Source: Bacteroidetes bacterium GWB2_32_14 | GTDB lineage: Bacteria > Bacteroidota > Bacteroidia > Bacteroidales > UBA12077 | Reading direction: 5' to 3' | NCBI GenBank assembly: GCA_001768235.1 | Contig: MENK01000003.1 | Span: forward strand, 1 to 64,000 | Length of the DNA stretch: 64,000 nt | Shown here: positions 1 to 64,000 of the stretch, piece after piece | Layout: every line of letters begins with the position of its first letter | Position numbering within the stretch: position 1 is the stretch's first letter | Translations under genes and position numbers: made by a program | Notes under the pieces: model-generated | What the model was told of the DNA's origin: nothing | Seen by the model: only the letters and a program-made list of their open reading frames with translations | Databases searched by the model: none

Positions 1-105
1 GATTTAACATCTAAAACCAGTACAAGGTTTAGTATAAAAAGAATTATGAAATATTTTACTGTTTGTCTCATTTTTTTAGCTGATAGCCTTTAGCTCATAA
101 AACCT

Positions 106-2187
106 TTAATAATTCACTTCAACCACTTTACTCATACCCGACTCTCTGCCATTGTTAAAAACCGCTTTTACAACATAAAAATAGGTATTGTTAACAATGA
201 GTTTTTTATCCGTAAATTCATATTCTTTAACCGACATGTAAGCTGCCAGCGATTCAATACTTGTCCCTTTATAAATGAGAAAGTGTGATACTCCCTGCTG
301 ATTGTATTTCCAGCTTAACTTTATAAATTTCTCTGTTCTGTCTATATCAGAATCTATTTCTTCAACAACCGGCTTATTCTTATTCTCAAACTGTTTTATT
401 TTTATTGGATTAACTGGTTTTGATTCCAAACCTGCTTCATCTACTGCTAACAGGGTGTATTCGTAGAATTTTCCAGCTACAACAGAAGTATCGGAATATG
501 ATTCAACAGAATCTGTAAGGTAAAAGATGGCATTTACTTTCCAGCTTTGTTCATCTTCAGCTTTTCGATAGAGAATATGTTTTGCCACATCGACACTCGA
601 ACTGTTATGCCATTTCAACAGTATTCCAGATTCGTTTGTTTCGTAAGCATAAAAAACAGGTTGCACAGGTGGAATCTTATCAGGCCTTTTTAACTCAATA
701 ATTTCGGAAAAATCACTGGGGTTAAAATGTTGATCCACGGATTGCATCTTGTAATATATTGTTCGTGTTAGTGTATTAATATTAATTGTGTCGATAAAAA
801 CAGTATCTTCAACAGGGTTAACAGTTATCTGCGAAAACTCTGCCGAACGAAAGTTCGATCTGAATACACGATACCCTAATAAATCCATTTCTGTATTCGG
901 GATCCATTTTAAACTTACTATTCCCGTAGTATCAACAATACCATTTAGTCCTGTTGGAATTACAGGAGGAATACTATCAATTATTTGAACCATATAGGGG
1001 TACGATTGATAGGTATGATTGTAATGATCTTTAGCTATGATTTTATAATATGTATAAGAATACGGAGGTTCATCAGCAAACTTTCTGTTTTCGGGAGGTA
1101 TTATTTTTTTGTTTACTGTTTCGAAAGGGCCTTTATCATTAACAGATCGTTGAATATCGAATCCCGAAATATAACTATTTAATGAATCAGGAAATGCCCA
1201 CTCAATGGTGGCTACTTTATTAGAATAAATCTCAACACTACTGATATTAGGATTTACAGGTAAGCGTTTATATCCCATACCTGAAATAGTATCCGAGGGT
1301 TCAGAGATTTCTCCGAACGAAGTTACTCCTTTTATCCTGTAAAAATACTCTTTGTCGTTTTCAGGAAGAGAATCGATAATAAACATTCTCTCGGGTGTTT
1401 CGTAAACAGATGTTGTTGTATTTATTAACGGATCGTCAGATATGGGGTTGAATGTTTTTCCGTTATCGTCGGAACGTTCAACCTTATATGCAATAAATAC
1501 ATTTTGAAATAATTGATGATTCCAGCTGATTAATGCTGCCCCATCATTAAAATCGCCTCTTACATCAATAGGTTTTGGAAGTGGTTTGTAATCTTCAGTT
1601 CCAACATAAACATACCCTGTATCTATTTGAAGTTTTTCTGCAGGAACCATTGAAATAATTAAATACAAATACTTTTCACCTTTTTTTACAGTTTTATCAG
1701 TAAACAGTAAACCGGATAAATTCGCAGTATTTGTTGAGAAATCAGCAGCTAACAATGCAAATGAAAACCTTGATTCCAATTCTTTTGATTTGTTAATTAC
1801 AGAAAGAATATCAGAACCATCAATACCGTGAGTTACTTCAAATGATTCTCCAAAAATGGCTTGTGCTGCTATTGCAACATATTCATCTGTTTCAGAATAT
1901 GGCTCCCATTGGCTTAATGGTTTTGGTTTAAAAACATCTGTTGTTGGACTTATTGAGTCCGGTTTTTCTAACAAAACACCATCGCGCATAAGCGTAAATC
2001 GTTCTATCTTGTATCCATACTCATTTAAATAATACCATGCTGCCGGTTTACTTGGGGCCCAGCGAACTTTAATAGAATCGGCATATGGCCTGGCAATAAC
2101 ACGGATCTTTGCTTCATCCTGCGATTTAGCTATACTGGATATAAATAATACAATAATCAGTAGTAATATGTATTTTACCTTCTTCAT
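106..2187 (-). CDS. Secreted fibronectin type III repeat protein
   Basis: A 693-residue protein with a clear N-terminal signal peptide (MKK, then a hydrophobic stretch to about residue 20, ending near AKSQ). From about residue 200 to the C-terminus it carries roughly five tandem fibronectin type III-like beta-sandwiches. They are recognisable by repeated patterns such as ISWNH, IEWAFP, LKWIPN, LKWHNS and LSWKYN, each followed about 30 residues later by a Y.Y.I/V strand. The first 200 residues match no domain I know. No catalytic motif and no T9SS sorting domain is visible. The start lies 3 nt after the stop of the 1519-residue gene upstream, so the two are almost certainly co-transcribed and probably act together at the cell surface or periplasm. 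FN3 repeats are usually structural or binding modules; the partner here is unknown. Confidence 0.75.
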   Translation of the reverse strand: MKKVKYILLLIIVLFISSIAKSQDEAKIRVIARPYADSIKVRWAPSKPAAWYYLNEYGYKIERFTLMRDGVLLEKPDSISPTTDVFKPKPLSQWEPYSETDEYVAIAAQAIFGESFEVTHGIDGSDILSVINKSKELESRFSFALLAADFSTNTANLSGLLFTDKTVKKGEKYLYLIISMVPAEKLQIDTGYVYVGTEDYKPLPKPIDVRGDFNDGAALISWNHQLFQNVFIAYKVERSDDNGKTFNPISDDPLINTTTSVYETPERMFIIDSLPENDKEYFYRIKGVTSFGEISEPSDTISGMGYKRLPVNPNISSVEIYSNKVATIEWAFPDSLNSYISGFDIQRSVNDKGPFETVNKKIIPPENRKFADEPPYSYTYYKIIAKDHYNHTYQSYPYMVQIIDSIPPVIPTGLNGIVDTTGIVSLKWIPNTEMDLLGYRVFRSNFRSAEFSQITVNPVEDTVFIDTININTLTRTIYYKMQSVDQHFNPSDFSEIIELKRPDKIPPVQPVFYAYETNESGILLKWHNSSSVDVAKHILYRKAEDEQSWKVNAIFYLTDSVESYSDTSVVAGKFYEYTLLAVDEAGLESKPVNPIKIKQFENKNKPVVEEIDSDIDRTEKFIKLSWKYNQQGVSHFLIYKGTSIESLAAYMSVKEYEFTDKKLIVNNTYFYVVKAVFNNGRESGMSKVVEVNY

Positions 2188-2190
2188 TAA

Positions 2191-5100
2191 TTATAAATTA
2201 TTAGTAATATTAACTCTGTATTTAGAACTAACTTCGTTTCTTCCCGGCACAACATACTTAATATCAAAAGGATATGTTCCTGAAGATACTATAGGAAAAA
2301 TTGTTTGCATTAAAGTTTCATACCAGGTTTTTTTATCTCCTTTATACCACTGAGAAGCTGCTTGTTGTTGAAGATCGAGGAAGTCGTTTGCATAAAACCA
2401 AATCAGGTTATATACAAATGCACCTTCAGTTGCTGTTCCAAGCGGATAGCCTCCACTTATTTCGTCATCTGTTAATGTTTTATTAAATGGAATTTGTCTG
2501 ATATAAAGAGCTCTTACAGGAGGAATTCCAATATCAAAATCAGGTTCTCGCCAGTTTATTTTCAGTGTTGATTGCGATTGATACGGATTATAAATTAATC
2601 CATTAATTACATTTTTATAATAATTATCTGTTAATACAGCTTCAAATTGCACTAGTGGAGTAATTTCAGTAGTCCAATATGTTTCGTATTTCTCGAACAA
2701 CTCTTTTCCGAATAACGTAACACCTAATTCATGTACATCTGAATGAATATTCCTTCTGAAACCCGTAGAAATAAACATATCATCAAGCTTTTGTTTTAAA
2801 GTAGAATAGTAGCTTGTTCTGAAATATGAGGTAAAAATAATTTTCTCTTTTAAATTTTTAATTTCACCTTCAACTTCTCTTGTTTCTATTGTTACATCCT
2901 GCTCATTATCACTTTCGTCAATTTTAACCATTTTACTCTTTGCACTTACGTTTTTATCAATAGCATCCTGTTGTAGAGGTATATTAACAAGATCGAAAGA
3001 ATAAACCGTATTTTCAATCATGCCAGAAGGAATAGTGTATTCAATTTCATTGTTTTGCTTATAAATAATGTTGAATAAAATAATTGAACCATTAACTGCA
3101 GAATAACGTCCTTTAGTTATAAAATCGGTATTTGTTTGAAACAAATAATCCTGCCCTTGTTTTAATTGAATATATCCTTTGGCATATTCTTTACTATAAA
3201 AATTATAGTGGTTAAGAATTGGGTAACAATATTCTACATTATTCAGTGGTATGTAATCCGGAGCCTTTCCAGTTGTAAAAGTAACTTCCATTGATTCGGT
3301 AATAACGTTATTACCAACTTTAACAGGTAACCATACATTGCGATCGCGTTCTTCGAAGCTAATCTGAACAACAGCTTTTATGCTTGATTCACCAGGTAAA
3401 ATATCTACAGGTTGTAATGCTATTACAGTATGATCCGTATTCCATTTATAATTTACTTCTATTTCCTGTGCTCCCTTTGTCAATTTAAAATGATCTAATC
3501 TAATTCTAAATGCTTTAAGTTTTCCGTCAAGATCGACCATTTCAAATACTTTATCAACCTCCATATTAAATACAGCCTGAGGCGAATTAAACACATCAAT
3601 ATCTGTTTGGCCAGTAGCAGGAGTTAGTTCCGAAATAACTTCAATTCCTTCAAGGACACTACCTTCTCCAACAAATTCGCATTCTTCACCAATTGTAACT
3701 TCGAATTTACAGTTTCCCTTAATCATACCACCTAAAAGGCTATAATATCCACCAACAATACCTCTCATCCATAAAGGATTTGGAAGTTTAGCCTGTAATA
3801 CAGCAGCCATGCCTAAATCAAGTATTTCGTATTTTTTAGTTTTACCAAATATCTTAACTTTTATTCCAACCTTTCCTGAAAAATAAGCAAAAGCCTGACC
3901 GTTTGCGTACCATCCATTTATACCAAGCTCTTCACTTCGTCCGGCACATTGAATATCGCCATAATCTTTCATCATTAAGTCAAAACCTAAACCAGCAGTA
4001 AAGCGGGCATAAAATATAAGGAATGTCAAATCACCGGTATCCATAGTTATCCTGGCTCCAAAAGCAATTCCTCTTCCAGATGCAAGTTCGTTTTCTGCAC
4101 CCATATAATTAAGATCAATACCTCCTAATATTCTCGATACTTCAGCAGGTGGTGGAGGACTACCGGGAATGTTATCACCGACCATAAAGTAACTTTCGAG
4201 ACGAAGTATTCCAAGAACTTCCAGTCCAACAGGATTATCAGGAGACCCCACGTGTATATACCATTCATCAGGAGAAAAATGCATAACTGATTCCCCGGCT
4301 AAATCACCTGGTCCTATTCCTTTTATTATTCCTCCTGCTACATTAACATATACTTTAAGATTAGCATGCAAAGTTTTCGCAGGAAAATTCATATTAATAT
4401 GAAGTTCTGCCGATAACGAAGATGTTGTAGTTCGTTCAGGAGTTTTCCCTCCTTTCATTTCATCAATTCGACTTTGTAGCTTAACTAATTGTTGAGCAGC
4501 ACCAGGTAACTCGGGTGTTATAAAGTTTGCATTTCCAAGAAAATCTATTGTACGCAAACCTCCTCCAACATTAAACACAATTTCAAGAGTTGCATCACCG
4601 TTAAATACAGTCTCAGAACTATTCAAAATCAGCCCTACAGATGCTTTTATTCCAATTAAAATTTCTTTATCTGGTCTGTATATAATATTAGACTTTGTTA
4701 AACCTAAAGTTCCACCAAACTCTTCACCGAGATCAAGTTGACGCATATGATGAAAAACACCTCCGCCAAATTTATTAAGTGCAAATGCACCTATAGGGAT
4801 TCCTGATTTAAATGTAGCCATAGCATCTGCATACCAATACCTATATCCATTGACTTTTCCAAAGAGAGCCATTCCCTCGATTTTAATCATGCTTACAATT
4901 TCTATTGTAGCTTCTCCTTTAAATCCATTACCATAATATTGGTCGTTTTTGAAGAATTCTAAACTGCCAGCTACTTTATAAGCACCACCATCAATATTAA
5001 CAGCTATCTTAGTTAGTTCTAAATAACTGTATTTCCATGATTGAATTCCGTCGAACTCTCCCATTTCTCCCACAATCATGAGTCCACATTCAGCACCAAA

Positions 5101-6750
5101 ACCACCATCACCTTCTCCAACCAGGTTTAATATGATATTAAAAGTTATACCTATTTTAATATCGGAAACCTGTTTAAATCCAATATTTTCAATACTAACA
5201 GGGAAGCCGGCTGTTGATTGTTGAAGTGCTTCAGAACCAAAAGAAAAAGCTCCTACTTTAACGTATGGACTAGTTGATGCAATCTCTAAAGCTTCAAAAG
5301 TAATATCGGCAAGTGAAACACCATTATCTGAAAGACTAATACTCGCACTTCCATTTAAAACTGCGCGTGGTTTAAACTCTCTATCTTCGATAATTACATC
5401 AATAAACGAAGTTTGCTTTAAAACAACATCGGCTGCCCAAACATCAAATTTTACATCTTTGGTAGTTGAAATTGTAAATGCATAGTTCCCTCCCATATCA
5501 ATCAAAGCAGTATATTCCAGAGGATTATCTGCTGATAATATTGGTACCTGCACTTTACCGTTAAAACCAGCTTTAGTAAGCTGATTTGCTACCAGCTCAA
5601 CTCCAATTTTATCGAGAGAAAAGGCCCAGTTTCCCATTTTGCCTTTATCAAGAGATATTATGTTTTCTGCAATTATCTTTCCGGAAAATCCCTGATCATC
5701 AATAATCAGATCGTATGCATTAAAAGACACGCTGTCAAATTCTTTTGGAAGTCTTATTGATACATAACCTAAATAAAAACCGCGCCATAATTTTTCATTT
5801 CCGGGAAGAAAATAGGTTGAAGTATATCCTTGCGGAAATTTCATTCCTGCAAAATTAGCATGATCGCTAAAATCAAAAACAGCATCTTTAACTGTAAAAC
5901 CTACTCCATCAAAACCTTTAACTTGAAAAGCAGGCAAACTTAAACTAACTATTAAGTCGTTCCAATCAGCCATTTCTGCTGTAAAACTGCATCTTACTTT
6001 TTCACCATTAATAATGTTTCCATTTGCATCCTCGGGAACAAGAATATCGGCAGAAAATATGATATCTGCTGATATTCCCATTTTTTTAAATCCATTACAA
6101 TCCCAAATTACATATGATGAACCATCACCTTTGATGACCAAATCAATACCATCACCAAATCCAATTTTTACAGAAGAAACAAGCTCCAAACGAATATCTT
6201 CTTTTAAACCTCCTCCAAACGATAATGGAATATTTAATCCTCTGAATGATAATTTCTTACCGCTTTGAGGAATTTTGAATGACATATATGCATTAAAATA
6301 TGCACCATCGGATTTAAAACTAACTTGATCAATTAATATAATATATTCAAGTCCACCTAATTCCGTTTTTATACCAACAGGTAAACTTATAATTGCAGCT
6401 GAATCAAGTTTGTCAATAAACCGATTTTCACTTTTAACCAGTTCAAGCAATTCATTTGTTACTTCCTCATAGTAAACTGATGAATCGGAAGGAGAAACTG
6501 CCAGTTCATTATTAAACGAAAATGTGCTATTCGATTGCATTTCCTCGCCAACTACTTCAGCAAAAGTAAATTCACGAAACTGATTGATTGCATATTCATC
6601 GAATTGCTTTTCAACTTCCTTGTTATCAGTTAATTCAAAATTATTATCTATATTGTTTTCGTATATGCAATTATTATCTGCACATACATACGAGTTGAAA
6701 CAAAGAATAAAAAAACATAGTGTTGCACCTGCAGATAGATATAGCCTCAT
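2191..6750 (-). CDS. Giant secreted protein of unknown function (1519 aa)
   Basis: The protein has an N-terminal signal peptide (MRLYLSAGATLCFFILCF, cleavage near the following CAD) and no other obvious membrane helix. The rest reads as alternating beta strands with many glycines, consistent with a very long beta-rich extracellular or periplasmic fold. A short proline run (SPPPP) lies near residue 860, and the segment around 1060-1250 looks Ig-like. The C-terminus, ending in NITNNL, is not a T9SS sorting domain. I do not recognise a family or a catalytic motif. The gene is the first of a two-gene operon with the fibronectin-III protein. The 587 nt upstream of its start are shared with the divergent Hyf-like operon. 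Possible roles include an adhesin, a surface scaffold or part of an export apparatus; none can be chosen from sequence alone. Confidence 0.7.
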   Translation of the reverse strand: MRLYLSAGATLCFFILCFNSYVCADNNCIYENNIDNNFELTDNKEVEKQFDEYAINQFREFTFAEVVGEEMQSNSTFSFNNELAVSPSDSSVYYEEVTNELLELVKSENRFIDKLDSAAIISLPVGIKTELGGLEYIILIDQVSFKSDGAYFNAYMSFKIPQSGKKLSFRGLNIPLSFGGGLKEDIRLELVSSVKIGFGDGIDLVIKGDGSSYVIWDCNGFKKMGISADIIFSADILVPEDANGNIINGEKVRCSFTAEMADWNDLIVSLSLPAFQVKGFDGVGFTVKDAVFDFSDHANFAGMKFPQGYTSTYFLPGNEKLWRGFYLGYVSIRLPKEFDSVSFNAYDLIIDDQGFSGKIIAENIISLDKGKMGNWAFSLDKIGVELVANQLTKAGFNGKVQVPILSADNPLEYTALIDMGGNYAFTISTTKDVKFDVWAADVVLKQTSFIDVIIEDREFKPRAVLNGSASISLSDNGVSLADITFEALEIASTSPYVKVGAFSFGSEALQQSTAGFPVSIENIGFKQVSDIKIGITFNIILNLVGEGDGGFGAECGLMIVGEMGEFDGIQSWKYSYLELTKIAVNIDGGAYKVAGSLEFFKNDQYYGNGFKGEATIEIVSMIKIEGMALFGKVNGYRYWYADAMATFKSGIPIGAFALNKFGGGVFHHMRQLDLGEEFGGTLGLTKSNIIYRPDKEILIGIKASVGLILNSSETVFNGDATLEIVFNVGGGLRTIDFLGNANFITPELPGAAQQLVKLQSRIDEMKGGKTPERTTTSSLSAELHINMNFPAKTLHANLKVYVNVAGGIIKGIGPGDLAGESVMHFSPDEWYIHVGSPDNPVGLEVLGILRLESYFMVGDNIPGSPPPPAEVSRILGGIDLNYMGAENELASGRGIAFGARITMDTGDLTFLIFYARFTAGLGFDLMMKDYGDIQCAGRSEELGINGWYANGQAFAYFSGKVGIKVKIFGKTKKYEILDLGMAAVLQAKLPNPLWMRGIVGGYYSLLGGMIKGNCKFEVTIGEECEFVGEGSVLEGIEVISELTPATGQTDIDVFNSPQAVFNMEVDKVFEMVDLDGKLKAFRIRLDHFKLTKGAQEIEVNYKWNTDHTVIALQPVDILPGESSIKAVVQISFEERDRNVWLPVKVGNNVITESMEVTFTTGKAPDYIPLNNVEYCYPILNHYNFYSKEYAKGYIQLKQGQDYLFQTNTDFITKGRYSAVNGSIILFNIIYKQNNEIEYTIPSGMIENTVYSFDLVNIPLQQDAIDKNVSAKSKMVKIDESDNEQDVTIETREVEGEIKNLKEKIIFTSYFRTSYYSTLKQKLDDMFISTGFRRNIHSDVHELGVTLFGKELFEKYETYWTTEITPLVQFEAVLTDNYYKNVINGLIYNPYQSQSTLKINWREPDFDIGIPPVRALYIRQIPFNKTLTDDEISGGYPLGTATEGAFVYNLIWFYANDFLDLQQQAASQWYKGDKKTWYETLMQTIFPIVSSGTYPFDIKYVVPGRNEVSSKYRVNITNNL

Positions 6751-7213
6751 TTTTCGATTAGATTGAAATTATATATAAATTTGATATAGTACCAAATTGA
6801 GAAGAAATATGTACAAAATAGTTAATTTTATTACGAAAATAATTATTACGTACCAAATAATTTTACGAAGCCATGTGTTTTATAACATATCCAAAAACAG
6901 GCAAATTGAAAATACAATTTTCTGAAAGTAAAAGATTTGGATATCCGATTTGTACTATCTATAAATACTAACTATTACGTACAAAGAATTATTTACCAAT
7001 ACTATTCTAGTAACTTTTTGCCTGCTTATACCAACCCAAATTTAAAAATATTCTAAATAAGCAGAAATAAATTTACAGAATTTTACCAAACCAATGGAGC
7101 AGTTTTCCGTTTCCTTTTTCCAGGAATCGCTTTTAATTTTTTTGTACCCGATTGAATTTTAATTACCTGAATATTTTTTTAATCTTCTAAAAATAATTAT
7201 TCCCAATTTGACT

Positions 7214-7221
7214 TATCTTTG
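7214..7221 (+). promoter_or_regulatory. Putative -7 promoter element of the Hyf-like operon
   Basis: The sequence TATCTTTG matches the Bacteroidota -7 consensus TAnnTTTG exactly and lies 116 nt upstream of the first Hyf-like gene. No TTG-type -33 element is seen at the usual distance, so the assignment rests on the -7 alone. Confidence 0.45.
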
Positions 7222-7247
7222 CGAATCATTTTTTATTAAAAAACCCG

Positions 7248-7276
7248 AAATAATTCAGCCTGATGGTGAATTATTT
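7248..7276 (+). promoter_or_regulatory. Leader hairpin upstream of the Hyf-like operon
   Basis: A perfect 10-bp inverted repeat (AAATAATTCA / TGAATTATTT) with a 9-nt loop lies between the putative -7 element and the first start codon and is followed by a T-rich stretch (GATTTTTATT). It would form in the mRNA leader and could act as an attenuator, an mRNA-stability element or an operator. The stem is AT-rich, so a strong intrinsic terminator is unlikely. Confidence 0.4.
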
Positions 7277-7337
7277 GATTTTTATTACTGTTTATCCATC
7301 GAATAGTGTTAAATTAATTCGTATTTAAGTTTACTTT

Positions 7338-9338
7338 ATGGACAATAGTCAATTTCTTATCTTGTCAATATGGGTAACTGTTGCCGGGTGGCTCGCAATA
7401 TATGTTACTCCTGCCCGGTTTAGAGGAAATGTAACCGGCATATTTGTTTTTATAACTGCAATGTTAACTTCTATTCCGGCAATTCATGTGCTTACCTTAA
7501 ATAAAATTGAATTTGCTATTTCCGGCATATCATTAATTGGAAATATACCTGTTCGCATTGATTCATTATCGGCATGGTTTATTCTAATCATAAACTTAAC
7601 AAGTTTAACAGGTGTTGTCTATGGATTAGGATATATGAAGCCGTATGGTGATCAGAAATCAAATCTCACCTTACACTGGATTCAATATTTGCTTTTTCAT
7701 TCGTCAATGCTTTGGGTATGCATGGTTCAAAACAGCATCGTGTTTTTAATTGTATGGGAATTGATGTCGCTTTCATCCTTAATGCTTGTTATATTCGACC
7801 ATCAAAACAGCAAAACACTCAAGGCCGGATTAAATTACCTGGTTCAGATGCATATTGGCGTAGCCATATTAACGGCGGCATTTATATGGGTTTATCTTTC
7901 AACAGGTTCATTGGATTTTGCTGCAATAGCTCAATTCTTTCAAACACATTCAAATATCTGGCTATTCCTGTTGTTTTTTATAGGATTTGGAATTAAAGCA
8001 GGGTTCATTCCATTTCATTCGTGGTTGCCTCATGCACACCCTGCAGCACCGTCGCATATCTCCGGTGTAATGTCGGGTGTTATTGTAAAAGTCGGGATAT
8101 ACGGAATTTTAAGGATGATTACCTTTTTAAGCACTGATTATCTTATTCTTGGAGAATTGATCCTGGGGCTCTCGGTTCTAACAGGGTTGTACGGAATTAT
8201 TAATTCAGCCATTCATCGTGATTTTAAAAAGATGCTGGCCTATTGTACTATCGAAAATATTGGTATTGTTGGCATTGGTTTAGGTTTAGGCCTGATCGGG
8301 TTAGGTAATGGGAATAACATAATGATTATTTTAGGATTTGGCGGGGCATTGCTTCATACCTTAAATCACTCTTTATTCAAATCGTTATTATTCTTCTCAG
8401 CAGGTTCTGTTTACCAGCAAACTCATACCCGTGATATGGAAAAGCTGGGAGGGTTAATACACGCGATGCCTCAAACAGCATTTCTTTTCTTAATTGGCGC
8501 ATTAGCAATTGGCGGATTACCTCCATTTAATGGCTTTGTTTCTGAATTTATTTTGTACAAAGGAATGCTCGAAGGAATAAGCAGTTCAAATATGTATCAT
8601 GTAATACTTATTATCATTTCTTTCGCAGGATTGTCAATTATTGGAGGGCTTTCCATATTGGTATTTACCAAGAGTTTTGGAACCATTTTCCTGGGAACTC
8701 AACGAACCAAACTGCATTCCGAACCTGTTGAAGCATCCTTGTCAATGCGATTACCTCAATATCTTATTATTGGGATTATGTTGCTTATTGGGATTTTCCC
8801 TTCATTCTTTTTTTCTTACACATCGCAAATTGTTATTACTTCTTTCCCGGGTTTGGAAAATATAAATTCAGGCTCTTTAACTCCATTTATAAATAACTTA
8901 TCGTTAGTTGGTATTTATGCAACTGTATTTCTTGTTTTGATTGCGTTGGTTTATTTTACCCGGTTATTACTTAATAAGAAAAACCTCACTCAAACATCAC
9001 CAACCTGGGGATGTGGATACGTGGCACCAAGAGCATCAATGCAATACACGAGCAAGTCGTATTCAAAAACACTCGGCAAATTGCTGGGATTTATAGTAAC
9101 CGAAAAGAAAAAATATACCGAACTTGAATCTTCTGAAATATTCCCTGAAGAAAGAAAACATTCAGCCTATTATGTTGATTTTTTTGAAAACAGGATTATT
9201 GAAAAAATAACAAACCGCTTGCAATATTTCATGAACCTGTTCCAGTTTATTCAGAATGGAAGTACGCAGATGTATATTATTTATGGCTTGTTCTTTATTG
9301 TAATCGTATTTTTGGGTACATTATTTAATTTTATCTGA
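7338..9338 (+). CDS. hyfB: HyfB/NuoL-like antiporter subunit, copy 1
   Basis: A 666-residue polytopic membrane protein of the proton-conducting antiporter family (NuoL/M/N, MrpA/D, HyfB), close to the usual HyfB length of about 670. Visible hallmarks are the essential glutamate in ELMSLSS (about residue 140), the channel lysine in GIKAGFIPFHSWLPHAHP (about 220) and the following HISGVMSGVIVKVGIYGILR segment. The C-terminal TWGCGY..PRASMQYT motif is typical of the HyfB branch. It is the first gene of the seven-gene operon. Its stop overlaps the next start (TGATG), which suggests translational coupling. The product should form part of the ion-pumping arm of a membrane complex related to complex I and group 4 hydrogenases. 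Confidence 0.88.
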   Translation: MDNSQFLILSIWVTVAGWLAIYVTPARFRGNVTGIFVFITAMLTSIPAIHVLTLNKIEFAISGISLIGNIPVRIDSLSAWFILIINLTSLTGVVYGLGYMKPYGDQKSNLTLHWIQYLLFHSSMLWVCMVQNSIVFLIVWELMSLSSLMLVIFDHQNSKTLKAGLNYLVQMHIGVAILTAAFIWVYLSTGSLDFAAIAQFFQTHSNIWLFLLFFIGFGIKAGFIPFHSWLPHAHPAAPSHISGVMSGVIVKVGIYGILRMITFLSTDYLILGELILGLSVLTGLYGIINSAIHRDFKKMLAYCTIENIGIVGIGLGLGLIGLGNGNNIMIILGFGGALLHTLNHSLFKSLLFFSAGSVYQQTHTRDMEKLGGLIHAMPQTAFLFLIGALAIGGLPPFNGFVSEFILYKGMLEGISSSNMYHVILIIISFAGLSIIGGLSILVFTKSFGTIFLGTQRTKLHSEPVEASLSMRLPQYLIIGIMLLIGIFPSFFFSYTSQIVITSFPGLENINSGSLTPFINNLSLVGIYATVFLVLIALVYFTRLLLNKKNLTQTSPTWGCGYVAPRASMQYTSKSYSKTLGKLLGFIVTEKKKYTELESSEIFPEERKHSAYYVDFFENRIIEKITNRLQYFMNLFQFIQNGSTQMYIIYGLFFIVIVFLGTLFNFI

Positions 9339-11365
9339 TGAATCTTGTATATGCTATACTAATTGTGGTTTTTTTATCATTAGCGATAATACCATTCTTA
9401 AATTCAAAAATGAAAGGTATTCTTACCCTGGCATCTGTAATTAGTGTCAGCATACTTAGCAGTATTCCTGCAATTAAAGCATTAACAGGAGAATCTACAG
9501 AGCTACTTTTATCGGGTACAATAGTTACTTCGACTATTCCTGTCAGAATTGATGCGCTTTCGGCCTGGTTTATCTTAACCATAAATTTTACATTTATTAC
9601 AGGGATAATTTATGGGATAAGCTACATGCAAGCCTATAAAAAGCAAAAAGCAAATTTATCATTGCATTGGATAAGTTATATTTTGGCTCATACTGCTCTT
9701 GTTGCTATTTGTTCAGTTCAAAACAGTCTTGTATTTCTTATTGCATGGGAAATTATGGCATTGTCGGCTTTTCTTCTCGTGATTTTTGAAAGCTATAGTG
9801 CTAAAACCTTAAAGGCCGGGATAAACTATTTAATACAGTCGCATATCAGCATACTCTTGCTAACATTGGGTTTTATATGGATTTTTTATAAAACTGGTTC
9901 ATTTGATTTTAATGCCATTCGCGATTTTGCAAATTCAACAACTGCTTTTGGTGGCTTGGTATTAATGATTTGTTTTTTTATGGGATTTGCAATCAAGGCA
10001 GGATTTGTGCCATTTCACACATGGCTTCCTTTAGCTCACCCTGCTGCCCCCGCACATATTTCAGGAATAATGTCGGGAGTAATTATCAAGATTGGAATTT
10101 ATGGAATTCTTAGAATGCTTTTTTTAATCAGAACCGATTACCTTGCAATTGGTTATTTTATTTTATTCATTTCTATAGTTTCGGGAGTATATGGAGTAAT
10201 GCTGGCTATTTTGCAACACAATTTGAAAAGGCTATTGGCTTATCATAGTATCGAGAATATCGGGATTATTGGTATTGGAATCGGTTTGGGATGTATTGGT
10301 TTAGGTACAGAGAATAACCTGCTTTCAATTCTTGGATTTTCGGGTGCATTATTGCATACGTTGAACCATTCGTTGTTTAAATCACTTTTATTTTATAGTG
10401 CAGGAAATATTTACCAATCGGTACATACAGTAAACATTGAACAATTAGGTGGTGTTGGCAAAAATATGAAACAAACAGCTTTTTTATTTTTGATCGCTTC
10501 GCTTGCAATATGTGGATTGCCTCCCTTTAATGGCTTTGTTTCTGAATTTATTATTTACAGTGGCATTTTTAACGGGATACACGATGCCACGTTTCTAAAT
10601 CTTATGTTCCTTATATTCTCGATTTTTGGATTAGTACTTATTGGCGGATTAGCAATTCTTTGTTTTACAAAAGCATTTGGAACAATTTTTCTGGGTTCAC
10701 CAAGACATTCATTCCACCAGAAACCAAAAGAAAGTAATTTTGCAAAACGAATTCCCATGTACTTAATTGTTGTTTTAATTATTACCATTGGTATTTTTCC
10801 AACTGCATTCTTAAAAGCCTTGTCACTACCAGTTTCTCAATTGAGTGGAATTTCAACCGCCGATTCTATTCCTTTAGAAACATCTGTCTCAAAAACAATT
10901 TCGCAAATTGGTTATGTTTCCTTGCTATTTATAGTCATTGCAGGGGTGATATTTTTTATACGAAAGAAATTTACAGTTTCAAATTTATATAAAACCTCTT
11001 CAACCTGGGGATGTGGTTATACGGGACAAGTAAGCAAGATGCAATATACTGCAAGCTCGTTTGTGAGAAATTACAGGAAACTTGCCGAACCGGTATTATA
11101 TGTTCACAAGTTTAAAAAAGAAGTAAATGGAATTTTCCCCGGCAAAGCATGGCACGAAACTCATCCGAAAGATAAAATTGAAGAACTATTTATTAGTTCT
11201 CCAATAAGGCAATTCAAGCATTTTTTAAACTTTTTTGGTAAATTACAAAGTGGAAACCCACAAATGTACATTCTATATGGAACAGTATTTATAACCCTGT
11301 TAATTGCTGTACCTCAAGTTTATGAAATAATAAAAACATTATTAAAATTTTTAAATAATTTATAA
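9338..11365 (+). CDS. hyfB: HyfB/NuoL-like antiporter subunit, copy 2
   Basis: A 675-residue paralogue of the preceding protein, clearly homologous along its whole length. It shares WEIMALSAFLLVIFE (glutamate near 137), GFAIKAGFVPFHTWLPLAHP (lysine near 220), LLHTLNHSLFKSLLFYSAG and the TWGCGYTG..SKMQYT terminal motif. The two copies differ at many positions at both DNA and protein level, so this is an old tandem duplication, not an assembly artefact. In Escherichia coli Hyf the corresponding position is filled by the shorter HyfD; here a second full-length HyfB seems to take that place. The start overlaps the previous stop, and HyfC follows after 3 nt. Confidence 0.88.
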   Translation: MNLVYAILIVVFLSLAIIPFLNSKMKGILTLASVISVSILSSIPAIKALTGESTELLLSGTIVTSTIPVRIDALSAWFILTINFTFITGIIYGISYMQAYKKQKANLSLHWISYILAHTALVAICSVQNSLVFLIAWEIMALSAFLLVIFESYSAKTLKAGINYLIQSHISILLLTLGFIWIFYKTGSFDFNAIRDFANSTTAFGGLVLMICFFMGFAIKAGFVPFHTWLPLAHPAAPAHISGIMSGVIIKIGIYGILRMLFLIRTDYLAIGYFILFISIVSGVYGVMLAILQHNLKRLLAYHSIENIGIIGIGIGLGCIGLGTENNLLSILGFSGALLHTLNHSLFKSLLFYSAGNIYQSVHTVNIEQLGGVGKNMKQTAFLFLIASLAICGLPPFNGFVSEFIIYSGIFNGIHDATFLNLMFLIFSIFGLVLIGGLAILCFTKAFGTIFLGSPRHSFHQKPKESNFAKRIPMYLIVVLIITIGIFPTAFLKALSLPVSQLSGISTADSIPLETSVSKTISQIGYVSLLFIVIAGVIFFIRKKFTVSNLYKTSSTWGCGYTGQVSKMQYTASSFVRNYRKLAEPVLYVHKFKKEVNGIFPGKAWHETHPKDKIEELFISSPIRQFKHFLNFFGKLQSGNPQMYILYGTVFITLLIAVPQVYEIIKTLLKFLNNL

Positions 11366-11368
11366 GAT

Positions 11369-12274
11369 ATGATAAGCCTTGCATTAATCATTTTGGTAAG
11401 CTTTTTTTTCACGGGTATTGTTATCCGCACAAAAAGTATTGCTTCGGGACGTAAAGGCCCGGGAATATTTCAGCCCATGAAAGATATTTTCCGATTGTTT
11501 AAAAAAGGTGCTGTTTATAGCGAAACAACAAGCTTTATTTTTCAGGTTGCCCCAAGTATCTATTTTGCTTCGGTTGTAATGGCTATAATGGTTATCCCGT
11601 TTGGTCAGTACAAAGGAATCATTTCTTTTGAAGGTGATTTTGTATTCTTTGCCTATGTTTTAGCTATCGGTAAGTTTTTCAGCATTATATCAGCACTTGA
11701 TACAGGAAGCAGTTTTGAAGGCATGGGTGCAAGCCGCGAAGCACTTTACTCCATGTTAGCAGAACCCGCGTTCTTCCTGCTTATGGGTTCCCTTGCCCTG
11801 CTAACAGGTTATACATCATTTCACGAAATATTTATGACATTCCATTTTGGTTCATATATTTCTTATGCTTTGGGTGTTATGGCAACATTCGTGCTGGTTA
11901 TGATATGTATGATTGAAAATAGCCGCATGCCTGTTGATGATCCAAAAACTCACCTGGAGCTTACCATGATCCATGAAGTAATGATTCTCGATAACAGCGG
12001 TTTCGACCTGGGATTAATTTTACACGCTACAAACCTTAAATTTGCCATGTATGGTGCTTTAATTGCTAATCTTTATTTTGGCGATTTGCCACTTTATTAT
12101 TCCATACCAATTTTCCTTGTAATTCAAACTCTTTTTGCTGTTTCTGTTGGTTTGCTCGAATCCTTCACTGCACGATACAGAATGAGTCATAATGCTCAGT
12201 TTATTTTTACATTGTCATCCGTATCCCTGCTTATATTTTTTGGAGTGCTGATGATGCTGGGTAAACTGATTTAA
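11369..12274 (+). CDS. hyfC: HyfC/NuoH-like membrane subunit
   Basis: A 301-residue membrane protein of the complex I subunit 1 family (NuoH, HycD, HyfC, EchB), which anchors the hydrophilic domain to the membrane and lines the entry to the quinone or ion channel. Diagnostic segments are KGPGIFQPMKDIFRLFKK near the N-terminus, GSSFEGMGASREALYSMLAEP (about residues 113-133) and ENSRMPVDDPKTHLELTMIHE (about 183-205), with its conserved acidic residues. Length and motifs are normal for HyfC. The gene follows the second HyfB by 3 nt and precedes HyfE by 24 nt. Confidence 0.9.
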   Translation: MISLALIILVSFFFTGIVIRTKSIASGRKGPGIFQPMKDIFRLFKKGAVYSETTSFIFQVAPSIYFASVVMAIMVIPFGQYKGIISFEGDFVFFAYVLAIGKFFSIISALDTGSSFEGMGASREALYSMLAEPAFFLLMGSLALLTGYTSFHEIFMTFHFGSYISYALGVMATFVLVMICMIENSRMPVDDPKTHLELTMIHEVMILDNSGFDLGLILHATNLKFAMYGALIANLYFGDLPLYYSIPIFLVIQTLFAVSVGLLESFTARYRMSHNAQFIFTLSSVSLLIFFGVLMMLGKLI

Positions 12275-12298
12275 TATAACGAACTAAAAAAAACAACT

Positions 12299-12928
12299 AT
12301 GATAAATGTTTTGCTTATAACTTTTGTAATAACACTGCTTTATATTTCCATTGCAAACCGCTTGTTAACTTACGTTAAAATATTGGCATTTCAGGGGATT
12401 TTGCTTTTTGGGGTAGCATTTATTGAATTAATCGAAATCAACCCGGTAAACCTCGCGTTTATCCTGCTCGAAACGATTATTGTTAAAACAGTTGCAATAC
12501 CAATGTTTTTAACCCATGTAATAAAGAAAAACAGGATAACCCGGGAAGCAGAGCCTTTTGTACCCAATTTCGTATCTCTTATTATTGTTACCATTATTAT
12601 CATTGTTACATTCCTTATCTCGAATAGCATTGCCGATACTCATTTAGATAAGATATACTTTGTAGTAGCCTTGGTAGCCCTGTTTAGCGGGCTATATATT
12701 ATCATCTCCCGAAAAAAAATTATAACCCATGTTATTGCTTATGTGATAATTGAAAACGGGGTGTTTATTCTGTCGCTGGCTGTTGGTAACGAAATGCCCA
12801 TGCTGGTAAACCTTGGAATATTACTCGATATTTTTGTCAGTGTATTCCTTTTAGGTATTTTCATTAATAAAGTGGGCGATGTGGTAAAAGATATTGATAT
12901 TACTCAATTAAGTAATTTAAAAGATTAA
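12299..12928 (+). CDS. hyfE: HyfE-like membrane subunit (NuoK-related)
   Basis: A 209-residue very hydrophobic protein with six or seven predicted helices, matching the length of HyfE (about 215). Its C-terminal part, including HVIAYVIIENGVFILSLAVG, is related to NuoK/MrpC, whose glutamates take part in ion translocation; the ENG glutamate is present. Its position between HyfC and HyfF is the usual Hyf order. No soluble domain or unusual insertion is visible. Confidence 0.85.
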   Translation: MINVLLITFVITLLYISIANRLLTYVKILAFQGILLFGVAFIELIEINPVNLAFILLETIIVKTVAIPMFLTHVIKKNRITREAEPFVPNFVSLIIVTIIIIVTFLISNSIADTHLDKIYFVVALVALFSGLYIIISRKKIITHVIAYVIIENGVFILSLAVGNEMPMLVNLGILLDIFVSVFLLGIFINKVGDVVKDIDITQLSNLKD

Positions 12929-12939
12929 TTTGAATTAAA

Positions 12940-14367
12940 ATGATTGGAATCTATTTAACAGCAGCTGTTTTAATAAGCGGTTTAATTTTTGTCAATAGAA
13001 AAAGGCAGGTAAATAAACTTCTTGTAACTCTGTTTATTGGAGTGCAATGGGCATTTACTATTTATGAATATTATCATAAGGGCATTGTTGAGTTAAACTA
13101 TTTTAAACCTGATGCATTAGCTATTTTGTTACTTGCAACTCTCAGCATTATTAGTATTCCTGCCTTGTTTCATAGTTACGATTATATTTATCCCGAAAAA
13201 GATAATCCTAAAACAAGATCAATCTATTATGCAGCAATGACAATTCTTATTGCTGCTATTGGGGCAGCCTATCTTTCAAATCATATTGCCGTAACCTGGA
13301 TTTTTATTGAGATTACAACCCTGAGTGCATCAGCATTGATTTTTCATCGCAGAAACAGTGGTTCACTCGAGGCAACATGGAAATATATATTTGTTTGCTC
13401 CATCAGTTTAACCTTTGTTTTTATAGGAATTTTATTTTTAAGTATTGCATTAGGCCATAGCGGAGAACAAGGCCTCTATTTCGATGCTCTTGTAAACCAG
13501 GCAGCAAATCTGAATACCTTCTGGTTTAAACTTGCATTTGTATTTATATTCGTTGGATTTACAGCTAAACTCGGGTTAGTTCCCATGTACACAGCTGGCA
13601 TTGATGCTAAAGATAAAGCCCCAACACCAGCTGCCGCCTTATTCTCAAGTGTTTTAATGAATGTTGGTTTTGTTGGGATTTTCAGGATATATGCAGCAGT
13701 GGCTCACTCATCAATACATGGCTGGGCAAATCATGTGATTATGATAGCCGCATTCCTTTCGGTATTTATTGCAACTGTTTACGTATTAAAGGTTAAGAAT
13801 ATCAAACGAATGCTTGCCTATTCAAGCATTGAACACATGGGATTAGTTATGTTGGGGCTGGCAGCAGGCGGAATTGGTTATTACGCGGTTGTATTACATG
13901 TTATACTTCATGCTTTTGCAAAATCGGCTCTTTTCTTCCAAATAGGACAAGTTTATAATATTTACAAGAGTAAAAACTTATATTACCTGGGGAGTTATTT
14001 TAAATACAACCTGCCGGGTGCAATTATCATATTAATAGCTTTTATTTGTGTAACAGCAATGCCTCCGTCAGGACTTTTCATAAGTGAGTTTTATATTTTT
14101 ACAGCATTGTTTAAAAGCGGGTATTTATTTGTACTAATTCCTGTACTTATATTATTAACAATGATAATCTGGGCCATGGGCAAAAATTTCTTAAAACTAT
14201 TATTTACACCACCAGTAAATTTTGATGAAACTAAGATTGAAAAAGTAAGCCATCTCGAAACTTTTTCACAGTTTATATTGCTTGGATTGGTTATTTATCT
14301 TGGGATAAATCCTCCGGCAAAATTTGTTAATTTAATTAATGAAGCAGTAAAAAATTTAATCTTCTGA
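12940..14367 (+). CDS. hyfF: HyfF/NuoN-like antiporter subunit
   Basis: A 475-residue polytopic protein of the proton-conducting antiporter family, a little shorter than E. coli HyfF (about 526). It keeps the key glutamate in WIFIEITTLSAS (about residue 122) and the lysine in GFTAKLGLVPMYTAG (about 209). The motifs KRMLAYSSIEHMGLVMLG and LHAFAKSALFFQIGQ are also typical. With the two HyfB copies it gives the complex three antiporter-like subunits, the same number as complex I. The stop is separated from the next start by a single base. Confidence 0.88.
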   Translation: MIGIYLTAAVLISGLIFVNRKRQVNKLLVTLFIGVQWAFTIYEYYHKGIVELNYFKPDALAILLLATLSIISIPALFHSYDYIYPEKDNPKTRSIYYAAMTILIAAIGAAYLSNHIAVTWIFIEITTLSASALIFHRRNSGSLEATWKYIFVCSISLTFVFIGILFLSIALGHSGEQGLYFDALVNQAANLNTFWFKLAFVFIFVGFTAKLGLVPMYTAGIDAKDKAPTPAAALFSSVLMNVGFVGIFRIYAAVAHSSIHGWANHVIMIAAFLSVFIATVYVLKVKNIKRMLAYSSIEHMGLVMLGLAAGGIGYYAVVLHVILHAFAKSALFFQIGQVYNIYKSKNLYYLGSYFKYNLPGAIIILIAFICVTAMPPSGLFISEFYIFTALFKSGYLFVLIPVLILLTMIIWAMGKNFLKLLFTPPVNFDETKIEKVSHLETFSQFILLGLVIYLGINPPAKFVNLINEAVKNLIF

Positions 14368-14368
14368 T

Positions 14369-15868
14369 ATGAATTATTCAGTACTAAAAAATAATCAGCG
14401 TGTACCGGTTAATTCAATACCGGTAATCAGGTACGAAGATTTTATGGACACGATTGTTTCCACCCTGATGAAGGACAAAAACAATCATTGTGTGAATTAT
14501 TTTGGTTATCATCACGAAAGCAAAATCAAACTCATTTGCTGCATTGCCGATGATGCGAATCATTGTATCTATGTTCTCTCTTCCCTGGTTGAGCAAACAG
14601 CTATTTTGCCTTCTTTTTCGGCTCATAACCTTTCCTTTGAAAAGTATGAACGAGAAATACATGAGAACTTTGATATCGGTTACTCAGACCACCCCTGGCT
14701 TAAACCGGTAAGATATCCATTTCATGCTGCTGATAAAAGTAAAACAATATCCAATTATCCCTTTTATCAAATTGAAAGTGAAGAATTGCACGAGGTTGGT
14801 GTTGGCCCTATACATGCGGGAGTAATAGAACCCGGACATTTTCGGTTTATTTGCAACGGAGAACAAATACTTCATCTCGAAATCCAACTCGGTTATCAGC
14901 ACAGGGGAATTGAGCAGCTATTCCTTGAAAAGAAAAAGCTGTTACAAAGAACTACACTTGCCGAAAACATTACCGGTGATACAGTTGTCGGCCATACAGG
15001 TACATTTGCAAAACTTTGGGAGAGTTTATGTGGTTATACTGCAACTCCGGAATTAGAATTTGCAAGAACACTGGCATTGGAACACGAACGTATTGCAATT
15101 CACACAGGTGATTTAAGCGCCATTTGTACCGATATAGCATACCAGCTGGGTAGCTCGGTATTTGGAAGATTAAGAACTCCTGTTATTAATTATTTCCAGA
15201 TTTGGGGAGGAAATCGTTTGTCGAAAGGGTTAATCCGTCCGGGAAAAACAAATTTCCCATTTACAAAAGAACTTGCTAAAAAATGGATTGAAGTATTCGA
15301 TGCATACGAACCCGATTTTACAGAAATGGTTAAACAAATGTTTGATCTGCCCTCTGCATTAGCCCGGTTAGAAAAAACAGGTGTTGTTTTAACAGGTGTA
15401 GCTGAATCTATTGGAATGGTTGGAATGGCAGCACGTGCCAGCGGAGTAAACAGAGACGTACGCCTTTCGCACCCTGATAATTTATATAAACAACTTAATC
15501 ATAAACCAATAGTAAAACATCATGGCGATGTTTATTCAAGAACACAAATAAGAAAAGAAGAGATTTTTCAATCTATAGGATATATCAAACAATTGTTAAC
15601 AGATATTCCTGAAAATATGAAATATACAAATGAATTAAATACTCCGGAACCCGATTCTTTTGTTATTTCCTTAACCGAAGGCTGGCGTGGTGAAATTTGC
15701 CATTGTGCAATTACAGGCAACAAGGGCGAACTCATTGTTTACAAGATTAAAGATCCTTCGTTCCATAACTGGCTTGCATTGGCCCTGGCCGTTCGTAACA
15801 ATGAAATCTCTGATTTCCCGATTTGTAATAAGAGTTTTAATTTGTCGTATTGTGGACACGATTTATAA
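14369..15868 (+). CDS. hyfG: HyfG/NuoCD-like large subunit without NiFe ligands
   Basis: A 499-residue soluble subunit in which a NuoC-like N-terminal domain (about residues 15-115, ending in SDHPWLKPVRYP) is fused to a NuoD/hydrogenase large-subunit domain. The segment GVGPIHAGVIEPGHFRF (144-160), followed by EIQLGYQHRGIE, identifies the family. The N-terminal CGxC motif of NiFe hydrogenases is absent: the matching segment is ENITGDTVVGHTG (199-211). The C-terminal DPCxxC motif is replaced by FPICNKSFNLSYCGHDL. Two cysteines occur there (486 and 495) but not in the required spacing. The protein therefore cannot bind a NiFe centre in the known way and belongs with the energy-converting hydrogenase-related (Ehr) complexes. 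Any quinone or other substrate is unknown. Confidence 0.85.
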   Translation: MNYSVLKNNQRVPVNSIPVIRYEDFMDTIVSTLMKDKNNHCVNYFGYHHESKIKLICCIADDANHCIYVLSSLVEQTAILPSFSAHNLSFEKYEREIHENFDIGYSDHPWLKPVRYPFHAADKSKTISNYPFYQIESEELHEVGVGPIHAGVIEPGHFRFICNGEQILHLEIQLGYQHRGIEQLFLEKKKLLQRTTLAENITGDTVVGHTGTFAKLWESLCGYTATPELEFARTLALEHERIAIHTGDLSAICTDIAYQLGSSVFGRLRTPVINYFQIWGGNRLSKGLIRPGKTNFPFTKELAKKWIEVFDAYEPDFTEMVKQMFDLPSALARLEKTGVVLTGVAESIGMVGMAARASGVNRDVRLSHPDNLYKQLNHKPIVKHHGDVYSRTQIRKEEIFQSIGYIKQLLTDIPENMKYTNELNTPEPDSFVISLTEGWRGEICHCAITGNKGELIVYKIKDPSFHNWLALALAVRNNEISDFPICNKSFNLSYCGHDL

Positions 15869-15885
15869 CATTGAACTAAAAGCAT

Positions 15886-16638
15886 ATGTTAAATAATTTA
15901 AAAATAATGTATCATCAGGGGAAGCAATACATTCCTGATGTTACAACTGTAGAAGTACCAGGCATATTCAGAGGAAGGCCAATAATCAGCGATGTCAGAA
16001 TAAATACCGAAGAGCTAATTCAACTATGCCCTACTAATGCAATAAATAGAGAACCAATAAGTATAGATTTGGGAAAATGTACTTTTTGTGGTGAATGTGC
16101 ATTTGCATTTCCCGAAAAGATACGTTTTACAAAAGATTACAAACTCTCAACCAATGAGCGTAATCGGTTAATTGTTGTCGAAGGACAAGACAAGCCGATA
16201 GACTTAAATCCTGATTTAATTCGTAAAGAAATTCACAAACTTTTTGGTGGTTCACTTAAACTACGGCAAGTTTCAGCTGCCGGAGACAACAGTTGTGAAT
16301 GGGAATTGAATGCAGCAGGAAATGTTAATTTCGACATGGGCAGGTTTGGTATTGAGTTTGTCGCTTCGCCACGCCATGCCGACGGGATTGTTATAACAGG
16401 CCCTGTTTCAGAAAACATGGCTGAACCTCTTCAAATTTGTTACGATGCTACTCCCGATCCTAAACTAATTATACTTGCAGGAACAGATGCAATAAGCGGT
16501 GGAATTTTTGATGGCGCCCCTGCTTTAAACAGGTCGTTCCTGAATAAATATAAAATTGACTTATATGTTGCAGGAAATCCGGTACATCCTTTGAGTTTTA
16601 TAAATGGAATTCTGCAACTGATAAGAAAAATCAAATAA
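15886..16638 (+). CDS. Ferredoxin-NuoB (HyfH-HyfI-like) fusion with depleted cluster ligands
   Basis: A 250-residue fusion of an N-terminal ferredoxin-like domain (about 30-85) and a NuoB/hydrogenase small-subunit domain (about 125-250). The ferredoxin part keeps Cys48 (LCP) and Cys65, Cys68 and Cys71 (CTFCGEC). The usual fourth cysteine after the latter motif is missing (AFAFP), so only one [4Fe-4S] cluster can form. In the small-subunit domain the family motif CxxC-E is DNSCEWE (Asp134, Cys137), the GTCAISGG motif is GTDAISGG (Asp201), and the PGCPPHP motif is AGNPVHP (Asn231). Three of the four proximal-cluster cysteines are therefore gone while the surrounding motifs are intact. It is the last gene of the operon and ends just before a strong terminator. 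Confidence 0.85.
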   Translation: MLNNLKIMYHQGKQYIPDVTTVEVPGIFRGRPIISDVRINTEELIQLCPTNAINREPISIDLGKCTFCGECAFAFPEKIRFTKDYKLSTNERNRLIVVEGQDKPIDLNPDLIRKEIHKLFGGSLKLRQVSAAGDNSCEWELNAAGNVNFDMGRFGIEFVASPRHADGIVITGPVSENMAEPLQICYDATPDPKLIILAGTDAISGGIFDGAPALNRSFLNKYKIDLYVAGNPVHPLSFINGILQLIRKIK

Positions 16639-16650
16639 AATTATTCCTGT

Positions 16651-16696
16651 ATAAATAAAAACTCTGGCAGGATATCCTGCCAGAGTTTTTATTTAT
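16651..16696. terminator. Bidirectional terminator, perfect 46-nt palindrome
   Basis: A perfect palindrome whose core is ACTCTGGCAGGAT/ATCCTGCCAGAGT, flanked by A-tracts on the left and T-tracts on the right. It lies between the convergent Hyf-like operon and the glycogen operon. It has U-tracts on both strands, so it should terminate both transcripts. Confidence 0.93.
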
Positions 16697-16711
16697 TTGC
16701 AAGCTTTTAAA

Positions 16712-19700
16712 CTACAACCATTTAACCAGGCAAAAATCCTGACGGTGAGGTAAATTTGGGTTTTTCGCATACACCCTGATTCCGGCATCGAATACCCCGG
16801 GCTCTGTTGGTGTAATATCCAGCGAATATGTAACCAACGAGTTTTCGATATTCATTATTTCAAAATCCTGTGTATGTTTAATCGAGACCCGCTCACTATC
16901 AACGGGTTCGGCAACTACCAGTTCAACACCAATATCATCAGGAGATAAGCCATTCAATTTAATTTCGACAGTAGCACTATATTTTTTTCCAATAACAATC
17001 GGTTCTTTCGAAACATCGAATTGTTTAATAGATAATATCTCGAGACTTTCCCAGCAACGAGATACTTTCTTCTTCCATGCTGCAATATCCTTAGCCATTT
17101 GGAAATCATCAGCCATCATTTTTTTACCTCTTTCTGCTAACTTATAGTAAAACTTATTTTCGTACTCGGTTAACATGCGGTGAGTTGTGAAGTTTGATGC
17201 TACTTTTGCAATTGAGTTTTTAATAAAACCCACCCATTTCTCGGGTAAACCGCTTTTATTACGCTGGTAATATGCAGGAACAATTTCATTTTCAATGATA
17301 TTGTAAATGGTTTCCGCATCAAGCTCATCCTGGTAATCGTTGTTTCCGTATGTTTGCTCTTCGGGTAATGCCCATCCTGCATCGGGAGAATATCCTTCTA
17401 CCCACCAGCCATCAAGAACGCTAAAATGTAAAACACCATTCATTACAGCTTTCATACCACTTGTACCCGATGCTTCCATTGGCCTTGTAGGATTATTAAG
17501 CCAAATATCAACACCCTGAACCATGTTTCGGGCAAGCTCCATATCGTAATTTTGAAGAAAAATTACTTTCCCTATAAATTCCGGCTGTTTTGATACTTCA
17601 ACAATACGTTTTATCATTTCCTGTCCTGCAGTATCGTTCGGGTGAGCTTTCCCTGCAAAAATAAACTGGATAGGTTTGTCGGGATTATTTACAATTTTAC
17701 TTAATCGTTCAATATTCCGGAATAATAAATATGCTCTTTTATAAGTAGCAAACCTGCGTGCAAATCCAATGGTAAGAACATTTTCACGAAGGTTTTCACG
17801 AATCTCAATAATCTGTTTCGGGTTATCGTATTTCATCGTTTCCGGCTCGAGCAATCGTGTTCGCAGGAAATTAATTAAATTCTTTTTTTGTTGTTGTCTT
17901 AGTTCCCATATTTTACTGTCGGCAACATCATAAACTTTGTCCCAGCAATCTTTCGTATATTCGTGATCTGCAAACTCTTTACCCGGTTCCATGTGGCATA
18001 AAATTTCCCAACCGGCAGAAGCCCAGGTCGGAAAATGAACACCATTGGTAACGTAACCAATATGCAATTCATCAGGGAAATACCCCGGCCATAAATTTTT
18101 AAAAATATCCCTGCTCACCTTGCCATGTAACATGCTTACCCCGTTTACTTCCTGCGACATATTCGCTGCAAGAAAACTCATTGAAAATTTTTCGTTCGGG
18201 TTATTAAAGTTTATTTTACCCAAATCTATGAACTGATCCCATGAAATTTTCAACCTGTCGGGATAATGGGCAATATATGTGCGAAGCAGGTTTTCCGGAA
18301 ATGCATCATGGCCAGCGGGTACAGGCGTGTGAGTGGTAAAAAGTGATGTTGACCTAACAACTTCAAGCGATTCAGTAAATGATAATTTCTCGTTTTTTAT
18401 TAAACTGTTAATTCTCTCTATTCCAATAAACGCCGCATGGCCTTCATTACAATGGAAAACATCGGGGTTAATACCCAGTGCTTTTAATGCCCGTATTCCT
18501 CCAACGCCAAGCAGGAGCTCTTGCTTTAGCCTGTTTTCAAGGTTTCCCCCATATAGATGATGTGTAATGCTTCTGTCTTCAGGTAAATTATCCTCAAAAT
18601 CGGTGTCAAGTAAATACAGGTTATTTCTGCCTATTTGGATTTTCCAGATTCGTGCATACAAATTTCTACCCGGGAAAACAACTGTAATTGTTAACCAGTT
18701 TCCATTGTCATCGCGAACAGGAATAGCAGGTATCTTCGAAAAATCCTGAGGTTCATATTCGGCAATTTGCATTCCTGTTGAAGAAATCTGCTGTGAAAAA
18801 TAACCATACCTGTACAAAAGCCCAATACCTGTTATATCTGTATTTTTATCACTTGCTTCTTTTAAATAATCTCCGGCTAAAATACCCAGTCCACCCGAAT
18901 AAATTTTTAATGAACTATGTATTCCAAATTCCATCGAGAAATAGGCAACCCTGGGCCCTGTTTGCTTTTCTTTTTTGGAAATGTAATGTTGAAAATGCTC
19001 GTAAACACTATTGAGATTATTCAAAAAATTATCATCTTTCTCCAGTTCCTGGTATTTACGAAATGAGATTTTTTCTAAAAAAAGAAACGCATTATATCCA
19101 CTTTCTTTCCATAATGCAGGGTCTATACTTTCAAAAAGTTGAATTGCATCGTGATTCCAGCACCACCAATAATTTCGTGAAATCTGATCGAGAGCTTCGA
19201 GTTTCTTTGGTATATTTTTCTGAATCATTAACCTGATCCAGGTAGGTTTATTTACTGCCACAATTTGTTCAATATAAGGTAATTGTTCCTGCCTGTCCTG
19301 ATCAAGAAGTTTATCGATACGTTCATCAACTTTGCTTAATGCAATATGAAATGCTTTATAATAATAACTTATTAAATTCTCCCATAAAGCAATTTTTGAA
19401 ACATCAACAGCATTTTGCTTAATACCATCACGCTGTTGAGTATCTATTTCGGTAAAACTTTTTATTTGTTTTGAAAGATTTTCAATTACAAATACATCAT
19501 TCGTATCGGTACGTTCAATAATTCCGATACCTGGATGAATATCTTTATAATTGTTCTTTACCCACAATCCAAAACCGGCCAGCGATGTTGTTATTGTAGG
19601 AACTTCAAAAGCTAAACTTTCAAGCGGAGTATATCCCCAGGGTTCGTAATATGACGGGAATACTGTTAAATCAAGCCCTATCAACATCTGATAATAGGTT

Positions 19701-20968
19701 TTATTAATAATACCATCGTTACCATCGAGATAGCAAGGTACAAAAAACAACTTTACTTTATCGGTTTCGTTATTGTTGATACCAAGCTCCTTAGCACGTT
19801 TGAGAATTGGATCGTAATCGGGATCAAGCAAATAGTGTGTTATGTGCTTATTGCTTAATACAATAATATTTTCGCTGTCCTTGTCCATAAGGTTATGAAA
19901 GACATCTTTTCGCGGGCCATGATGGCCTGCAGGAACCATAATAAAAGCAAGGATATTTTTTTTCAGTTTTTCGTCTTTGTTTAAAATGCCTAAAGCTTCA
20001 ATAAAAACATCAATTCCCTTGTTTTTAAACTCGTACCTTCCTCCCATTCCAATAAAAATGCTATCTTTAGGAACTTCGCATGTTAAAAGGGCTTCGGCTA
20101 CTTCGTAAAATTTTATCCTGGCTTCCACCCTTTCGAGTTTAAACTCGTCACCTATAGGAACAAAGCTGTTTTCAAAACCATTTGGAGTAACCATGTCCAC
20201 TTTTTTGGAAAGAAATGCTGCACATTCTTTTGAAGTAATGTCGCTAACTGTTGTAAAACAATCGGCATTAGCTGCTGATAACTTCTCGAGCGATTGTTTT
20301 GACACTACATTAAATTCGAGTGCTTTAATATCGGGATTATATTTTTCGATATTATCATAGAGAGGGTATCCATTCCCGGCAATAGATCTTCCAAGTACCG
20401 TGGCATGAGTGGTAAACACTGTAGCAACTTGTGGTAAAGCATAATCTAAATACAATAAGCCTGTACCAGTCATCCATTCGTGAAAATGAGCAACAATTTT
20501 ATGGCCACGGCTTAAATAAAAACGGGTATAACTCTCGATAACCTTACCTGCTGCATAACCAAATAACGCAGGTTCAATATAATCCCACTGGCCGGCTAAT
20601 GAATCCAGCTTGTATTTCTCCCAAAAAATCTTAAAGATTTCATCTTTTTGCGAGATAAATGTTGAAAAATCTACCAATACTGCAATCGGGTTACCAATAA
20701 TATTCCATCGTCCAACTTTAATTCTTAACCCTTCGCTTGCCGATCTTTCTCTCCATGATTTAAGCATTTGCTTGTCTTCAATAAATTCAGGATGTTCAGA
20801 AGTATGACGTAAAATATCGGGACCGATAAATATGTGATTATTTTTGAGAACTTTTGAAAGTGTAATGGCTTTGGTTGAAATAACGGTATGTATTCCGCCT
20901 ACTTTATTGCATACCTCCCAGCTAACTTCAAAAAGATAATCAGGGACATTTGTAATTTCATTCTGCAT
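16712..20968 (-). CDS. GT3 glycogen synthase fused to GT35 alpha-glucan phosphorylase
   Basis: A 1418-residue bifunctional protein. Residues 1 to about 560 form a GT3 glycogen synthase of the eukaryote-like type, with VGGIHTVISTKA near 24, HFHEWMTG near 162, FTTHATVLGR near 187 and FPSYYEPWGYTPLES near 440. From about 580 comes a DUF3417-type domain (YWWCWNHDA), then a GT35 phosphorylase from about 668 (SMEFGIHSSLKIYSGGLGIL). Its pyridoxal-phosphate lysine sits in GTSGMKA (about 1173). A beta-rich tail closes the protein. The synthase adds glucose from a nucleotide sugar to glycogen; the phosphorylase removes it as glucose-1-phosphate. Both active-site motif sets look intact. It is the last gene of the glycogen operon, 8 nt after the GH57 gene. 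Confidence 0.9.
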   Translation of the reverse strand: MQNEITNVPDYLFEVSWEVCNKVGGIHTVISTKAITLSKVLKNNHIFIGPDILRHTSEHPEFIEDKQMLKSWRERSASEGLRIKVGRWNIIGNPIAVLVDFSTFISQKDEIFKIFWEKYKLDSLAGQWDYIEPALFGYAAGKVIESYTRFYLSRGHKIVAHFHEWMTGTGLLYLDYALPQVATVFTTHATVLGRSIAGNGYPLYDNIEKYNPDIKALEFNVVSKQSLEKLSAANADCFTTVSDITSKECAAFLSKKVDMVTPNGFENSFVPIGDEFKLERVEARIKFYEVAEALLTCEVPKDSIFIGMGGRYEFKNKGIDVFIEALGILNKDEKLKKNILAFIMVPAGHHGPRKDVFHNLMDKDSENIIVLSNKHITHYLLDPDYDPILKRAKELGINNNETDKVKLFFVPCYLDGNDGIINKTYYQMLIGLDLTVFPSYYEPWGYTPLESLAFEVPTITTSLAGFGLWVKNNYKDIHPGIGIIERTDTNDVFVIENLSKQIKSFTEIDTQQRDGIKQNAVDVSKIALWENLISYYYKAFHIALSKVDERIDKLLDQDRQEQLPYIEQIVAVNKPTWIRLMIQKNIPKKLEALDQISRNYWWCWNHDAIQLFESIDPALWKESGYNAFLFLEKISFRKYQELEKDDNFLNNLNSVYEHFQHYISKKEKQTGPRVAYFSMEFGIHSSLKIYSGGLGILAGDYLKEASDKNTDITGIGLLYRYGYFSQQISSTGMQIAEYEPQDFSKIPAIPVRDDNGNWLTITVVFPGRNLYARIWKIQIGRNNLYLLDTDFEDNLPEDRSITHHLYGGNLENRLKQELLLGVGGIRALKALGINPDVFHCNEGHAAFIGIERINSLIKNEKLSFTESLEVVRSTSLFTTHTPVPAGHDAFPENLLRTYIAHYPDRLKISWDQFIDLGKINFNNPNEKFSMSFLAANMSQEVNGVSMLHGKVSRDIFKNLWPGYFPDELHIGYVTNGVHFPTWASAGWEILCHMEPGKEFADHEYTKDCWDKVYDVADSKIWELRQQQKKNLINFLRTRLLEPETMKYDNPKQIIEIRENLRENVLTIGFARRFATYKRAYLLFRNIERLSKIVNNPDKPIQFIFAGKAHPNDTAGQEMIKRIVEVSKQPEFIGKVIFLQNYDMELARNMVQGVDIWLNNPTRPMEASGTSGMKAVMNGVLHFSVLDGWWVEGYSPDAGWALPEEQTYGNNDYQDELDAETIYNIIENEIVPAYYQRNKSGLPEKWVGFIKNSIAKVASNFTTHRMLTEYENKFYYKLAERGKKMMADDFQMAKDIAAWKKKVSRCWESLEILSIKQFDVSKEPIVIGKKYSATVEIKLNGLSPDDIGVELVVAEPVDSERVSIKHTQDFEIMNIENSLVTYSLDITPTEPGVFDAGIRVYAKNPNLPHRQDFCLVKWL

Positions 20969-20976
20969 AACTGGTG

Positions 20977-22437
20977 TTATTTAAGGTTCTTATGATTAAT
21001 TGATTTCTTTTGTTTGTTTTTATCAGCAATTTTACTTTTTACACTTTTTGTTTTACCTGATTTTTCAATTTTTACCATTTTTGATTTTTCAGTTGATTTA
21101 GCAAGTACTTTTTTCTTAATAGCCTTTGGTTTTATCTTTTTATTGATAGTCTTTGATTCGGTAATATTTTTTAACTCGGCAATTTTTTGTTCATACTCGA
21201 TAATCATTTTTTTGATTTCAATTGGCAATAAAGTTTTAAGATCATTTCTGGTTATCTCTTCGTCTATCCTGAGCATGAAATCGCTTAAAATATTCATAAA
21301 ATTTATAAATGCATCGTAGGGAGTATCATAAGGATTAAAATATTTATGAACATCGCCATCGGAAAACCACTTGGTACACATGTAATAAAAGTGGTCGCTT
21401 GTTTGAAGGTATTTCCAATCACGAATCAGGTTTTCATCATTCACCAATTTTATTTTTTCCCTGATCGCGTATAATTTATCAAAAGCATCATCCTGCAAGT
21501 CGTTTCCAAGCCATGCAGTAAGATCTCGTTCTTCGTCTGCCCACGAAATAGGGTGTTGAACATGCATCGGTGCTATTGGCTGATGTTTTTCGGCTGCTTC
21601 GGAAGGTGTTAAAAATTCAAAGTCAGAATTAGAAAATACTCTTCGTGGCAAATGACGCATAAATTCAAATATGCCTGTTTCTTCCCATTGGTGCTCACCA
21701 AAAGTTTCATAATCCATAAACAGGTTAATTATTTCTTCTTTTGAATCAATACTATTTAACCAATTTACATATTTTTCGGTTGTTAAGGGCCATTCATCCC
21801 AGGCCCTGTTCGAGAAACGAAAAGCAATATCATCGCTCAGTTTAAAATTCTTTAATAACAATTTTAATTTGGGATTTATTGCATTGGTATATACATAATT
21901 AGGGCTTTTCCATCCTAAAATATGTTTGGCTCCTTCGCAAAGAATTGCTTTATATCCCATTTCGGAAACCATCTCGCCAATTTTATCAGAATAAATCAAC
22001 TCGGTATTACGAAAAACAGTTGGTGTTTGATTAAAATGCTGTTTAATTTTAGCTCCATGCAAAGCAACCTGGTTTTCAAATTCTTCCCTGCTTTTTAACG
22101 ATGATAATGAATGTGAATATGTTTCGGCAAGAAACTCAACACAACCGGTTTCGGCAAGTCTTTTAAAACTATCTAAAACATCGGGAGCATATATTTCGAA
22201 CTGATCAATTGCAGTGCCCGATATGGAGTAGCTGATTTTAAATTTGCACCCATACTCTTTAATTAAATCGAGAAATAACTGGTTTGTAGGCAAATAACAT
22301 TTATCGGCTACTTTTCTCATAATTGTCCGGTTTGCATAATCGTCGAAATAATTATGGCGTGCACCAATATCAAAAAACCTGTACCTGCGTAACCTGAAAG
22401 GTTGATGAACCTGAAAATAAAAACAAATGGTTTTCAT
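20977..22437 (-). CDS. GH57 alpha-amylase/glucanotransferase family enzyme
   Basis: A 486-residue cytoplasmic glycoside hydrolase of family 57 with no signal peptide. Family motifs are HQP at residues 12-14 (FYFQVHQPFRLRRY), FRNTELIYS near 141 with its conserved glutamate, and FMDYETFGEHQW near 239 with the aspartate expected as acid/base. The enzyme acts on alpha-1,4-glucan as an amylase or glucanotransferase; sequence does not decide between them. The last 70 or so residues are an unusual lysine-rich, low-complexity tail outside the catalytic domain, possibly a flexible charged tether to glycogen or partner proteins. It lies in the glycogen operon between the GT4 and GT3-GT35 genes. Confidence 0.88.
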   Translation of the reverse strand: MKTICFYFQVHQPFRLRRYRFFDIGARHNYFDDYANRTIMRKVADKCYLPTNQLFLDLIKEYGCKFKISYSISGTAIDQFEIYAPDVLDSFKRLAETGCVEFLAETYSHSLSSLKSREEFENQVALHGAKIKQHFNQTPTVFRNTELIYSDKIGEMVSEMGYKAILCEGAKHILGWKSPNYVYTNAINPKLKLLLKNFKLSDDIAFRFSNRAWDEWPLTTEKYVNWLNSIDSKEEIINLFMDYETFGEHQWEETGIFEFMRHLPRRVFSNSDFEFLTPSEAAEKHQPIAPMHVQHPISWADEERDLTAWLGNDLQDDAFDKLYAIREKIKLVNDENLIRDWKYLQTSDHFYYMCTKWFSDGDVHKYFNPYDTPYDAFINFMNILSDFMLRIDEEITRNDLKTLLPIEIKKMIIEYEQKIAELKNITESKTINKKIKPKAIKKKVLAKSTEKSKMVKIEKSGKTKSVKSKIADKNKQKKSINHKNLK

Positions 22438-22454
22438 ATATTTTTTATTTTTTA

Positions 22455-23738
22455 CTATGCATTAAACGAATTGTAAATTTCTTTAACCTGTAATGCAGCA
22501 TTTTCCCATTTCAAGTGCAATACTTCTTCTTGTCCCATGCGTCTGAAAAAACGGGACAAAGCATCATAATGAATAATTCCATGAATTGCATCGGCCATTG
22601 CATCAATATCCCAGAAATCAACTTTAATCGCATGTTTTAGTACTTCCGCAACACCCGATTGTTTTGAAATAATAACCGGAACATTGGCTCTCATGGCTTC
22701 GAGTGGTGAAATCCCAAAAGGTTCAGATACTGATGGCATTACGTACAAATCGCTTTGCATAAACATTCTGTTAACATCATCCCCTTTTAAAAAGCCTGTA
22801 AAATGGAACTTCTCACTTATCCTGAGTTCGGCCACACGCCGCACCATGCGATTGAGCATGTCGCCACTGCCAGCCATCACAAAACGAACATTTTTATATT
22901 TTGATAATACCCTGTTTGCTGCTTCAACAAAATAATCAGGCCCTTTCTGAAAGGTCACACGGCCTAAAAATGTAACTACTTTTTCTGGTACAGATTTATG
23001 CCATTCATGCTGATTAAAATCTTTATCGAACTCAACGGCATTATGCACTGTAAAAACTTTTGATTCATTTATTCCATAACGATGAATAACAATATTGCGG
23101 GTATAATTGCTTACACAGATTACTCTGTCGGCAGTCATCATTCCCTTACGTTCGATATCGAAAACATTCTGGTTGATATTTTCGCCGGATCGATCAAACT
23201 CTGTGGCATGAACATGAATTACAAGAGGCTTTCCTGAAACCGATTTTGCTGCAATACCTGCAGGATAAGTAAGCCAATCATGTGCATGTACAATATCGAA
23301 ATTATTCTTAGAAGCAAGTATTGATGCTATAACAGCATATCGCGATACTTCTTCCATTAAATCTTTTCCGTATTTACCGGAAAACTGGTAATGTGTCCTG
23401 AAAATCGAATGTTGAATATCCGTTTTATCGTGTAAATTCTGAGAAACGATTTTTGTAAATTCTTCAGGCGAAACATAAGGAATAAGATTCGAACCTATTT
23501 CCATCATGGTAATTCGTTTCCAAAAATCTTCAATTAGCAATGAATCCCTGTTTACTTCAATATCGGAAGCACTAAGAATACGGGCAACATTGTAATCTTC
23601 GTCGCCATAAGCTTTTGGGACAACAAAAGATACTTCCACCCCATTTTTGGCTAATCCTTTAACAAGTCCATAGCATGCAGTACCTAAACCACCTGTTATA
23701 TGGGGAGGAAACTCCCATCCAAACATGAGTATTCTCAT
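22455..23738 (-). CDS. GT4/GT5-like glycogen (alpha-glucan) synthase
   Basis: A 427-residue retaining glycosyltransferase with a GT-B fold. The N-terminus (MFGWEFPPHITGGLGTACYGL) resembles starch/glycogen synthases, with the nucleotide-sugar-binding GGLG. HAHDWLTYPAG near residue 150 and SEPFGISPLEAMRANVPVI near 338 mark the two halves of the active site. In Bacteroidota such proteins sit in glycogen operons and are thought to elongate or initiate alpha-glucan; the donor (ADP- or UDP-glucose) cannot be read here. The operon thus contains two different synthase types, GT4-like and GT3. The gene lies 17 nt upstream of the GH57 gene. Confidence 0.83.
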   Translation of the reverse strand: MRILMFGWEFPPHITGGLGTACYGLVKGLAKNGVEVSFVVPKAYGDEDYNVARILSASDIEVNRDSLLIEDFWKRITMMEIGSNLIPYVSPEEFTKIVSQNLHDKTDIQHSIFRTHYQFSGKYGKDLMEEVSRYAVIASILASKNNFDIVHAHDWLTYPAGIAAKSVSGKPLVIHVHATEFDRSGENINQNVFDIERKGMMTADRVICVSNYTRNIVIHRYGINESKVFTVHNAVEFDKDFNQHEWHKSVPEKVVTFLGRVTFQKGPDYFVEAANRVLSKYKNVRFVMAGSGDMLNRMVRRVAELRISEKFHFTGFLKGDDVNRMFMQSDLYVMPSVSEPFGISPLEAMRANVPVIISKQSGVAEVLKHAIKVDFWDIDAMADAIHGIIHYDALSRFFRRMGQEEVLHLKWENAALQVKEIYNSFNA

Positions 23739-23819
23739 TCGATTAAGAAATTAATTTTTTACTTAAAAATCTGAATTAAAAAGAAACTGTTGGCTTAATA
23801 AAAGATAATCTAAACAGAA

Positions 23820-24017
23820 TTACTTTTTACTCAGAAGCTCTTTTTCCGCTTTAATCCAGTTTTCAAGATCAGTTCCCTGGTAACCACTTTCAACATATAT
23901 TTCATAAGCCCTGGCCTGAATCTCTTCATCAGTAGGTTTACTTTTTTTGGGGGTTGAAACTGTTTTTTTCCCTGTTGCTGTCTTTGTTACAGTTCTTTTT
24001 GTTGCTTTTGTTTCCAT
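23820..24017 (-). CDS. Small DUF2934 family protein
   Basis: A 65-residue protein. The first 25 residues are a basic, threonine- and lysine-rich tail. The rest (EEIQARAYEIYVESGYQG, then DLENWIKAEKEL) is the DUF2934 helical motif. The function of this family is not known. It starts 15 nt after the debranching-enzyme stop and lies within the glycogen operon, which suggests a role linked to glycogen or to a protein of that pathway. The similarity of its lysine-rich tail to that of the GH57 enzyme may only reflect simple composition. Confidence 0.75.
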   Translation of the reverse strand: METKATKRTVTKTATGKKTVSTPKKSKPTDEEIQARAYEIYVESGYQGTDLENWIKAEKELLSKK

Positions 24018-24032
24018 AATTCTACGATTTAA

Positions 24033-25988
24033 TTACTTTAAACCTTTAATTTCTTTAATTCTGCAATATATTCGTAATACTTCGGCTACGCTCCATGCTT
24101 GTGAAATAGCTCCCCTGTTACGTTGTGGAGGATCTCCATCGAAAATCTCCGAAATTGAAGATAATCCGTATTTTGTCATATCTTCTTTAAAACTAGTTAC
24201 AATATTTTCTGCCTGAGGAATAGCTTCTTTTCCATAGATTTTGAATATTGCATCAACATAATGCCCCAAGAGCCATGGCCATACAGTTCCCTGATGATAC
24301 GCACTATCACGTTCGGCCTGGTTTCCCTCATAACGGCCATGATATTTCGGGTTACCGGGTGATAATGTTCTCAATCCTTTGGGAGTTAAAAGTTCTTTTT
24401 CTACAACCCTTATTACACCTTGCATCTGCGGCTCGGTTAAAGGGCTATATGGTAATGAAACTGCAAAAATCTGATTTGGACGAACCGAGTTGTCCGAGAA
24501 TTCATAATCAACCAGATCATACAAATATTGTTTTTCTTCGTACCAGAATACATCAGAGAAAGACTTTCTGGTCAGGCCGGGAATGTTTCCCCATTCTTTA
24601 ACAAATTTTGAATCGTTAAATTGCTTTGCAAGGTCAAGAGTATAACACACGGCATTGTACCACAGAGCATTTATTTCCACAGCATAACCTGCACGAGGAG
24701 TAACCGGTTTTCCTTCAACCACTGCATCCATCCATGTTAAGGCTCTTCCCTTTTCACCTTGCCAGATTAACCCGTTGTTGTGCATTTTTATATTAAACTC
24801 AAGCCCCTTGCGATAGTTATCGAGTATCTGTTTCATTTTTTTCCCATAGTCGTGCCAAATGATATTATTATCGTTAATCGCTTTTGCATACATCTGAACA
24901 GACCAGAAAAACCAGAGGGGAGCATCAACTGAATTAAACGCGGCATTACTATTTTTTCCAATATTTGGAAATAACCCGCCTTTTAGCTCATGAATCATTG
25001 TATCGAGTACATTCTTGCACGATTTAATATCTCCGGTACACAAAGTTAAGCCCGGTAAAGAAATAAATGTATCTCTTCCCCATCGTCCAAACCACGGGTA
25101 TCCTGCAATAATTTCGGTAGTTTTTTCACGTTCCACAAGAAATTGACTGGCCGAATTTTTCAGGCAATTTTCAAAACTATCCTTAGGCGGGCGCCGCTTT
25201 AATTCGGTTTCAAATTTCCGATTTAGCCCTGTTGGTGTAGCTTCTGATGTTGATGCAGAAAAAATTATAGTCTCTCCTTTTTTAATGGGTATTTCAAAAA
25301 AACCAGGTACAAATAAATCTTCCTGGTATTCATACCCGCGGTTCAGTTCTTCGAGATATTCAATATTGTAATACCAATCGGGTGAAGCAATAAATTCATT
25401 CTTTTTATTTAGTTGCATGTACAAGTATGGAAAACCGGGATAAAGCTTTGATTTAATCCCGTTTTTAACATTCTTATATTTTATATCTGCATACATATTT
25501 GCTTTCGATAATTTATGTAAATTTCGAAATGCTAAAAAAGGTTTAATGCGCAGACGCGTAGGTGAATGAGCATCTTTAAGGGTATAACGAATCATAAACT
25601 GCTCTTCGTTATGAACAAAAAGGAGTTCTTTTTCCAATACAACACCCCCTACTTTATATGTTAACTTGGGAGTTTGATCGTATTGAAAATCTGTTATATA
25701 TTTGTGCCCTCGTGGTTCGTACACCCCTATTCCCGGGAATTTATGAATACCTAAATTAAACGATTTTCCATGCTGTATAACTGTTTCATCAACTGAAGAA
25801 AGTAAAACATGGTTTTCATCGTCGAATTCTTTAATGGGTAAAACCATTAATCCGTGATATTTTCTTGTATTACATAAGATTATTGAGGTGCTAAAGTAAC
25901 CTCCTGCCCTGTTTGTGCTTAATATTTCTTTTTTTAACGAGTATTCAAGGTTAATAATTTCATCTTTATTCAAGTCAAGATAAGCCAT
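24033..25988 (-). CDS. Glycogen debranching enzyme (amylo-alpha-1,6-glucosidase)
   Basis: A 651-residue cytoplasmic enzyme of the GH133-type amylo-1,6-glucosidase family, which hydrolyses the single alpha-1,6-linked glucose left at branch points. The N-terminal domain (about 1-260) starts with LSTNRAGGYFSTSIILCNTRKYHGLMV, typical of bacterial members (GGY.S.T...N.R.YHGLL). The catalytic (alpha/alpha)6 domain holds GYPWFGRWGRDTFISLPGL near 292 and AYHQGTVWPWLLGHY near 560. Length is normal for the bacterial family. It is the first gene of the minus-strand glycogen operon, so its upstream region should carry the operon promoter. Confidence 0.92.
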   Translation of the reverse strand: MAYLDLNKDEIINLEYSLKKEILSTNRAGGYFSTSIILCNTRKYHGLMVLPIKEFDDENHVLLSSVDETVIQHGKSFNLGIHKFPGIGVYEPRGHKYITDFQYDQTPKLTYKVGGVVLEKELLFVHNEEQFMIRYTLKDAHSPTRLRIKPFLAFRNLHKLSKANMYADIKYKNVKNGIKSKLYPGFPYLYMQLNKKNEFIASPDWYYNIEYLEELNRGYEYQEDLFVPGFFEIPIKKGETIIFSASTSEATPTGLNRKFETELKRRPPKDSFENCLKNSASQFLVEREKTTEIIAGYPWFGRWGRDTFISLPGLTLCTGDIKSCKNVLDTMIHELKGGLFPNIGKNSNAAFNSVDAPLWFFWSVQMYAKAINDNNIIWHDYGKKMKQILDNYRKGLEFNIKMHNNGLIWQGEKGRALTWMDAVVEGKPVTPRAGYAVEINALWYNAVCYTLDLAKQFNDSKFVKEWGNIPGLTRKSFSDVFWYEEKQYLYDLVDYEFSDNSVRPNQIFAVSLPYSPLTEPQMQGVIRVVEKELLTPKGLRTLSPGNPKYHGRYEGNQAERDSAYHQGTVWPWLLGHYVDAIFKIYGKEAIPQAENIVTSFKEDMTKYGLSSISEIFDGDPPQRNRGAISQAWSVAEVLRIYCRIKEIKGLK

Positions 25989-26350
25989 ACGGGTACTTTT
26001 TAGAACGTATTTAATGTATTTAATTTATTTACTATTCAGGTCTTCTATTGCAACCTGTATTTCAGAGTAAGAAATAACGGGTTGATATAAAAACTTACCC
26101 GTTATCAAGTAAACAAGATATTACTTTTTGTATTTCTTTGTTTTAACTATAAATTAAATCAATATTAACAATAAAGCAAAAAAGCAGAGTCAGAGTATTT
26201 AAAATTGAAATCAATAATTAACAACGCTTAAAAAACTATAATATCACACTAAATTAGAGGTTTTTAAAATCAGAATCAACTTAAAAACTAAAATTTTTGC
26301 TTACAAACCAAAACTAAAAAAGGAAAGTATTGTTTACACACTAAAAAGTC
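25989..26350. other. Divergent intergenic region (362 nt), glycogen operon / msrB
   Basis: An AT-rich gap with no credible gene. Its clearest element is a 9-bp perfect inverted repeat ATAACGGGT / ACCCGTTAT at 26074-26082 and 26097-26105 with a 14-nt loop, close upstream of the debranching-enzyme start. It could be an operator or a 5'-leader hairpin of the glycogen operon. No clean TAnnTTTG element was found on either strand. Confidence 0.4.
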
Positions 26351-26788
26351 ATGTATAAATTTATATTGATAATCATTTTTTGTTTCGTTTCAATGAATTC
26401 AAAATCACAAGATACCATGCAATACAAGCAATTAACACCAGATGAAGAAAGGGTAATCCTTTACAAAGGAACAGAAATGCCTTATACAGGGGAGTATTTA
26501 AATAATAAATCGAATGGTATTTATACCTGTAAACGTTGTGGGGCAGAATTGTACCGATCGGGTGATAAGTTTAACTCGCATTGTGGCTGGCCCAGTTTTG
26601 ATGATGAAATCAAGGGTGCTGTAAAACGAATACCTGATGCTGATGGAAAAAGAACGGAAATTGTTTGTGCCAAATGTGATGCCCACCTGGGGCATGTTTT
26701 TATTGGCGAAGGGTTTACTCCCAAAAACACAAGACATTGCGTGAATTCTATTTCTTTAAAATTTCAACCCGAACAAAAAAGTAGATGA
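26351..26788 (+). CDS. msrB: Exported methionine-R-sulfoxide reductase MsrB
   Basis: A 145-residue protein: an N-terminal signal peptide (hydrophobic residues 3-15, cleavage near NSKSQ) followed by a complete SelR/MsrB domain. It reduces the R form of methionine sulfoxide in proteins, here in the periplasm or outside. The zinc-binding pairs are Cys60/Cys63 (CKRC) and Cys106/Cys109 (CAKC). The catalytic cysteine is Cys130 in RHCVNSISL. Cys78 in HCGWPSF is a possible resolving cysteine. The gene stands alone, upstream of the LVIVD group and divergent from the glycogen operon. Confidence 0.93.
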
Positions 26789-26956
26789 AGGTTTTATCCG
26801 CTTAACAGTCTATAATAAAGTTTTTATACCTTCCAAAATTTTTTAATTGAACAGTTTTTCCTAACTTAGATTTCGTTTAGTTTTTTTATTTAAAATCTTT
26901 ACGCAACGGAATATTTCAATTCTTCATCAATAGAATAAACTTTAACCAAATGAATT

Positions 26957-27463
26957 ATGAGAAAAATAATTTATTTAATTCTTTTGAGTTTCCCCCTGTT
27001 TATAGGAAGTTCAAATGAATTCGACAATCCTTCGGACTATTTTCCGGTATTAATGGAACGAAGCGAGCTTGAAAAAAGCGTATTTTACCGAACTCCTCAG
27101 GATATTGTTAATCCCGGTAAAATTTATTATAAAGACAATACAATTTATCTCGTTGAAAAATATAAGGGAGTTCATGTCATTGACAATACAAATCCTTCGA
27201 ATCCGCAAAACAATGCATTTATTAACATTCCCGGATGTATTGATATAGCGATTAAAAACAACAGTTTAATGGCCGATAATGCCATTGATTTGGTTTCTGT
27301 CGATTTGTCGGAAGGTGTTGAAAATATTAACGTAACAAAACGAGTTATGAATATTTTCCCTGAAAGCACACCTCCCGATTTAGATTATATTCCATATATG
27401 TTCAATCATAGCAATAGGCCGGAAAACACCATTATTGTTGGATGGGAAAAAAATAATTTATAA
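26957..27463 (+). CDS. Exported LVIVD-repeat-like protein
   Basis: A 168-residue protein with an N-terminal signal segment (MRKIIYLILLSFPLFIGSS). The middle resembles LVIVD-type beta-propeller blades: NTIYLVEKYKGVHVIDNTNPSNP and a following blade around IAIKNNSLMADNAIDLVSVDLS. It is too short for a full propeller, so it may assemble with the next protein, which contains the same kind of blade. The C-terminus ends cleanly (GWEKNNL) and there is no sign of a frameshift joining it to the next gene. It is the first of four closely spaced plus-strand genes (two propeller-like, two barrel-like). Function unknown. Confidence 0.65.
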   Translation: MRKIIYLILLSFPLFIGSSNEFDNPSDYFPVLMERSELEKSVFYRTPQDIVNPGKIYYKDNTIYLVEKYKGVHVIDNTNPSNPQNNAFINIPGCIDIAIKNNSLMADNAIDLVSVDLSEGVENINVTKRVMNIFPESTPPDLDYIPYMFNHSNRPENTIIVGWEKNNL

Positions 27464-27485
27464 AACAGGATGAATATTAATACAG

Positions 27486-28238
27486 ATGAAACCAATAAAA
27501 ATTTTCAGCATATTTTTTTCGTTAATCCTGATTCTGGGTTGCGAAAGTTCTGACATTGGCACTACTACTGATGATTCAAGTGATACCGGTACTGCAGGTT
27601 CTCTTGCACGGTTTACTATTGCGGGCAACTATTTATACACCGTTGAATTACAACAACTAAAAATTTTCAATATCAGCGACGAAAAACAACCGGCATTTAT
27701 TAAACAAATATACCCGGGCTTCGATATTGAAACCATTTTTTCAAAAGATGATTATCTTTTCCTGGGATCACGTTGGGGAGTTTATATTTTCGATATTTCT
27801 AATCCTGAATCGCCTGAAGAAATCTCAATTTATAGTCATATTTATAGCTGCGATCCTGTTGTTGTTTCTGGAAATTATGCCTATTCAACACTAAACTCTT
27901 CGGGTTCTTGTGGAAGAGGTTTAAACCAGCTCGATGTTATTGATATTTCAGATATTGAAAATCCAACCCAGGTTGCAGAAATTGAAATGGAAAGCCCAAA
28001 AGGCCTTGGTGTTTCGGGAAATTTGCTATTTGTTTGTGATAATGGAATTAAAGTGTATAACATTTCAAATCCTGAATCACCTCAATATATTAAAAAAGAA
28101 GCTGTTGACGCATACGATGTTATCCCTGTTGGCAATTTATTGCTGGTTGCAGCAGAATCGGGCCTTTACGAGTATGAGTTTGATGCTAACGGCAATTTAA
28201 CTTTTGTAAGTACATTATACACCATAACTAAAAAATAA
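27486..28238 (+). CDS. LVIVD-repeat lipoprotein
   Basis: A 250-residue lipoprotein with a lipobox (LILILGC, Cys near residue 19). Repeated blades of the LVIVD type follow: LQQLKIFNISDEKQPAF, WGVYIFDISNPESPEEI, NQLDVIDISDIENPTQV and NGIKVYNISNPESPQYI. These repeats build beta-propellers, often found in secreted or surface proteins; no enzymatic residues are apparent. It follows the previous gene by 22 nt and is 4 nt from the next, so it is probably in one operon with two putative outer-membrane barrels. A surface-exposed binding role is a reasonable guess. Confidence 0.75.
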   Translation: MKPIKIFSIFFSLILILGCESSDIGTTTDDSSDTGTAGSLARFTIAGNYLYTVELQQLKIFNISDEKQPAFIKQIYPGFDIETIFSKDDYLFLGSRWGVYIFDISNPESPEEISIYSHIYSCDPVVVSGNYAYSTLNSSGSCGRGLNQLDVIDISDIENPTQVAEIEMESPKGLGVSGNLLFVCDNGIKVYNISNPESPQYIKKEAVDAYDVIPVGNLLLVAAESGLYEYEFDANGNLTFVSTLYTITKK

Positions 28239-28242
28239 ACAG

Positions 28243-28863
28243 ATGAAAAAAGTACTCATTCTAACAAGCATATTCATTCTTGCTATTTCGGGCCAGTTAT
28301 CAGCTCAATCAGATACATTGGCATTTAAAAAAACGATTTACTCGTTTATGCCACAATATTTAATAAACAGAGGCATTCGAATTGATATTGAAAAACAAAT
28401 ATCAGGCAAACACTTCATTCAGATTTGTCCACAATTCTACCTTAGCGAAAAAGATAACGATGAAAGCTTTGTTTATGATGAAAATTCATATAACAGCCTT
28501 ATTGGTGGTGGAGTCAATGTATATCATAAAATATTTGCACATTCCAATTTTACTAAAAATGGCCTGTATTTCAGTTATGGTGTATCCTATAATTATTTCG
28601 AAATTGAGTATTTCGATGAATACCTTGGCTCAACTATAAATGCCAACGCAACAATTCAAAAAATGGGTTTCGATATCACCCTGGGTTATCAGTTTATGAT
28701 TAAACAAATCATCTCTATCGATATATTTACCGGGGCAGGAACACGATATAGTATCATGGAAACCAACAGCGACAATAAAGACAAGTTTAATGCTACTTAT
28801 TTCGGGTATAATTATACAGGAAACTTATTGCTGCTTGGTGCAAGAATTGGTGTTATTCTTTAA
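28243..28863 (+). CDS. Putative outer-membrane beta-barrel protein A
   Basis: A 206-residue protein with a signal peptide (MKKVLILTSIFILAISGQLSAQ). Amphipathic strands with alternating aromatic residues follow (HFIQICPQFYLS, GLYFSYGVSYNYFEIEYF, MGFDITLGYQFMIKQ), and the last strand is GARIGVIL. This is the pattern of a small outer-membrane barrel. The next gene encodes a related protein with the same order of strands, so the pair is a tandem duplication. The ligand or partner is unknown; linkage to the LVIVD lipoproteins suggests a joint envelope function. Confidence 0.65.
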   Translation: MKKVLILTSIFILAISGQLSAQSDTLAFKKTIYSFMPQYLINRGIRIDIEKQISGKHFIQICPQFYLSEKDNDESFVYDENSYNSLIGGGVNVYHKIFAHSNFTKNGLYFSYGVSYNYFEIEYFDEYLGSTINANATIQKMGFDITLGYQFMIKQIISIDIFTGAGTRYSIMETNSDNKDKFNATYFGYNYTGNLLLLGARIGVIL

Positions 28864-28905
28864 AATTATTCTACTTAAAAAGCCTGACAATTTAAAATTG
28901 AAATT

Positions 28906-29583
28906 ATGAAACCAAAATATATACTGATTTTTATTTTCCTTTTTGGGTTTAATCAATATAGCCGTGCACAAAAAGATATAAAAGAAAACCTTATCGTTTT
29001 CTTTTCTCCTCAATACATGATTACAAATGCCATGCGGTTTGACATTGATATTCGCCAGGGAGAAACCAACAAATGGTGGGTTGTTTCGCCATATTTTTAT
29101 TTCGATAATTCATCTACAAGTATTCTAAACCCGGATGAAGAATTTGAAGATAGCTACGATCCACATACTTACGAAGAAATGTGGGGATTAGGATTGGAAT
29201 TGCGACGAAAAATGTTTTTACTCAATCGCAATTTCGATAAAGGGTTTTACTTATCATTTGGTGCAAATTACAAGTATTTTGATATTACCGGAGATAATGT
29301 AATATATATCGAAGAAGAAGGTGACGACGGATTAATATATACCAGAATGGCTGATATTTCTTATTCAATTAATATTAATAGTTACTCCGGGTTTGCAACT
29401 GTTGGCCATCAGTTTAAACCTTCTTCTAAATTCTTTATTGACTTGTATGTTGGGTTTGGGCTGAAATACAGTTTTCATAACTCCCCCCAGAATGTATCTG
29501 TAGAATATAACCGGGATTTTACTGATTATGGTTATACCGGAACTCAGTTTCTAGGCGGATTCAGGCTGGGAGTTGCTTTGTAA
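28906..29583 (+). CDS. Putative outer-membrane beta-barrel protein B
   Basis: A 225-residue paralogue of the preceding protein. It has a signal peptide (cleavage near SRAQ), a matching first strand (VFFSPQYMITNAMRFDIDI against SFMPQYLINRGIRIDIE), then KGFYLSFGANYKYFDITG, SGFATVGHQFK and a terminal GFRLGVAL. The acidic loop between the first strands (EDSYDPHTYEE) is longer than in copy A. It is the last gene of the four-gene LVIVD/barrel cluster. No enzymatic motif. Confidence 0.65.
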   Translation: MKPKYILIFIFLFGFNQYSRAQKDIKENLIVFFSPQYMITNAMRFDIDIRQGETNKWWVVSPYFYFDNSSTSILNPDEEFEDSYDPHTYEEMWGLGLELRRKMFLLNRNFDKGFYLSFGANYKYFDITGDNVIYIEEEGDDGLIYTRMADISYSININSYSGFATVGHQFKPSSKFFIDLYVGFGLKYSFHNSPQNVSVEYNRDFTDYGYTGTQFLGGFRLGVAL

Positions 29584-29591
29584 AATATATT

Positions 29592-29740
29592 ATAACCAGA
29601 TGGTGTACGGCTTGTTGGCTATCTTTTTGCCACGCGGGAGAAAAGTTAAACAAGCCTGACTGCCATCCAGGCAGGCTCAAGATGACAACAGGCTGTATTT
29701 AAAACCATCACCCTGAGCTTATCGAAGCATGGACAATGAT
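29592..29740. repeat. Intergenic repeat-like sequence with short inverted repeats
   Basis: This non-coding stretch contains CTGCC-ATCCA-GGCAG inside a longer near-palindrome (GCCTGACTGCC ... GGCAGGC) and the string CACCCTGAGCTTATCGAAGC. Very similar strings (CCCTGAGCTTGTCGAAG) are familiar as dispersed intergenic repeats in many bacterial genomes. It lies between the convergent barrel and B3/B4 genes. Only one copy is in this window, so the repeat status is inferred. Confidence 0.4.
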
Positions 29741-29766
29741 AAAACATCTTTACAGCCTCTTTTTCT

Positions 29767-30429
29767 TCACTTAAAAATTCGCATTTCAACATTTTTTGCA
29801 TCTAAAAATCGCAGCAATAAATTTTTTAATTTGTCTAAATGGATTTGCAAATCCTTTTCTCCGCTAAACGAAACAATATTCATATTTATCTGTTTTGTTT
29901 CATCTGTTATTTTAACACGCTCCGAGTCGCTTGTAGGACTTCCGAATTTCCCGATTTTATCGCTAAATACTGCAAGATTTTCAATATTTAATATACCACG
30001 CCCAATACCAAAATACTCATCATCTTTTTCCCCCAGGGTGAATTCAATTGGCGGATAAAGTTTTGAAACATCGAATGCACAAATTGAAAAAAAAGACGAG
30101 ATAGAAACAAGATTGTTAATATCAACAATATTATTCACATTATAAATTCCTTTATCTTTAACTACCCGCCTTAACAATGCTTCAGACGACACTCTGTATC
30201 GTGCAGGATCTTTCCCAAATGCCTTATACGCTTTCCGGGTATCTGAGATAGGTTTTAGTTTTGAAATATCTTCTACCGAATGGTTTAAAGCAAAATCTAT
30301 ACATGCTTTATTTAGCAACTCTTTTAATTCATTGCACGATGGCTTTACCAGAATATTTGCCTGAATAGAAGCAATTGCAATTGTTTCCCATTTCGATTTT
30401 AATACCTTTGAAACAGTGATATCAAACAT
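29767..30429 (-). CDS. B3/B4 tRNA-binding domain protein
   Basis: A 220-residue cytoplasmic protein matching the stand-alone B3/B4 domain first seen in the phenylalanyl-tRNA synthetase beta subunit. The diagnostic part is SDTRKAYKAFGKDPARYRVSSEALLRRVVKDKG, NNIVDINNLVSISSFFSICAFDVSKL and the later GRGILNIENLAVFSD. In the synthetase this domain helps editing; the stand-alone proteins have no settled function, though a role in amino acid or tRNA quality control has been suggested. It is divergent from pgeF across 75 nt. Length is normal. Confidence 0.8.
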   Translation of the reverse strand: MFDITVSKVLKSKWETIAIASIQANILVKPSCNELKELLNKACIDFALNHSVEDISKLKPISDTRKAYKAFGKDPARYRVSSEALLRRVVKDKGIYNVNNIVDINNLVSISSFFSICAFDVSKLYPPIEFTLGEKDDEYFGIGRGILNIENLAVFSDKIGKFGSPTSDSERVKITDETKQINMNIVSFSGEKDLQIHLDKLKNLLLRFLDAKNVEMRIFK

Positions 30430-30504
30430 TTTATAAGTTTTTCTTTTTTTACTGCTATAAATCTAGAAAAAGTTTATTTCTTTTGCCAGGTTTAACTAAG
30501 GTAT

Positions 30505-31287
30505 ATGATTACAAAAACAGTAAATAATACAACTTACTTTCTTTTCGAAAATTTATTGAGTTACAATTCTATAAACCATTTCACATCAACTCGTTTAGGC
30601 GGTATAAGTACCGGGCATTTATCGGGATTAAATCTGGGTTATACGGTTAACGACAATCCTGAAAATGTAAAACATAACTTTGAATTATTAGCCTACGCGA
30701 CAGCAATTCCACAAGCTGCCATAGTTTTTCCCAGGCAAACTAATGGAGTTAATATTGGAATTCTGAAATCTGTCGATGATATTTTCCCCGATACCGATGC
30801 GTTAATAACGAATGTTTCAGGTGTTTGTATTGGAATCAGAACTGCAGATTGTGTTCCGGTTTTACTCTACGACCCGGTTCAAAAAGTTATTGCAGCAATA
30901 CATTCAGGGTGGAAAGGTACTGTTGAGAAAATTGCAAAATCGACAATTGAACGAATGATGAAAGAATTTGGTACACAACCACGGGACTTAATTGCGGCCA
31001 TTGGCCCTTCAATCGGGCCCGATGTTTACGAAGTTGGCCCCGATGTAATTGGTTATGTAAAACAGGCTTTTACCGAAAATACTGTGTTAGTACCTGTAAA
31101 AAATAACGAAAAAGCATTTTTTAATCTTTGGGAAGCCAATAAACAAGTGCTTATTGAAAGCGGTATTCCATCAAATCAGATTGAAATTGCAGAAATGTGT
31201 ACCTATTCACAACCCGAACTGTTTTATTCAGCCCGCCGTGATAAAGGAAAAACCGGCAGGTTAGCCACCGGAATTATGATGATTTAA
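30505..31287 (+). CDS. pgeF: PgeF-like (YfiH/LACC1 family) protein with a substituted metal ligand
   Basis: A 260-residue member of the peptidoglycan editing factor/multi-copper-like (YfiH, LACC1) family, which acts on purine nucleosides and, in E. coli, removes wrongly incorporated residues from peptidoglycan precursors. The family motifs TADCVPVLLYD (Cys116), AAIHSGWKGTV (His133), AAIGPSIGPDVYEVG and the terminal FYSARRDKGKTGRLATGI are present. The usual first histidine, in a (R/E)Q(V/T)HG-like motif, is replaced by Asn80 (PRQTNGVNIG). That residue is one of the three metal ligands in characterised members, so activity may be altered. It converges with a DUF6515-like gene 15 nt away. Confidence 0.88.
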   Translation: MITKTVNNTTYFLFENLLSYNSINHFTSTRLGGISTGHLSGLNLGYTVNDNPENVKHNFELLAYATAIPQAAIVFPRQTNGVNIGILKSVDDIFPDTDALITNVSGVCIGIRTADCVPVLLYDPVQKVIAAIHSGWKGTVEKIAKSTIERMMKEFGTQPRDLIAAIGPSIGPDVYEVGPDVIGYVKQAFTENTVLVPVKNNEKAFFNLWEANKQVLIESGIPSNQIEIAEMCTYSQPELFYSARRDKGKTGRLATGIMMI

Positions 31288-31302
31288 CTATGTATCCTGT
31301 TC

Positions 31303-31851
31303 TCAATTAACACTGACAACCTCGTACAATACTTCCCCTTTTTCATCAATAAAGGCTTTGTAATACGTTCCTTCGAATTCGTAATAGGTATTATTTTCGA
31401 TTGTTACTTTTTTATAACCATCGGGTAAAGCATCTACAACCGCGCCAACCGGTGGCTCAACAGTAATGTATTCGCTATCATCAACCGATTTTACATAATA
31501 TGTTCCATAATAATAGAAATACCTGCGGCCACCAATCACAAAATGCACATTTCCGGCAGGCAATGTCCTTACACGAACTCCAAGTGGCGCTCTTACTACA
31601 ACATACGTATTACCATGAGGTCTGTAATAAACACCCGCGTGATAATGATAATTAACACCAGAATATGGAAAAATAAATGTTCCTTTTGGAATGGCTTTGT
31701 ATTTATATCCCCAATGAGGTAAATCCCTGTAACGGTAATTCGGTTCGTTTCTTCCATTATGATGTTTATCTCTTTTTTGAGCCTGCAATGTTGTTAATGT
31801 AAAGCTTAACAGTACAAGAACAAAAATCTTTAAAATATGTGTTGTTTTCAT
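31303..31851 (-). CDS. Exported DUF6515-like protein
   Basis: A 182-residue protein with a signal peptide (FVLVLLSFTLTTLQAQ) followed by a basic RDKHHNGRNEPNYRYRD segment. Three tyrosine-rich repeats then appear: YHYHAGVYYRPHGNTYVVV, FYYYGTYYVKS and YYEFEGTYYKAF, each followed by a PxGxxVxxLPxG-like turn (APLGVRVRTLPAG, PPVGAVVDALPDG). This is the pattern of the DUF6515 family of Bacteroidota envelope proteins, whose function is unknown. It is divergent from the lipoprotein gene at 32031. Confidence 0.7.
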   Translation of the reverse strand: MKTTHILKIFVLVLLSFTLTTLQAQKRDKHHNGRNEPNYRYRDLPHWGYKYKAIPKGTFIFPYSGVNYHYHAGVYYRPHGNTYVVVRAPLGVRVRTLPAGNVHFVIGGRRYFYYYGTYYVKSVDDSEYITVEPPVGAVVDALPDGYKKVTIENNTYYEFEGTYYKAFIDEKGEVLYEVVSVN

Positions 31852-31940
31852 AGCTGACTTAATGTGAATTAAACTTCGAAAGTAAATTCAAGTTTTATGC
31901 CAAAGTTTAACGAATAAGTTAAAACAATAAGTTTATCTCA

Positions 31941-31962
31941 TTTAATTGATAAATCAATTAAA
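31941..31962. promoter_or_regulatory. 22-nt palindrome, putative operator
   Basis: TTTAATTGAT-AA-ATCAATTAAA is a perfect 10-bp inverted repeat with a 2-nt centre. It covers the TTG -33 element of the promoter for the lipoprotein gene at 32031, so a bound dimeric regulator would block or modulate that promoter. Confidence 0.5.
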
Positions 31963-31974
31963 TTATTATTTTTG
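31946..31974 (+). promoter_or_regulatory. Bacteroidota-type promoter (TTG / TATTTTTG)
   Basis: TTG at 31946-31948 and TATTTTTG at 31967-31974, 18 nt apart, fit the Bacteroidota primary-sigma consensus. Transcription would begin near 31980, which favours the ATG at 32031 over the upstream in-frame ATG at 31983. Confidence 0.55.
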
Positions 31975-32030
31975 TACACGTTATGTCAATTTATTCATAT
32001 CGAAAAATCTCAAAACTTAAATTCACAATT

Positions 32031-32588
32031 ATGAAAAAACTTACTTACTTATTATTATTTGCTTTTATAGCAAGCTCAGTATTTATTGCTTGTGATGATG
32101 AAGAAGAAACAGTATCTCCATTTCACACGGTAAAATTAGGTGCTCAGGACAATACCAGCATTGGTGGTTTTTATTCAATAAACGATAAAAAAGTTTATAC
32201 TCAGGATGTGGCAGCAACGAAACAAGAAACAATTGATTTTTTATGTTTCTACGAAGAAGGTAATGACATTTCTCTTGCATCTCCGGGAGCAAATATTACA
32301 GATATTTTTACAGGAACAACATCTCCCGAAACCTGGACAACAACTGATACTACCTGGTTTTATCAGACTGAATTAACTACTGTTCAATTTGATGCATTAA
32401 CTGAAGATGACGAACTTATTGTAACTTCTTATAATGCTGATGAGGCACGAAGGAAAGCAAAGCTTTTAACAGTTGGAAATATATATGCTTTTAAAACTCA
32501 GGATGCATATTACGGATTATTCAAAGTAACAGAAGTAGTTCCTGATTCTATCGGTTCTGTTGAATTTACTTATATTATTAAAAAATAG
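32031..32588 (+). CDS. Putative ligand-binding lipoprotein (small)
   Basis: A 185-residue lipoprotein when started at 32031, where the signal peptide (KKLTYLLLFAFIASSVFIAC) begins. The in-frame ATG at 31983 would add 16 residues ahead of the signal peptide and lies next to the promoter, so I prefer the later start. The mature part is a beta-rich domain (NTSIGGFYSINDKKVYTQD, IYAFKTQDAYYGLFKVTEV, ending SIGSVEFTYIIKK). The same domain forms the C-terminal half of the lipoprotein at 32708. The end resembles HmuY-type haem-binding lipoproteins in layout, but the HmuY haem histidines are not evident. A terminator follows. Confidence 0.65.
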   Translation: MKKLTYLLLFAFIASSVFIACDDEEETVSPFHTVKLGAQDNTSIGGFYSINDKKVYTQDVAATKQETIDFLCFYEEGNDISLASPGANITDIFTGTTSPETWTTTDTTWFYQTELTTVQFDALTEDDELIVTSYNADEARRKAKLLTVGNIYAFKTQDAYYGLFKVTEVVPDSIGSVEFTYIIKK

Positions 32589-32606
32589 TTTTAAATTTTA
32601 CATAAT

Positions 32607-32645
32607 ACCTACGAGAGTTTAAACTAAGTTCTCGTAGGTTTTTCC
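32607..32645 (+). terminator. Intrinsic terminator after the small lipoprotein gene
   Basis: A 10-bp stem ACCTACGAGA / TCTCGTAGGT with a 13-nt loop, followed directly by a T-run (TTTTT at the end of the arm and beyond). Confidence 0.88.
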
Positions 32646-32650
32646 TTTTT

Positions 32651-32686
32651 AAGTTATCAATTGCAAAAATGTAACTTGATAAACTT
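32651..32686. promoter_or_regulatory. Imperfect inverted repeat upstream of the second lipoprotein
   Basis: AAGTTATCAA (32651-32660) and TTGATAAACTT (32676-32686) form an inverted repeat with one extra base in the right arm, 22 nt before the start of the lipoprotein gene at 32708. The right half shares TTGATAAA with the palindrome at 31941-31962, which hints at a common regulator. Confidence 0.35.
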
Positions 32687-32707
32687 TTCAAATAAATCCT
32701 GCCCTAT

Positions 32708-33610
32708 ATGAGAAAAATTTATACCCTTTTTATTTTAATTATCCTTTTTTTATTTGTCCGATGCACAAAAAATGAAAGTGTAGAATCGAATCCCTTTATC
32801 CTGCTAAAAACAGGCGATGCATACACAGCTAATGAAGCCAGGGTTCCTGTCGGAGGGCAGCTAAAATTTGGATTATCTGCCGTTGGCGATGGATTTGCAA
32901 TTACAAATCTGACCATTAAACGTGTTACCACATCAAATACCATAATTGAACTCGATAAAGGTTTGTACCTTAAAAAAGGTGGCCTGGATACAATAGTAAT
33001 CTTTACCAAAGGCTCATCAGAAACAGAAACATGGTTATTCTCAATATTAAACGAAAACAGGGACACGGCATCTGTTTCAGTAAAGATTTATTTGGGCGAA
33101 GGATCTGCATATGGCGATATAAATTATTTCCCTAATATTACAATTGCGTATCAGAACAATACAGAATTTCCTCATTATTTAGATTTACATTCCGGAACAA
33201 CATATAACGAAACAACAATTACAGGTAATGAATCAAATATCGATTTAGTCAGTTATTATTATTTAAGTTCCGGAACATCATCTCCTACTTTATCATGCCC
33301 GGGTTATAATTCTGCTGCAGGCTATTATCCCGAATTAACCAATTGGACAACAAAAAATTCAACTCTTTACGATTACAGCACTACCGATAATGATCTCATT
33401 TCAATTGCGCAATTCGATGCTTCACAAAATGATAGTTTAATGGTTACTGCATATATTCCAAACAGCACAAGTGGTACGTGTAAGTTTTGCTATACAGGTA
33501 AAGTAATTCCGTTTAAAGCTAACAATGGAAAATATGGCCTGATAAAAGTAATCAGGGCCGATGAAACCGATACGGGGTCAATTGAAATATCAATAAAAAT
33601 TCAACAATAG
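32708..33610 (+). CDS. Putative ligand-binding lipoprotein (two-domain)
   Basis: A 300-residue lipoprotein with a lipobox (LFLFVRC, Cys near residue 19). Residues 30-130 look like an Ig-like beta domain. The C-terminal half (about 145-300) is related to the 185-residue lipoprotein upstream: YLDLHSGTTYNETT, NIDLVSYYY, ISIAQFDASQNDSLMVTAY and KYGLIKVIRADETDTGSIEIS align in order with that protein. It contains extra cysteines (SCPG and CKFC). It lies 24 nt before a TonB-dependent receptor gene, so it probably captures the receptor's ligand at the surface or acts with it. Confidence 0.68.
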   Translation: MRKIYTLFILIILFLFVRCTKNESVESNPFILLKTGDAYTANEARVPVGGQLKFGLSAVGDGFAITNLTIKRVTTSNTIIELDKGLYLKKGGLDTIVIFTKGSSETETWLFSILNENRDTASVSVKIYLGEGSAYGDINYFPNITIAYQNNTEFPHYLDLHSGTTYNETTITGNESNIDLVSYYYLSSGTSSPTLSCPGYNSAAGYYPELTNWTTKNSTLYDYSTTDNDLISIAQFDASQNDSLMVTAYIPNSTSGTCKFCYTGKVIPFKANNGKYGLIKVIRADETDTGSIEISIKIQQ

Positions 33611-33634
33611 TCTCGTGCAATAATTTATCCCAAT

Positions 33635-35953
33635 ATGAAAAAAATAATATTCATCCTGTTTCTGTTTAATTTCAGCTTTTCTTCTTTTGCTCAATCAACA
33701 CTTGTTGGAAAAATTTTCAATTCTGTTACATCAGAAGAAATTTCATATGCTAATGTTACTTTAAATAAATCAATAGGTACCACAAGCAATGAAAACGGAA
33801 CTTTCAGATTCGAAAATTTAAAACCCGGCGATTATATCCTGAATATCAGCTTTGTTGGATTTGAGAGCCTGTCCCAAAAGATAAAAATCGAAGAAAATAA
33901 AATTCTGGAGTTTAACTTTAGATTGCAACCCCGGATTTACACAACCGATGATATTGTAATTACTGCAACAAAAACAGAAAATTACATCCAGGATATTCCT
34001 ACCAGGATAAACCTACTAACTCCCCGCCAAATTCAGGGTATTACAGCTCAAACTACCGACGAACTATTGAATAATATCCCCGGAATAACTATAAGCCGTT
34101 CGTTTGGTATCTTCTCCCATAAATCATCAGTTACTATGCGAGGCCTAAGTGGCCAGGAACAAGCCCGGATTCTGGTTTTAATTGATGGTGTTCCGACAAA
34201 CAAATCAGATGGCGGCTCGGTAAACTGGAACCTGTTAAATACAGATATGATTGAACGAATTGAGGTAATCAAAGGCCCGGGTTCATCCCTGTATGGAAGC
34301 AATGCTATGGGAGGCGCAATCAATATCATTACAAAAAAACCTGCCGAAGAGTTTAGCGGCCGGTTTAGTGTCGATTATGGAACCTACAATACCATGCGCG
34401 GACGAATCAATTTATCGGGCAGATTATCAGAAATTGCCAATAAAGGGTTTTACTGGAACCTGAACAGTTTTTACAGGCAAAGTGATGGGTACATTACCCA
34501 GTCAGAAGCCGACCAACAGGCAAATCCATATATTGTGAATTCAACATTGCAAGAGTGGAGTGCCTCAGCTAAACTGGGTTACGACTTTAACAAAAACAAT
34601 GGCTTCGAACTTGATTTTATTTATTATGACGACAAGCGAGAAACAGGGGAAAAAGTATATCAACCCGATGGAAACAAAACCGACCACGATACATATCATA
34701 TTCGGGCCCGTTATTTTGGTGAATCAAATAAATTAACCTACAACATCAGTTTTTTTTACCTGAACGAAAACTATAAGAAAGTAAATGAATATTTAAAAGA
34801 TGATTATACTTTTTATGATGTGCTGTCTGTCCGTGAAGATTTAGGTGCATTATCATCTGTTTCCTATTCGTTAAATAAAAATAAGATCACTACAGGAATA
34901 GACTTCAAACAAGGTGCAGTAGATGCCAAAGATGTTTATTACACATCAACCGATATCGTTTACAATCGTGGGAAAATGAACTTTCTTGGTTTATTTGTTC
35001 AGGATGAAATAAGCATCCTGAACGAAAAGCTAAAAATTATAGCGGGTTTACGATTCGATTATGCCCGGTATTTTGATGGTAGTTTCGAAATTGAAAACCC
35101 AACGGGTGAGACTACTTTCATGACAGATTTCGAAAATACTGATATGCAGGAAGATGCCTGGAATGCATTAAGTCCAAAATTATCGGCACAATATAATTTC
35201 AATCAGGATTTCAGGTTCTATGCCAGTTATGCAAAAGGATTCAGGCCTTCAATCCTGGATGATTTATGCCGCTCGGGACGTATGCGTGGGGGATTTAAAC
35301 TGGCTAACCCAACGCTTCAACCCGAATATTTAAATAACTTCGAAATCGGAACAGATATCCGTTTATTCAATAAATTAAGATCCTCTGCTACTCTTTATTA
35401 TTCATTGGGTACCGATTTTATGTATTATGTGAATACCGGCGATTCCATTGATATGGGATATGGATTAAGGCCTATTTATAAACGTTCAAATATTTCAGAA
35501 GTATCAATTTATGGTGCTGAAATTGAATTTAATTATCTTTTAAACGAACAGCTTATTTTTAATGCAAATTACGCATATACTCACTCACAAATTAGCAATT
35601 ATAAGCCTTTAAGCGAAAGCGACCCAATTGATTTAACCGATAAGTACCTAACCGATGTTCCGGCAAATATGGTTTCACTTTCTGTTTATTGGAAGAATAG
35701 AATTGTTAACACATCCTTGACAGCTAAATACACTGATGAAATGTGGGTAAACGACTTAAATCAATATGATGAAATTGTACTCGATGATAAATACCCCGCA
35801 TATACCACGATAGATTTAAAATTTTCAAAAGATTTTAAACGAATCTTTGCAAACCTGAGTATTCAGAATATTCTTGATACTAGATTTTACGACAGCAAAG
35901 GAGCCGTTTGTCCGGGACGCTTTATTACCATTGAACTAGGAACCAAATTTTAA
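33635..35953 (+). CDS. TonB-dependent outer-membrane receptor
   Basis: A 772-residue receptor. After the signal peptide (cleavage near FAQ) there is a carboxypeptidase-regulatory-like domain (about 22-105, GKIFNSVTSEEISYANVTL to the FNFRL strand). Next come a TonB box-like segment (DDIVITATK), a plug domain (about 120-230, GPGSSLYGSNAMGGAINIITKKP) and a 22-strand barrel ending in GRFITIELGTKF. The family imports siderophores, haem, cobalamin or glycans in a TonB-dependent way. It is not SusC-like in length, and no SusD partner is present. The flanking lipoproteins suggest a small cofactor or metal complex as ligand; its identity is not visible. Confidence 0.92.
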   Translation: MKKIIFILFLFNFSFSSFAQSTLVGKIFNSVTSEEISYANVTLNKSIGTTSNENGTFRFENLKPGDYILNISFVGFESLSQKIKIEENKILEFNFRLQPRIYTTDDIVITATKTENYIQDIPTRINLLTPRQIQGITAQTTDELLNNIPGITISRSFGIFSHKSSVTMRGLSGQEQARILVLIDGVPTNKSDGGSVNWNLLNTDMIERIEVIKGPGSSLYGSNAMGGAINIITKKPAEEFSGRFSVDYGTYNTMRGRINLSGRLSEIANKGFYWNLNSFYRQSDGYITQSEADQQANPYIVNSTLQEWSASAKLGYDFNKNNGFELDFIYYDDKRETGEKVYQPDGNKTDHDTYHIRARYFGESNKLTYNISFFYLNENYKKVNEYLKDDYTFYDVLSVREDLGALSSVSYSLNKNKITTGIDFKQGAVDAKDVYYTSTDIVYNRGKMNFLGLFVQDEISILNEKLKIIAGLRFDYARYFDGSFEIENPTGETTFMTDFENTDMQEDAWNALSPKLSAQYNFNQDFRFYASYAKGFRPSILDDLCRSGRMRGGFKLANPTLQPEYLNNFEIGTDIRLFNKLRSSATLYYSLGTDFMYYVNTGDSIDMGYGLRPIYKRSNISEVSIYGAEIEFNYLLNEQLIFNANYAYTHSQISNYKPLSESDPIDLTDKYLTDVPANMVSLSVYWKNRIVNTSLTAKYTDEMWVNDLNQYDEIVLDDKYPAYTTIDLKFSKDFKRIFANLSIQNILDTRFYDSKGAVCPGRFITIELGTKF

Positions 35954-35971
35954 CTAAAAATAATAAAAACT

Positions 35972-37033
35972 ATGAGATTATTTACAACCCTTATTGCATT
36001 ATGCTTCGCAATCGTTTCGTGCAATCAGAATACCCAGAAAAAAATTTCTGAGAATTTAAATCAACCTTATGTAATAGATACTACGAATAATAACTTTTAC
36101 GATAACGTGGAATCGTACGCATTGCCATTAGTAGAACTCGAAATTACAGGTGAAATAGCAAGTCCTGTAAAAGTTGATTTTACAAAACTTGCCAAACACA
36201 ATATAATCGTTAAAGAAACACGGTTGGAAGGAACCGGGAAAGATAAGTTTGTTGGAGCATACCGCTACGATGGTTACTCGTTATTCGATATTTTAAACAC
36301 CTGTGTCTTGAATAAGAAAAACATTGAAGAGTTTCGTCCTATTATTGATCTTTATGTTGAAGTTGAAAACAATACAGGTGAAAAAGTAATTTTTACCTGG
36401 GGCGAAATTTTCTATCCAAATAATTTACATAGAATTATTATTGCCAGTGATGTAGCACGAATTGTTCCATCAAAAACGAAGGATTTATGGCCATTACCAA
36501 CAAATAGTAAACTGGTTGCAGGAAATGATTTAATTACCGAACGTAATATTTCAAATCCTGTAAAAATTACAATAAAATCATATGATAAATCATTTCCAAC
36601 AGAAAAGGGAATGAATCCAATGTATTGCAAGGAAGTGAAATTATTTAAAAACAATGAACAAATTGCAACTCTAAATAACACACCTGAAGGTTTACAGAAT
36701 GTAACGTTTAATACCATTTTTTATGGCCGTGGCCGTGGAATACACAGTACATCGCCGTTTATTGGAGTTATTTTAAATGAAGCATTAAAGCCTTATTTTG
36801 AATTTAACAAAGAGAATCTGCAAAAAGGATTATTCTGTGCAGTTGCTAAAGACGGGTATCGGGTAGTGATTAGCTATTCGGAACTATTTAACAGAAACGA
36901 TCAGCAAGAATTCTTACTGGTTAAAACGGAGTTAAATGAAAATGGAGGATTATTCAGAATCTTCCCTGCTTGCGATTTCTTTTCAGACAGGGCTGTAAAA
37001 TCTCTGGAACAAATTTATTTTACAAACAACTAA
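35972..37033 (+). CDS. SUOX-fold (molybdopterin-binding-like) lipoprotein without the Mo cysteine
   Basis: A 353-residue lipoprotein (lipobox AIVSC, Cys near residue 17). Residues about 50-200 resemble the oxidoreductase molybdopterin-binding (sulfite oxidase-like) fold: LEITGEIASPVKVDFTKLAK, then FVGAYRYDGYSLFDILN. The molybdenum-ligating cysteine expected before the latter segment is absent (VKETRLEGTG). A second, similar half with HSTSPFIGVILNEAL follows at about 245-345. It probably binds a ligand or cofactor instead of performing molybdenum catalysis. It follows the TonB receptor by 18 nt and is followed by a terminator, so it should be the last gene of the uptake operon. Confidence 0.6.
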   Translation: MRLFTTLIALCFAIVSCNQNTQKKISENLNQPYVIDTTNNNFYDNVESYALPLVELEITGEIASPVKVDFTKLAKHNIIVKETRLEGTGKDKFVGAYRYDGYSLFDILNTCVLNKKNIEEFRPIIDLYVEVENNTGEKVIFTWGEIFYPNNLHRIIIASDVARIVPSKTKDLWPLPTNSKLVAGNDLITERNISNPVKITIKSYDKSFPTEKGMNPMYCKEVKLFKNNEQIATLNNTPEGLQNVTFNTIFYGRGRGIHSTSPFIGVILNEALKPYFEFNKENLQKGLFCAVAKDGYRVVISYSELFNRNDQQEFLLVKTELNENGGLFRIFPACDFFSDRAVKSLEQIYFTNN

Positions 37034-37085
37034 TCAGTCAGATACTCAATAGAAGCATAGTTGAGTATTAAAATATTTCTAAATT

Positions 37086-37117
37086 AAAAACGATTCGCCA
37101 GTTGACGAATCGTTTTT
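37086..37117 (+). terminator. Intrinsic terminator after the TonB/SUOX-like operon
   Basis: A 12-bp stem AAAAACGATTCG / CGAATCGTTTTT around an 8-nt loop, with A and T tracts on the two sides. It closes the uptake operon before the propeller gene at 37215. Confidence 0.9.
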
Positions 37118-37214
37118 AATTTTAGTTGTATTTCTTAATAAAATAACATAAGTTTATTGAATCAAGTATTTTTATTGCCGGGGATAAAACTACCATATTA
37201 ATTGAATATTTAAA

Positions 37215-38309
37215 ATGAAGATCAAGTATCTATGCCCTCTGATTTTTATCGGGCTATCTTTTTTTTCATGCACTGTTACTAAATTGTCAGAAAAGTATAG
37301 TTGTAACTTTCTTGATGAATCTGTAGAAACCATTAGCTCTTTTAAATCATCAAAATCAATCTTTTCATCTCCTGTATTTACAAAAAACGACCATGTAATC
37401 GTTGGTTCACACGATAAAAACATTTATTTCTTTGATAAAGATGGAACATTAATAAATACTTACAAAACTAACGGGTGGGTACATGCATCGCCTGCAATCT
37501 TGTCTGATGGAACAATTGCTATTGGCTCATACGATGGATTTATTTACTTTTTTAACGAAAATGGAAATCTACTAAAGAAATACCAGCCAAAAACAGGTTC
37601 CATGTTCACATCAATAATCGAATTACCTAATCGGTTACTGGTATTTGGCACAAATAAGAAAGGAATTATTTTTTACAATCAAGATGACAGTACATCAATA
37701 ATTTTTCCGAATAGAAAATGGGTACATGGAACTCCAGGCAAAATTGGAGATAATAATATCGCGATTGGCACTAACGATAAACACATCTATGTTTTAAATT
37801 CTGAAGCTAAACTCGTGTCAAAAGTAAAAACAAAAGGCTGGATTATGCATTCTGCTCCATCACAAATCAATAATTACAGCTTTGCAATTGGATCGTACGA
37901 TAAAAGCCTATACATCTGTAATACAAATGGAAATTTAATTTCATCTTTTAAAACGAAAGGAAGAATTCATGGTTCTCCTTTAGTTCTGAACGATTCTAAA
38001 ATTGTTTTTGGATCATTCGACAGGTTCATCTACTTTTTAAAACCGGATGGTTCTTTATTTAAAAAATTCAGAACCAGCAAGAAAGTTGTTTCTTCACCAG
38101 TTCTTTTAAATGATGGAACTATAATCGTGGGATCATTTGATAAATATTTATATTTCTTTACAGCAGCAGGAGATTTTTTAGGGAAATATAAAACTAAAGG
38201 CAAAATATTTTCGACACCAATTATACTCAGCAACAATATAATAGTTGTTTGTACAACCAACGGTTATATAGAATTTTTACAGATTAAACCTTTTACTTTA
38301 AGTATTTAA
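37215..38309 (+). CDS. PQQ-like beta-propeller lipoprotein
   Basis: A 364-residue lipoprotein (lipobox LSFFSC, Cys near residue 19). It is made of about eight near-identical blades with the pattern (I/V)(I/A)(I/V)GS(Y/H/F)D(K/G)xx(I/L)Y(F/I), then (D/N)xxGxLxxxxKTxGxxxxSP. Examples are VIVGSHDKNIYFFDKDGTL, IAIGSYDGFIYFFNENGNL and FAIGSYDKSLYICNTNGNL. This is the repeat of PQQ/BamB-like seven- or eight-bladed propellers. No PQQ ligands are obvious, so a scaffold or binding role is more likely than a dehydrogenase. It ends 1 nt before the convergent acyl-ligase gene. Confidence 0.82.
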   Translation: MKIKYLCPLIFIGLSFFSCTVTKLSEKYSCNFLDESVETISSFKSSKSIFSSPVFTKNDHVIVGSHDKNIYFFDKDGTLINTYKTNGWVHASPAILSDGTIAIGSYDGFIYFFNENGNLLKKYQPKTGSMFTSIIELPNRLLVFGTNKKGIIFYNQDDSTSIIFPNRKWVHGTPGKIGDNNIAIGTNDKHIYVLNSEAKLVSKVKTKGWIMHSAPSQINNYSFAIGSYDKSLYICNTNGNLISSFKTKGRIHGSPLVLNDSKIVFGSFDRFIYFLKPDGSLFKKFRTSKKVVSSPVLLNDGTIIVGSFDKYLYFFTAAGDFLGKYKTKGKIFSTPIILSNNIIVVCTTNGYIEFLQIKPFTLSI

Positions 38310-38310
38310 A

Positions 38311-40764
38311 TTACAATTTTTCGGCAATAAGTTCCTTTACCTTCCGTGTTAATGAATCAAAATCATATTCTTGCGGATATACAGGTTGTAAATAGCTAAC
38401 TTGTATTTTTGTAAATGGCCGCGGGAAATGAGAACCTGCGGGTAAAGCCTTAAAAGCACCACGGATAGCAACAGGTACAACCGGAACATTTAACTCTTTG
38501 CTTAATATGGCAAAAGTCTTTTTAAATTCAGCAAGCTCTCCCGTTTTAGTCCTGGTACCTTCAGGGAAAATAATGACTTTTTTGCCTTGTTTTAATACCT
38601 CTGCCATTTTCTGAATCGATTCCTTCAAATCGGTATTGATATCCATGATAATTACATTATTTTTATTAGCCATGAAGTTCAGGAACTTATTCTGAATGTG
38701 TTTTCGTTTGGCATAAAAATAGGTTTCTTTAATTACACTCCTTTTTAGAAAAGCAGTAATAAAAAGACCATCGATATAGCTTTGGTGATTTGGAGTAAAT
38801 ATTACGGCACCTTCAGGGATATTTGATAACCCGTCACATTTAATTCGGAAATAGAGCTTGAAGATATTTCTTGACGATTTAATAATGAACGATTGAGTTG
38901 GCCACGATTTTGGTAACTTCAGGTGAATCTTTTCTTTTATAATTGCTGACCAGTTATGCATTTCGAAAGTTTGGAACATTTTATTTTCCTTAATATGTTC
39001 AACCATTTTACCAATAGAAGGAAATGTTAAAAGTTTATCTTCAGGAATCTTAACGCCGAAAGTACGTTCAATAAAATCGATGAGTGTAATTTTACCGAGT
39101 GAATCAAGTGCAACATCAAACTCAAGGTGATCATCAGGTGAAATAGTCATATCAACCTGGCTCTCGAGAAAAGTTTTAATTGCAATAAACTCTTCTGATA
39201 ATGAATGTTCGGATTGATCCTTTTTCCTTGCCGGTTTTTCGAAAAGTTCTTCCAACTTAAAGCGTTGGATTTTTCCAAGACGTGTTCGTGGAATTTCCTC
39301 TTTTATCAGTGAATATTTCATGATTCGTTTATAAGAAGTAAGCTCTGAATTAAAGGCAGGTATTATTTCTTCCTTGAAAAGTTTCTCGGGATCCTTAATT
39401 TCTTTTTGAGTAAGCACTTCGTAATCGGGTAAAATTACAGCATGTAATAAATCACTGAGTAAAAAGACACCAGCCTCTTTAATAAAAGGAATCTTTTCCA
39501 ATTTTTCTTCCAACTCAACAGGATTAATATTTTTCCCATTTGGAAGAACAATAATTTCTTTTTTACGGCCGGTAATAAAGAGATAACCTTTTTTATCGAT
39601 ATACCCTAAGTCGCCGGTATATAACCAACCATCCTTAATCACTTCAGCAGTTTCTCCCGGGCGATTGTAATAACCCTTCATCACATTTGGCCCTTTAGCT
39701 ACAATTTCACCATCGCGGATTTCCATTGTCAAACCAGGTAATGCATGGCCAGGGGAACCAATGAGAACTTTCCCGGGACGTGTAAATGTTATCATGGGAG
39801 CAGCTTCAGTCATGCCAAATCCTTCGAGAACTTCAAACCCAATTGTTTTGAAGAAACCTCCAACGGTTTTATTCAATGCTGCACCACCTGAAACAAGGAA
39901 TTCAAGATTTCCCCCGAATCCCTGGTGAACTTGTTTAAATATTTTTCTACCTAATTTTTTGCTCCCGGTAACTTTTACTATTTTAAAGAATAACCGCCCA
40001 ATGGTTTTAGCATCAATTTTAGCCTTAATACCTTTATAAAGCAATTCATACAACCGGGGAACACCAATCATAATGTTTACTTTATTATTCTTTAGTGTTT
40101 CAAGAATATCAGCCGATAACATTGACGGCGACATAACTACAGTGCCACCCACCGCTAATGGAGCAGCCATTGAACCTGCCAATGGGAAAATATGATGTAA
40201 AGGCAATAATACAAGCACTTGCCTTTCCGGGGTAAAAATGACTACATCTTCGGATACCGCTTTAATGTTTGCTATCAGGTTTGAATACGAAAGCATAACT
40301 CCTTTTGGACTTCCTGTTGTACCTGATGTATAGATAATAACAGCTGTTTCTTCTTTGTTCTCTGGTACATTCCAAACAAACCCGGATGTTACAGGCAACA
40401 AATTAAGTTCATCAAGATTTATTATTACCGGGCTATAGGTAAGATTTGACTGTACTTTATCGAATTTCCTGCTTGTTTCGTTACTGATAAAAACGACTTC
40501 GGGTCGGCAATCATTTAAAATATAAGAAACATCATCAGAAGCAGCTAAAAAATCTATAGGAATAACAGTACATCTATTTTGCCAGGCTGCATAAAAAGTA
40601 AAAATCCATTCAGCCCTGTTTTCAGCATGGATTGCAATTTTCGTATAATTTTTACCGGTAAAAAGTTGAGAAAAGGAATTTATTTCATGAAATAACTCTG
40701 AATATGTAAAAGTTTTATTCTTAGTTATAAGAGCCGGCTTATCGGTGTAATTTGTATTTATCAT
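38311..40764 (-). CDS. Acyl-AMP ligase - ACP - PlsC acyltransferase fusion
   Basis: The chosen start at 40764 gives 817 residues; an ATG at 40791 would add nine residues of no known domain. The order is an AMP-binding ligase (about 1-500, IIYTSGTTGSPKGVML near 145 and YTGDLGYIDKKGYLFITGRKKEII), an acyl carrier domain with its phosphopantetheine serine in DSLGKI near 553, and a PlsC acyltransferase (about 615-817, NHQSYIDG near 656 and FPEGTRTKTGE near 733). The protein could activate a fatty acid, load it on its own carrier domain and transfer it to lysophospholipid. This resembles E. coli Aas in logic, but with the domain order reversed and an internal ACP. No membrane-spanning transporter domain is seen. 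Confidence 0.86.
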   Translation of the reverse strand: MINTNYTDKPALITKNKTFTYSELFHEINSFSQLFTGKNYTKIAIHAENRAEWIFTFYAAWQNRCTVIPIDFLAASDDVSYILNDCRPEVVFISNETSRKFDKVQSNLTYSPVIINLDELNLLPVTSGFVWNVPENKEETAVIIYTSGTTGSPKGVMLSYSNLIANIKAVSEDVVIFTPERQVLVLLPLHHIFPLAGSMAAPLAVGGTVVMSPSMLSADILETLKNNKVNIMIGVPRLYELLYKGIKAKIDAKTIGRLFFKIVKVTGSKKLGRKIFKQVHQGFGGNLEFLVSGGAALNKTVGGFFKTIGFEVLEGFGMTEAAPMITFTRPGKVLIGSPGHALPGLTMEIRDGEIVAKGPNVMKGYYNRPGETAEVIKDGWLYTGDLGYIDKKGYLFITGRKKEIIVLPNGKNINPVELEEKLEKIPFIKEAGVFLLSDLLHAVILPDYEVLTQKEIKDPEKLFKEEIIPAFNSELTSYKRIMKYSLIKEEIPRTRLGKIQRFKLEELFEKPARKKDQSEHSLSEEFIAIKTFLESQVDMTISPDDHLEFDVALDSLGKITLIDFIERTFGVKIPEDKLLTFPSIGKMVEHIKENKMFQTFEMHNWSAIIKEKIHLKLPKSWPTQSFIIKSSRNIFKLYFRIKCDGLSNIPEGAVIFTPNHQSYIDGLFITAFLKRSVIKETYFYAKRKHIQNKFLNFMANKNNVIIMDINTDLKESIQKMAEVLKQGKKVIIFPEGTRTKTGELAEFKKTFAILSKELNVPVVPVAIRGAFKALPAGSHFPRPFTKIQVSYLQPVYPQEYDFDSLTRKVKELIAEKL

Positions 40765-40898
40765 GTTTAAAATTTTTAATCCAATTATCAACTGAATTCC
40801 TTTTGAATTGAAGATACTAATCGAATTTATTTTTGCAGTAAAATTAAAGTTTTTTTCGATATTGATAAATCTTTCATATTGATTGGAACACGGTTAAA

Positions 40899-40932
40899 AT
40901 GGCAAGGCTCAGAAATTTCTGAGCCTTGCCAT
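40899..40932 (-). terminator. Terminator after the BNR-repeat T9SS gene
   Basis: A perfect 34-nt palindrome (core GGCTCAGAAA/TTTCTGAGCC) lies just past the stop of the minus-strand gene ending at 40937. On that strand the stem is followed by TTTT. Confidence 0.88.
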
Positions 40933-40936
40933 CTTT

Positions 40937-43900
40937 TTAGTTAATAATAATCCGTGCGGTATTTATTTGATTACCAACTGCAATTTTTATTATATAAACT
41001 CCTTTTGCATAATTGTAAAGATTTATTTTTTTGTTTGAAAATTCATTAAACCCTTCATTAAACTTAATTTTTCCTGATAAATCTGTAATTTGAATATTCA
41101 CATTAAATGCTGTTTGCTCAAATTCAATGTTTAACTCATTATTAGCAGGTATTGGAAAAATATTTATTCCTTTTAATTTAAGATCTTCAATCCCTGTAGG
41201 TGTATAATTAATTGACCATTGAGTAGCTGCAGTATTTAAGTTTCCTGCTCTATCAATTGCAACTTCTGCTGCAATATCAACAGTTACAGCTCCACTGGTT
41301 GTTGGAGTAATTTGAGCTGTAAATAAAGTATTGTTCGAAGTATTAAACGCTGTAATTGCTCCATTTCCAACAACAATATCAGTTTGTTCAAATCCTGATA
41401 CGATTTCATTAAAAGTAATTGTAATATTTATTGGACTACCAGATGTTGTGCCGCTTGAAGCAGATGAAATAACAACAGATGGTGATTGTGTATCAAGGAC
41501 AACTTCAAATGCATTGCTGACAGGGCTTTCAAAAACAGGACTAGATGAAACTACTTTTACTTTATAATTTGTCCCAGGTATTGTTCCTGCAGGAATTTCT
41601 CCATCAATCGTTCCTTCAACATCAGATACAAGATTTCCTATCTCAACCTGGTTTGTAAAACTTCCCGTTTCATCAGATAGATAAGCAGTAAATGTATTTG
41701 AAGTAAATGTTTCGTTTAATTCATAATTTATCTGGATTTGAGCAGAACTATCGTTGGAAACATAAAATGGGCCAGTAATTTCGTTAAGATAAATCTCAGA
41801 AACCTCAAATGCCGATAAGTTTGACTTCCATAATCCTCTTCCATATGTACTAGCATATAATACACTGTTTTCAGAAATTGAATTATCGTAAAAGATTTCC
41901 AATTCAGTAACAATAACTGATGGAAGATTGTTACTAAATAAAGCCCAGTCAGAACTACCATCTTTAAAGAAAACACCGATATCTGTTCCAATGTATAAAT
42001 GCTGTGTACCCGATAATTTATTTTGAATTATTGTATTTGCAGGGACACTTGGTAAGCCACTCGATATATTATTCCATGATTCTCCTCCATCAAATGATTC
42101 ATATGCCTTAACATTATCATATCCACCAAATGTAATCCATACATGTACCGGATTAAATGCATCAACAGAAATATAGGTAATACTATTTGATGTTGATGGC
42201 AGATTTGATGTTAAATTGTCCCAATTTGAACCACCATTTGTTGTCCGGTAAAAACTATCAAAATCTGTAATATATAATGTTTGATTATCGGAAGGTGCTA
42301 TAGCCATAGATCTTATTCTATTAGATAATGATAGTGAAGAAATTTTGGTCCAGGAGTCGCCTCTATTTGTTGTTTTCCAAACATCTGCATAACCAACATA
42401 AATTGTTTGATTATTTTCAGGATCAATTAAATATGGAGTAACCCATGCCCCATCTTCTCCTCCAGGTATATTTGCAGAAATATCAACTGCATTAGACCAA
42501 TGATCTGTTGTTCTATCAATTTGACCATTAGTGTATGTTGCATATTGAACATTAACATCGGTATAATCAATTAAACACTCCATTCCATCTCCGCCTTTCA
42601 CATCGTACCAGGTACCAGATGTAATTAATTTACTTCCATTATCTTGTAACCCTAAAATTACCTCATCGGAAACTGTTTGAGAAACTCCAAGTTTATATAT
42701 TTGGCTAATTATCATTCCATCCGTTAAATCAACCCAGCTATCACCGCCATTAGTAGTTTTATATATACCCCCATCGTTAGCTTCAAAAAAGGTATTTTCG
42801 TCTCGAAATTCCATATAATGTTTGTCGGCATGTACTGCTGGTACCCCATTAGCTCCATACCAATGGTTTACTATGTCCCATGTAATTCCTCCATCTAAGG
42901 ATTCCCAGCTATTTATTCCACCAAGGAAAATATGATTTTCATCAACAGGCGAAACCGAAAGCGTTAAATCGTACCATCCCTGTCCACTAACATCTGAGTC
43001 GCCATCAAACCAATTTAAAAGATTATTTCCAGAAATTGTTCCATCATATATTTTAGAAAAAGATTCTCCACTATTTTCTGATTTGTAGATTCCCTCTAAT
43101 CCACCATCACCTGTACAAGCCATGGCATATACAATTGTAGAATCAGATTGAGCAACATCTAATTCAACTCTGTAAACTGTAGATGGAAATGTATATACAA
43201 CAGACCAATTCGTTCCGCCATCATATGTTTTATATATTTTCGAATCATCTGAATAGGCAACAGTAGCGGCAAATAATACAGTATCTTCGCAACCATATTT
43301 AAATTCCATATCATAAAAAAGACCGTTCTGTACTTCCGACCAGCTATCTCCACTATTTGTTGATTTAAATATGCCGCCATTTGTTGCAGCATAAAAAATA
43401 TTTTGTTGCGTAGGATGAACCAACATTCTAGTGATTCTGTAACCATTTGAAACATTAAAGCTTAATCCTGTAGATGTCCAAGTATTCCCTTCATCAGTCG
43501 TTTTTAAAACTCCTATAGAATAGTTATCTCCTGCATCCCTGTCTCCAGTTGCAATATAAATTGTATTACTGGTTTCGTAATCATTCGGAATGATTATATC
43601 ACTAACTCCAATAACCGGTAAAGTATCAGTTAATACTTCCCAAGAGTTACCTCCATCAATTGTTTTCCACAAACCACCTGATGGTGCACCAACCCAAAAT
43701 ATATCTGGATTACTTGGATGAAAAGCAACACAATTAATTCTTCCTATACCTGCATATCCTCCATATGAATTATCAGGACCCATATTTTGCCAATTTGATA
43801 AGTCTGATTTTGATTTATAATTTTTCAGGTACCCGGATTGAATTTTTAATATATTAATATCAGGAAAATCACCTGTTTTTCTATTGATTCGTGTTTCCCA

Positions 43901-44143
43901 ATACCACTCCCAACGTTTAAATTGTTTCCATCCTGCTGCTTTATATTTTTTGCCATTTATAAAGTAATATCCTCCTTTTACATCATATTTACTCCAATAT
44001 TCATTAAAATCTTTTTGCATATCGAAGAAAGATTTTCCACCCTTTATTTCGCTTGGAGCATAAAACATTTCTTTCCAGTTTTGGGAATAGCTTATACTCT
44101 TGAATACAAATGTAATAAGTAATAAAATGATAATTTTTTTCAT
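40937..44143 (-). CDS. T9SS-secreted BNR/VPS10-like repeat protein
   Basis: A 1068-residue secreted protein. A signal peptide (cleavage near SYSQ) is followed by many BNR/sortilin-like blades with the signature (G)GxWK(T/S)xxGG(N/D)SW, for example SGGLWKTIDGGNSW, NGGIFKSTNSGDSW and DGGIYKTTNGGDSW. These form one or two beta-propellers as in glycoside-binding or VPS10 proteins. Residues about 885-975 form a bacterial Ig-like domain (SPVVISS-like start, ITFNEIVSGFEQTDI). The last 80 residues (INIFPIPANNELNIEF to the end) are a T9SS type A sorting domain, so the protein is exported to or beyond the cell surface. The gene is 12 nt after the small lipoprotein gene. Confidence 0.88.
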   Translation of the reverse strand: MKKIIILLLITFVFKSISYSQNWKEMFYAPSEIKGGKSFFDMQKDFNEYWSKYDVKGGYYFINGKKYKAAGWKQFKRWEWYWETRINRKTGDFPDINILKIQSGYLKNYKSKSDLSNWQNMGPDNSYGGYAGIGRINCVAFHPSNPDIFWVGAPSGGLWKTIDGGNSWEVLTDTLPVIGVSDIIIPNDYETSNTIYIATGDRDAGDNYSIGVLKTTDEGNTWTSTGLSFNVSNGYRITRMLVHPTQQNIFYAATNGGIFKSTNSGDSWSEVQNGLFYDMEFKYGCEDTVLFAATVAYSDDSKIYKTYDGGTNWSVVYTFPSTVYRVELDVAQSDSTIVYAMACTGDGGLEGIYKSENSGESFSKIYDGTISGNNLLNWFDGDSDVSGQGWYDLTLSVSPVDENHIFLGGINSWESLDGGITWDIVNHWYGANGVPAVHADKHYMEFRDENTFFEANDGGIYKTTNGGDSWVDLTDGMIISQIYKLGVSQTVSDEVILGLQDNGSKLITSGTWYDVKGGDGMECLIDYTDVNVQYATYTNGQIDRTTDHWSNAVDISANIPGGEDGAWVTPYLIDPENNQTIYVGYADVWKTTNRGDSWTKISSLSLSNRIRSMAIAPSDNQTLYITDFDSFYRTTNGGSNWDNLTSNLPSTSNSITYISVDAFNPVHVWITFGGYDNVKAYESFDGGESWNNISSGLPSVPANTIIQNKLSGTQHLYIGTDIGVFFKDGSSDWALFSNNLPSVIVTELEIFYDNSISENSVLYASTYGRGLWKSNLSAFEVSEIYLNEITGPFYVSNDSSAQIQINYELNETFTSNTFTAYLSDETGSFTNQVEIGNLVSDVEGTIDGEIPAGTIPGTNYKVKVVSSSPVFESPVSNAFEVVLDTQSPSVVISSASSGTTSGSPINITITFNEIVSGFEQTDIVVGNGAITAFNTSNNTLFTAQITPTTSGAVTVDIAAEVAIDRAGNLNTAATQWSINYTPTGIEDLKLKGINIFPIPANNELNIEFEQTAFNVNIQITDLSGKIKFNEGFNEFSNKKINLYNYAKGVYIIKIAVGNQINTARIIIN

Positions 44144-44155
44144 AATTATATGATT

Positions 44156-44623
44156 TTAAAGTTCAAATTCTTTATAAATTATTTGTTTTTCAGATTGTTT
44201 AATCTGATATATGATCGTTATTCTGTATTTCCCGGTTTTAGGTGATATTTTTATGGTTTCAGGTATTCCATATTCATTTTTTTTACCACACCAGCTCTCT
44301 TGTTTATTCCATACATAACCATGAACCTGACCAATATATAGTTCTTTTTTTTCTATAGGCTTTGCGCATGGTGCACCACAAGGACAATTTAACACTCTCA
44401 CCTTTTCCCATTCGTTATTTACCAGTCGTTGAATATTAGTTTGCTGTGGACTATAAATATTGATAGTATCGTTTGATACATTTTTAATTTGAAACAAAAC
44501 CTGGTTTTCAGAAATAATAACTTCTGTTTCAATACCAGTTGATGTTTGACTTGTAGGAATCTTTTCGGACGACTTGCACCCAACAAACAGGACTATTAAC
44601 ACGGCAAGGGAAATATATTTCAT
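44156..44623 (-). CDS. Small lipoprotein of unknown function
   Basis: A 155-residue lipoprotein (lipobox LFVGC, Cys near 16). The mature part looks like a single Ig-like beta-sandwich (VLFQIKNVSNDTINIYSPQQ, then KYRITIIYQIKQSEKQ) with an internal cysteine cluster NCPCGAPCAKP that could form a disulphide or bind a metal. I do not recognise a family. It is the first gene of a two-gene unit with the large BNR-repeat T9SS protein, so a shared extracellular role is possible. Confidence 0.6.
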   Translation of the reverse strand: MKYISLAVLIVLFVGCKSSEKIPTSQTSTGIETEVIISENQVLFQIKNVSNDTINIYSPQQTNIQRLVNNEWEKVRVLNCPCGAPCAKPIEKKELYIGQVHGYVWNKQESWCGKKNEYGIPETIKISPKTGKYRITIIYQIKQSEKQIIYKEFEL

Positions 44624-44646
44624 GTGATTTTTAATGATGGTTTTAA

Positions 44647-44654
44647 CAAAGATA
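44647..44654 (-). promoter_or_regulatory. Putative -7 element for the lipoprotein/BNR unit
   Basis: On the minus strand the sequence reads TATCTTTG, an exact TAnnTTTG match, 23 nt upstream of the lipoprotein start at 44623. No clear -33 element. Confidence 0.45.
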
Positions 44655-44866
44655 CAAAGAATTATAAATCCTAAAAATTAAACAGATTAAAACCTGTTTT
44701 GTTCTTTATATTTATTGATTGTAACATTAATCAGGTTCATGCGTCTAATTTACATATCTGTGCTGCTCTCAGACCTGTTATTAACAGTCATTTGCTATTA
44801 CTCTATTCATTTTACAGGTTTTTGGGCAGCATTTTTTAATAAAAATCATTTCATTCAATATATGTT

Positions 44867-44874
44867 TATCTTTG
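44867..44874 (+). promoter_or_regulatory. Putative -7 element for the MORN-like lipoprotein gene
   Basis: TATCTTTG, an exact TAnnTTTG match, 27 nt upstream of the start at 44902. Confidence 0.45.
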
Positions 44875-44901
44875 TTACAAATTATCTAAGAACATATCTA
44901 A

Positions 44902-45642
44902 ATGAAAACTCTAAACATATTTTTTTTATCACTTATTATTATTGTAGTTGCTTGCCAGCAAACGCAAACTAAATCGGACTTACCCGTTAAAAATCCTGAT
45001 GGTTCATGGATTAAAAAAGCATATTATGAAAAGAGTGGCAAATTAAAATCGGAAATAACTGTAAAAGATAAAAAGAAAAATGGACCTGCTAAAGAATATT
45101 ATCCATCGGGTAAGCTAAGAACTTTGGTTAATTATGTTGATAATGTAACCGTTGGGGAAACTATATGGTACTACGAGAACGGACAACCATACCGGGTTAC
45201 ACCATATATTAACGGAAAAATGGAAGGCATAAGAAAAACATATTACGATAATGGAAAACTACAAGCTGAAATTCCTTATAAAAATGGTGAAGCAATAGAA
45301 GGATTAAAAGAATACGACAAATATGGAAAGCTTATAACAAATTACCCTCAGATAGTATTCGAACTTAAAAATAATCTTAAAGTTGATAATAAAATCATAC
45401 TTACATGTAAACTTGATAAAAATGCAAGGGATTTGATATTTTTACAAGAAACCACCAGCTCTGACAACAAAAAAGTTTTATACCCTTTGCCTATAAATAA
45501 TGGAATTTCTCGATTAGAATTTTATATTCCATCTCAGGTTACTGTAAATAAAACGGTTACTATTTGGGCAAAATTTAAAACCATGTTGGGGAATCCATAT
45601 ACAATAAATAAAACATATCAGTTAAAAGTTGATACGTATTAA
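44902..45642 (+). CDS. YwqK/MORN-like repeat lipoprotein
   Basis: A 246-residue lipoprotein (lipobox IIVVAC, Cys near residue 14). Residues about 30-150 consist of MORN_2/YwqK-type repeats with the pattern YYxxGKL then NGxxxG: AYYEKSGKLKSEI, EYYPSGKLRTLVNY, WYYENGQPYRVTPYINGKMEG, TYYDNGKLQAEIPYKNGEA. The C-terminal 100 residues are a beta-rich domain with no match. YwqK-like repeats are often annotated as antitoxin in automatic pipelines, but a secreted lipoprotein of this kind is more likely an envelope protein. The gene stands alone and ends in a terminator. Confidence 0.75.
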   Translation: MKTLNIFFLSLIIIVVACQQTQTKSDLPVKNPDGSWIKKAYYEKSGKLKSEITVKDKKKNGPAKEYYPSGKLRTLVNYVDNVTVGETIWYYENGQPYRVTPYINGKMEGIRKTYYDNGKLQAEIPYKNGEAIEGLKEYDKYGKLITNYPQIVFELKNNLKVDNKIILTCKLDKNARDLIFLQETTSSDNKKVLYPLPINNGISRLEFYIPSQVTVNKTVTIWAKFKTMLGNPYTINKTYQLKVDTY

Positions 45643-45661
45643 TCTGATTAGGTTTTTATAA

Positions 45662-45685
45662 AAACCGGCATTTTATTGCCGGTTT
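45662..45685. terminator. Bidirectional terminator
   Basis: Stem AAACCGGCA / TGCCGGTTT with a TTTTAT loop, between the convergent MORN-like gene and the AraC-type regulator. On the minus strand it is followed by a T-run. Confidence 0.85.
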
Positions 45686-45691
45686 AATAAA

Positions 45692-46618
45692 TTAAAATGG
45701 TTTTACAGGAATACAAATATCCAGTACAAATTTATATTCGGGGTGATCTGCAGGATCTTGATGGTACAATTCATAAGAGTTCCGATCATCGGGTTGGTAA
45801 CCACTTTCTGAAACCCAAATACACATTGTATTCCAAGCTTGTTCGAATTCTTTAACATCAATTTCAAAGTGCCCTACAGCATATTTCCCTTTTGGTAAAA
45901 TTAGTTTTCCAAATTCTCCTTCGGGTTTCATATCATTTTTCACTGTAATACAAGCACTTTGCCTAACCTTTTCAATTTCGGTAACATTGGGATCATCATG
46001 ATACACTGTTACTGTCTTAGTATTCTGATTAAGAAGTCCTCGTGGCCCGGCCCATTTAAATAATTTTTCATAAGCTTTCCCGATTTGATCAAACTGACCG
46101 ATATGCCTGCAATAAATCAGATTTAGTTCGGGCATTTCTTTAATTTCAACATTTGTTTTCATAAGTTTCTTCCATTTTTCGTTTAATTCCATAATGCGAA
46201 TATAGTCGGAGGAAGATTTTTTCAGTTTATCAATCTTGCTATCGAGTTGACCATTCTTGCTAAGTTCGTTTAACATTTTCTGCCTGTAGTCTTTTGCACT
46301 GCATTTAAAATATTCCTTAAATGCACGGCAAAAAACAGAGTTACTGCTATAACCACAATAATATGCTATTTCTGTAATCGAAGTTTCCGGATTATTCATG
46401 AGTAAACTTGCTGACTTTTCAATTCGCAACCGTTTAACAAAATTGTTTAAAGTTTCGCCCGTAAATGTTGTGAATATGCGATGAAAATGAAATGGGGAAA
46501 AGTTGGCTATATCAGCCAAAACGTTAAGGTTTAGTGGTTTGTCAAGATTTTTATCAATATAATCAATAACCTTGTTTACTCTGAAAATATATTCTTTTTG
46601 AAAACGATTAGGGATCAT
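45692..46618 (-). CDS. AraC-family regulator with GyrI-like domain
   Basis: A 308-residue transcription factor. The N-terminal AraC/XylS DNA-binding domain (about 10-112) has two helix-turn-helix motifs: LNVLADIANFSPFHFHRIF, and TSITEIAYYCGYSSNSVFCRAFKEYF. The C-terminal part (about 155-308, VEIKEMPELNLIYCRHIGQF to YKFVLDICIPV) is a GyrI/SOUL-like effector-binding domain that usually binds small hydrophobic molecules, as in Rob/SbmC-type proteins. It lies downstream of an FtsX-type permease gene on the same strand and may respond to a compound that the permease system handles. A 13-bp inverted repeat spans its start codon. Confidence 0.9.
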   Translation of the reverse strand: MIPNRFQKEYIFRVNKVIDYIDKNLDKPLNLNVLADIANFSPFHFHRIFTTFTGETLNNFVKRLRIEKSASLLMNNPETSITEIAYYCGYSSNSVFCRAFKEYFKCSAKDYRQKMLNELSKNGQLDSKIDKLKKSSSDYIRIMELNEKWKKLMKTNVEIKEMPELNLIYCRHIGQFDQIGKAYEKLFKWAGPRGLLNQNTKTVTVYHDDPNVTEIEKVRQSACITVKNDMKPEGEFGKLILPKGKYAVGHFEIDVKEFEQAWNTMCIWVSESGYQPDDRNSYELYHQDPADHPEYKFVLDICIPVKPF

Positions 46619-46643
46619 TTTTTATATTTTAAATGATCCCTAA
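46608..46643 (-). promoter_or_regulatory. Inverted repeat across the start codon of the AraC-type gene
   Basis: TTAGGGATCATTT and AAATGATCCCTAA are perfect 13-bp arms around a 10-nt AT loop. In the mRNA the ATG lies inside the 3' arm, so folding would hide the start codon. As DNA it could equally be an autoregulatory operator. Confidence 0.55.
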
Positions 46644-46678
46644 AGATAAAAATTCATACTAAATTAAAAAACTAAAAA

Positions 46679-49093
46679 CTATTCATACCTGAGTGTATGT
46701 GCCGGATTAAGCATTGCCGTTTTATAAGCACGATACGCGATAATTACAAGAGCTATAAACAATGAGATTAATCCTGATAAGATGAATAACCACCAATTGG
46801 TTGAGATATGCTTCGAATACCCTTCGAGCCAGTTTGTAGTTACATAATAAGTTACCGGCCAGGCAATCATATTGGAAATTATCATAAGAATAAGGAACTC
46901 TTTCGACATTAATTTGATAATTCCACCAGATGTTGATCCTAAAGCCCTGCGAATACCAATCTCTTTGGTTCGTTGCTCTGCTAAAAACGATGTTAATCCC
47001 ACCAATCCCATACTTGCTATAAGTATCGCGAGAATAGTTAACATGAGCGAAAAACGGCCAAATTTAAGTTCATCTTTATATAAATTATCAAGTTGTGTAT
47101 CCATAAAATCATATTCAAAAGGCCTGGTAGGTACAAACTCTGTCCATTTATCCTGAATATACTTTAATACTTCGGCATAATTTTTTGTATCTACCTTGAT
47201 AGCAATGTATTGAGAAAATGCCTGCGGGCGCCTGAAAATATCTATCACGAATTTATTCATTGGCCGGTGCAACGACATGGCATTAAAATCTTTTACAACA
47301 CCAATAACACGTTCGTCTCCATCTCTTGATGTAATTCTTTTCCCTATAGCCTCTGCATTTGTCCAACCTAAATCTTTTGCCATAGTTTCGTTAATCATAA
47401 TAGCATTTACGGTATCTGAAGGAAAATCTCTCGAAAATGCACGCCCCTCAACTACTTTTATATCGAATGTTTCAACAAAATCCCAATCAACCAGAAATGC
47501 CGGAATATAAAAACGTTGTCCCGGGGTTAAACCCTCGATCTCATAATCTCTTGTGTTATGATTTACACCCAGCACATCTTCCATCCCTGTTACATATTTT
47601 ATGTTCTTATGCTTCAGGAGTTCATCTTTAAACGCCTGATAATTCCTGAATAGTTGCCCCTTATTCTTTAAAAGGATGATTTGCTCTTTGTTAAAACCAA
47701 TATCTGTGTTTCGTAAAAACTGAAGTTGATTATACACAACCATGGTTCCAATGATTAAACTAATTGAAATTGTAAATTGTATTACCACCAATACTTTTCG
47801 GGCTGTTGCATTTCTTGCTCCTCCTTTTAGAGTTCCTTTTAAAACTTTTAAGGGTTGAAAAGCTGATAGGAAAAAGGCCGGATATGTACCGGCAAATAAA
47901 CCTACTATTAATCCCAGGCCTAAAATAAATGCCAATACCTTAAAGCTTATAAAAAAGCCATTTGCTATTTCTTTCCCTGTAAAATTGTTAAACGCGGGAA
48001 TTAAAAGTTCTACAAGAAATATTGCAATAAGCATTGCCAGGAAACTTTGAACAATTGCCTCGCTTAAAAACTGAAAAGTAATTTGCGAGCGATAACTTCC
48101 AAAAACCTTTTTTAATCCAATTTCCTTTGCCCTGCCTGCCGAACTGGCTGTAGCTAAATTCATAAAATTGATACAAGCTAATGCAAGAACTATTGCAGCT
48201 ACAATTGATAAAATATATACATAAAGAATATTGCTGTTGGTACGCATTTCATAAACATGGTGCGACTTTAAATGAATATCTGTTAATGCCTGAGTATATA
48301 GCGTTACATCAGCATTTTTAAGGTCCGTATAATGATTTTCGTAAAACTCGGGGAATTTGGCATCTAACTGCTCATGAGTTACTCCTTCTTTTAATAAAAC
48401 ATACGACCAACAAGGATTCCATATCCATGTTGTTGGAAACTGACCATTTCTGTTAAACTGTCTGAAGGTATTTAAAGAACCCAACAAATCAATTTTAAAA
48501 TGCGATTGAGATGGAATATCCTTTATGACTCCTGTTATTTCAAAATTGAAACCTTCCTCGGCACGAAGCGATTTTCCGATTGGGTTTTCGTCTCCAAAAT
48601 ATCGTTTTGCAGTTGACTCGGTAATAACCATTGTTCCCGGGCGATCAAGTGCTGTTTCAGGATCGCCTGCAATAAACGGGAAGGTGAAAATGTCAAAAAC
48701 AGTAGAATCAGCCATATAGAAATTCTTTTCGTTATATTTGATTATCTCTGTTTCACTTTTCTGGTAGTCGAAAAAGAATTCAGGACGCATAAAATTGAAA
48801 AACCGAACTGTTTTCTCTATTAAATTTGGATAATCAATTTCCAATGTAGGTGCGCATGGAAAAGAACATGTTGCTGCATCTTCATCTACATCGTTGCTAT
48901 TGTATAAGCGATTAACACGATATATACGATCCGCCTTTTCATGAAATTTATCATATTTCAACTCATCTTCAATATAGAGAATAATAAAGATAAAACTAGC
49001 TAAACCAATAGCTAATCCTCCAATATTGATCAGTGAATAATTCCAATATTTAAGGATATTCCTGATTGCAATTTTTAGGTTGTGCTTAAACAT
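46679..49093 (-). CDS. FtsX/MacB-type ABC permease 1
   Basis: An 804-residue permease of the large Bacteroidota FtsX-like family. An N-terminal helix (GGLAIGLASFIFIILYI) is followed by a MacB-type periplasmic domain (VYRVNRLY, ITGVIKDIPSQSHFKIDLL), a three-helix FtsX core (about 285-420), a second periplasmic domain, and a second FtsX core (about 680-804). The coupling motif EQRTKEIGIRRALGS is present. Proteins of this family work with a LolD/MacB-type ATPase in efflux, lipoprotein transport or stress signalling, but no such ATPase is encoded in this window. Two paralogues lie nearby. The upstream region has a sigma-54-like promoter. Confidence 0.9.
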   Translation of the reverse strand: MFKHNLKIAIRNILKYWNYSLINIGGLAIGLASFIFIILYIEDELKYDKFHEKADRIYRVNRLYNSNDVDEDAATCSFPCAPTLEIDYPNLIEKTVRFFNFMRPEFFFDYQKSETEIIKYNEKNFYMADSTVFDIFTFPFIAGDPETALDRPGTMVITESTAKRYFGDENPIGKSLRAEEGFNFEITGVIKDIPSQSHFKIDLLGSLNTFRQFNRNGQFPTTWIWNPCWSYVLLKEGVTHEQLDAKFPEFYENHYTDLKNADVTLYTQALTDIHLKSHHVYEMRTNSNILYVYILSIVAAIVLALACINFMNLATASSAGRAKEIGLKKVFGSYRSQITFQFLSEAIVQSFLAMLIAIFLVELLIPAFNNFTGKEIANGFFISFKVLAFILGLGLIVGLFAGTYPAFFLSAFQPLKVLKGTLKGGARNATARKVLVVIQFTISISLIIGTMVVYNQLQFLRNTDIGFNKEQIILLKNKGQLFRNYQAFKDELLKHKNIKYVTGMEDVLGVNHNTRDYEIEGLTPGQRFYIPAFLVDWDFVETFDIKVVEGRAFSRDFPSDTVNAIMINETMAKDLGWTNAEAIGKRITSRDGDERVIGVVKDFNAMSLHRPMNKFVIDIFRRPQAFSQYIAIKVDTKNYAEVLKYIQDKWTEFVPTRPFEYDFMDTQLDNLYKDELKFGRFSLMLTILAILIASMGLVGLTSFLAEQRTKEIGIRRALGSTSGGIIKLMSKEFLILMIISNMIAWPVTYYVTTNWLEGYSKHISTNWWLFILSGLISLFIALVIIAYRAYKTAMLNPAHTLRYE

Positions 49094-49134
49094 GATATGT
49101 AAAGTATTTTAGGTTTATACATTTCTGCTTAATG

Positions 49135-49150
49135 TTCAAACATTATACCA
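49135..49150 (-). promoter_or_regulatory. Sigma-54-like -24/-12 promoter of permease 1
   Basis: The minus strand reads TGGTATAATGTTTGAA, that is TGG(C/T)A(C/T)-N5-TTG with the -12 GC as GA. It sits about 42 nt before the start codon, as expected for sigma-54. Three CGRACA boxes lie further upstream (49206-49242). Confidence 0.45.
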
Positions 49151-49205
49151 TCAATATTTACATGCTGATTTAATGATATTTACACAGATTTACACATTCT
49201 TTTTT

Positions 49206-49242
49206 TGTTCGTAATCAGTACACGCTTGTTCGTTTTCGGACA
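49206..49242. promoter_or_regulatory. CGRACA box cluster upstream of permease 1
   Basis: TGTTCG (= CGAACA on the other strand) occurs at 49206-49211 and 49227-49232, 21 nt apart, and CGGACA at 49237-49242. The last two form a near-palindrome TGTTCG-N4-CGGACA. The same box occurs three times upstream of permease 2. Confidence 0.45.
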
Positions 49243-49410
49243 CCAAAAAAACCGTTTTAGTATTTAGTATCAAGATTTAAGAAGAATTAAGTTCTTCAGT
49301 TTAAATTTTGAATCAACTTGAAAAATTTTGATATTCAATTCTTGATACAAATAATCTTAAAAAAACTTATTGAATATTCAATTATATTTACACAACATAT
49401 TTTATTTAAT

Positions 49411-50946
49411 ATGGCATATAAAGATATATCGATAGAATTACCAACCGATTATTCTGAAGCTGATCTAAGGGAAAAAGTTAAGAAACAACTTGGTATAAAT
49501 AATTTCTCATATCAAATTGAAAATAAAAGCCTGGATGCCAGGAATAAAAGCAGGATTCATTGGTTAATTCGTGTTGGTGTTTATTCCGATGAACTAAAAG
49601 GTACCAATCCAGAACCTCTCCCAACCCTGCAAATTGATTATAAAAAAAGAAACAAGAAAATTGTTGTTGTTGGAAGCGGTCCGGCAGGTTTTTTCTCTGC
49701 TTATATTCTTCAAAAAGCAGGATTCAATGTAACTCTTGTTGAACGTGGTTGTGATGTAAACACGAGAGACGAAGGAATAAAGAAATTTGAAAAAACAGGA
49801 GTTTTTGATACCAAAAACAACTATGCTTTTGGCGAAGGTGGTGCAGGAACTTTTTCTGATGGTAAGCTTACTTCACGCTCCAAACATATTTCGATTGAAA
49901 AACAATTTATACTTCAAAGTTATATTGAGGCTGGAGCTCCAGAAGAAATAGCTTACCTGGCACGCCCTCATGTGGGAAGTGACAATTTAAAGAAAATTGT
50001 TAAAAACTTACGACAGGAATTTAAAAATACGGGTGGTAAATTTTTATTCGAAACTCAACTTGTTAATCTGATAATTAATAAGAATAAAGTAAAAGAAGCC
50101 ATTCTGGATCAAGGAAGTTTAGATGCCGATTATTTTATCATTGCTTCGGGTCATTCTGCCTTCGAAACTTATCGAATGCTTATTAAACAAGGTATTCCAT
50201 TTCGCACAAAAAACTTTGCCATTGGCAGTCGTATTGAGCATCATCAGGAAATCATCAATGTAGCCCAATGGGGAAAAAAACAACTACCTGGAGTAAAAGC
50301 AGCCGAGTACCGCTTAACATCAAACCCTGAAAATAGCCTGCCTGTTTATACATTCTGCATGTGCCCCGGGGGAATCGTTGTTCCTGCAACTGCTTACTCG
50401 AACACGAACATTGTAAACGGGATGAGCCTATATGGTCGCAACGCCCAATTCGCTAATGCAGCCTGCGTTGCAGGAGTAAATCCTGAAAAACTTATGGGCA
50501 GAGAAATTACTGCACTCGAAATGCTCAATTGGCTTGAAGGACTTGAACAAAAATTTTATGGATTTTCAAAAGGATACAGTGCCCCTTATTGCAGTATTCA
50601 GGATTTTATATCGAAAAAAGAACCACAAAAGAAAACCCGTACCAGCTATCCTTTAGGTTTAAATGCCGCTCCTTTGTGGGAAATGTTACCTGAGCCTGTG
50701 AGTAATTCCATGCGCAAAGGACTTTTGGATTTTTGCCGTAAAATAAAAGGATTTGAAACAGGAAATATCATGGGACTGGAAAGCAAAACATCATCTCCCA
50801 TCCAGGTTTTAAGAGAAGAAAACCTTGCTGTAACTGGTTTTGAAAATTTATTTATTGTTGGCGAAGGAAGCGGTTATGCCGGGGGTATTATTTCCAGTGG
50901 AGCAGACGGAATAAAAGCTGCAATGAGTATTATCAATTATCATTAA
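49411..50946 (+). CDS. FAD-dependent dehydrogenase (COG2509-like)
   Basis: The start at 49411 gives 511 residues and a conserved N-terminus (MAYKDISIELP); a longer reading from 49318 adds a 31-residue AT-rich segment that is probably not translated. The N-terminal 90 residues are the small domain typical of this family. A Rossmann FAD motif follows: VVVGSGPAGFFSAYILQKAG (about 84-103). Then come FGEGGAGTFSDGKL and a C-terminal FAD segment, GEGSGYAGGIISSGADG. The family belongs to uncharacterised FAD-dependent dehydrogenases; the substrate is unknown. It is divergent from permease 1 over about 320 nt. Confidence 0.85.
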   Translation: MAYKDISIELPTDYSEADLREKVKKQLGINNFSYQIENKSLDARNKSRIHWLIRVGVYSDELKGTNPEPLPTLQIDYKKRNKKIVVVGSGPAGFFSAYILQKAGFNVTLVERGCDVNTRDEGIKKFEKTGVFDTKNNYAFGEGGAGTFSDGKLTSRSKHISIEKQFILQSYIEAGAPEEIAYLARPHVGSDNLKKIVKNLRQEFKNTGGKFLFETQLVNLIINKNKVKEAILDQGSLDADYFIIASGHSAFETYRMLIKQGIPFRTKNFAIGSRIEHHQEIINVAQWGKKQLPGVKAAEYRLTSNPENSLPVYTFCMCPGGIVVPATAYSNTNIVNGMSLYGRNAQFANAACVAGVNPEKLMGREITALEMLNWLEGLEQKFYGFSKGYSAPYCSIQDFISKKEPQKKTRTSYPLGLNAAPLWEMLPEPVSNSMRKGLLDFCRKIKGFETGNIMGLESKTSSPIQVLREENLAVTGFENLFIVGEGSGYAGGIISSGADGIKAAMSIINYH

Positions 50947-51026
50947 TAACTTTTATTCTATTTCTTACAAAACAAATATTCTTTTCGAAACCTTAATCTC
51001 ATCAATTTCGTTTTTATAAATAAATG

Positions 51027-51034
51027 TAAATTTG
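51027..51034 (+). promoter_or_regulatory. Putative -7 element for the T9SS protein gene
   Basis: TAAATTTG, an exact TAnnTTTG match, 29 nt upstream of the start at 51064. Confidence 0.42.
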
Positions 51035-51063
51035 ATATTTTAGAACCATCATAAATTAATGTT

Positions 51064-52632
51064 ATGAAAAAAATTTTATTAACCTCTGCCCTATCAATAC
51101 TTGTTTCTCTAAATTCTATTGCTCAATGGACATCAGTACTCAATCTAACTAGTTCGAACACCAAAGGCGTATTTATTGCAGTTGATCAGCAAGGCAACAT
51201 CTATTCGGCCGGCAATGCCTTTAAAAATGCAACAGAGAAAGACAACTACTTTCTGGTAAAATATAGTCCAACAGGCGATACGCTCTGGACCCGCAACTAT
51301 AATAGAAGTAATGAAAATGACCAGGTTGCTAAAATCATTGTAGATAAGAATAATAACGTTATAGTTTCAGGCACATCATACAGCAGTACTAATGCAGAAG
51401 ATATTGTAACCTTAAAATACAATTCAGGTGGCGACTTATTAGATACAAATATTTTTGATGGAACAAATCATTTGGCAGATAAAGCCGTGGATATAGCAAC
51501 TGATGATGATGGAAACTATTATATCTGTGGATCAAGCCGATTAGTTGCACAAACAGGGTACACATTAATTAAAACGAATAATAACTTGGAAAGAAAATGG
51601 ATTAATACATTTACTGCATATTATGGTGCCGATCCTAAAAGCATTTCATTTAACCAAAGTAGTCAACAGATTGCTATTACAGGTTATCTTACCGATTGGG
51701 AAAACGATTATTTCATTGGAACTATTGTTTATGATTCATCAGGCACAGTAATTTGGGAGAATTATTTTCAGCAGATTGAAGGATTTAATGCAGTAGGTTT
51801 TGATGTTCATATGAATAACGATGAAACAGTTTATGTGTGTGGATACGAAACCAATGCATCATCAAATAAATGGGAAGCTATTCTCATGAAATACAACTCA
51901 AGTGGGGATACTCTTTGGACTAAAAAGGTTTCACCCGGTGAAAGTTCAAATTCGCTTTTTAAATCATTAATAACAGACAATTCAGGAAACATTTTTGTAA
52001 CCGGAGTGAAGGGAGATAGTGTTATTACCGCAAAATACTCATCTGGTGGTGAATTGGTCTGGCTGAAACAGCATGCCGGTAAAAATAGTTTTTCAACTGA
52101 AGACACCAGGGAAATTATTAAGATTGATCAAAATGACGATATATTGGTTGCCGCCAGAAGTTATGTTTCATCCGGCGGTGGAACCATGTTAATCAAATAT
52201 TCTCCAACAGGAAATCATTTATGGACCAAATATTACAATGGTTCACCTTCTGAAATGGATGAACCTCTTACCTTTGATATTGATGAAACCAGTAATGCCT
52301 ATGTAGTTATTAACTCGCGAAACAGTAATTTTTATTTTGATATGGCAACCGTGCAGTTTACTCCCGCTACAAATCCAACTTCAATACATAAAATTCCTGA
52401 AAAAAATCTGATCTCGATATATCCAAATCCATCACAAGGTATTTTTTATATAAACGAACCAATCAATAATACAGCAAATTATACTATTTTTTCTTCGGAT
52501 GGAAGACTTGTATATTCAAACAAAACTGATAAAAATAGAATTAATATTGACCACTTGCCCAATGGAATTTATTTTCTTGAACTTAAGACCGAAAATATAA
52601 GTAAATATTCAAAACTGATCATTCAGAAATAG
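51064..52632 (+). CDS. T9SS-secreted SBBP-like beta-propeller protein
   Basis: A 522-residue secreted protein with a signal peptide (cleavage near SIAQ). About six repeats of the SBBP/DUF5074-like type follow: YFLVKYSPTGDTLWTRNYN, IVTLKYNSGGDLLDTN, AILMKYNSSGDTLWTKKV and MLIKYSPTGNHLWTKYYN, each preceded by an (I/V)xV(S/T)G or YVCG strand. The last 80 residues (ISIYPNPSQGIFYINEP ... NGIYFLELKT) are a T9SS type A sorting domain. Such propellers are usually binding or structural surface proteins. The gene stands alone between the FAD dehydrogenase and the convergent pseudouridine synthase. Confidence 0.87.
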   Translation: MKKILLTSALSILVSLNSIAQWTSVLNLTSSNTKGVFIAVDQQGNIYSAGNAFKNATEKDNYFLVKYSPTGDTLWTRNYNRSNENDQVAKIIVDKNNNVIVSGTSYSSTNAEDIVTLKYNSGGDLLDTNIFDGTNHLADKAVDIATDDDGNYYICGSSRLVAQTGYTLIKTNNNLERKWINTFTAYYGADPKSISFNQSSQQIAITGYLTDWENDYFIGTIVYDSSGTVIWENYFQQIEGFNAVGFDVHMNNDETVYVCGYETNASSNKWEAILMKYNSSGDTLWTKKVSPGESSNSLFKSLITDNSGNIFVTGVKGDSVITAKYSSGGELVWLKQHAGKNSFSTEDTREIIKIDQNDDILVAARSYVSSGGGTMLIKYSPTGNHLWTKYYNGSPSEMDEPLTFDIDETSNAYVVINSRNSNFYFDMATVQFTPATNPTSIHKIPEKNLISIYPNPSQGIFYINEPINNTANYTIFSSDGRLVYSNKTDKNRINIDHLPNGIYFLELKTENISKYSKLIIQK

Positions 52633-52646
52633 CAAAGAATCAATTA

Positions 52647-53561
52647 TTAATCATTAAATACGCTAAAAAATTTCTTTGGAATATTGGTTTCGAAACGAAC
52701 TACTTTATTTGTCACAGGATGCTTAAATGCAAGTACTTTAGCATGTAAACCAACTCTGCTGATAGGATTCTGTGTTGAACCGTATTTTTTATCTCCCACA
52801 ATACAATGGCCTATATCCTGCATATGAACCCGGATCTGGTTTTTACGGCCTGTTTCGAGTTTAACTTCCAGCATTGAATAATAGTTGTTTTTTTTCAACA
52901 CTTTATAATGAGTTATTGCTTTTTGCCCTCCATTGTCGTATGAGCTGGAATGCATTTTTAATGCTACACTTTCTTTTAACCAGGATGTAATTGTTCCTTC
53001 GTTTTTTTCGACACTTCCTTCAACCAATGCAACATATATCCGGTCTAAAACTGTTTCGTCCCATGATTCCTGCAGCTTCTTCTGAATATCCATGCTTTTT
53101 GCATACATCATTAAACCCGACGTTTCCCTGTCGAGGCGGTGTACAACAAATATTTTATTTCTTGGATTTTCCTTTTTTACCTGATCACTTAAAATAGTAT
53201 ATGCTGTTTTCTCCCTTTCTTTATCGGTACCAATAGAAAGCAAGCCAGATTTTTTCTCTATTACAATTAAATAAGGATCTTCAAATACGATTCGTAATCC
53301 AAAAAAACGATTGTCTTCTTTAACAGGAGTAAAATTTACAAGTACTTCCTGTCCCGGTTCAAGCGGGTGATTGTATTGGGTTATAATTTTTAAATTTATA
53401 GTTATTTGCCTGTGAGTTAACAAAGCTTTTATACTATTCCTGCTTTTACCAGGTAATTGAGTAATTAAAAATGGTAAAAGTTCGCCATGTTCATTTACTT
53501 TAAGCAGGGTTTGTTTTGCTTTGCCTTTAACTGGGTGTGATTTATTGCTGGGTTTGTACAT
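52647..53561 (-). CDS. RluA-family pseudouridine synthase
   Basis: A 304-residue enzyme that isomerises uridine to pseudouridine in rRNA or tRNA. Residues about 28-75 are an S4-like RNA-binding domain (KSRNSIKALLTHRQITINL). The catalytic core follows, with the active-site aspartate in HRLDRETSGLMMYAKS (about 138-153, Asp near 141). The later motifs ETGRKNQIRVHMQDIGHCIVGD and RVGLHAKVLAF are also present. The exact target cannot be read from sequence. The N-terminal 25 residues are basic and may be disordered. A -7 element lies 30 nt upstream. Confidence 0.92.
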   Translation of the reverse strand: MYKPSNKSHPVKGKAKQTLLKVNEHGELLPFLITQLPGKSRNSIKALLTHRQITINLKIITQYNHPLEPGQEVLVNFTPVKEDNRFFGLRIVFEDPYLIVIEKKSGLLSIGTDKEREKTAYTILSDQVKKENPRNKIFVVHRLDRETSGLMMYAKSMDIQKKLQESWDETVLDRIYVALVEGSVEKNEGTITSWLKESVALKMHSSSYDNGGQKAITHYKVLKKNNYYSMLEVKLETGRKNQIRVHMQDIGHCIVGDKKYGSTQNPISRVGLHAKVLAFKHPVTNKVVRFETNIPKKFFSVFND

Positions 53562-53590
53562 GATTTATCGGAGTAAATAAGATTCATTGG

Positions 53591-53598
53591 CAAAGGTA
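53591..53598 (-). promoter_or_regulatory. Putative -7 element for the RluA-family gene
   Basis: The minus strand reads TACCTTTG, an exact TAnnTTTG match, 29 nt before the start at 53561. Confidence 0.45.
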
Positions 53599-53628
53599 TT
53601 AAAATGAAATGAATAATTTTTAATAATT

Positions 53629-53685
53629 ACCGCTAAGCAGCAAAGACGCAAAGAGAATTACTTAGCATCATCGCAGCCTAGCGGT
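53629..53685. repeat. Dispersed-repeat-like element with ACCGCTA/TAGCGGT ends
   Basis: A 57-nt non-coding element bounded by 7-bp inverted repeats ACCGCTA and TAGCGGT. Inside it has AGCAAAGACGCAAAGAGAA. Strings of the type GCAAAGACGCAAAG with CCGCTAAG are well-known dispersed intergenic repeats in bacterial genomes. It lies between the stop of permease 2 and the promoter of the RluA gene. One copy is seen here. Confidence 0.45.
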
Positions 53686-53701
53686 TCAAAATCATAATTT
53701 A

Positions 53702-56083
53702 TTATTCTACCCTCAACGATTGGGCAGGGTTTGCATTTGCTGCTTTCCAAGCCTGGTAGCTTATGGTAATAAATGTTATTGCCACTGTAATTAAACCGGC
53801 AAGAATAAAAACAAACAATCCCAGGTTTGTACGATAAACAAAATTCTGCAACCAGTCACGCATGAAGAAATATGCCAACGGGAAAGCGATAATCATTGAA
53901 ATAACCACAAGAATTAGGAATTCTTTCGATATTAATTTTACAACTGTACCTTCGCTTGCTCCCACTACTTTTCGTATTCCTATTTCCTTTGTACGTTGTT
54001 CAACTGTGTATGATGCGAGTCCGAATAAGCCCAAACATGCAATCAGTATAGCCAGAACTGTAAATAATGTAAATATAAATCCACGTTTCTCATCGGCTCC
54101 AAATTGTTCATTAAACCTATCAGATAAGAACGAATAAGTAAATGGTTGATTTGGGAATATCTCATTCCACCTTTTTTCTATGTATTTAATAGTTCCCTGA
54201 ACATCATTGTCTTTAAGTTTTGCATATACTATCTGGTTATTTACCCTGTAAATCATCATCATTGTTTCTATCTCATTATACATCCCTGTTTGATGAAAAT
54301 CTTTCATAACCCCAACCACGGTTGCTTTTATAACATCCTGCCCGTTTCTTCCTTGAAGTTCGACCTTTTTACCAATGGGTTCATTCCAGTTTAAACGAGC
54401 AGCCATCGTTTCGTTTACAATAACACCAAGCAAAGTATCAGAAGGCATATCCTGTTGAAAATCGCGTCCTTTCACCATTTGTATTCCTAAAGACTCTACC
54501 AGGTCATGATCAACAACTGCAAAATTCAATCCCCGTGGTTGCATTCCATCATCGGTTTCAACTGTAAAAAGAACTTTCCCGGAACCTTCTCCAACACGTG
54601 TATTGGTTGATCCCACTTTTAAAATATCAGGATTTTCAAGTAAAGCTTGTTTAAGTACGGGATATTTATTAATCATCTCACGTGTAGATAACTCAAGGCT
54701 GATAACATTTTTCATATCATAACCCAAATCCTTTGTTTTCAAGTAATTTAATTGTTTAAAAACTACAAGGGTAGAAACAATCATTGCCACAGAAATTACA
54801 AATTGAATTACCACGAGTACTTTTCTGAATAAACTTCCCGAAGAGCCTTTTGTTATTTCACCTTTCATAACAGTAAGCGGGCTAAACCTCGATAAATAAA
54901 ATGCAGGATAACTTCCGCCGAATATTCCAACAACCAGAATTACTCCAAATAAGCTTAACAGAATTACGGGGCTATAAATGATATGTAAATCAAACGATTT
55001 TCCTGCAAGCTGATTGAAATTAGGGATAAGTATAATAATTAAAACAATACTTAGAATGAGTGAAATAAAAGTAAATACTGTTGATTCTGTAAGGAACTGT
55101 AAAATTAAACTTCGTCGGTTAGAACCAACCACTTTTCTTAATCCAACCTCACGGGCACGTTTTGCAGAGCGGGCTGTTGCAAGGTTCATGTAATTCATTG
55201 CAGCAATTAAAATCAAGAAAAGAGCAACTATTCCAAAAATATAAACATAAGCAATACTGCCTGTTGGTTCAGGCTCCTGGGCATTGCTTGATTTTAAGTG
55301 GATATCAGTAATCGGTTCAAGGATATAATCAATTTTAATTCCCAGATTTTCAAAAATCGGTGCCATGTACTTTGGGTACATCTCCTGAATTTTGGTTTCG
55401 AATTGTTTAAAATCAGTTCCTTCGGGTAAAAGCAAATAGGTAAAAACACCAAAATTGCCCCAATTACCAAACTGTGCAGGCAAGCTCTTGCGTGATGCCA
55501 GTGCATCGAATCTATAGTGAGAATTGTGAGGTACATCTTTTATAACACCTGTAACTTTATAAGCCTCATCTCCAGTAACCAGGGTTTTACCTATAGGATC
55601 AAGTATCCCAAAATATTTGGCTGCAATAGTTTCAGTTAAAACAATGGTATTAGGCTCTAAAAGTGCATCTTTGGGGTTTCCTTTTATAAATTCATAAGTA
55701 AAAACATCAAAAACAGAAGAATCAGTATATGCAAAATCTTCTTCATAAAATTCTTTATCTTCATATTTAAAGAGTGCTCTTTGAAAAGGAATAAACCTAA
55801 CGGCCGCTTCTATTTCGGGATAATCTGTTGTTACTTGTTCTGCAAATGGTATTTGCGCGATAATCCAGGTAAACTCATCATCTGTTTCTTTAATATGAGA
55901 TGCAACCCTGTAAATTCGATCTGCTTTTTCATGATAGCGATCGTAACTTAATTCGTCCGATATGTAAATTATAAGGAATAAAGCACTGGTTATTCCGATG
56001 GTTAAGCCCAAAATATTCAGGCTGCTATATCCAAAATCTTTAAGGATATTTCGAATGGCTGTTTTAATAAGGTTTTTTAACAT
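53702..56083 (-). CDS. FtsX/MacB-type ABC permease 2
   Basis: A 793-residue paralogue of permeases 1 and 3 with the same plan: an N-terminal helix (ILGLTIGITSALFLIIYI), a MacB periplasmic domain (VTGVIKDVPHNSHYRFDAL), an FtsX core (about 275-420, MNYMNLATARSAKRAREVGLRKVVGS), a second periplasmic domain and a second FtsX core near 680-793 with EQRTKEIGIRKVVGAS. No ATPase gene is adjacent. Roles in efflux or envelope stress are known for the wider MacB family; the substrate is open. Its upstream region repeats the sigma-54-like promoter and CGRACA boxes of permease 1, so the two are probably co-regulated. Confidence 0.9.
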   Translation of the reverse strand: MLKNLIKTAIRNILKDFGYSSLNILGLTIGITSALFLIIYISDELSYDRYHEKADRIYRVASHIKETDDEFTWIIAQIPFAEQVTTDYPEIEAAVRFIPFQRALFKYEDKEFYEEDFAYTDSSVFDVFTYEFIKGNPKDALLEPNTIVLTETIAAKYFGILDPIGKTLVTGDEAYKVTGVIKDVPHNSHYRFDALASRKSLPAQFGNWGNFGVFTYLLLPEGTDFKQFETKIQEMYPKYMAPIFENLGIKIDYILEPITDIHLKSSNAQEPEPTGSIAYVYIFGIVALFLILIAAMNYMNLATARSAKRAREVGLRKVVGSNRRSLILQFLTESTVFTFISLILSIVLIIILIPNFNQLAGKSFDLHIIYSPVILLSLFGVILVVGIFGGSYPAFYLSRFSPLTVMKGEITKGSSGSLFRKVLVVIQFVISVAMIVSTLVVFKQLNYLKTKDLGYDMKNVISLELSTREMINKYPVLKQALLENPDILKVGSTNTRVGEGSGKVLFTVETDDGMQPRGLNFAVVDHDLVESLGIQMVKGRDFQQDMPSDTLLGVIVNETMAARLNWNEPIGKKVELQGRNGQDVIKATVVGVMKDFHQTGMYNEIETMMMIYRVNNQIVYAKLKDNDVQGTIKYIEKRWNEIFPNQPFTYSFLSDRFNEQFGADEKRGFIFTLFTVLAILIACLGLFGLASYTVEQRTKEIGIRKVVGASEGTVVKLISKEFLILVVISMIIAFPLAYFFMRDWLQNFVYRTNLGLFVFILAGLITVAITFITISYQAWKAANANPAQSLRVE

Positions 56084-56180
56084 GACATGTATATTTTTAT
56101 TGATTTAAAATTATTCTTAAAATTCAACACCGCAATTACCAATTAGTTAAAGTTTAAAGAAAAATCCCGGTTCATTATCT

Positions 56181-56196
56181 ATCAGAATTTATACCA
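56181..56196 (-). promoter_or_regulatory. Sigma-54-like -24/-12 element of permease 2
   Basis: The minus strand reads TGGTATAAATTCTGAT, the same TGGTATAA start and spacing as the element of permease 1; the -12 part (CTGA) is weaker. Confidence 0.35.
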
Positions 56197-56262
56197 TTCT
56201 TTATAAGCTATTAATTTTATGATACTTATACAAAAAAATCATATGTAAAATTGTAACGTATC

Positions 56263-56289
56263 CGAACACTTCCCGAACAAAATCGGACA
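56263..56289. promoter_or_regulatory. CGRACA box cluster upstream of permease 2
   Basis: CGAACA at 56263 and 56274 and CGGACA at 56284, spaced 11 and 10 nt, so all on one face of the helix. The same box occurs upstream of permease 1, but in mixed orientation. Confidence 0.45.
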
Positions 56290-56364
56290 AAATTTAAATT
56301 AATATCCATTTTGCTTTTCGTAAATATTTATTGATATTTGATATTCAAAAAATAAAACCAAATC

Positions 56365-57156
56365 ATGTCAAACAATTTCGTTTATACCATTTCGGCAAGA
56401 GGTAAAAAAGCAAATCAGCCGGTAGAAAAGTACCTTAAAACATTTTTCCCGAATATACCCCTTCATAAAATCGATAGTGTTTTTGGATTTGTTGAACCAT
56501 CGTCGTTTTATAGTGGAAGGCCTTTTACAGGACGCCAAATCTCAAATAAAGACATTGATTTTTTAAGAAAAAACAATATTGGAGTTCGAATTCCTTTTAC
56601 AAATCATTTTGCAACTGAAAAAGAATATTTAAAAAATAAAAAAATACTGGATAAATACCACTATAAAGGAAATTCAATCATTGTAACCAACGATAACCTG
56701 GCCCGATGGATAAAAAAAGATTACCCGTTATACCAGGTAGAAGCGAGTCTTTTAAAAGAAGTTAAGAACCTTGACGAGATAAATCATGCACTTAGCATTT
56801 ATGATACAGTTGTTTTACCCATGAACCTGAATAACAACCACGAATTATTAAAAAGTATAGAACAAAAAAACAGGATTACACTTTTTGGAAATGGTGGTTG
56901 TGCCCTTACCTGCCCTAACAGAATTTGTTACGAGTATATTTCGAAACGAAATAAAGTGCTTACCACCACAAATACTATATTCAGGTATCTTTACTATTGG
57001 TACTACTTTGTTTTAAGGAACAAATGGTGTATGAATAAAATAAAACCCCGCAAGCTGCACGGGATAAAAGATTTTGATCTGGATGTATTAGCCGGACTCG
57101 GGTTCTCCCGCTTTAAAATGCTCAGGGAACACGCGGGAAGAAAATCAGGGTACTAA
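56365..57156 (+). CDS. Probable U32-peptidase-like TIM-barrel protein
   Basis: A 263-residue cytoplasmic protein. The cysteine motif NGGCALTCPNRICY (about 176-189) resembles the NExCxxxCPxR iron-sulfur motif of U32-family proteins such as UbiU/UbiV, YhbU and RlhA. The preceding alternating strand-helix pattern (GVRIPF, NSIIVTNDNLARWI, DTVVLPMNLNNN) is typical of a TIM barrel. The match is partial: only three cysteines are close together and length is shorter than for most U32 proteins. A further cysteine is in KWCMNK near 221. Function unknown; RNA hydroxylation or ubiquinone-type chemistry is known for relatives, but cannot be assigned here. It is divergent from permease 2. Confidence 0.5.
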   Translation: MSNNFVYTISARGKKANQPVEKYLKTFFPNIPLHKIDSVFGFVEPSSFYSGRPFTGRQISNKDIDFLRKNNIGVRIPFTNHFATEKEYLKNKKILDKYHYKGNSIIVTNDNLARWIKKDYPLYQVEASLLKEVKNLDEINHALSIYDTVVLPMNLNNNHELLKSIEQKNRITLFGNGGCALTCPNRICYEYISKRNKVLTTTNTIFRYLYYWYYFVLRNKWCMNKIKPRKLHGIKDFDLDVLAGLGFSRFKMLREHAGRKSGY

Positions 57157-57202
57157 AGAAAAAATTATAAATTATGAATTGTTACGGATTTTAACTTTCA
57201 GA

Positions 57203-58834
<1,632 letters not shown>

Positions 58835-58868
58835 TTAAAAATTTTGTTCGTGTTTAATTGAAGGTTGG

Positions 58869-58876
58869 CAAAAGTA
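58869..58876 (-). promoter_or_regulatory. Putative -7 element for the ABC-F gene
   Basis: The minus strand reads TACTTTTG, an exact TAnnTTTG match, 49 nt upstream of the start at 58819. Confidence 0.4.
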
Positions 58877-59008
58877 AATATTATTTAATTATCTAAAAAT
58901 GAATTATTAAAATATTTAAAATAAAAAATGTATGTTAAAAAATTTAAATATTAAATAGCTATTTTCAGATAGCATTTATATTTTTACAATCATATACTTT
59001 AACACAAC

Positions 59009-59749
59009 ATGGAACTTCATTCACTGGAAACCAATCCTGAGTACATAAACCTGCAAACAGAAATGATATGGATGCAACGCTGGATAATGGAAACTCAGCA
59101 ACGATTGGTAATTATTTTTGAAGGCCGCGATACAGCTGGTAAAGGAGGAGCAATTATGCGTTTTGTCCGGTTTATTAACCCGCGCGGATACAGAATTGTA
59201 GCATTACCAAAACCAACAGAGCATGAAAAAGGACAATGGTATTTTCAACGATACATAAAAGTGTTACCCGACCCGGGAGAAATTGTTTTTTTTGACCGTA
59301 GCTGGTACAACCGGGCAGTAGTAGAACCGGTTATGGGATTTTGCACCGACGAACAATACCAGTTATTTATGAAACAGGTTGTTTCTCTTGAAAAAATGCT
59401 TATTGAAGATGGAATCAAAATTATAAAATTTTGGTTTTCCATTGATGTGGAGGAACAAAAACACAGGCTCGAAGAACGCAAGAGTGATCCTTTAAAACAA
59501 TGGAAACTAAGTACTATTGATCTTCTCGCCCAGCTAAAATGGAATAACTACACTGAACATAAAGATGAAATGTTCAGAAGAACCGGAAGAAAGAATTGCC
59601 CGTGGGTTATTGTCCGGGGTAAAGATCGCGATAAAGCAAGGCTTGAGGCAATGCGTTATGTCCTGAATGAAATGGACTATCCCGATAAAGGAAAAACAGG
59701 TGAACGAATTGAACCCGACAAAAAGATTGTTAAAATAAAATTCTACTAA
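59009..59749 (+). CDS. ppk2: Polyphosphate kinase 2
   Basis: A 246-residue PPK2-family enzyme, which transfers phosphate between polyphosphate and nucleotides. Motifs are the Walker A-like GRDTAGKGG (39-47), the Walker B-like FFDRSWYNRAVVEPVMGF near 95-112, and the lid module HRLEERKSDPLKQWKLS near 152-168. Length is normal for single-domain PPK2. Class I enzymes usually favour ADP/GDP phosphorylation, but the class cannot be fixed from this reading. It stands between the divergent ABC-F gene and a small exported protein that follows after 36 nt. Confidence 0.93.
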   Translation: MELHSLETNPEYINLQTEMIWMQRWIMETQQRLVIIFEGRDTAGKGGAIMRFVRFINPRGYRIVALPKPTEHEKGQWYFQRYIKVLPDPGEIVFFDRSWYNRAVVEPVMGFCTDEQYQLFMKQVVSLEKMLIEDGIKIIKFWFSIDVEEQKHRLEERKSDPLKQWKLSTIDLLAQLKWNNYTEHKDEMFRRTGRKNCPWVIVRGKDRDKARLEAMRYVLNEMDYPDKGKTGERIEPDKKIVKIKFY

Positions 59750-59785
59750 AAAGTAAACCCGAACTTCAATTTAAAATACCAGGAT

Positions 59786-60421
59786 ATGAACCGGTTTGTT
59801 TTACTGTTTATCCTTTTCGTTACGCACCATTTTTTATATTCGCAAGCCATAATTCAAAAAACAGATACAGATTATACTCTAAAAATTGAATCGGATAGTA
59901 TAATCCGCCACCTTACCTTTTGGAAAGAAAAAGACTCTGCAGGTTATTATGGTTTTAAATATTCATACACCAAATTTACCCCCCTTGTACAACCAATATA
60001 TCTGAAGAATGAAATTAAAACCATTGAGTTTTTATGGAATCGTGCTACAGACAGTATTCAAATTAATTTGAATACTATTTTTATTGGTTATCCTGAAGAA
60101 TATCATGATATTCTGATAAATCACATTCAAGCTTTTAATAGTTCTGCCGAATGGCAAAATCATTTAAAGAAACATGGTAAAAAACTGGATTATAAGTTAA
60201 TTCATAAGATAATGCTCGATTACAATGTTTATAAACCTTTAAATGATTTTCTTTTAACCAGGGGGTACGAAATTTCAGAATACACCACAGAAAAGCATGG
60301 TTTTATAACAAAGGAAACATTAATAAAAGCAGGTTTCTCAGGATCTGAAATTATTCCAATGCCATTTATGGTTTGGATAAGTATAAAAAACAAAGGGTGT
60401 TCTAATACAGAAACACCCTGA
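59786..60421 (+). CDS. Exported protein of unknown function
   Basis: A 211-residue protein with a signal peptide (FVLLFILFVTHHFLYSQ). The mature part is a mixed alpha/beta sequence rich in tyrosine and histidine, with RATDSIQINLNTIFIGYPEEYHDI and a C-terminal segment EKHGFITKETLIKAGFSGSEIIPMPFMVW. I recognise no family. It follows ppk2 by 36 nt, so the two may be co-transcribed. The stop codon lies within the terminator stem shared with the convergent permease gene. Confidence 0.6.
   Translation: MNRFVLLFILFVTHHFLYSQAIIQKTDTDYTLKIESDSIIRHLTFWKEKDSAGYYGFKYSYTKFTPLVQPIYLKNEIKTIEFLWNRATDSIQINLNTIFIGYPEEYHDILINHIQAFNSSAEWQNHLKKHGKKLDYKLIHKIMLDYNVYKPLNDFLLTRGYEISEYTTEKHGFITKETLIKAGFSGSEIIPMPFMVWISIKNKGCSNTETP
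60394..60419 (-). terminator. Terminator of permease 3, overlapping the convergent gene's end
   Basis: Stem AGGGTGTT / AACACCCT with a 10-nt loop. On the minus strand it is followed by a T-rich run (TTTGTTTTTTA). It overlaps the last codons of the plus-strand gene. Confidence 0.8.
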
Positions 60422-60445
60422 TTCAATAATCTTTCTTAACGAGTA

Positions 60446-62869
60446 CTATTCATATTTTAGTGAAACCGCGGGATTTATGCTGGCCGACTTAATTGTCCTG
60501 TAGCTTATAGTGGCCAATGCAATAACTATTGCAACAACAAAACCAATAATAAAATCAAAAACATTTAAATTAATTCTGTAATGATAATTCTGTAACCAGT
60601 TATTGCCAATATAATAAATAACCGGCCAGGCTATAATGGTTGAAATTGATATAAGTACAATAATTTCTTTTGAAATTAGGTAAAATATATTTGGAATGGA
60701 TGCACCCATCGCTTTACGAATACCAATTTCTTTGGTTCTTTGCTCAACCGTAAATGATGTCAGTCCAAACAGTCCAAGAGATGCGATTAAAATTGCCAGA
60801 ATTGTAAAAATAATCGCGAGCTTGGAGTTACGTGCTTCTTCCTTATACAAATTGTTAAACGATTCATCAAGGAAAAAATACTGCATTGGCTCGTTAGCCG
60901 TAAAATCCTTCCATACATTTTCAATTCCGTGAATAGTATTATTAATAGAATTAGCTGATATTTTAACAGTTACAAAGCCCCAGTTTATATTTTCGTTTTT
61001 AAAATTAAAAATGTAAGGAGTAATCTCTGTTTGGAGCGATCTGAAATGAAAATCCTTTACAACACCAATCACGGGAACATATGTTATTGAATCAGGATTA
61101 TCGTTATCACCAATAAACCGGGTTTCGAGTGCAGGTGAAAAATTATAATGTTTTACAGCCCGTTCATTAATAACACAAGCTTCTTCATCAGACGGATGGT
61201 TCTTATCGAAAAAGCGTCCTTCGGAAATCTCTATCCCAAATGTTTCCAAATAATCATAATCAACCCAGTTTGATTCAAGTAGCAGTGTTTCTTCTCTCCG
61301 TCCTTCTACTAAGTACCCGTTGTTGTTATTGTTATGTGAAGGAACTGCTGTTGAAGCACTAACCTTCTGCACCCCCGGCACTTGCAACAGCTCTTCTTTA
61401 AATGATTTTATCCGTTTTCCAACAACCTCTGCCCTGCGAATAACCAATAACTGCTCTTTTTTGAAACCTAAATTTTTGTTTTGCATGTAATGTATCTGGC
61501 GAAACATTATTGTAGTACCAACAATAAGGATTATTGAAATTGAAAACTGAATAACTACTAAAATACTCCTTAACCTTCCATTTTTCATACTGTCTTTTAT
61601 GTTTCCTTTTAAAACAAGAACTGGTTTAAAAGCTGAAAGATAAAATGCAGGATAACTTCCTGCTAATAAACCTACAAAAACAGTTATGATTATAAGTACA
61701 GGAATAATATACCATCTCTCAAAGAAATTCAATTCCAGATTTACCTGGAGCAGGTTATTAAAATAAGGCAAGCTGAGTTCAATAATAAAAACGGCTATTA
61801 ATAAAGAGAAAAAAGCAAGCAATAAAGATTCTGTTAAAAACTGCCTGATAAGCAATCCTTTTGTCGAACCGCTTACTTTTTTTATTCCAACTTCTTTTGC
61901 ACGTTTTGCTGCTTGTGCTGTTGAAAGATTCATGAAATTAATGGCAGCGATAATTATTATAAGAATTGCAATACTTGCAAATATGTAAAGATATTTTGGA
62001 TCATTTGCCGGCTTAGTATCCTGCTGGATTTCGGGTTGAAGGTGTATGTCAAGCAATGGTTGCAGAAATAGAGTATATTTATTGCCCTGAGAAAAGAAAT
62101 CATCAAGGGAAATACCTATAAATTGCTGAATAAGCGGCCCTACATATTTAGAAATCATCCCGGGTATTTTAGCATCTACATCTTTGTAGTTTGCACCTGG
62201 TTTTAATAACAGGTATGTATTAAAACTGTTTGAAAGCCATTGATTATCATTTGCCCTGCGATTGGATAAGAATGAACCTATAATATTTGCATCAAAATGT
62301 GAATTCCCGGGTAAATCCTTAAAAATCCCAGTAATTTTATAAAGAGAAGAATCGTTGCCAATTTTAAGCATTTTATCTACTGGATCATCATTTCCAAAAA
62401 TCTTTTTTGCAGTCGATTCCGATAACACTACTTTATAAGGAGCATCAAGAACAGTTCGAATATTCCCTTTAACTAAAGGAATGCTGAATATTTTAAAAAA
62501 GGACGAATCTGCTTCAATAAATTTATCTTCTGTAAAATTCTTATCTTCATATTTTATAATCGTTTCACCTTCAATATTTAACCTGGCATAATCTTCCACT
62601 TCGGGAAATTCCTGCAGCATTGTTGGGCCAATAGGTGTTGCTGTTGACGAAGCTTGTAGCTCCTGCCCTCCAATTTTTCCATCGAGTATAATACGGTAAA
62701 TACGGTCGCTTTTTTCGTTAAAAGTATCATAACTTAATTCGTGTATAACATACAATGCTATTAGCAAACTGCAAGCTATACCTATAGAAAGCCCCAGAAT
62801 ATTGATTAAAACATAACCTTTTTGTCTGCTAAACGAACGGATGCTGTGTTTGAAAGTATCTTTTATCAT
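60446..62869 (-). CDS. FtsX/MacB-type ABC permease 3
   Basis: An 807-residue paralogue of the two other permeases: N-terminal helix (GLSIGIACSLLIALYVI), MacB periplasmic domain (ITGIFKDLPGNSHFDANII), FtsX core near 290-430 (AINFMNLSTAQAAKRAKEVGIKKVSGS), second periplasmic domain and C-terminal FtsX core with EQRTKEIGIRKAMGAS. No ATPase gene is adjacent. Unlike the other two, its upstream region has neither the TGGTATAA element nor CGRACA boxes. It is divergent from an ECF sigma-factor gene across 181 nt, so it could be a target of that sigma factor or simply a neighbour. Confidence 0.9.
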   Translation of the reverse strand: MIKDTFKHSIRSFSRQKGYVLINILGLSIGIACSLLIALYVIHELSYDTFNEKSDRIYRIILDGKIGGQELQASSTATPIGPTMLQEFPEVEDYARLNIEGETIIKYEDKNFTEDKFIEADSSFFKIFSIPLVKGNIRTVLDAPYKVVLSESTAKKIFGNDDPVDKMLKIGNDSSLYKITGIFKDLPGNSHFDANIIGSFLSNRRANDNQWLSNSFNTYLLLKPGANYKDVDAKIPGMISKYVGPLIQQFIGISLDDFFSQGNKYTLFLQPLLDIHLQPEIQQDTKPANDPKYLYIFASIAILIIIIAAINFMNLSTAQAAKRAKEVGIKKVSGSTKGLLIRQFLTESLLLAFFSLLIAVFIIELSLPYFNNLLQVNLELNFFERWYIIPVLIIITVFVGLLAGSYPAFYLSAFKPVLVLKGNIKDSMKNGRLRSILVVIQFSISIILIVGTTIMFRQIHYMQNKNLGFKKEQLLVIRRAEVVGKRIKSFKEELLQVPGVQKVSASTAVPSHNNNNNGYLVEGRREETLLLESNWVDYDYLETFGIEISEGRFFDKNHPSDEEACVINERAVKHYNFSPALETRFIGDNDNPDSITYVPVIGVVKDFHFRSLQTEITPYIFNFKNENINWGFVTVKISANSINNTIHGIENVWKDFTANEPMQYFFLDESFNNLYKEEARNSKLAIIFTILAILIASLGLFGLTSFTVEQRTKEIGIRKAMGASIPNIFYLISKEIIVLISISTIIAWPVIYYIGNNWLQNYHYRINLNVFDFIIGFVVAIVIALATISYRTIKSASINPAVSLKYE

Positions 62870-63050
62870 ATCTCTTCTTTTAATAAAAAATCAATTTATA
62901 AAAAACGAATCATATTTAAAATCGTTGTTACTGGATTTTTAAATCTTAAATTTATATTTTATTCCTTTTATCAGACGCATAGAAAATTGAATTGTTACAA
63001 AATTTATTTTAAAAACTGCAATAAATCGAAAAGTTAAAGTCAGGGTATAT

Positions 63051-63614
63051 ATGAACGATAAAAATGTAAATAAAAAATTTATACATTTTATTTCCGGGGA
63101 ATACCGGAATTTAGTTGTTTATGTTAAAAAATATATGAACGAAAGATACTACAATATAACAGCCGAAGATATTATCCAGGATGTTACATTAAATATTTTT
63201 TCAACTGTAGAATTTGATTCCCGTATTGAAAATATTGCAGGATATTTCTACAGGTCACTTAGAAACAGGATATCAGATATAAGGAGTAAAAAGAAAAATG
63301 AACTATTGATAGATAATTTTTCAAACGATAATAACGGGAATTCATTTTTTGAATCCCTTTTGACTGATGAGTTCGATGATTCAAAAACAATTAATGACAG
63401 TAAGTTTTATCAAAAACTACATGAAGCACTTGAAGAGTTAAATCCAAATCAACAAGCTGTAATTATTGCAACTGAAATTGACAATTGTACATACGACGAG
63501 CTCTCTGAAGAATGGGGAATTCCTATTGGCACATTACTTTCGTGGAAAAGCCGTGGAATAAAAAAACTAAAGGAAAAAATCAAGCTTGATGATTTTTATA
63601 TTGATAATGAATAA
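63051..63614 (+). CDS. ECF-type RNA polymerase sigma factor
   Basis: A 187-residue sigma-70 family protein. Region 2 (about 10-80) includes AEDIIQDVTLNIF and YFYRSLRNRISDIRSKKK. Region 4 (about 125-180) has LEELNPNQQAVIIATEIDNCTYDELSEEWGIPIGTLLSWKSRGIKKLKEKI, in which the helix-turn-helix is clear. There is no region 1.1 or 3, so it is an extracytoplasmic-function sigma. No anti-sigma gene with an obvious FecR or zinc-binding domain is visible. The downstream gene encodes a short membrane protein that could play that part. Confidence 0.9.
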   Translation: MNDKNVNKKFIHFISGEYRNLVVYVKKYMNERYYNITAEDIIQDVTLNIFSTVEFDSRIENIAGYFYRSLRNRISDIRSKKKNELLIDNFSNDNNGNSFFESLLTDEFDDSKTINDSKFYQKLHEALEELNPNQQAVIIATEIDNCTYDELSEEWGIPIGTLLSWKSRGIKKLKEKIKLDDFYIDNE

Positions 63615-63643
63615 TTAACATAAATTAAAAAATCAAATAAATT

Positions 63644-64000
63644 ATGAAAACACATTTTTGTAATGATGATAATCCCTGGAAAAGAGGATTTAAGTACGCG
63701 GGAATATTCATACTTGGAGGTATAGCTGCTGTGGGATTTGCCGTTTTGTTCGGTTATTTTGTAATGCTGCTCTGGAACTGGCTAATGCCCGAAATTTTTG
63801 GATTAACAACAATCACATTCTGGCAGGCTGTTGGAATTATTATCCTTGCCCGGTTAATTTTTGGTGCATTCAAACATCACGACAAGCATTACCACGACTA
63901 TCCGGGAAAGAAATTTAACTCAAGATGCAAAGATAAGGAATGGTGGAAAAATCATAAAAGTAACTGGCGATATTTCGACGATTACTGGAGCGAAGAAGGT
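63644..64000 (+). CDS. Membrane protein, truncated by window edge
   Basis: An open frame starting at 63644 and running off the right end (119 codons seen, no stop). It begins MKTHFCNDDNPWKRGFKYAG, followed by two predicted helices (about 20-45, IFILGGIAAVGFAVLFGYFV, and about 58-75, FWQAVGIIILARLIFGAF). A histidine- and aspartate-rich tail follows (HHDKHYHDYPGKKF). It lies 29 nt after the ECF sigma gene and is probably co-transcribed. An anti-sigma or metal-sensing role is possible, as His/Asp/Cys residues are abundant, but no family is recognised. Confidence 0.65.
   Translation, partial: MKTHFCNDDNPWKRGFKYAGIFILGGIAAVGFAVLFGYFVMLLWNWLMPEIFGLTTITFWQAVGIIILARLIFGAFKHHDKHYHDYPGKKFNSRCKDKEWWKNHKSNWRYFDDYWSEEG

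Follow-up and report, generated by a model that had tools for sequence, protein, structure and literature searches.

An Ehr-type relative of complex I in Bacteroidota with a conserved Asp/x/Asp/Asn site at the proximal cluster position: sequence evidence suggesting a membrane pump no longer run by electron flow

The operon and its genomic setting

The window analysed here, by which we mean the whole stretch of 64,000 nucleotides of contig MENK01000003.1 from Bacteroidetes bacterium GWB2_32_14, contains at 7338-16638 an operon for two HyfB-like subunits, one each of HyfC-, HyfE-, HyfF- and HyfG/NuoCD-like subunits, and a fused small subunit:

7338..9338, + strand: HyfB-like antiporter-type membrane subunit, copy 1, 666 aa (PF00361, E 4.7e-52)
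9338..11365, + strand: HyfB-like antiporter-type membrane subunit, copy 2, 675 aa (PF00361, E 3.3e-53)
11369..12274, + strand: HyfC/NuoH-like membrane subunit, 301 aa (PF00146, E 1.1e-31; best solved relative FHL subunit 4, 7z0s_D)
12299..12928, + strand: HyfE/NuoK-like membrane subunit, 209 aa (NF008556, hydrogenase 4 membrane subunit, E 2.1e-16, under its curated cut-off; PF00420 below cut-off)
12940..14367, + strand: HyfF/NuoN-like antiporter-type subunit, 475 aa (PF00361, E 1.5e-43)
14369..15868, + strand: HyfG/NuoCD-like large subunit, 499 aa, without the four Ni-Fe cysteines (PF00346, E 1.4e-30; PF00329)
15886..16638, + strand: fused ferredoxin and NuoB-like subunit, 250 aa (PF01058, E 1.6e-18; PF00037)

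The closest solved large subunit is 7z0s_E of formate hydrogenlyase (FHL). Alignment to FHL HycE places the first CxxC motif of the Ni-Fe site at T202/T205 and the second at S493/G496, both of the latter extrapolated beyond the end of the alignment, and the position that we take to be that of the quinone tyrosine (Nqo4 Tyr87) aligns to a Gly. Since the large subunit is without all four Ni-Fe cysteines, the operon encodes an Ehr complex as defined in passages of PMC6349859 and PMC10284858, that is, a set of group-4-hydrogenase/complex I-type subunits whose large subunit has no Ni-Fe ligands.

In the window's genome, which is 98.95% complete, the gene at 15886-16638 is the only PF01058 gene and the three PF00361 genes of the operon are the only ones of their kind; judged by these two families, the genome has no sign of a second complex I, group 4 hydrogenase or Mrp antiporter, and it has four matches to Rnf/Nqr and one to cytochrome bd. 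When neighbouring genes were clustered, no family was shared by more than 6 of the 79 loci, in a scan that covered 3 kb or more on the downstream side of 59 of 78 loci and on the upstream side of only 9 of 70, and in which an upstream donor gene could be missed. The 6-locus family, with a helix-turn-helix start, includes loci L224-L227, whose small subunits have the four proximal-cluster cysteines (four-Cys).

Several features of the neighbourhoods are recorded here for their own sake. On the minus strand at 16712-20968 lies the gene of a 1418-aa protein that joins a glycogen-synthase part to an alpha-glucan phosphorylase part (PF05693, PF11897, PF00343), and beyond it are genes for a GH57 protein, a glycosyltransferase and a glycogen debranching enzyme, such that a glycogen cluster adjoins the operon; the glycogen-synthase/phosphorylase gene adjoins the operon in one other locus only (L031) of the set. 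Also on the minus strand, 2191-6750 encodes a 1519-aa protein whose start is signal-like and which matches no Pfam family at E 0.001. Plasmid 3 of Variovorax sp. PBL-E5 (L123) carries tandem Ehr operons, one of the fused type and one without the ferredoxin part, both four-Cys, with a gene for a fused MFS/spermidine synthase between them, another after the second, and a broken third copy (L141). Plasmids of Mycobacterium branderi (L125, cluster-less) and Burkholderia multivorans (L128, four-Cys) share an odd gene order, in which a HyfB-like gene follows that of the small subunit, and both have a DUF190 gene nearby.

Cluster ligands of the small subunit

The 250-aa translation of 15886-16638 contains the motifs DNSCEWE, GTDAISGG and AGNPVHP, and alignment to MbhJ of MBH, subunit 7 of FHL and mouse complex I shows that the four Cys positions of the proximal cluster are occupied by D134, C137, D201 and N231. 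The ligand positions are listed below, with counts from 133 sequences of all sources and, where a second count is given, from 64 order-level copies, both sets being described in the next section.

16027..16098, + strand: Cys48, Cys65, Cys68 and Cys71 (codons at 16027, 16078, 16087, 16096), predicted ligands of the one remaining [4Fe-4S] site, N6b-like; 131/133
16285..16287, + strand: Asp134, codon GAC, first proximal Cys position; D or E in 133/133 and 64/64
16294..16296, + strand: Cys137, codon TGT, second proximal Cys position, dispensable; Cys in 114/133 and 48/64
16486..16488, + strand: Asp201, codon GAT, third proximal Cys position; D or E in 133/133 and 64/64
16576..16578, + strand: Asn231, codon AAT, fourth proximal Cys position; N in 132/133 and 64/64

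The AF2 model of the small subunit matches MbhJ (6cfw_J) with a Foldseek probability of 1.00, and the fold is that of NuoB/MbhJ; at residues 135-162 the pLDDT is below 50, too weak to read the geometry of the site there.

By the usual pattern of 2[4Fe-4S] ferredoxins, we take C48, C65, C68 and C71 to be the ligands of the second cluster, matching N6b of complex I, which leaves the first (N6a) without ligands. F75 occupies the fourth Cys position of motif 2, and no motif-1 Cys other than C48 is found in the window's ferredoxin part, which can therefore offer at most one [4Fe-4S] site. The two sequences of the 133 in which the four cysteines are incomplete are L222, with its ferredoxin part out of frame, and L099_17740, a rearranged second copy. 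The original prediction, made from the DNA letters, had held that Asp134, Asp201 and Asn231 replace ligands within intact motifs and leave Cys137 alone, had reported the codons at the three changed positions as checked, and had allowed one [4Fe-4S] at most in the ferredoxin part; translation, codons (GAC, GAT, AAT) and structure-based alignments agree with it on the proximal site, and C48/C65/C68/C71, F75 and the lack of a second motif-1 Cys agree with it on the ferredoxin part.

To compare the fates of the two clusters, we used fused proteins having C48 and C65. Among those without the proximal four-Cys set, 0 of 134 retain two or all three of the remaining motif-1 cysteines, and a complete first cluster is present in 13 of the 17 with the proximal set intact (Fisher p 1e-15, a statistic that ignores relatedness). 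As judged from these ligand counts, the entry (N6a-like) and exit (N2) clusters are lost together and the middle (N6b-like) site stays.

Conservation of the D/x/D/N site

A profile built from ten small subunits, including six with four Cys, was run against an order-level sample of 295 genomes (E <= 1e-48), of which 67 matched with 68 gene copies, every copy being read. The D/x/D/N type, named for its residues at the four positions, accounts for 64 of the 68, the four-Cys type for three and D/C/D/D for one. In all 64 D/x/D/N copies, sites 134 and 201 are acidic and site 231 is Asn, and 48 of them have Cys137. The wider set comprises 133 non-identical D/x/D/N sequences from all sources, the window's own included, the others being 52-87% identical to it. 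Here site 134 is D in 131 and E in 2, site 201 likewise D in 131 and E in 2, and site 231 N in 132 and Y in 1, and site 137 holds Cys in 114, Ala in 7, Gly in 4, Asn in 3, Ser in 2, Val in 2 and Thr in 1. Since 61 of the 133 came from a peptide-pattern search in which GDNSCEWE was one of six patterns, this set is biased; the order-level sample is free of that bias and yields the same result.

On a tree of 100 rows, 50 of them D/x/D/N, calculated with the ligand columns excluded, site 137 changed at least 16 times among the D/x/D/N rows, and sites 134, 201 and 231 changed 1, 2 and 1 times. Ranked by entropy among the 250 positions, site 137 stands at 136, and sites 134, 201 and 231 at 55, 58 and 48. 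By both measures, the remaining Cys137 behaves as an average residue and the acids behave as functional residues. At site 134 the Asp codons in use are GAC in 65 and GAT in 66 cases, and the use of both indicates that it is the residue that is kept and not the DNA. The same residues are found in named isolates, including Niastella vici, Flavihumibacter profundi and Chryseolinea serpens. Comparison with orthologues had been put forward with the original prediction as a way to refute it; the losses recur in close relatives, and homologues with four Cys belong only to lineages further away (49-61% identity across the fused protein). Such four-Cys fused relatives are present in Bacteroidota (L112, 61% identical; L115 and L117, 49%) and elsewhere (L155, in the phylum of genome G354, and L123, on the Variovorax plasmid).

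Repeated loss of the four-Cys set

Loss of the proximal cysteines is not confined to the D/x/D/N group. The small subunit of genome G036 reads D/C/D/D and has no ferredoxin part, and those on the plasmids of M. branderi (N/D/D/A) and Allomeiothermus silvanus (T/D/E/S) have no Cys at any of the four positions. Every loss lineage has an acid at site 3 plus an acid at site 1 or 2; a change from Cys to Asp takes two base changes, and is thus not the easiest drift. The tree of NuoB alone has four changes of the four-Cys set.

We used AU tests to ask whether the loss lineages could be joined; 9 gapped or fragment rows were left out of the trees, and the groups tested were partly named after the trees were seen. 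With the small subunit, joining G036 or M. branderi to the D/x/D/N group was rejected (p 0.008 and p 0.004, respectively), and neither A. silvanus with the D/x/D/N group (p 0.113) nor a single clade of G036, M. branderi and A. silvanus (p 0.198) was rejected. With the large and small subunits together, that single clade was rejected (p 3e-5), as was A. silvanus with the D/x/D/N group (p 4e-7), and G036 with A. silvanus was not (p 0.106). Considered together, the small-subunit and joint results indicate, as far as such trees can, that the four-Cys set has been lost independently at least three times. In the joint free tree, four-Cys rows (L229/L230 and L231) fall among the D/x/D/N rows and six changes are needed, and a single D/x/D/N clade is not rejected (p 0.087); a single origin of this group is therefore not certain. 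We also observed that genome G036 (L013/L221, L152) contains, beside its D/C/D/D Ehr operon without the ferredoxin part, a fragment of a D/x/D/N small subunit.

Large-subunit cysteines and the membrane arm

Differential conservation shows that certain cysteines of the large subunit are enriched in the cluster-less group, namely C444 (126/129), C446 (110/129) and C253 (121/129); among four-Cys fused relatives C444 occurs in 3 of 14 and C446 in 2 of 14. In 2 of the 129 cluster-less sequences C137, C444 and C446 are all missing. Over the whole large subunit (14369-15868), the enriched cysteines are C41, C58, C253, C444 and C446.

The residues of the membrane arm were counted in the relatives after setting aside 40 loci in which the small-subunit motif was unreadable to the script. 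In HyfB copy 1, Glu141 of TM5, Lys220 of TM7, Lys251 of TM8 and Glu403 of TM12 are kept in 34-35 of 35 cluster-less relatives, and in copy 2 Glu138, Lys220, Lys251 and Glu403 are kept in 53 of 53; their roles we assign on the basis of work on complex I and Mrp. All 60 cluster-less operons keep Glu124 of TM5, Lys210 of TM7 and Glu383 of TM12 of HyfF and E132, E183, D190, E197 and E203 of HyfC. The TM8 position of HyfF is Asn241 in 57 of 60 cluster-less operons and Asn also in 11 of 15 four-Cys operons; being found in both groups, it is not tied to cluster loss. The pattern of conservation indicates that the ion path stays under selection although the electron wire is cut.

Proposed uncoupling of the complex from electron flow

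That the electron wire is cut is well supported. The original prediction had suggested that the electron path is incomplete, and the conserved loss of the N2 site together with loss of the entry cluster, kept by selection, bears this out; its further suggestion, that the arm is run by non-redox means, is the best reading of the path loss and the conserved ion path, to the extent that sequences alone can tell. Our preferred reading, which we hold at about even odds, is that the Ehr complex encoded at 7338-16638 is no longer an electron-driven pump, and hence redox-uncoupled. As to its transport role, the complex would probably be a gradient-driven or gated ion translocator. Extended beyond the window, our tentative proposal, to which we give slightly less than even chances, is that a widespread subclass of the complex I family has become redox-independent several times, with the wire cut at both ends, N2 turned into a dicarboxylate that acts as a charge surrogate or as a proton or cation switch, the intact membrane arm serving as a gated or secondary ion translocator, and the [4Fe-4S] possibly a sensor.

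The steps of this proposal may be set out as follows. The proximal N2-type site has turned into a conserved Asp/x/Asp/Asn site, at which probably no Fe-S cluster forms. Without N2, the gap between the middle cluster and the substrate cavity is, we assume, about twice the normal step, which would be too slow for turnover. Electron relays require gaps under about 14 A, according to a passage on FHL in PMC9474812. The middle cluster, cut off on both sides, would then allow no through-flow of electrons at useful rates. Oxidised [4Fe-4S](Cys)4 carries a charge of about -2, which the two carboxylates may replace, unless they bind a proton or cation. In both MBS and complex I, as described in part of PMC7684303, three loops link the proximal cluster to the membrane arm. 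Given these loops and the equal charge, we propose that the dicarboxylate site keeps or switches the interface loops that couple to the membrane arm, and that ions follow a gradient or a gated path. In the least certain step, an existing gradient would power ion movement, either by Mrp-like secondary antiport or through a gated proton path. Mrp-type extra subunits carry Na+ in MBH and MBS, and none is among the Pfam matches of the operon, so that Na+/H+ antiport is a guess. The remaining [4Fe-4S] may be structural, or a redox or oxygen sensor. Counting against the reading as a whole, C444, C446 and C253 of the large subunit might bind something near the old site, and HyfF of both groups has Asn at the TM8 position where Lys would be expected.

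Other explanations have to be weighed against the redox-uncoupled reading. D134, D201 and N231 might hold one metal ion (Fe, Zn, Mn, Mg or Ca), structural or catalytic, in place of the cluster; we consider this unlikely, for although two nearly invariant carboxylates and an amide are a common ligand set for hard metals and acids recur in the independent losses, site 4 varies by lineage (N, D, A, S) and the sequences contain no additional conserved His pointing to the site. It is less likely still that electrons leave the middle cluster for another acceptor, either a relocated cofactor or a thiol pair formed by C444 and C446 (GEICHC), beside the Arg whose complex I counterpart faces N2. The enrichment of both cysteines in the cluster-less group and the retention of C48/65/68/71 speak for such a route, but the entry cluster is lost, two of the 129 sequences have none of C137, C444 and C446, and G036, M. 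branderi and A. silvanus are without such a Cys pair.

A novel Fe-S cluster with Asp, Asn and Cys ligands at the old N2 site, which the original prediction had offered as an alternative, is very improbable because its only Cys is a dispensable residue: Cys137 is missing in 19 of 133 sequences, its site having undergone at least 16 changes with the acids and Asn kept, and in the M. branderi and A. silvanus lineages all four positions are without Cys. Fe-S clusters with a single Asp ligand are known and count for it, as do the intact motifs around the ligands. The proximal cluster of MBS also counts in its favour, since part of PMC7684303 describes it as having three Cys and being able to be catalytic. 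Gene decay, or an error of sequencing or assembly, of which the loss of three metal ligands would be the expected look in a single genome, is ruled out by the order-level and 133-sequence counts and has next to no probability, given that the frame is open, the operon is full, the same residues recur across 64 of the 68 order-level copies as well as in named isolates, and both Asp codons are used at site 134.

Our searches of open-licence papers listed no report of N2-less Ehr complexes; Marreiros et al. 2013, outside that scope, could mention Cys losses. The function of Ehr is described as unknown in a passage of PMC10284858, and the Geobacter Ehr as never investigated in one of PMC7894505. 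A role in pH homeostasis, suggested for one Ehr complex in part of PMC6688271, would fit a cluster-less translocator, and the link to formate dehydrogenase suggested for Geobacter Ehr in a passage of PMC7894505 would not fit the cluster-less form. Our results suggest that many Bacteroidota have a relative of complex I whose membrane pump looks intact and is no longer run by electron flow. How the reduction of N2 is converted into ion movement is a long-standing question in complex I, and natural complexes without N2 and the entry cluster, with the ion path kept and with four-Cys near relatives, make it testable whether the site contributes charge, structure or electrons. If this is true, Ehr complexes would gain a function class, and redox-independence, if shown, would make the finding more than a variant of a known complex type.

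Comparison with known systems

With respiratory complex I the operon shares the homologous core of NuoB, NuoCD, NuoH, NuoK and NuoL/M/N, but it is without the NADH module, N2, N6a and the tandem-Cys motif; complex I is recognised by an N2 with tandem Cys and by an NADH or other input module, and the genome's single PF01058 gene is the one described here. Mrp antiporters and DabAB-type systems have PF00361 antiporter-like subunits that operate without a redox module. Unlike Mrp, which is defined by a MrpA-G set without a hydrophilic arm, the window's operon retains the genes of the whole hydrophilic arm and shows no Mrp-type small subunits among its Pfam matches.

Among hydrogenases, the E. coli formate hydrogenlyase/hydrogenase-4 systems (Hyc/Hyf) supply the closest names (HyfB, HyfC, HyfE, HyfF) as well as the closest solved large subunit, whereas the window's operon has no Ni-Fe site, proximal cluster or formate dehydrogenase; the four Ni-Fe cysteines and the proximal four-Cys cluster of a group 4 [NiFe] hydrogenase are both absent. 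The closest solved small subunit is MbhJ of Pyrococcus MBH. Pyrococcus MBS, as described in part of PMC7684303, has likewise lost the Ni-Fe ligands, and its proximal cluster is altered, but it keeps three proximal Cys, that cluster and three clusters in total, whereas in the window's complex at most one cluster is predicted and at most one Cys stands at the four positions, which differs from the three-Cys proximal cluster of a sulfane reductase.

Among the close matches are the Ehr complexes of Geobacter (EhrABCDLS), comammox Nitrospira and Margulisbacteria, with which the window's operon shares the subunit set, encoded in one operon (PF00361 three times, PF00146, a weak PF00420, PF00346/PF00329, and PF01058 with PF00037), and a large subunit without Ni-Fe cysteines. 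The other Ehr small subunits compared have a four-Cys proximal [4Fe-4S] site, which is usual and, in the passages cited, not stated as defining; the window's operon instead has D134/C137/D201/N231, a D/x/D/N site, and its entry ferredoxin cluster is gone.
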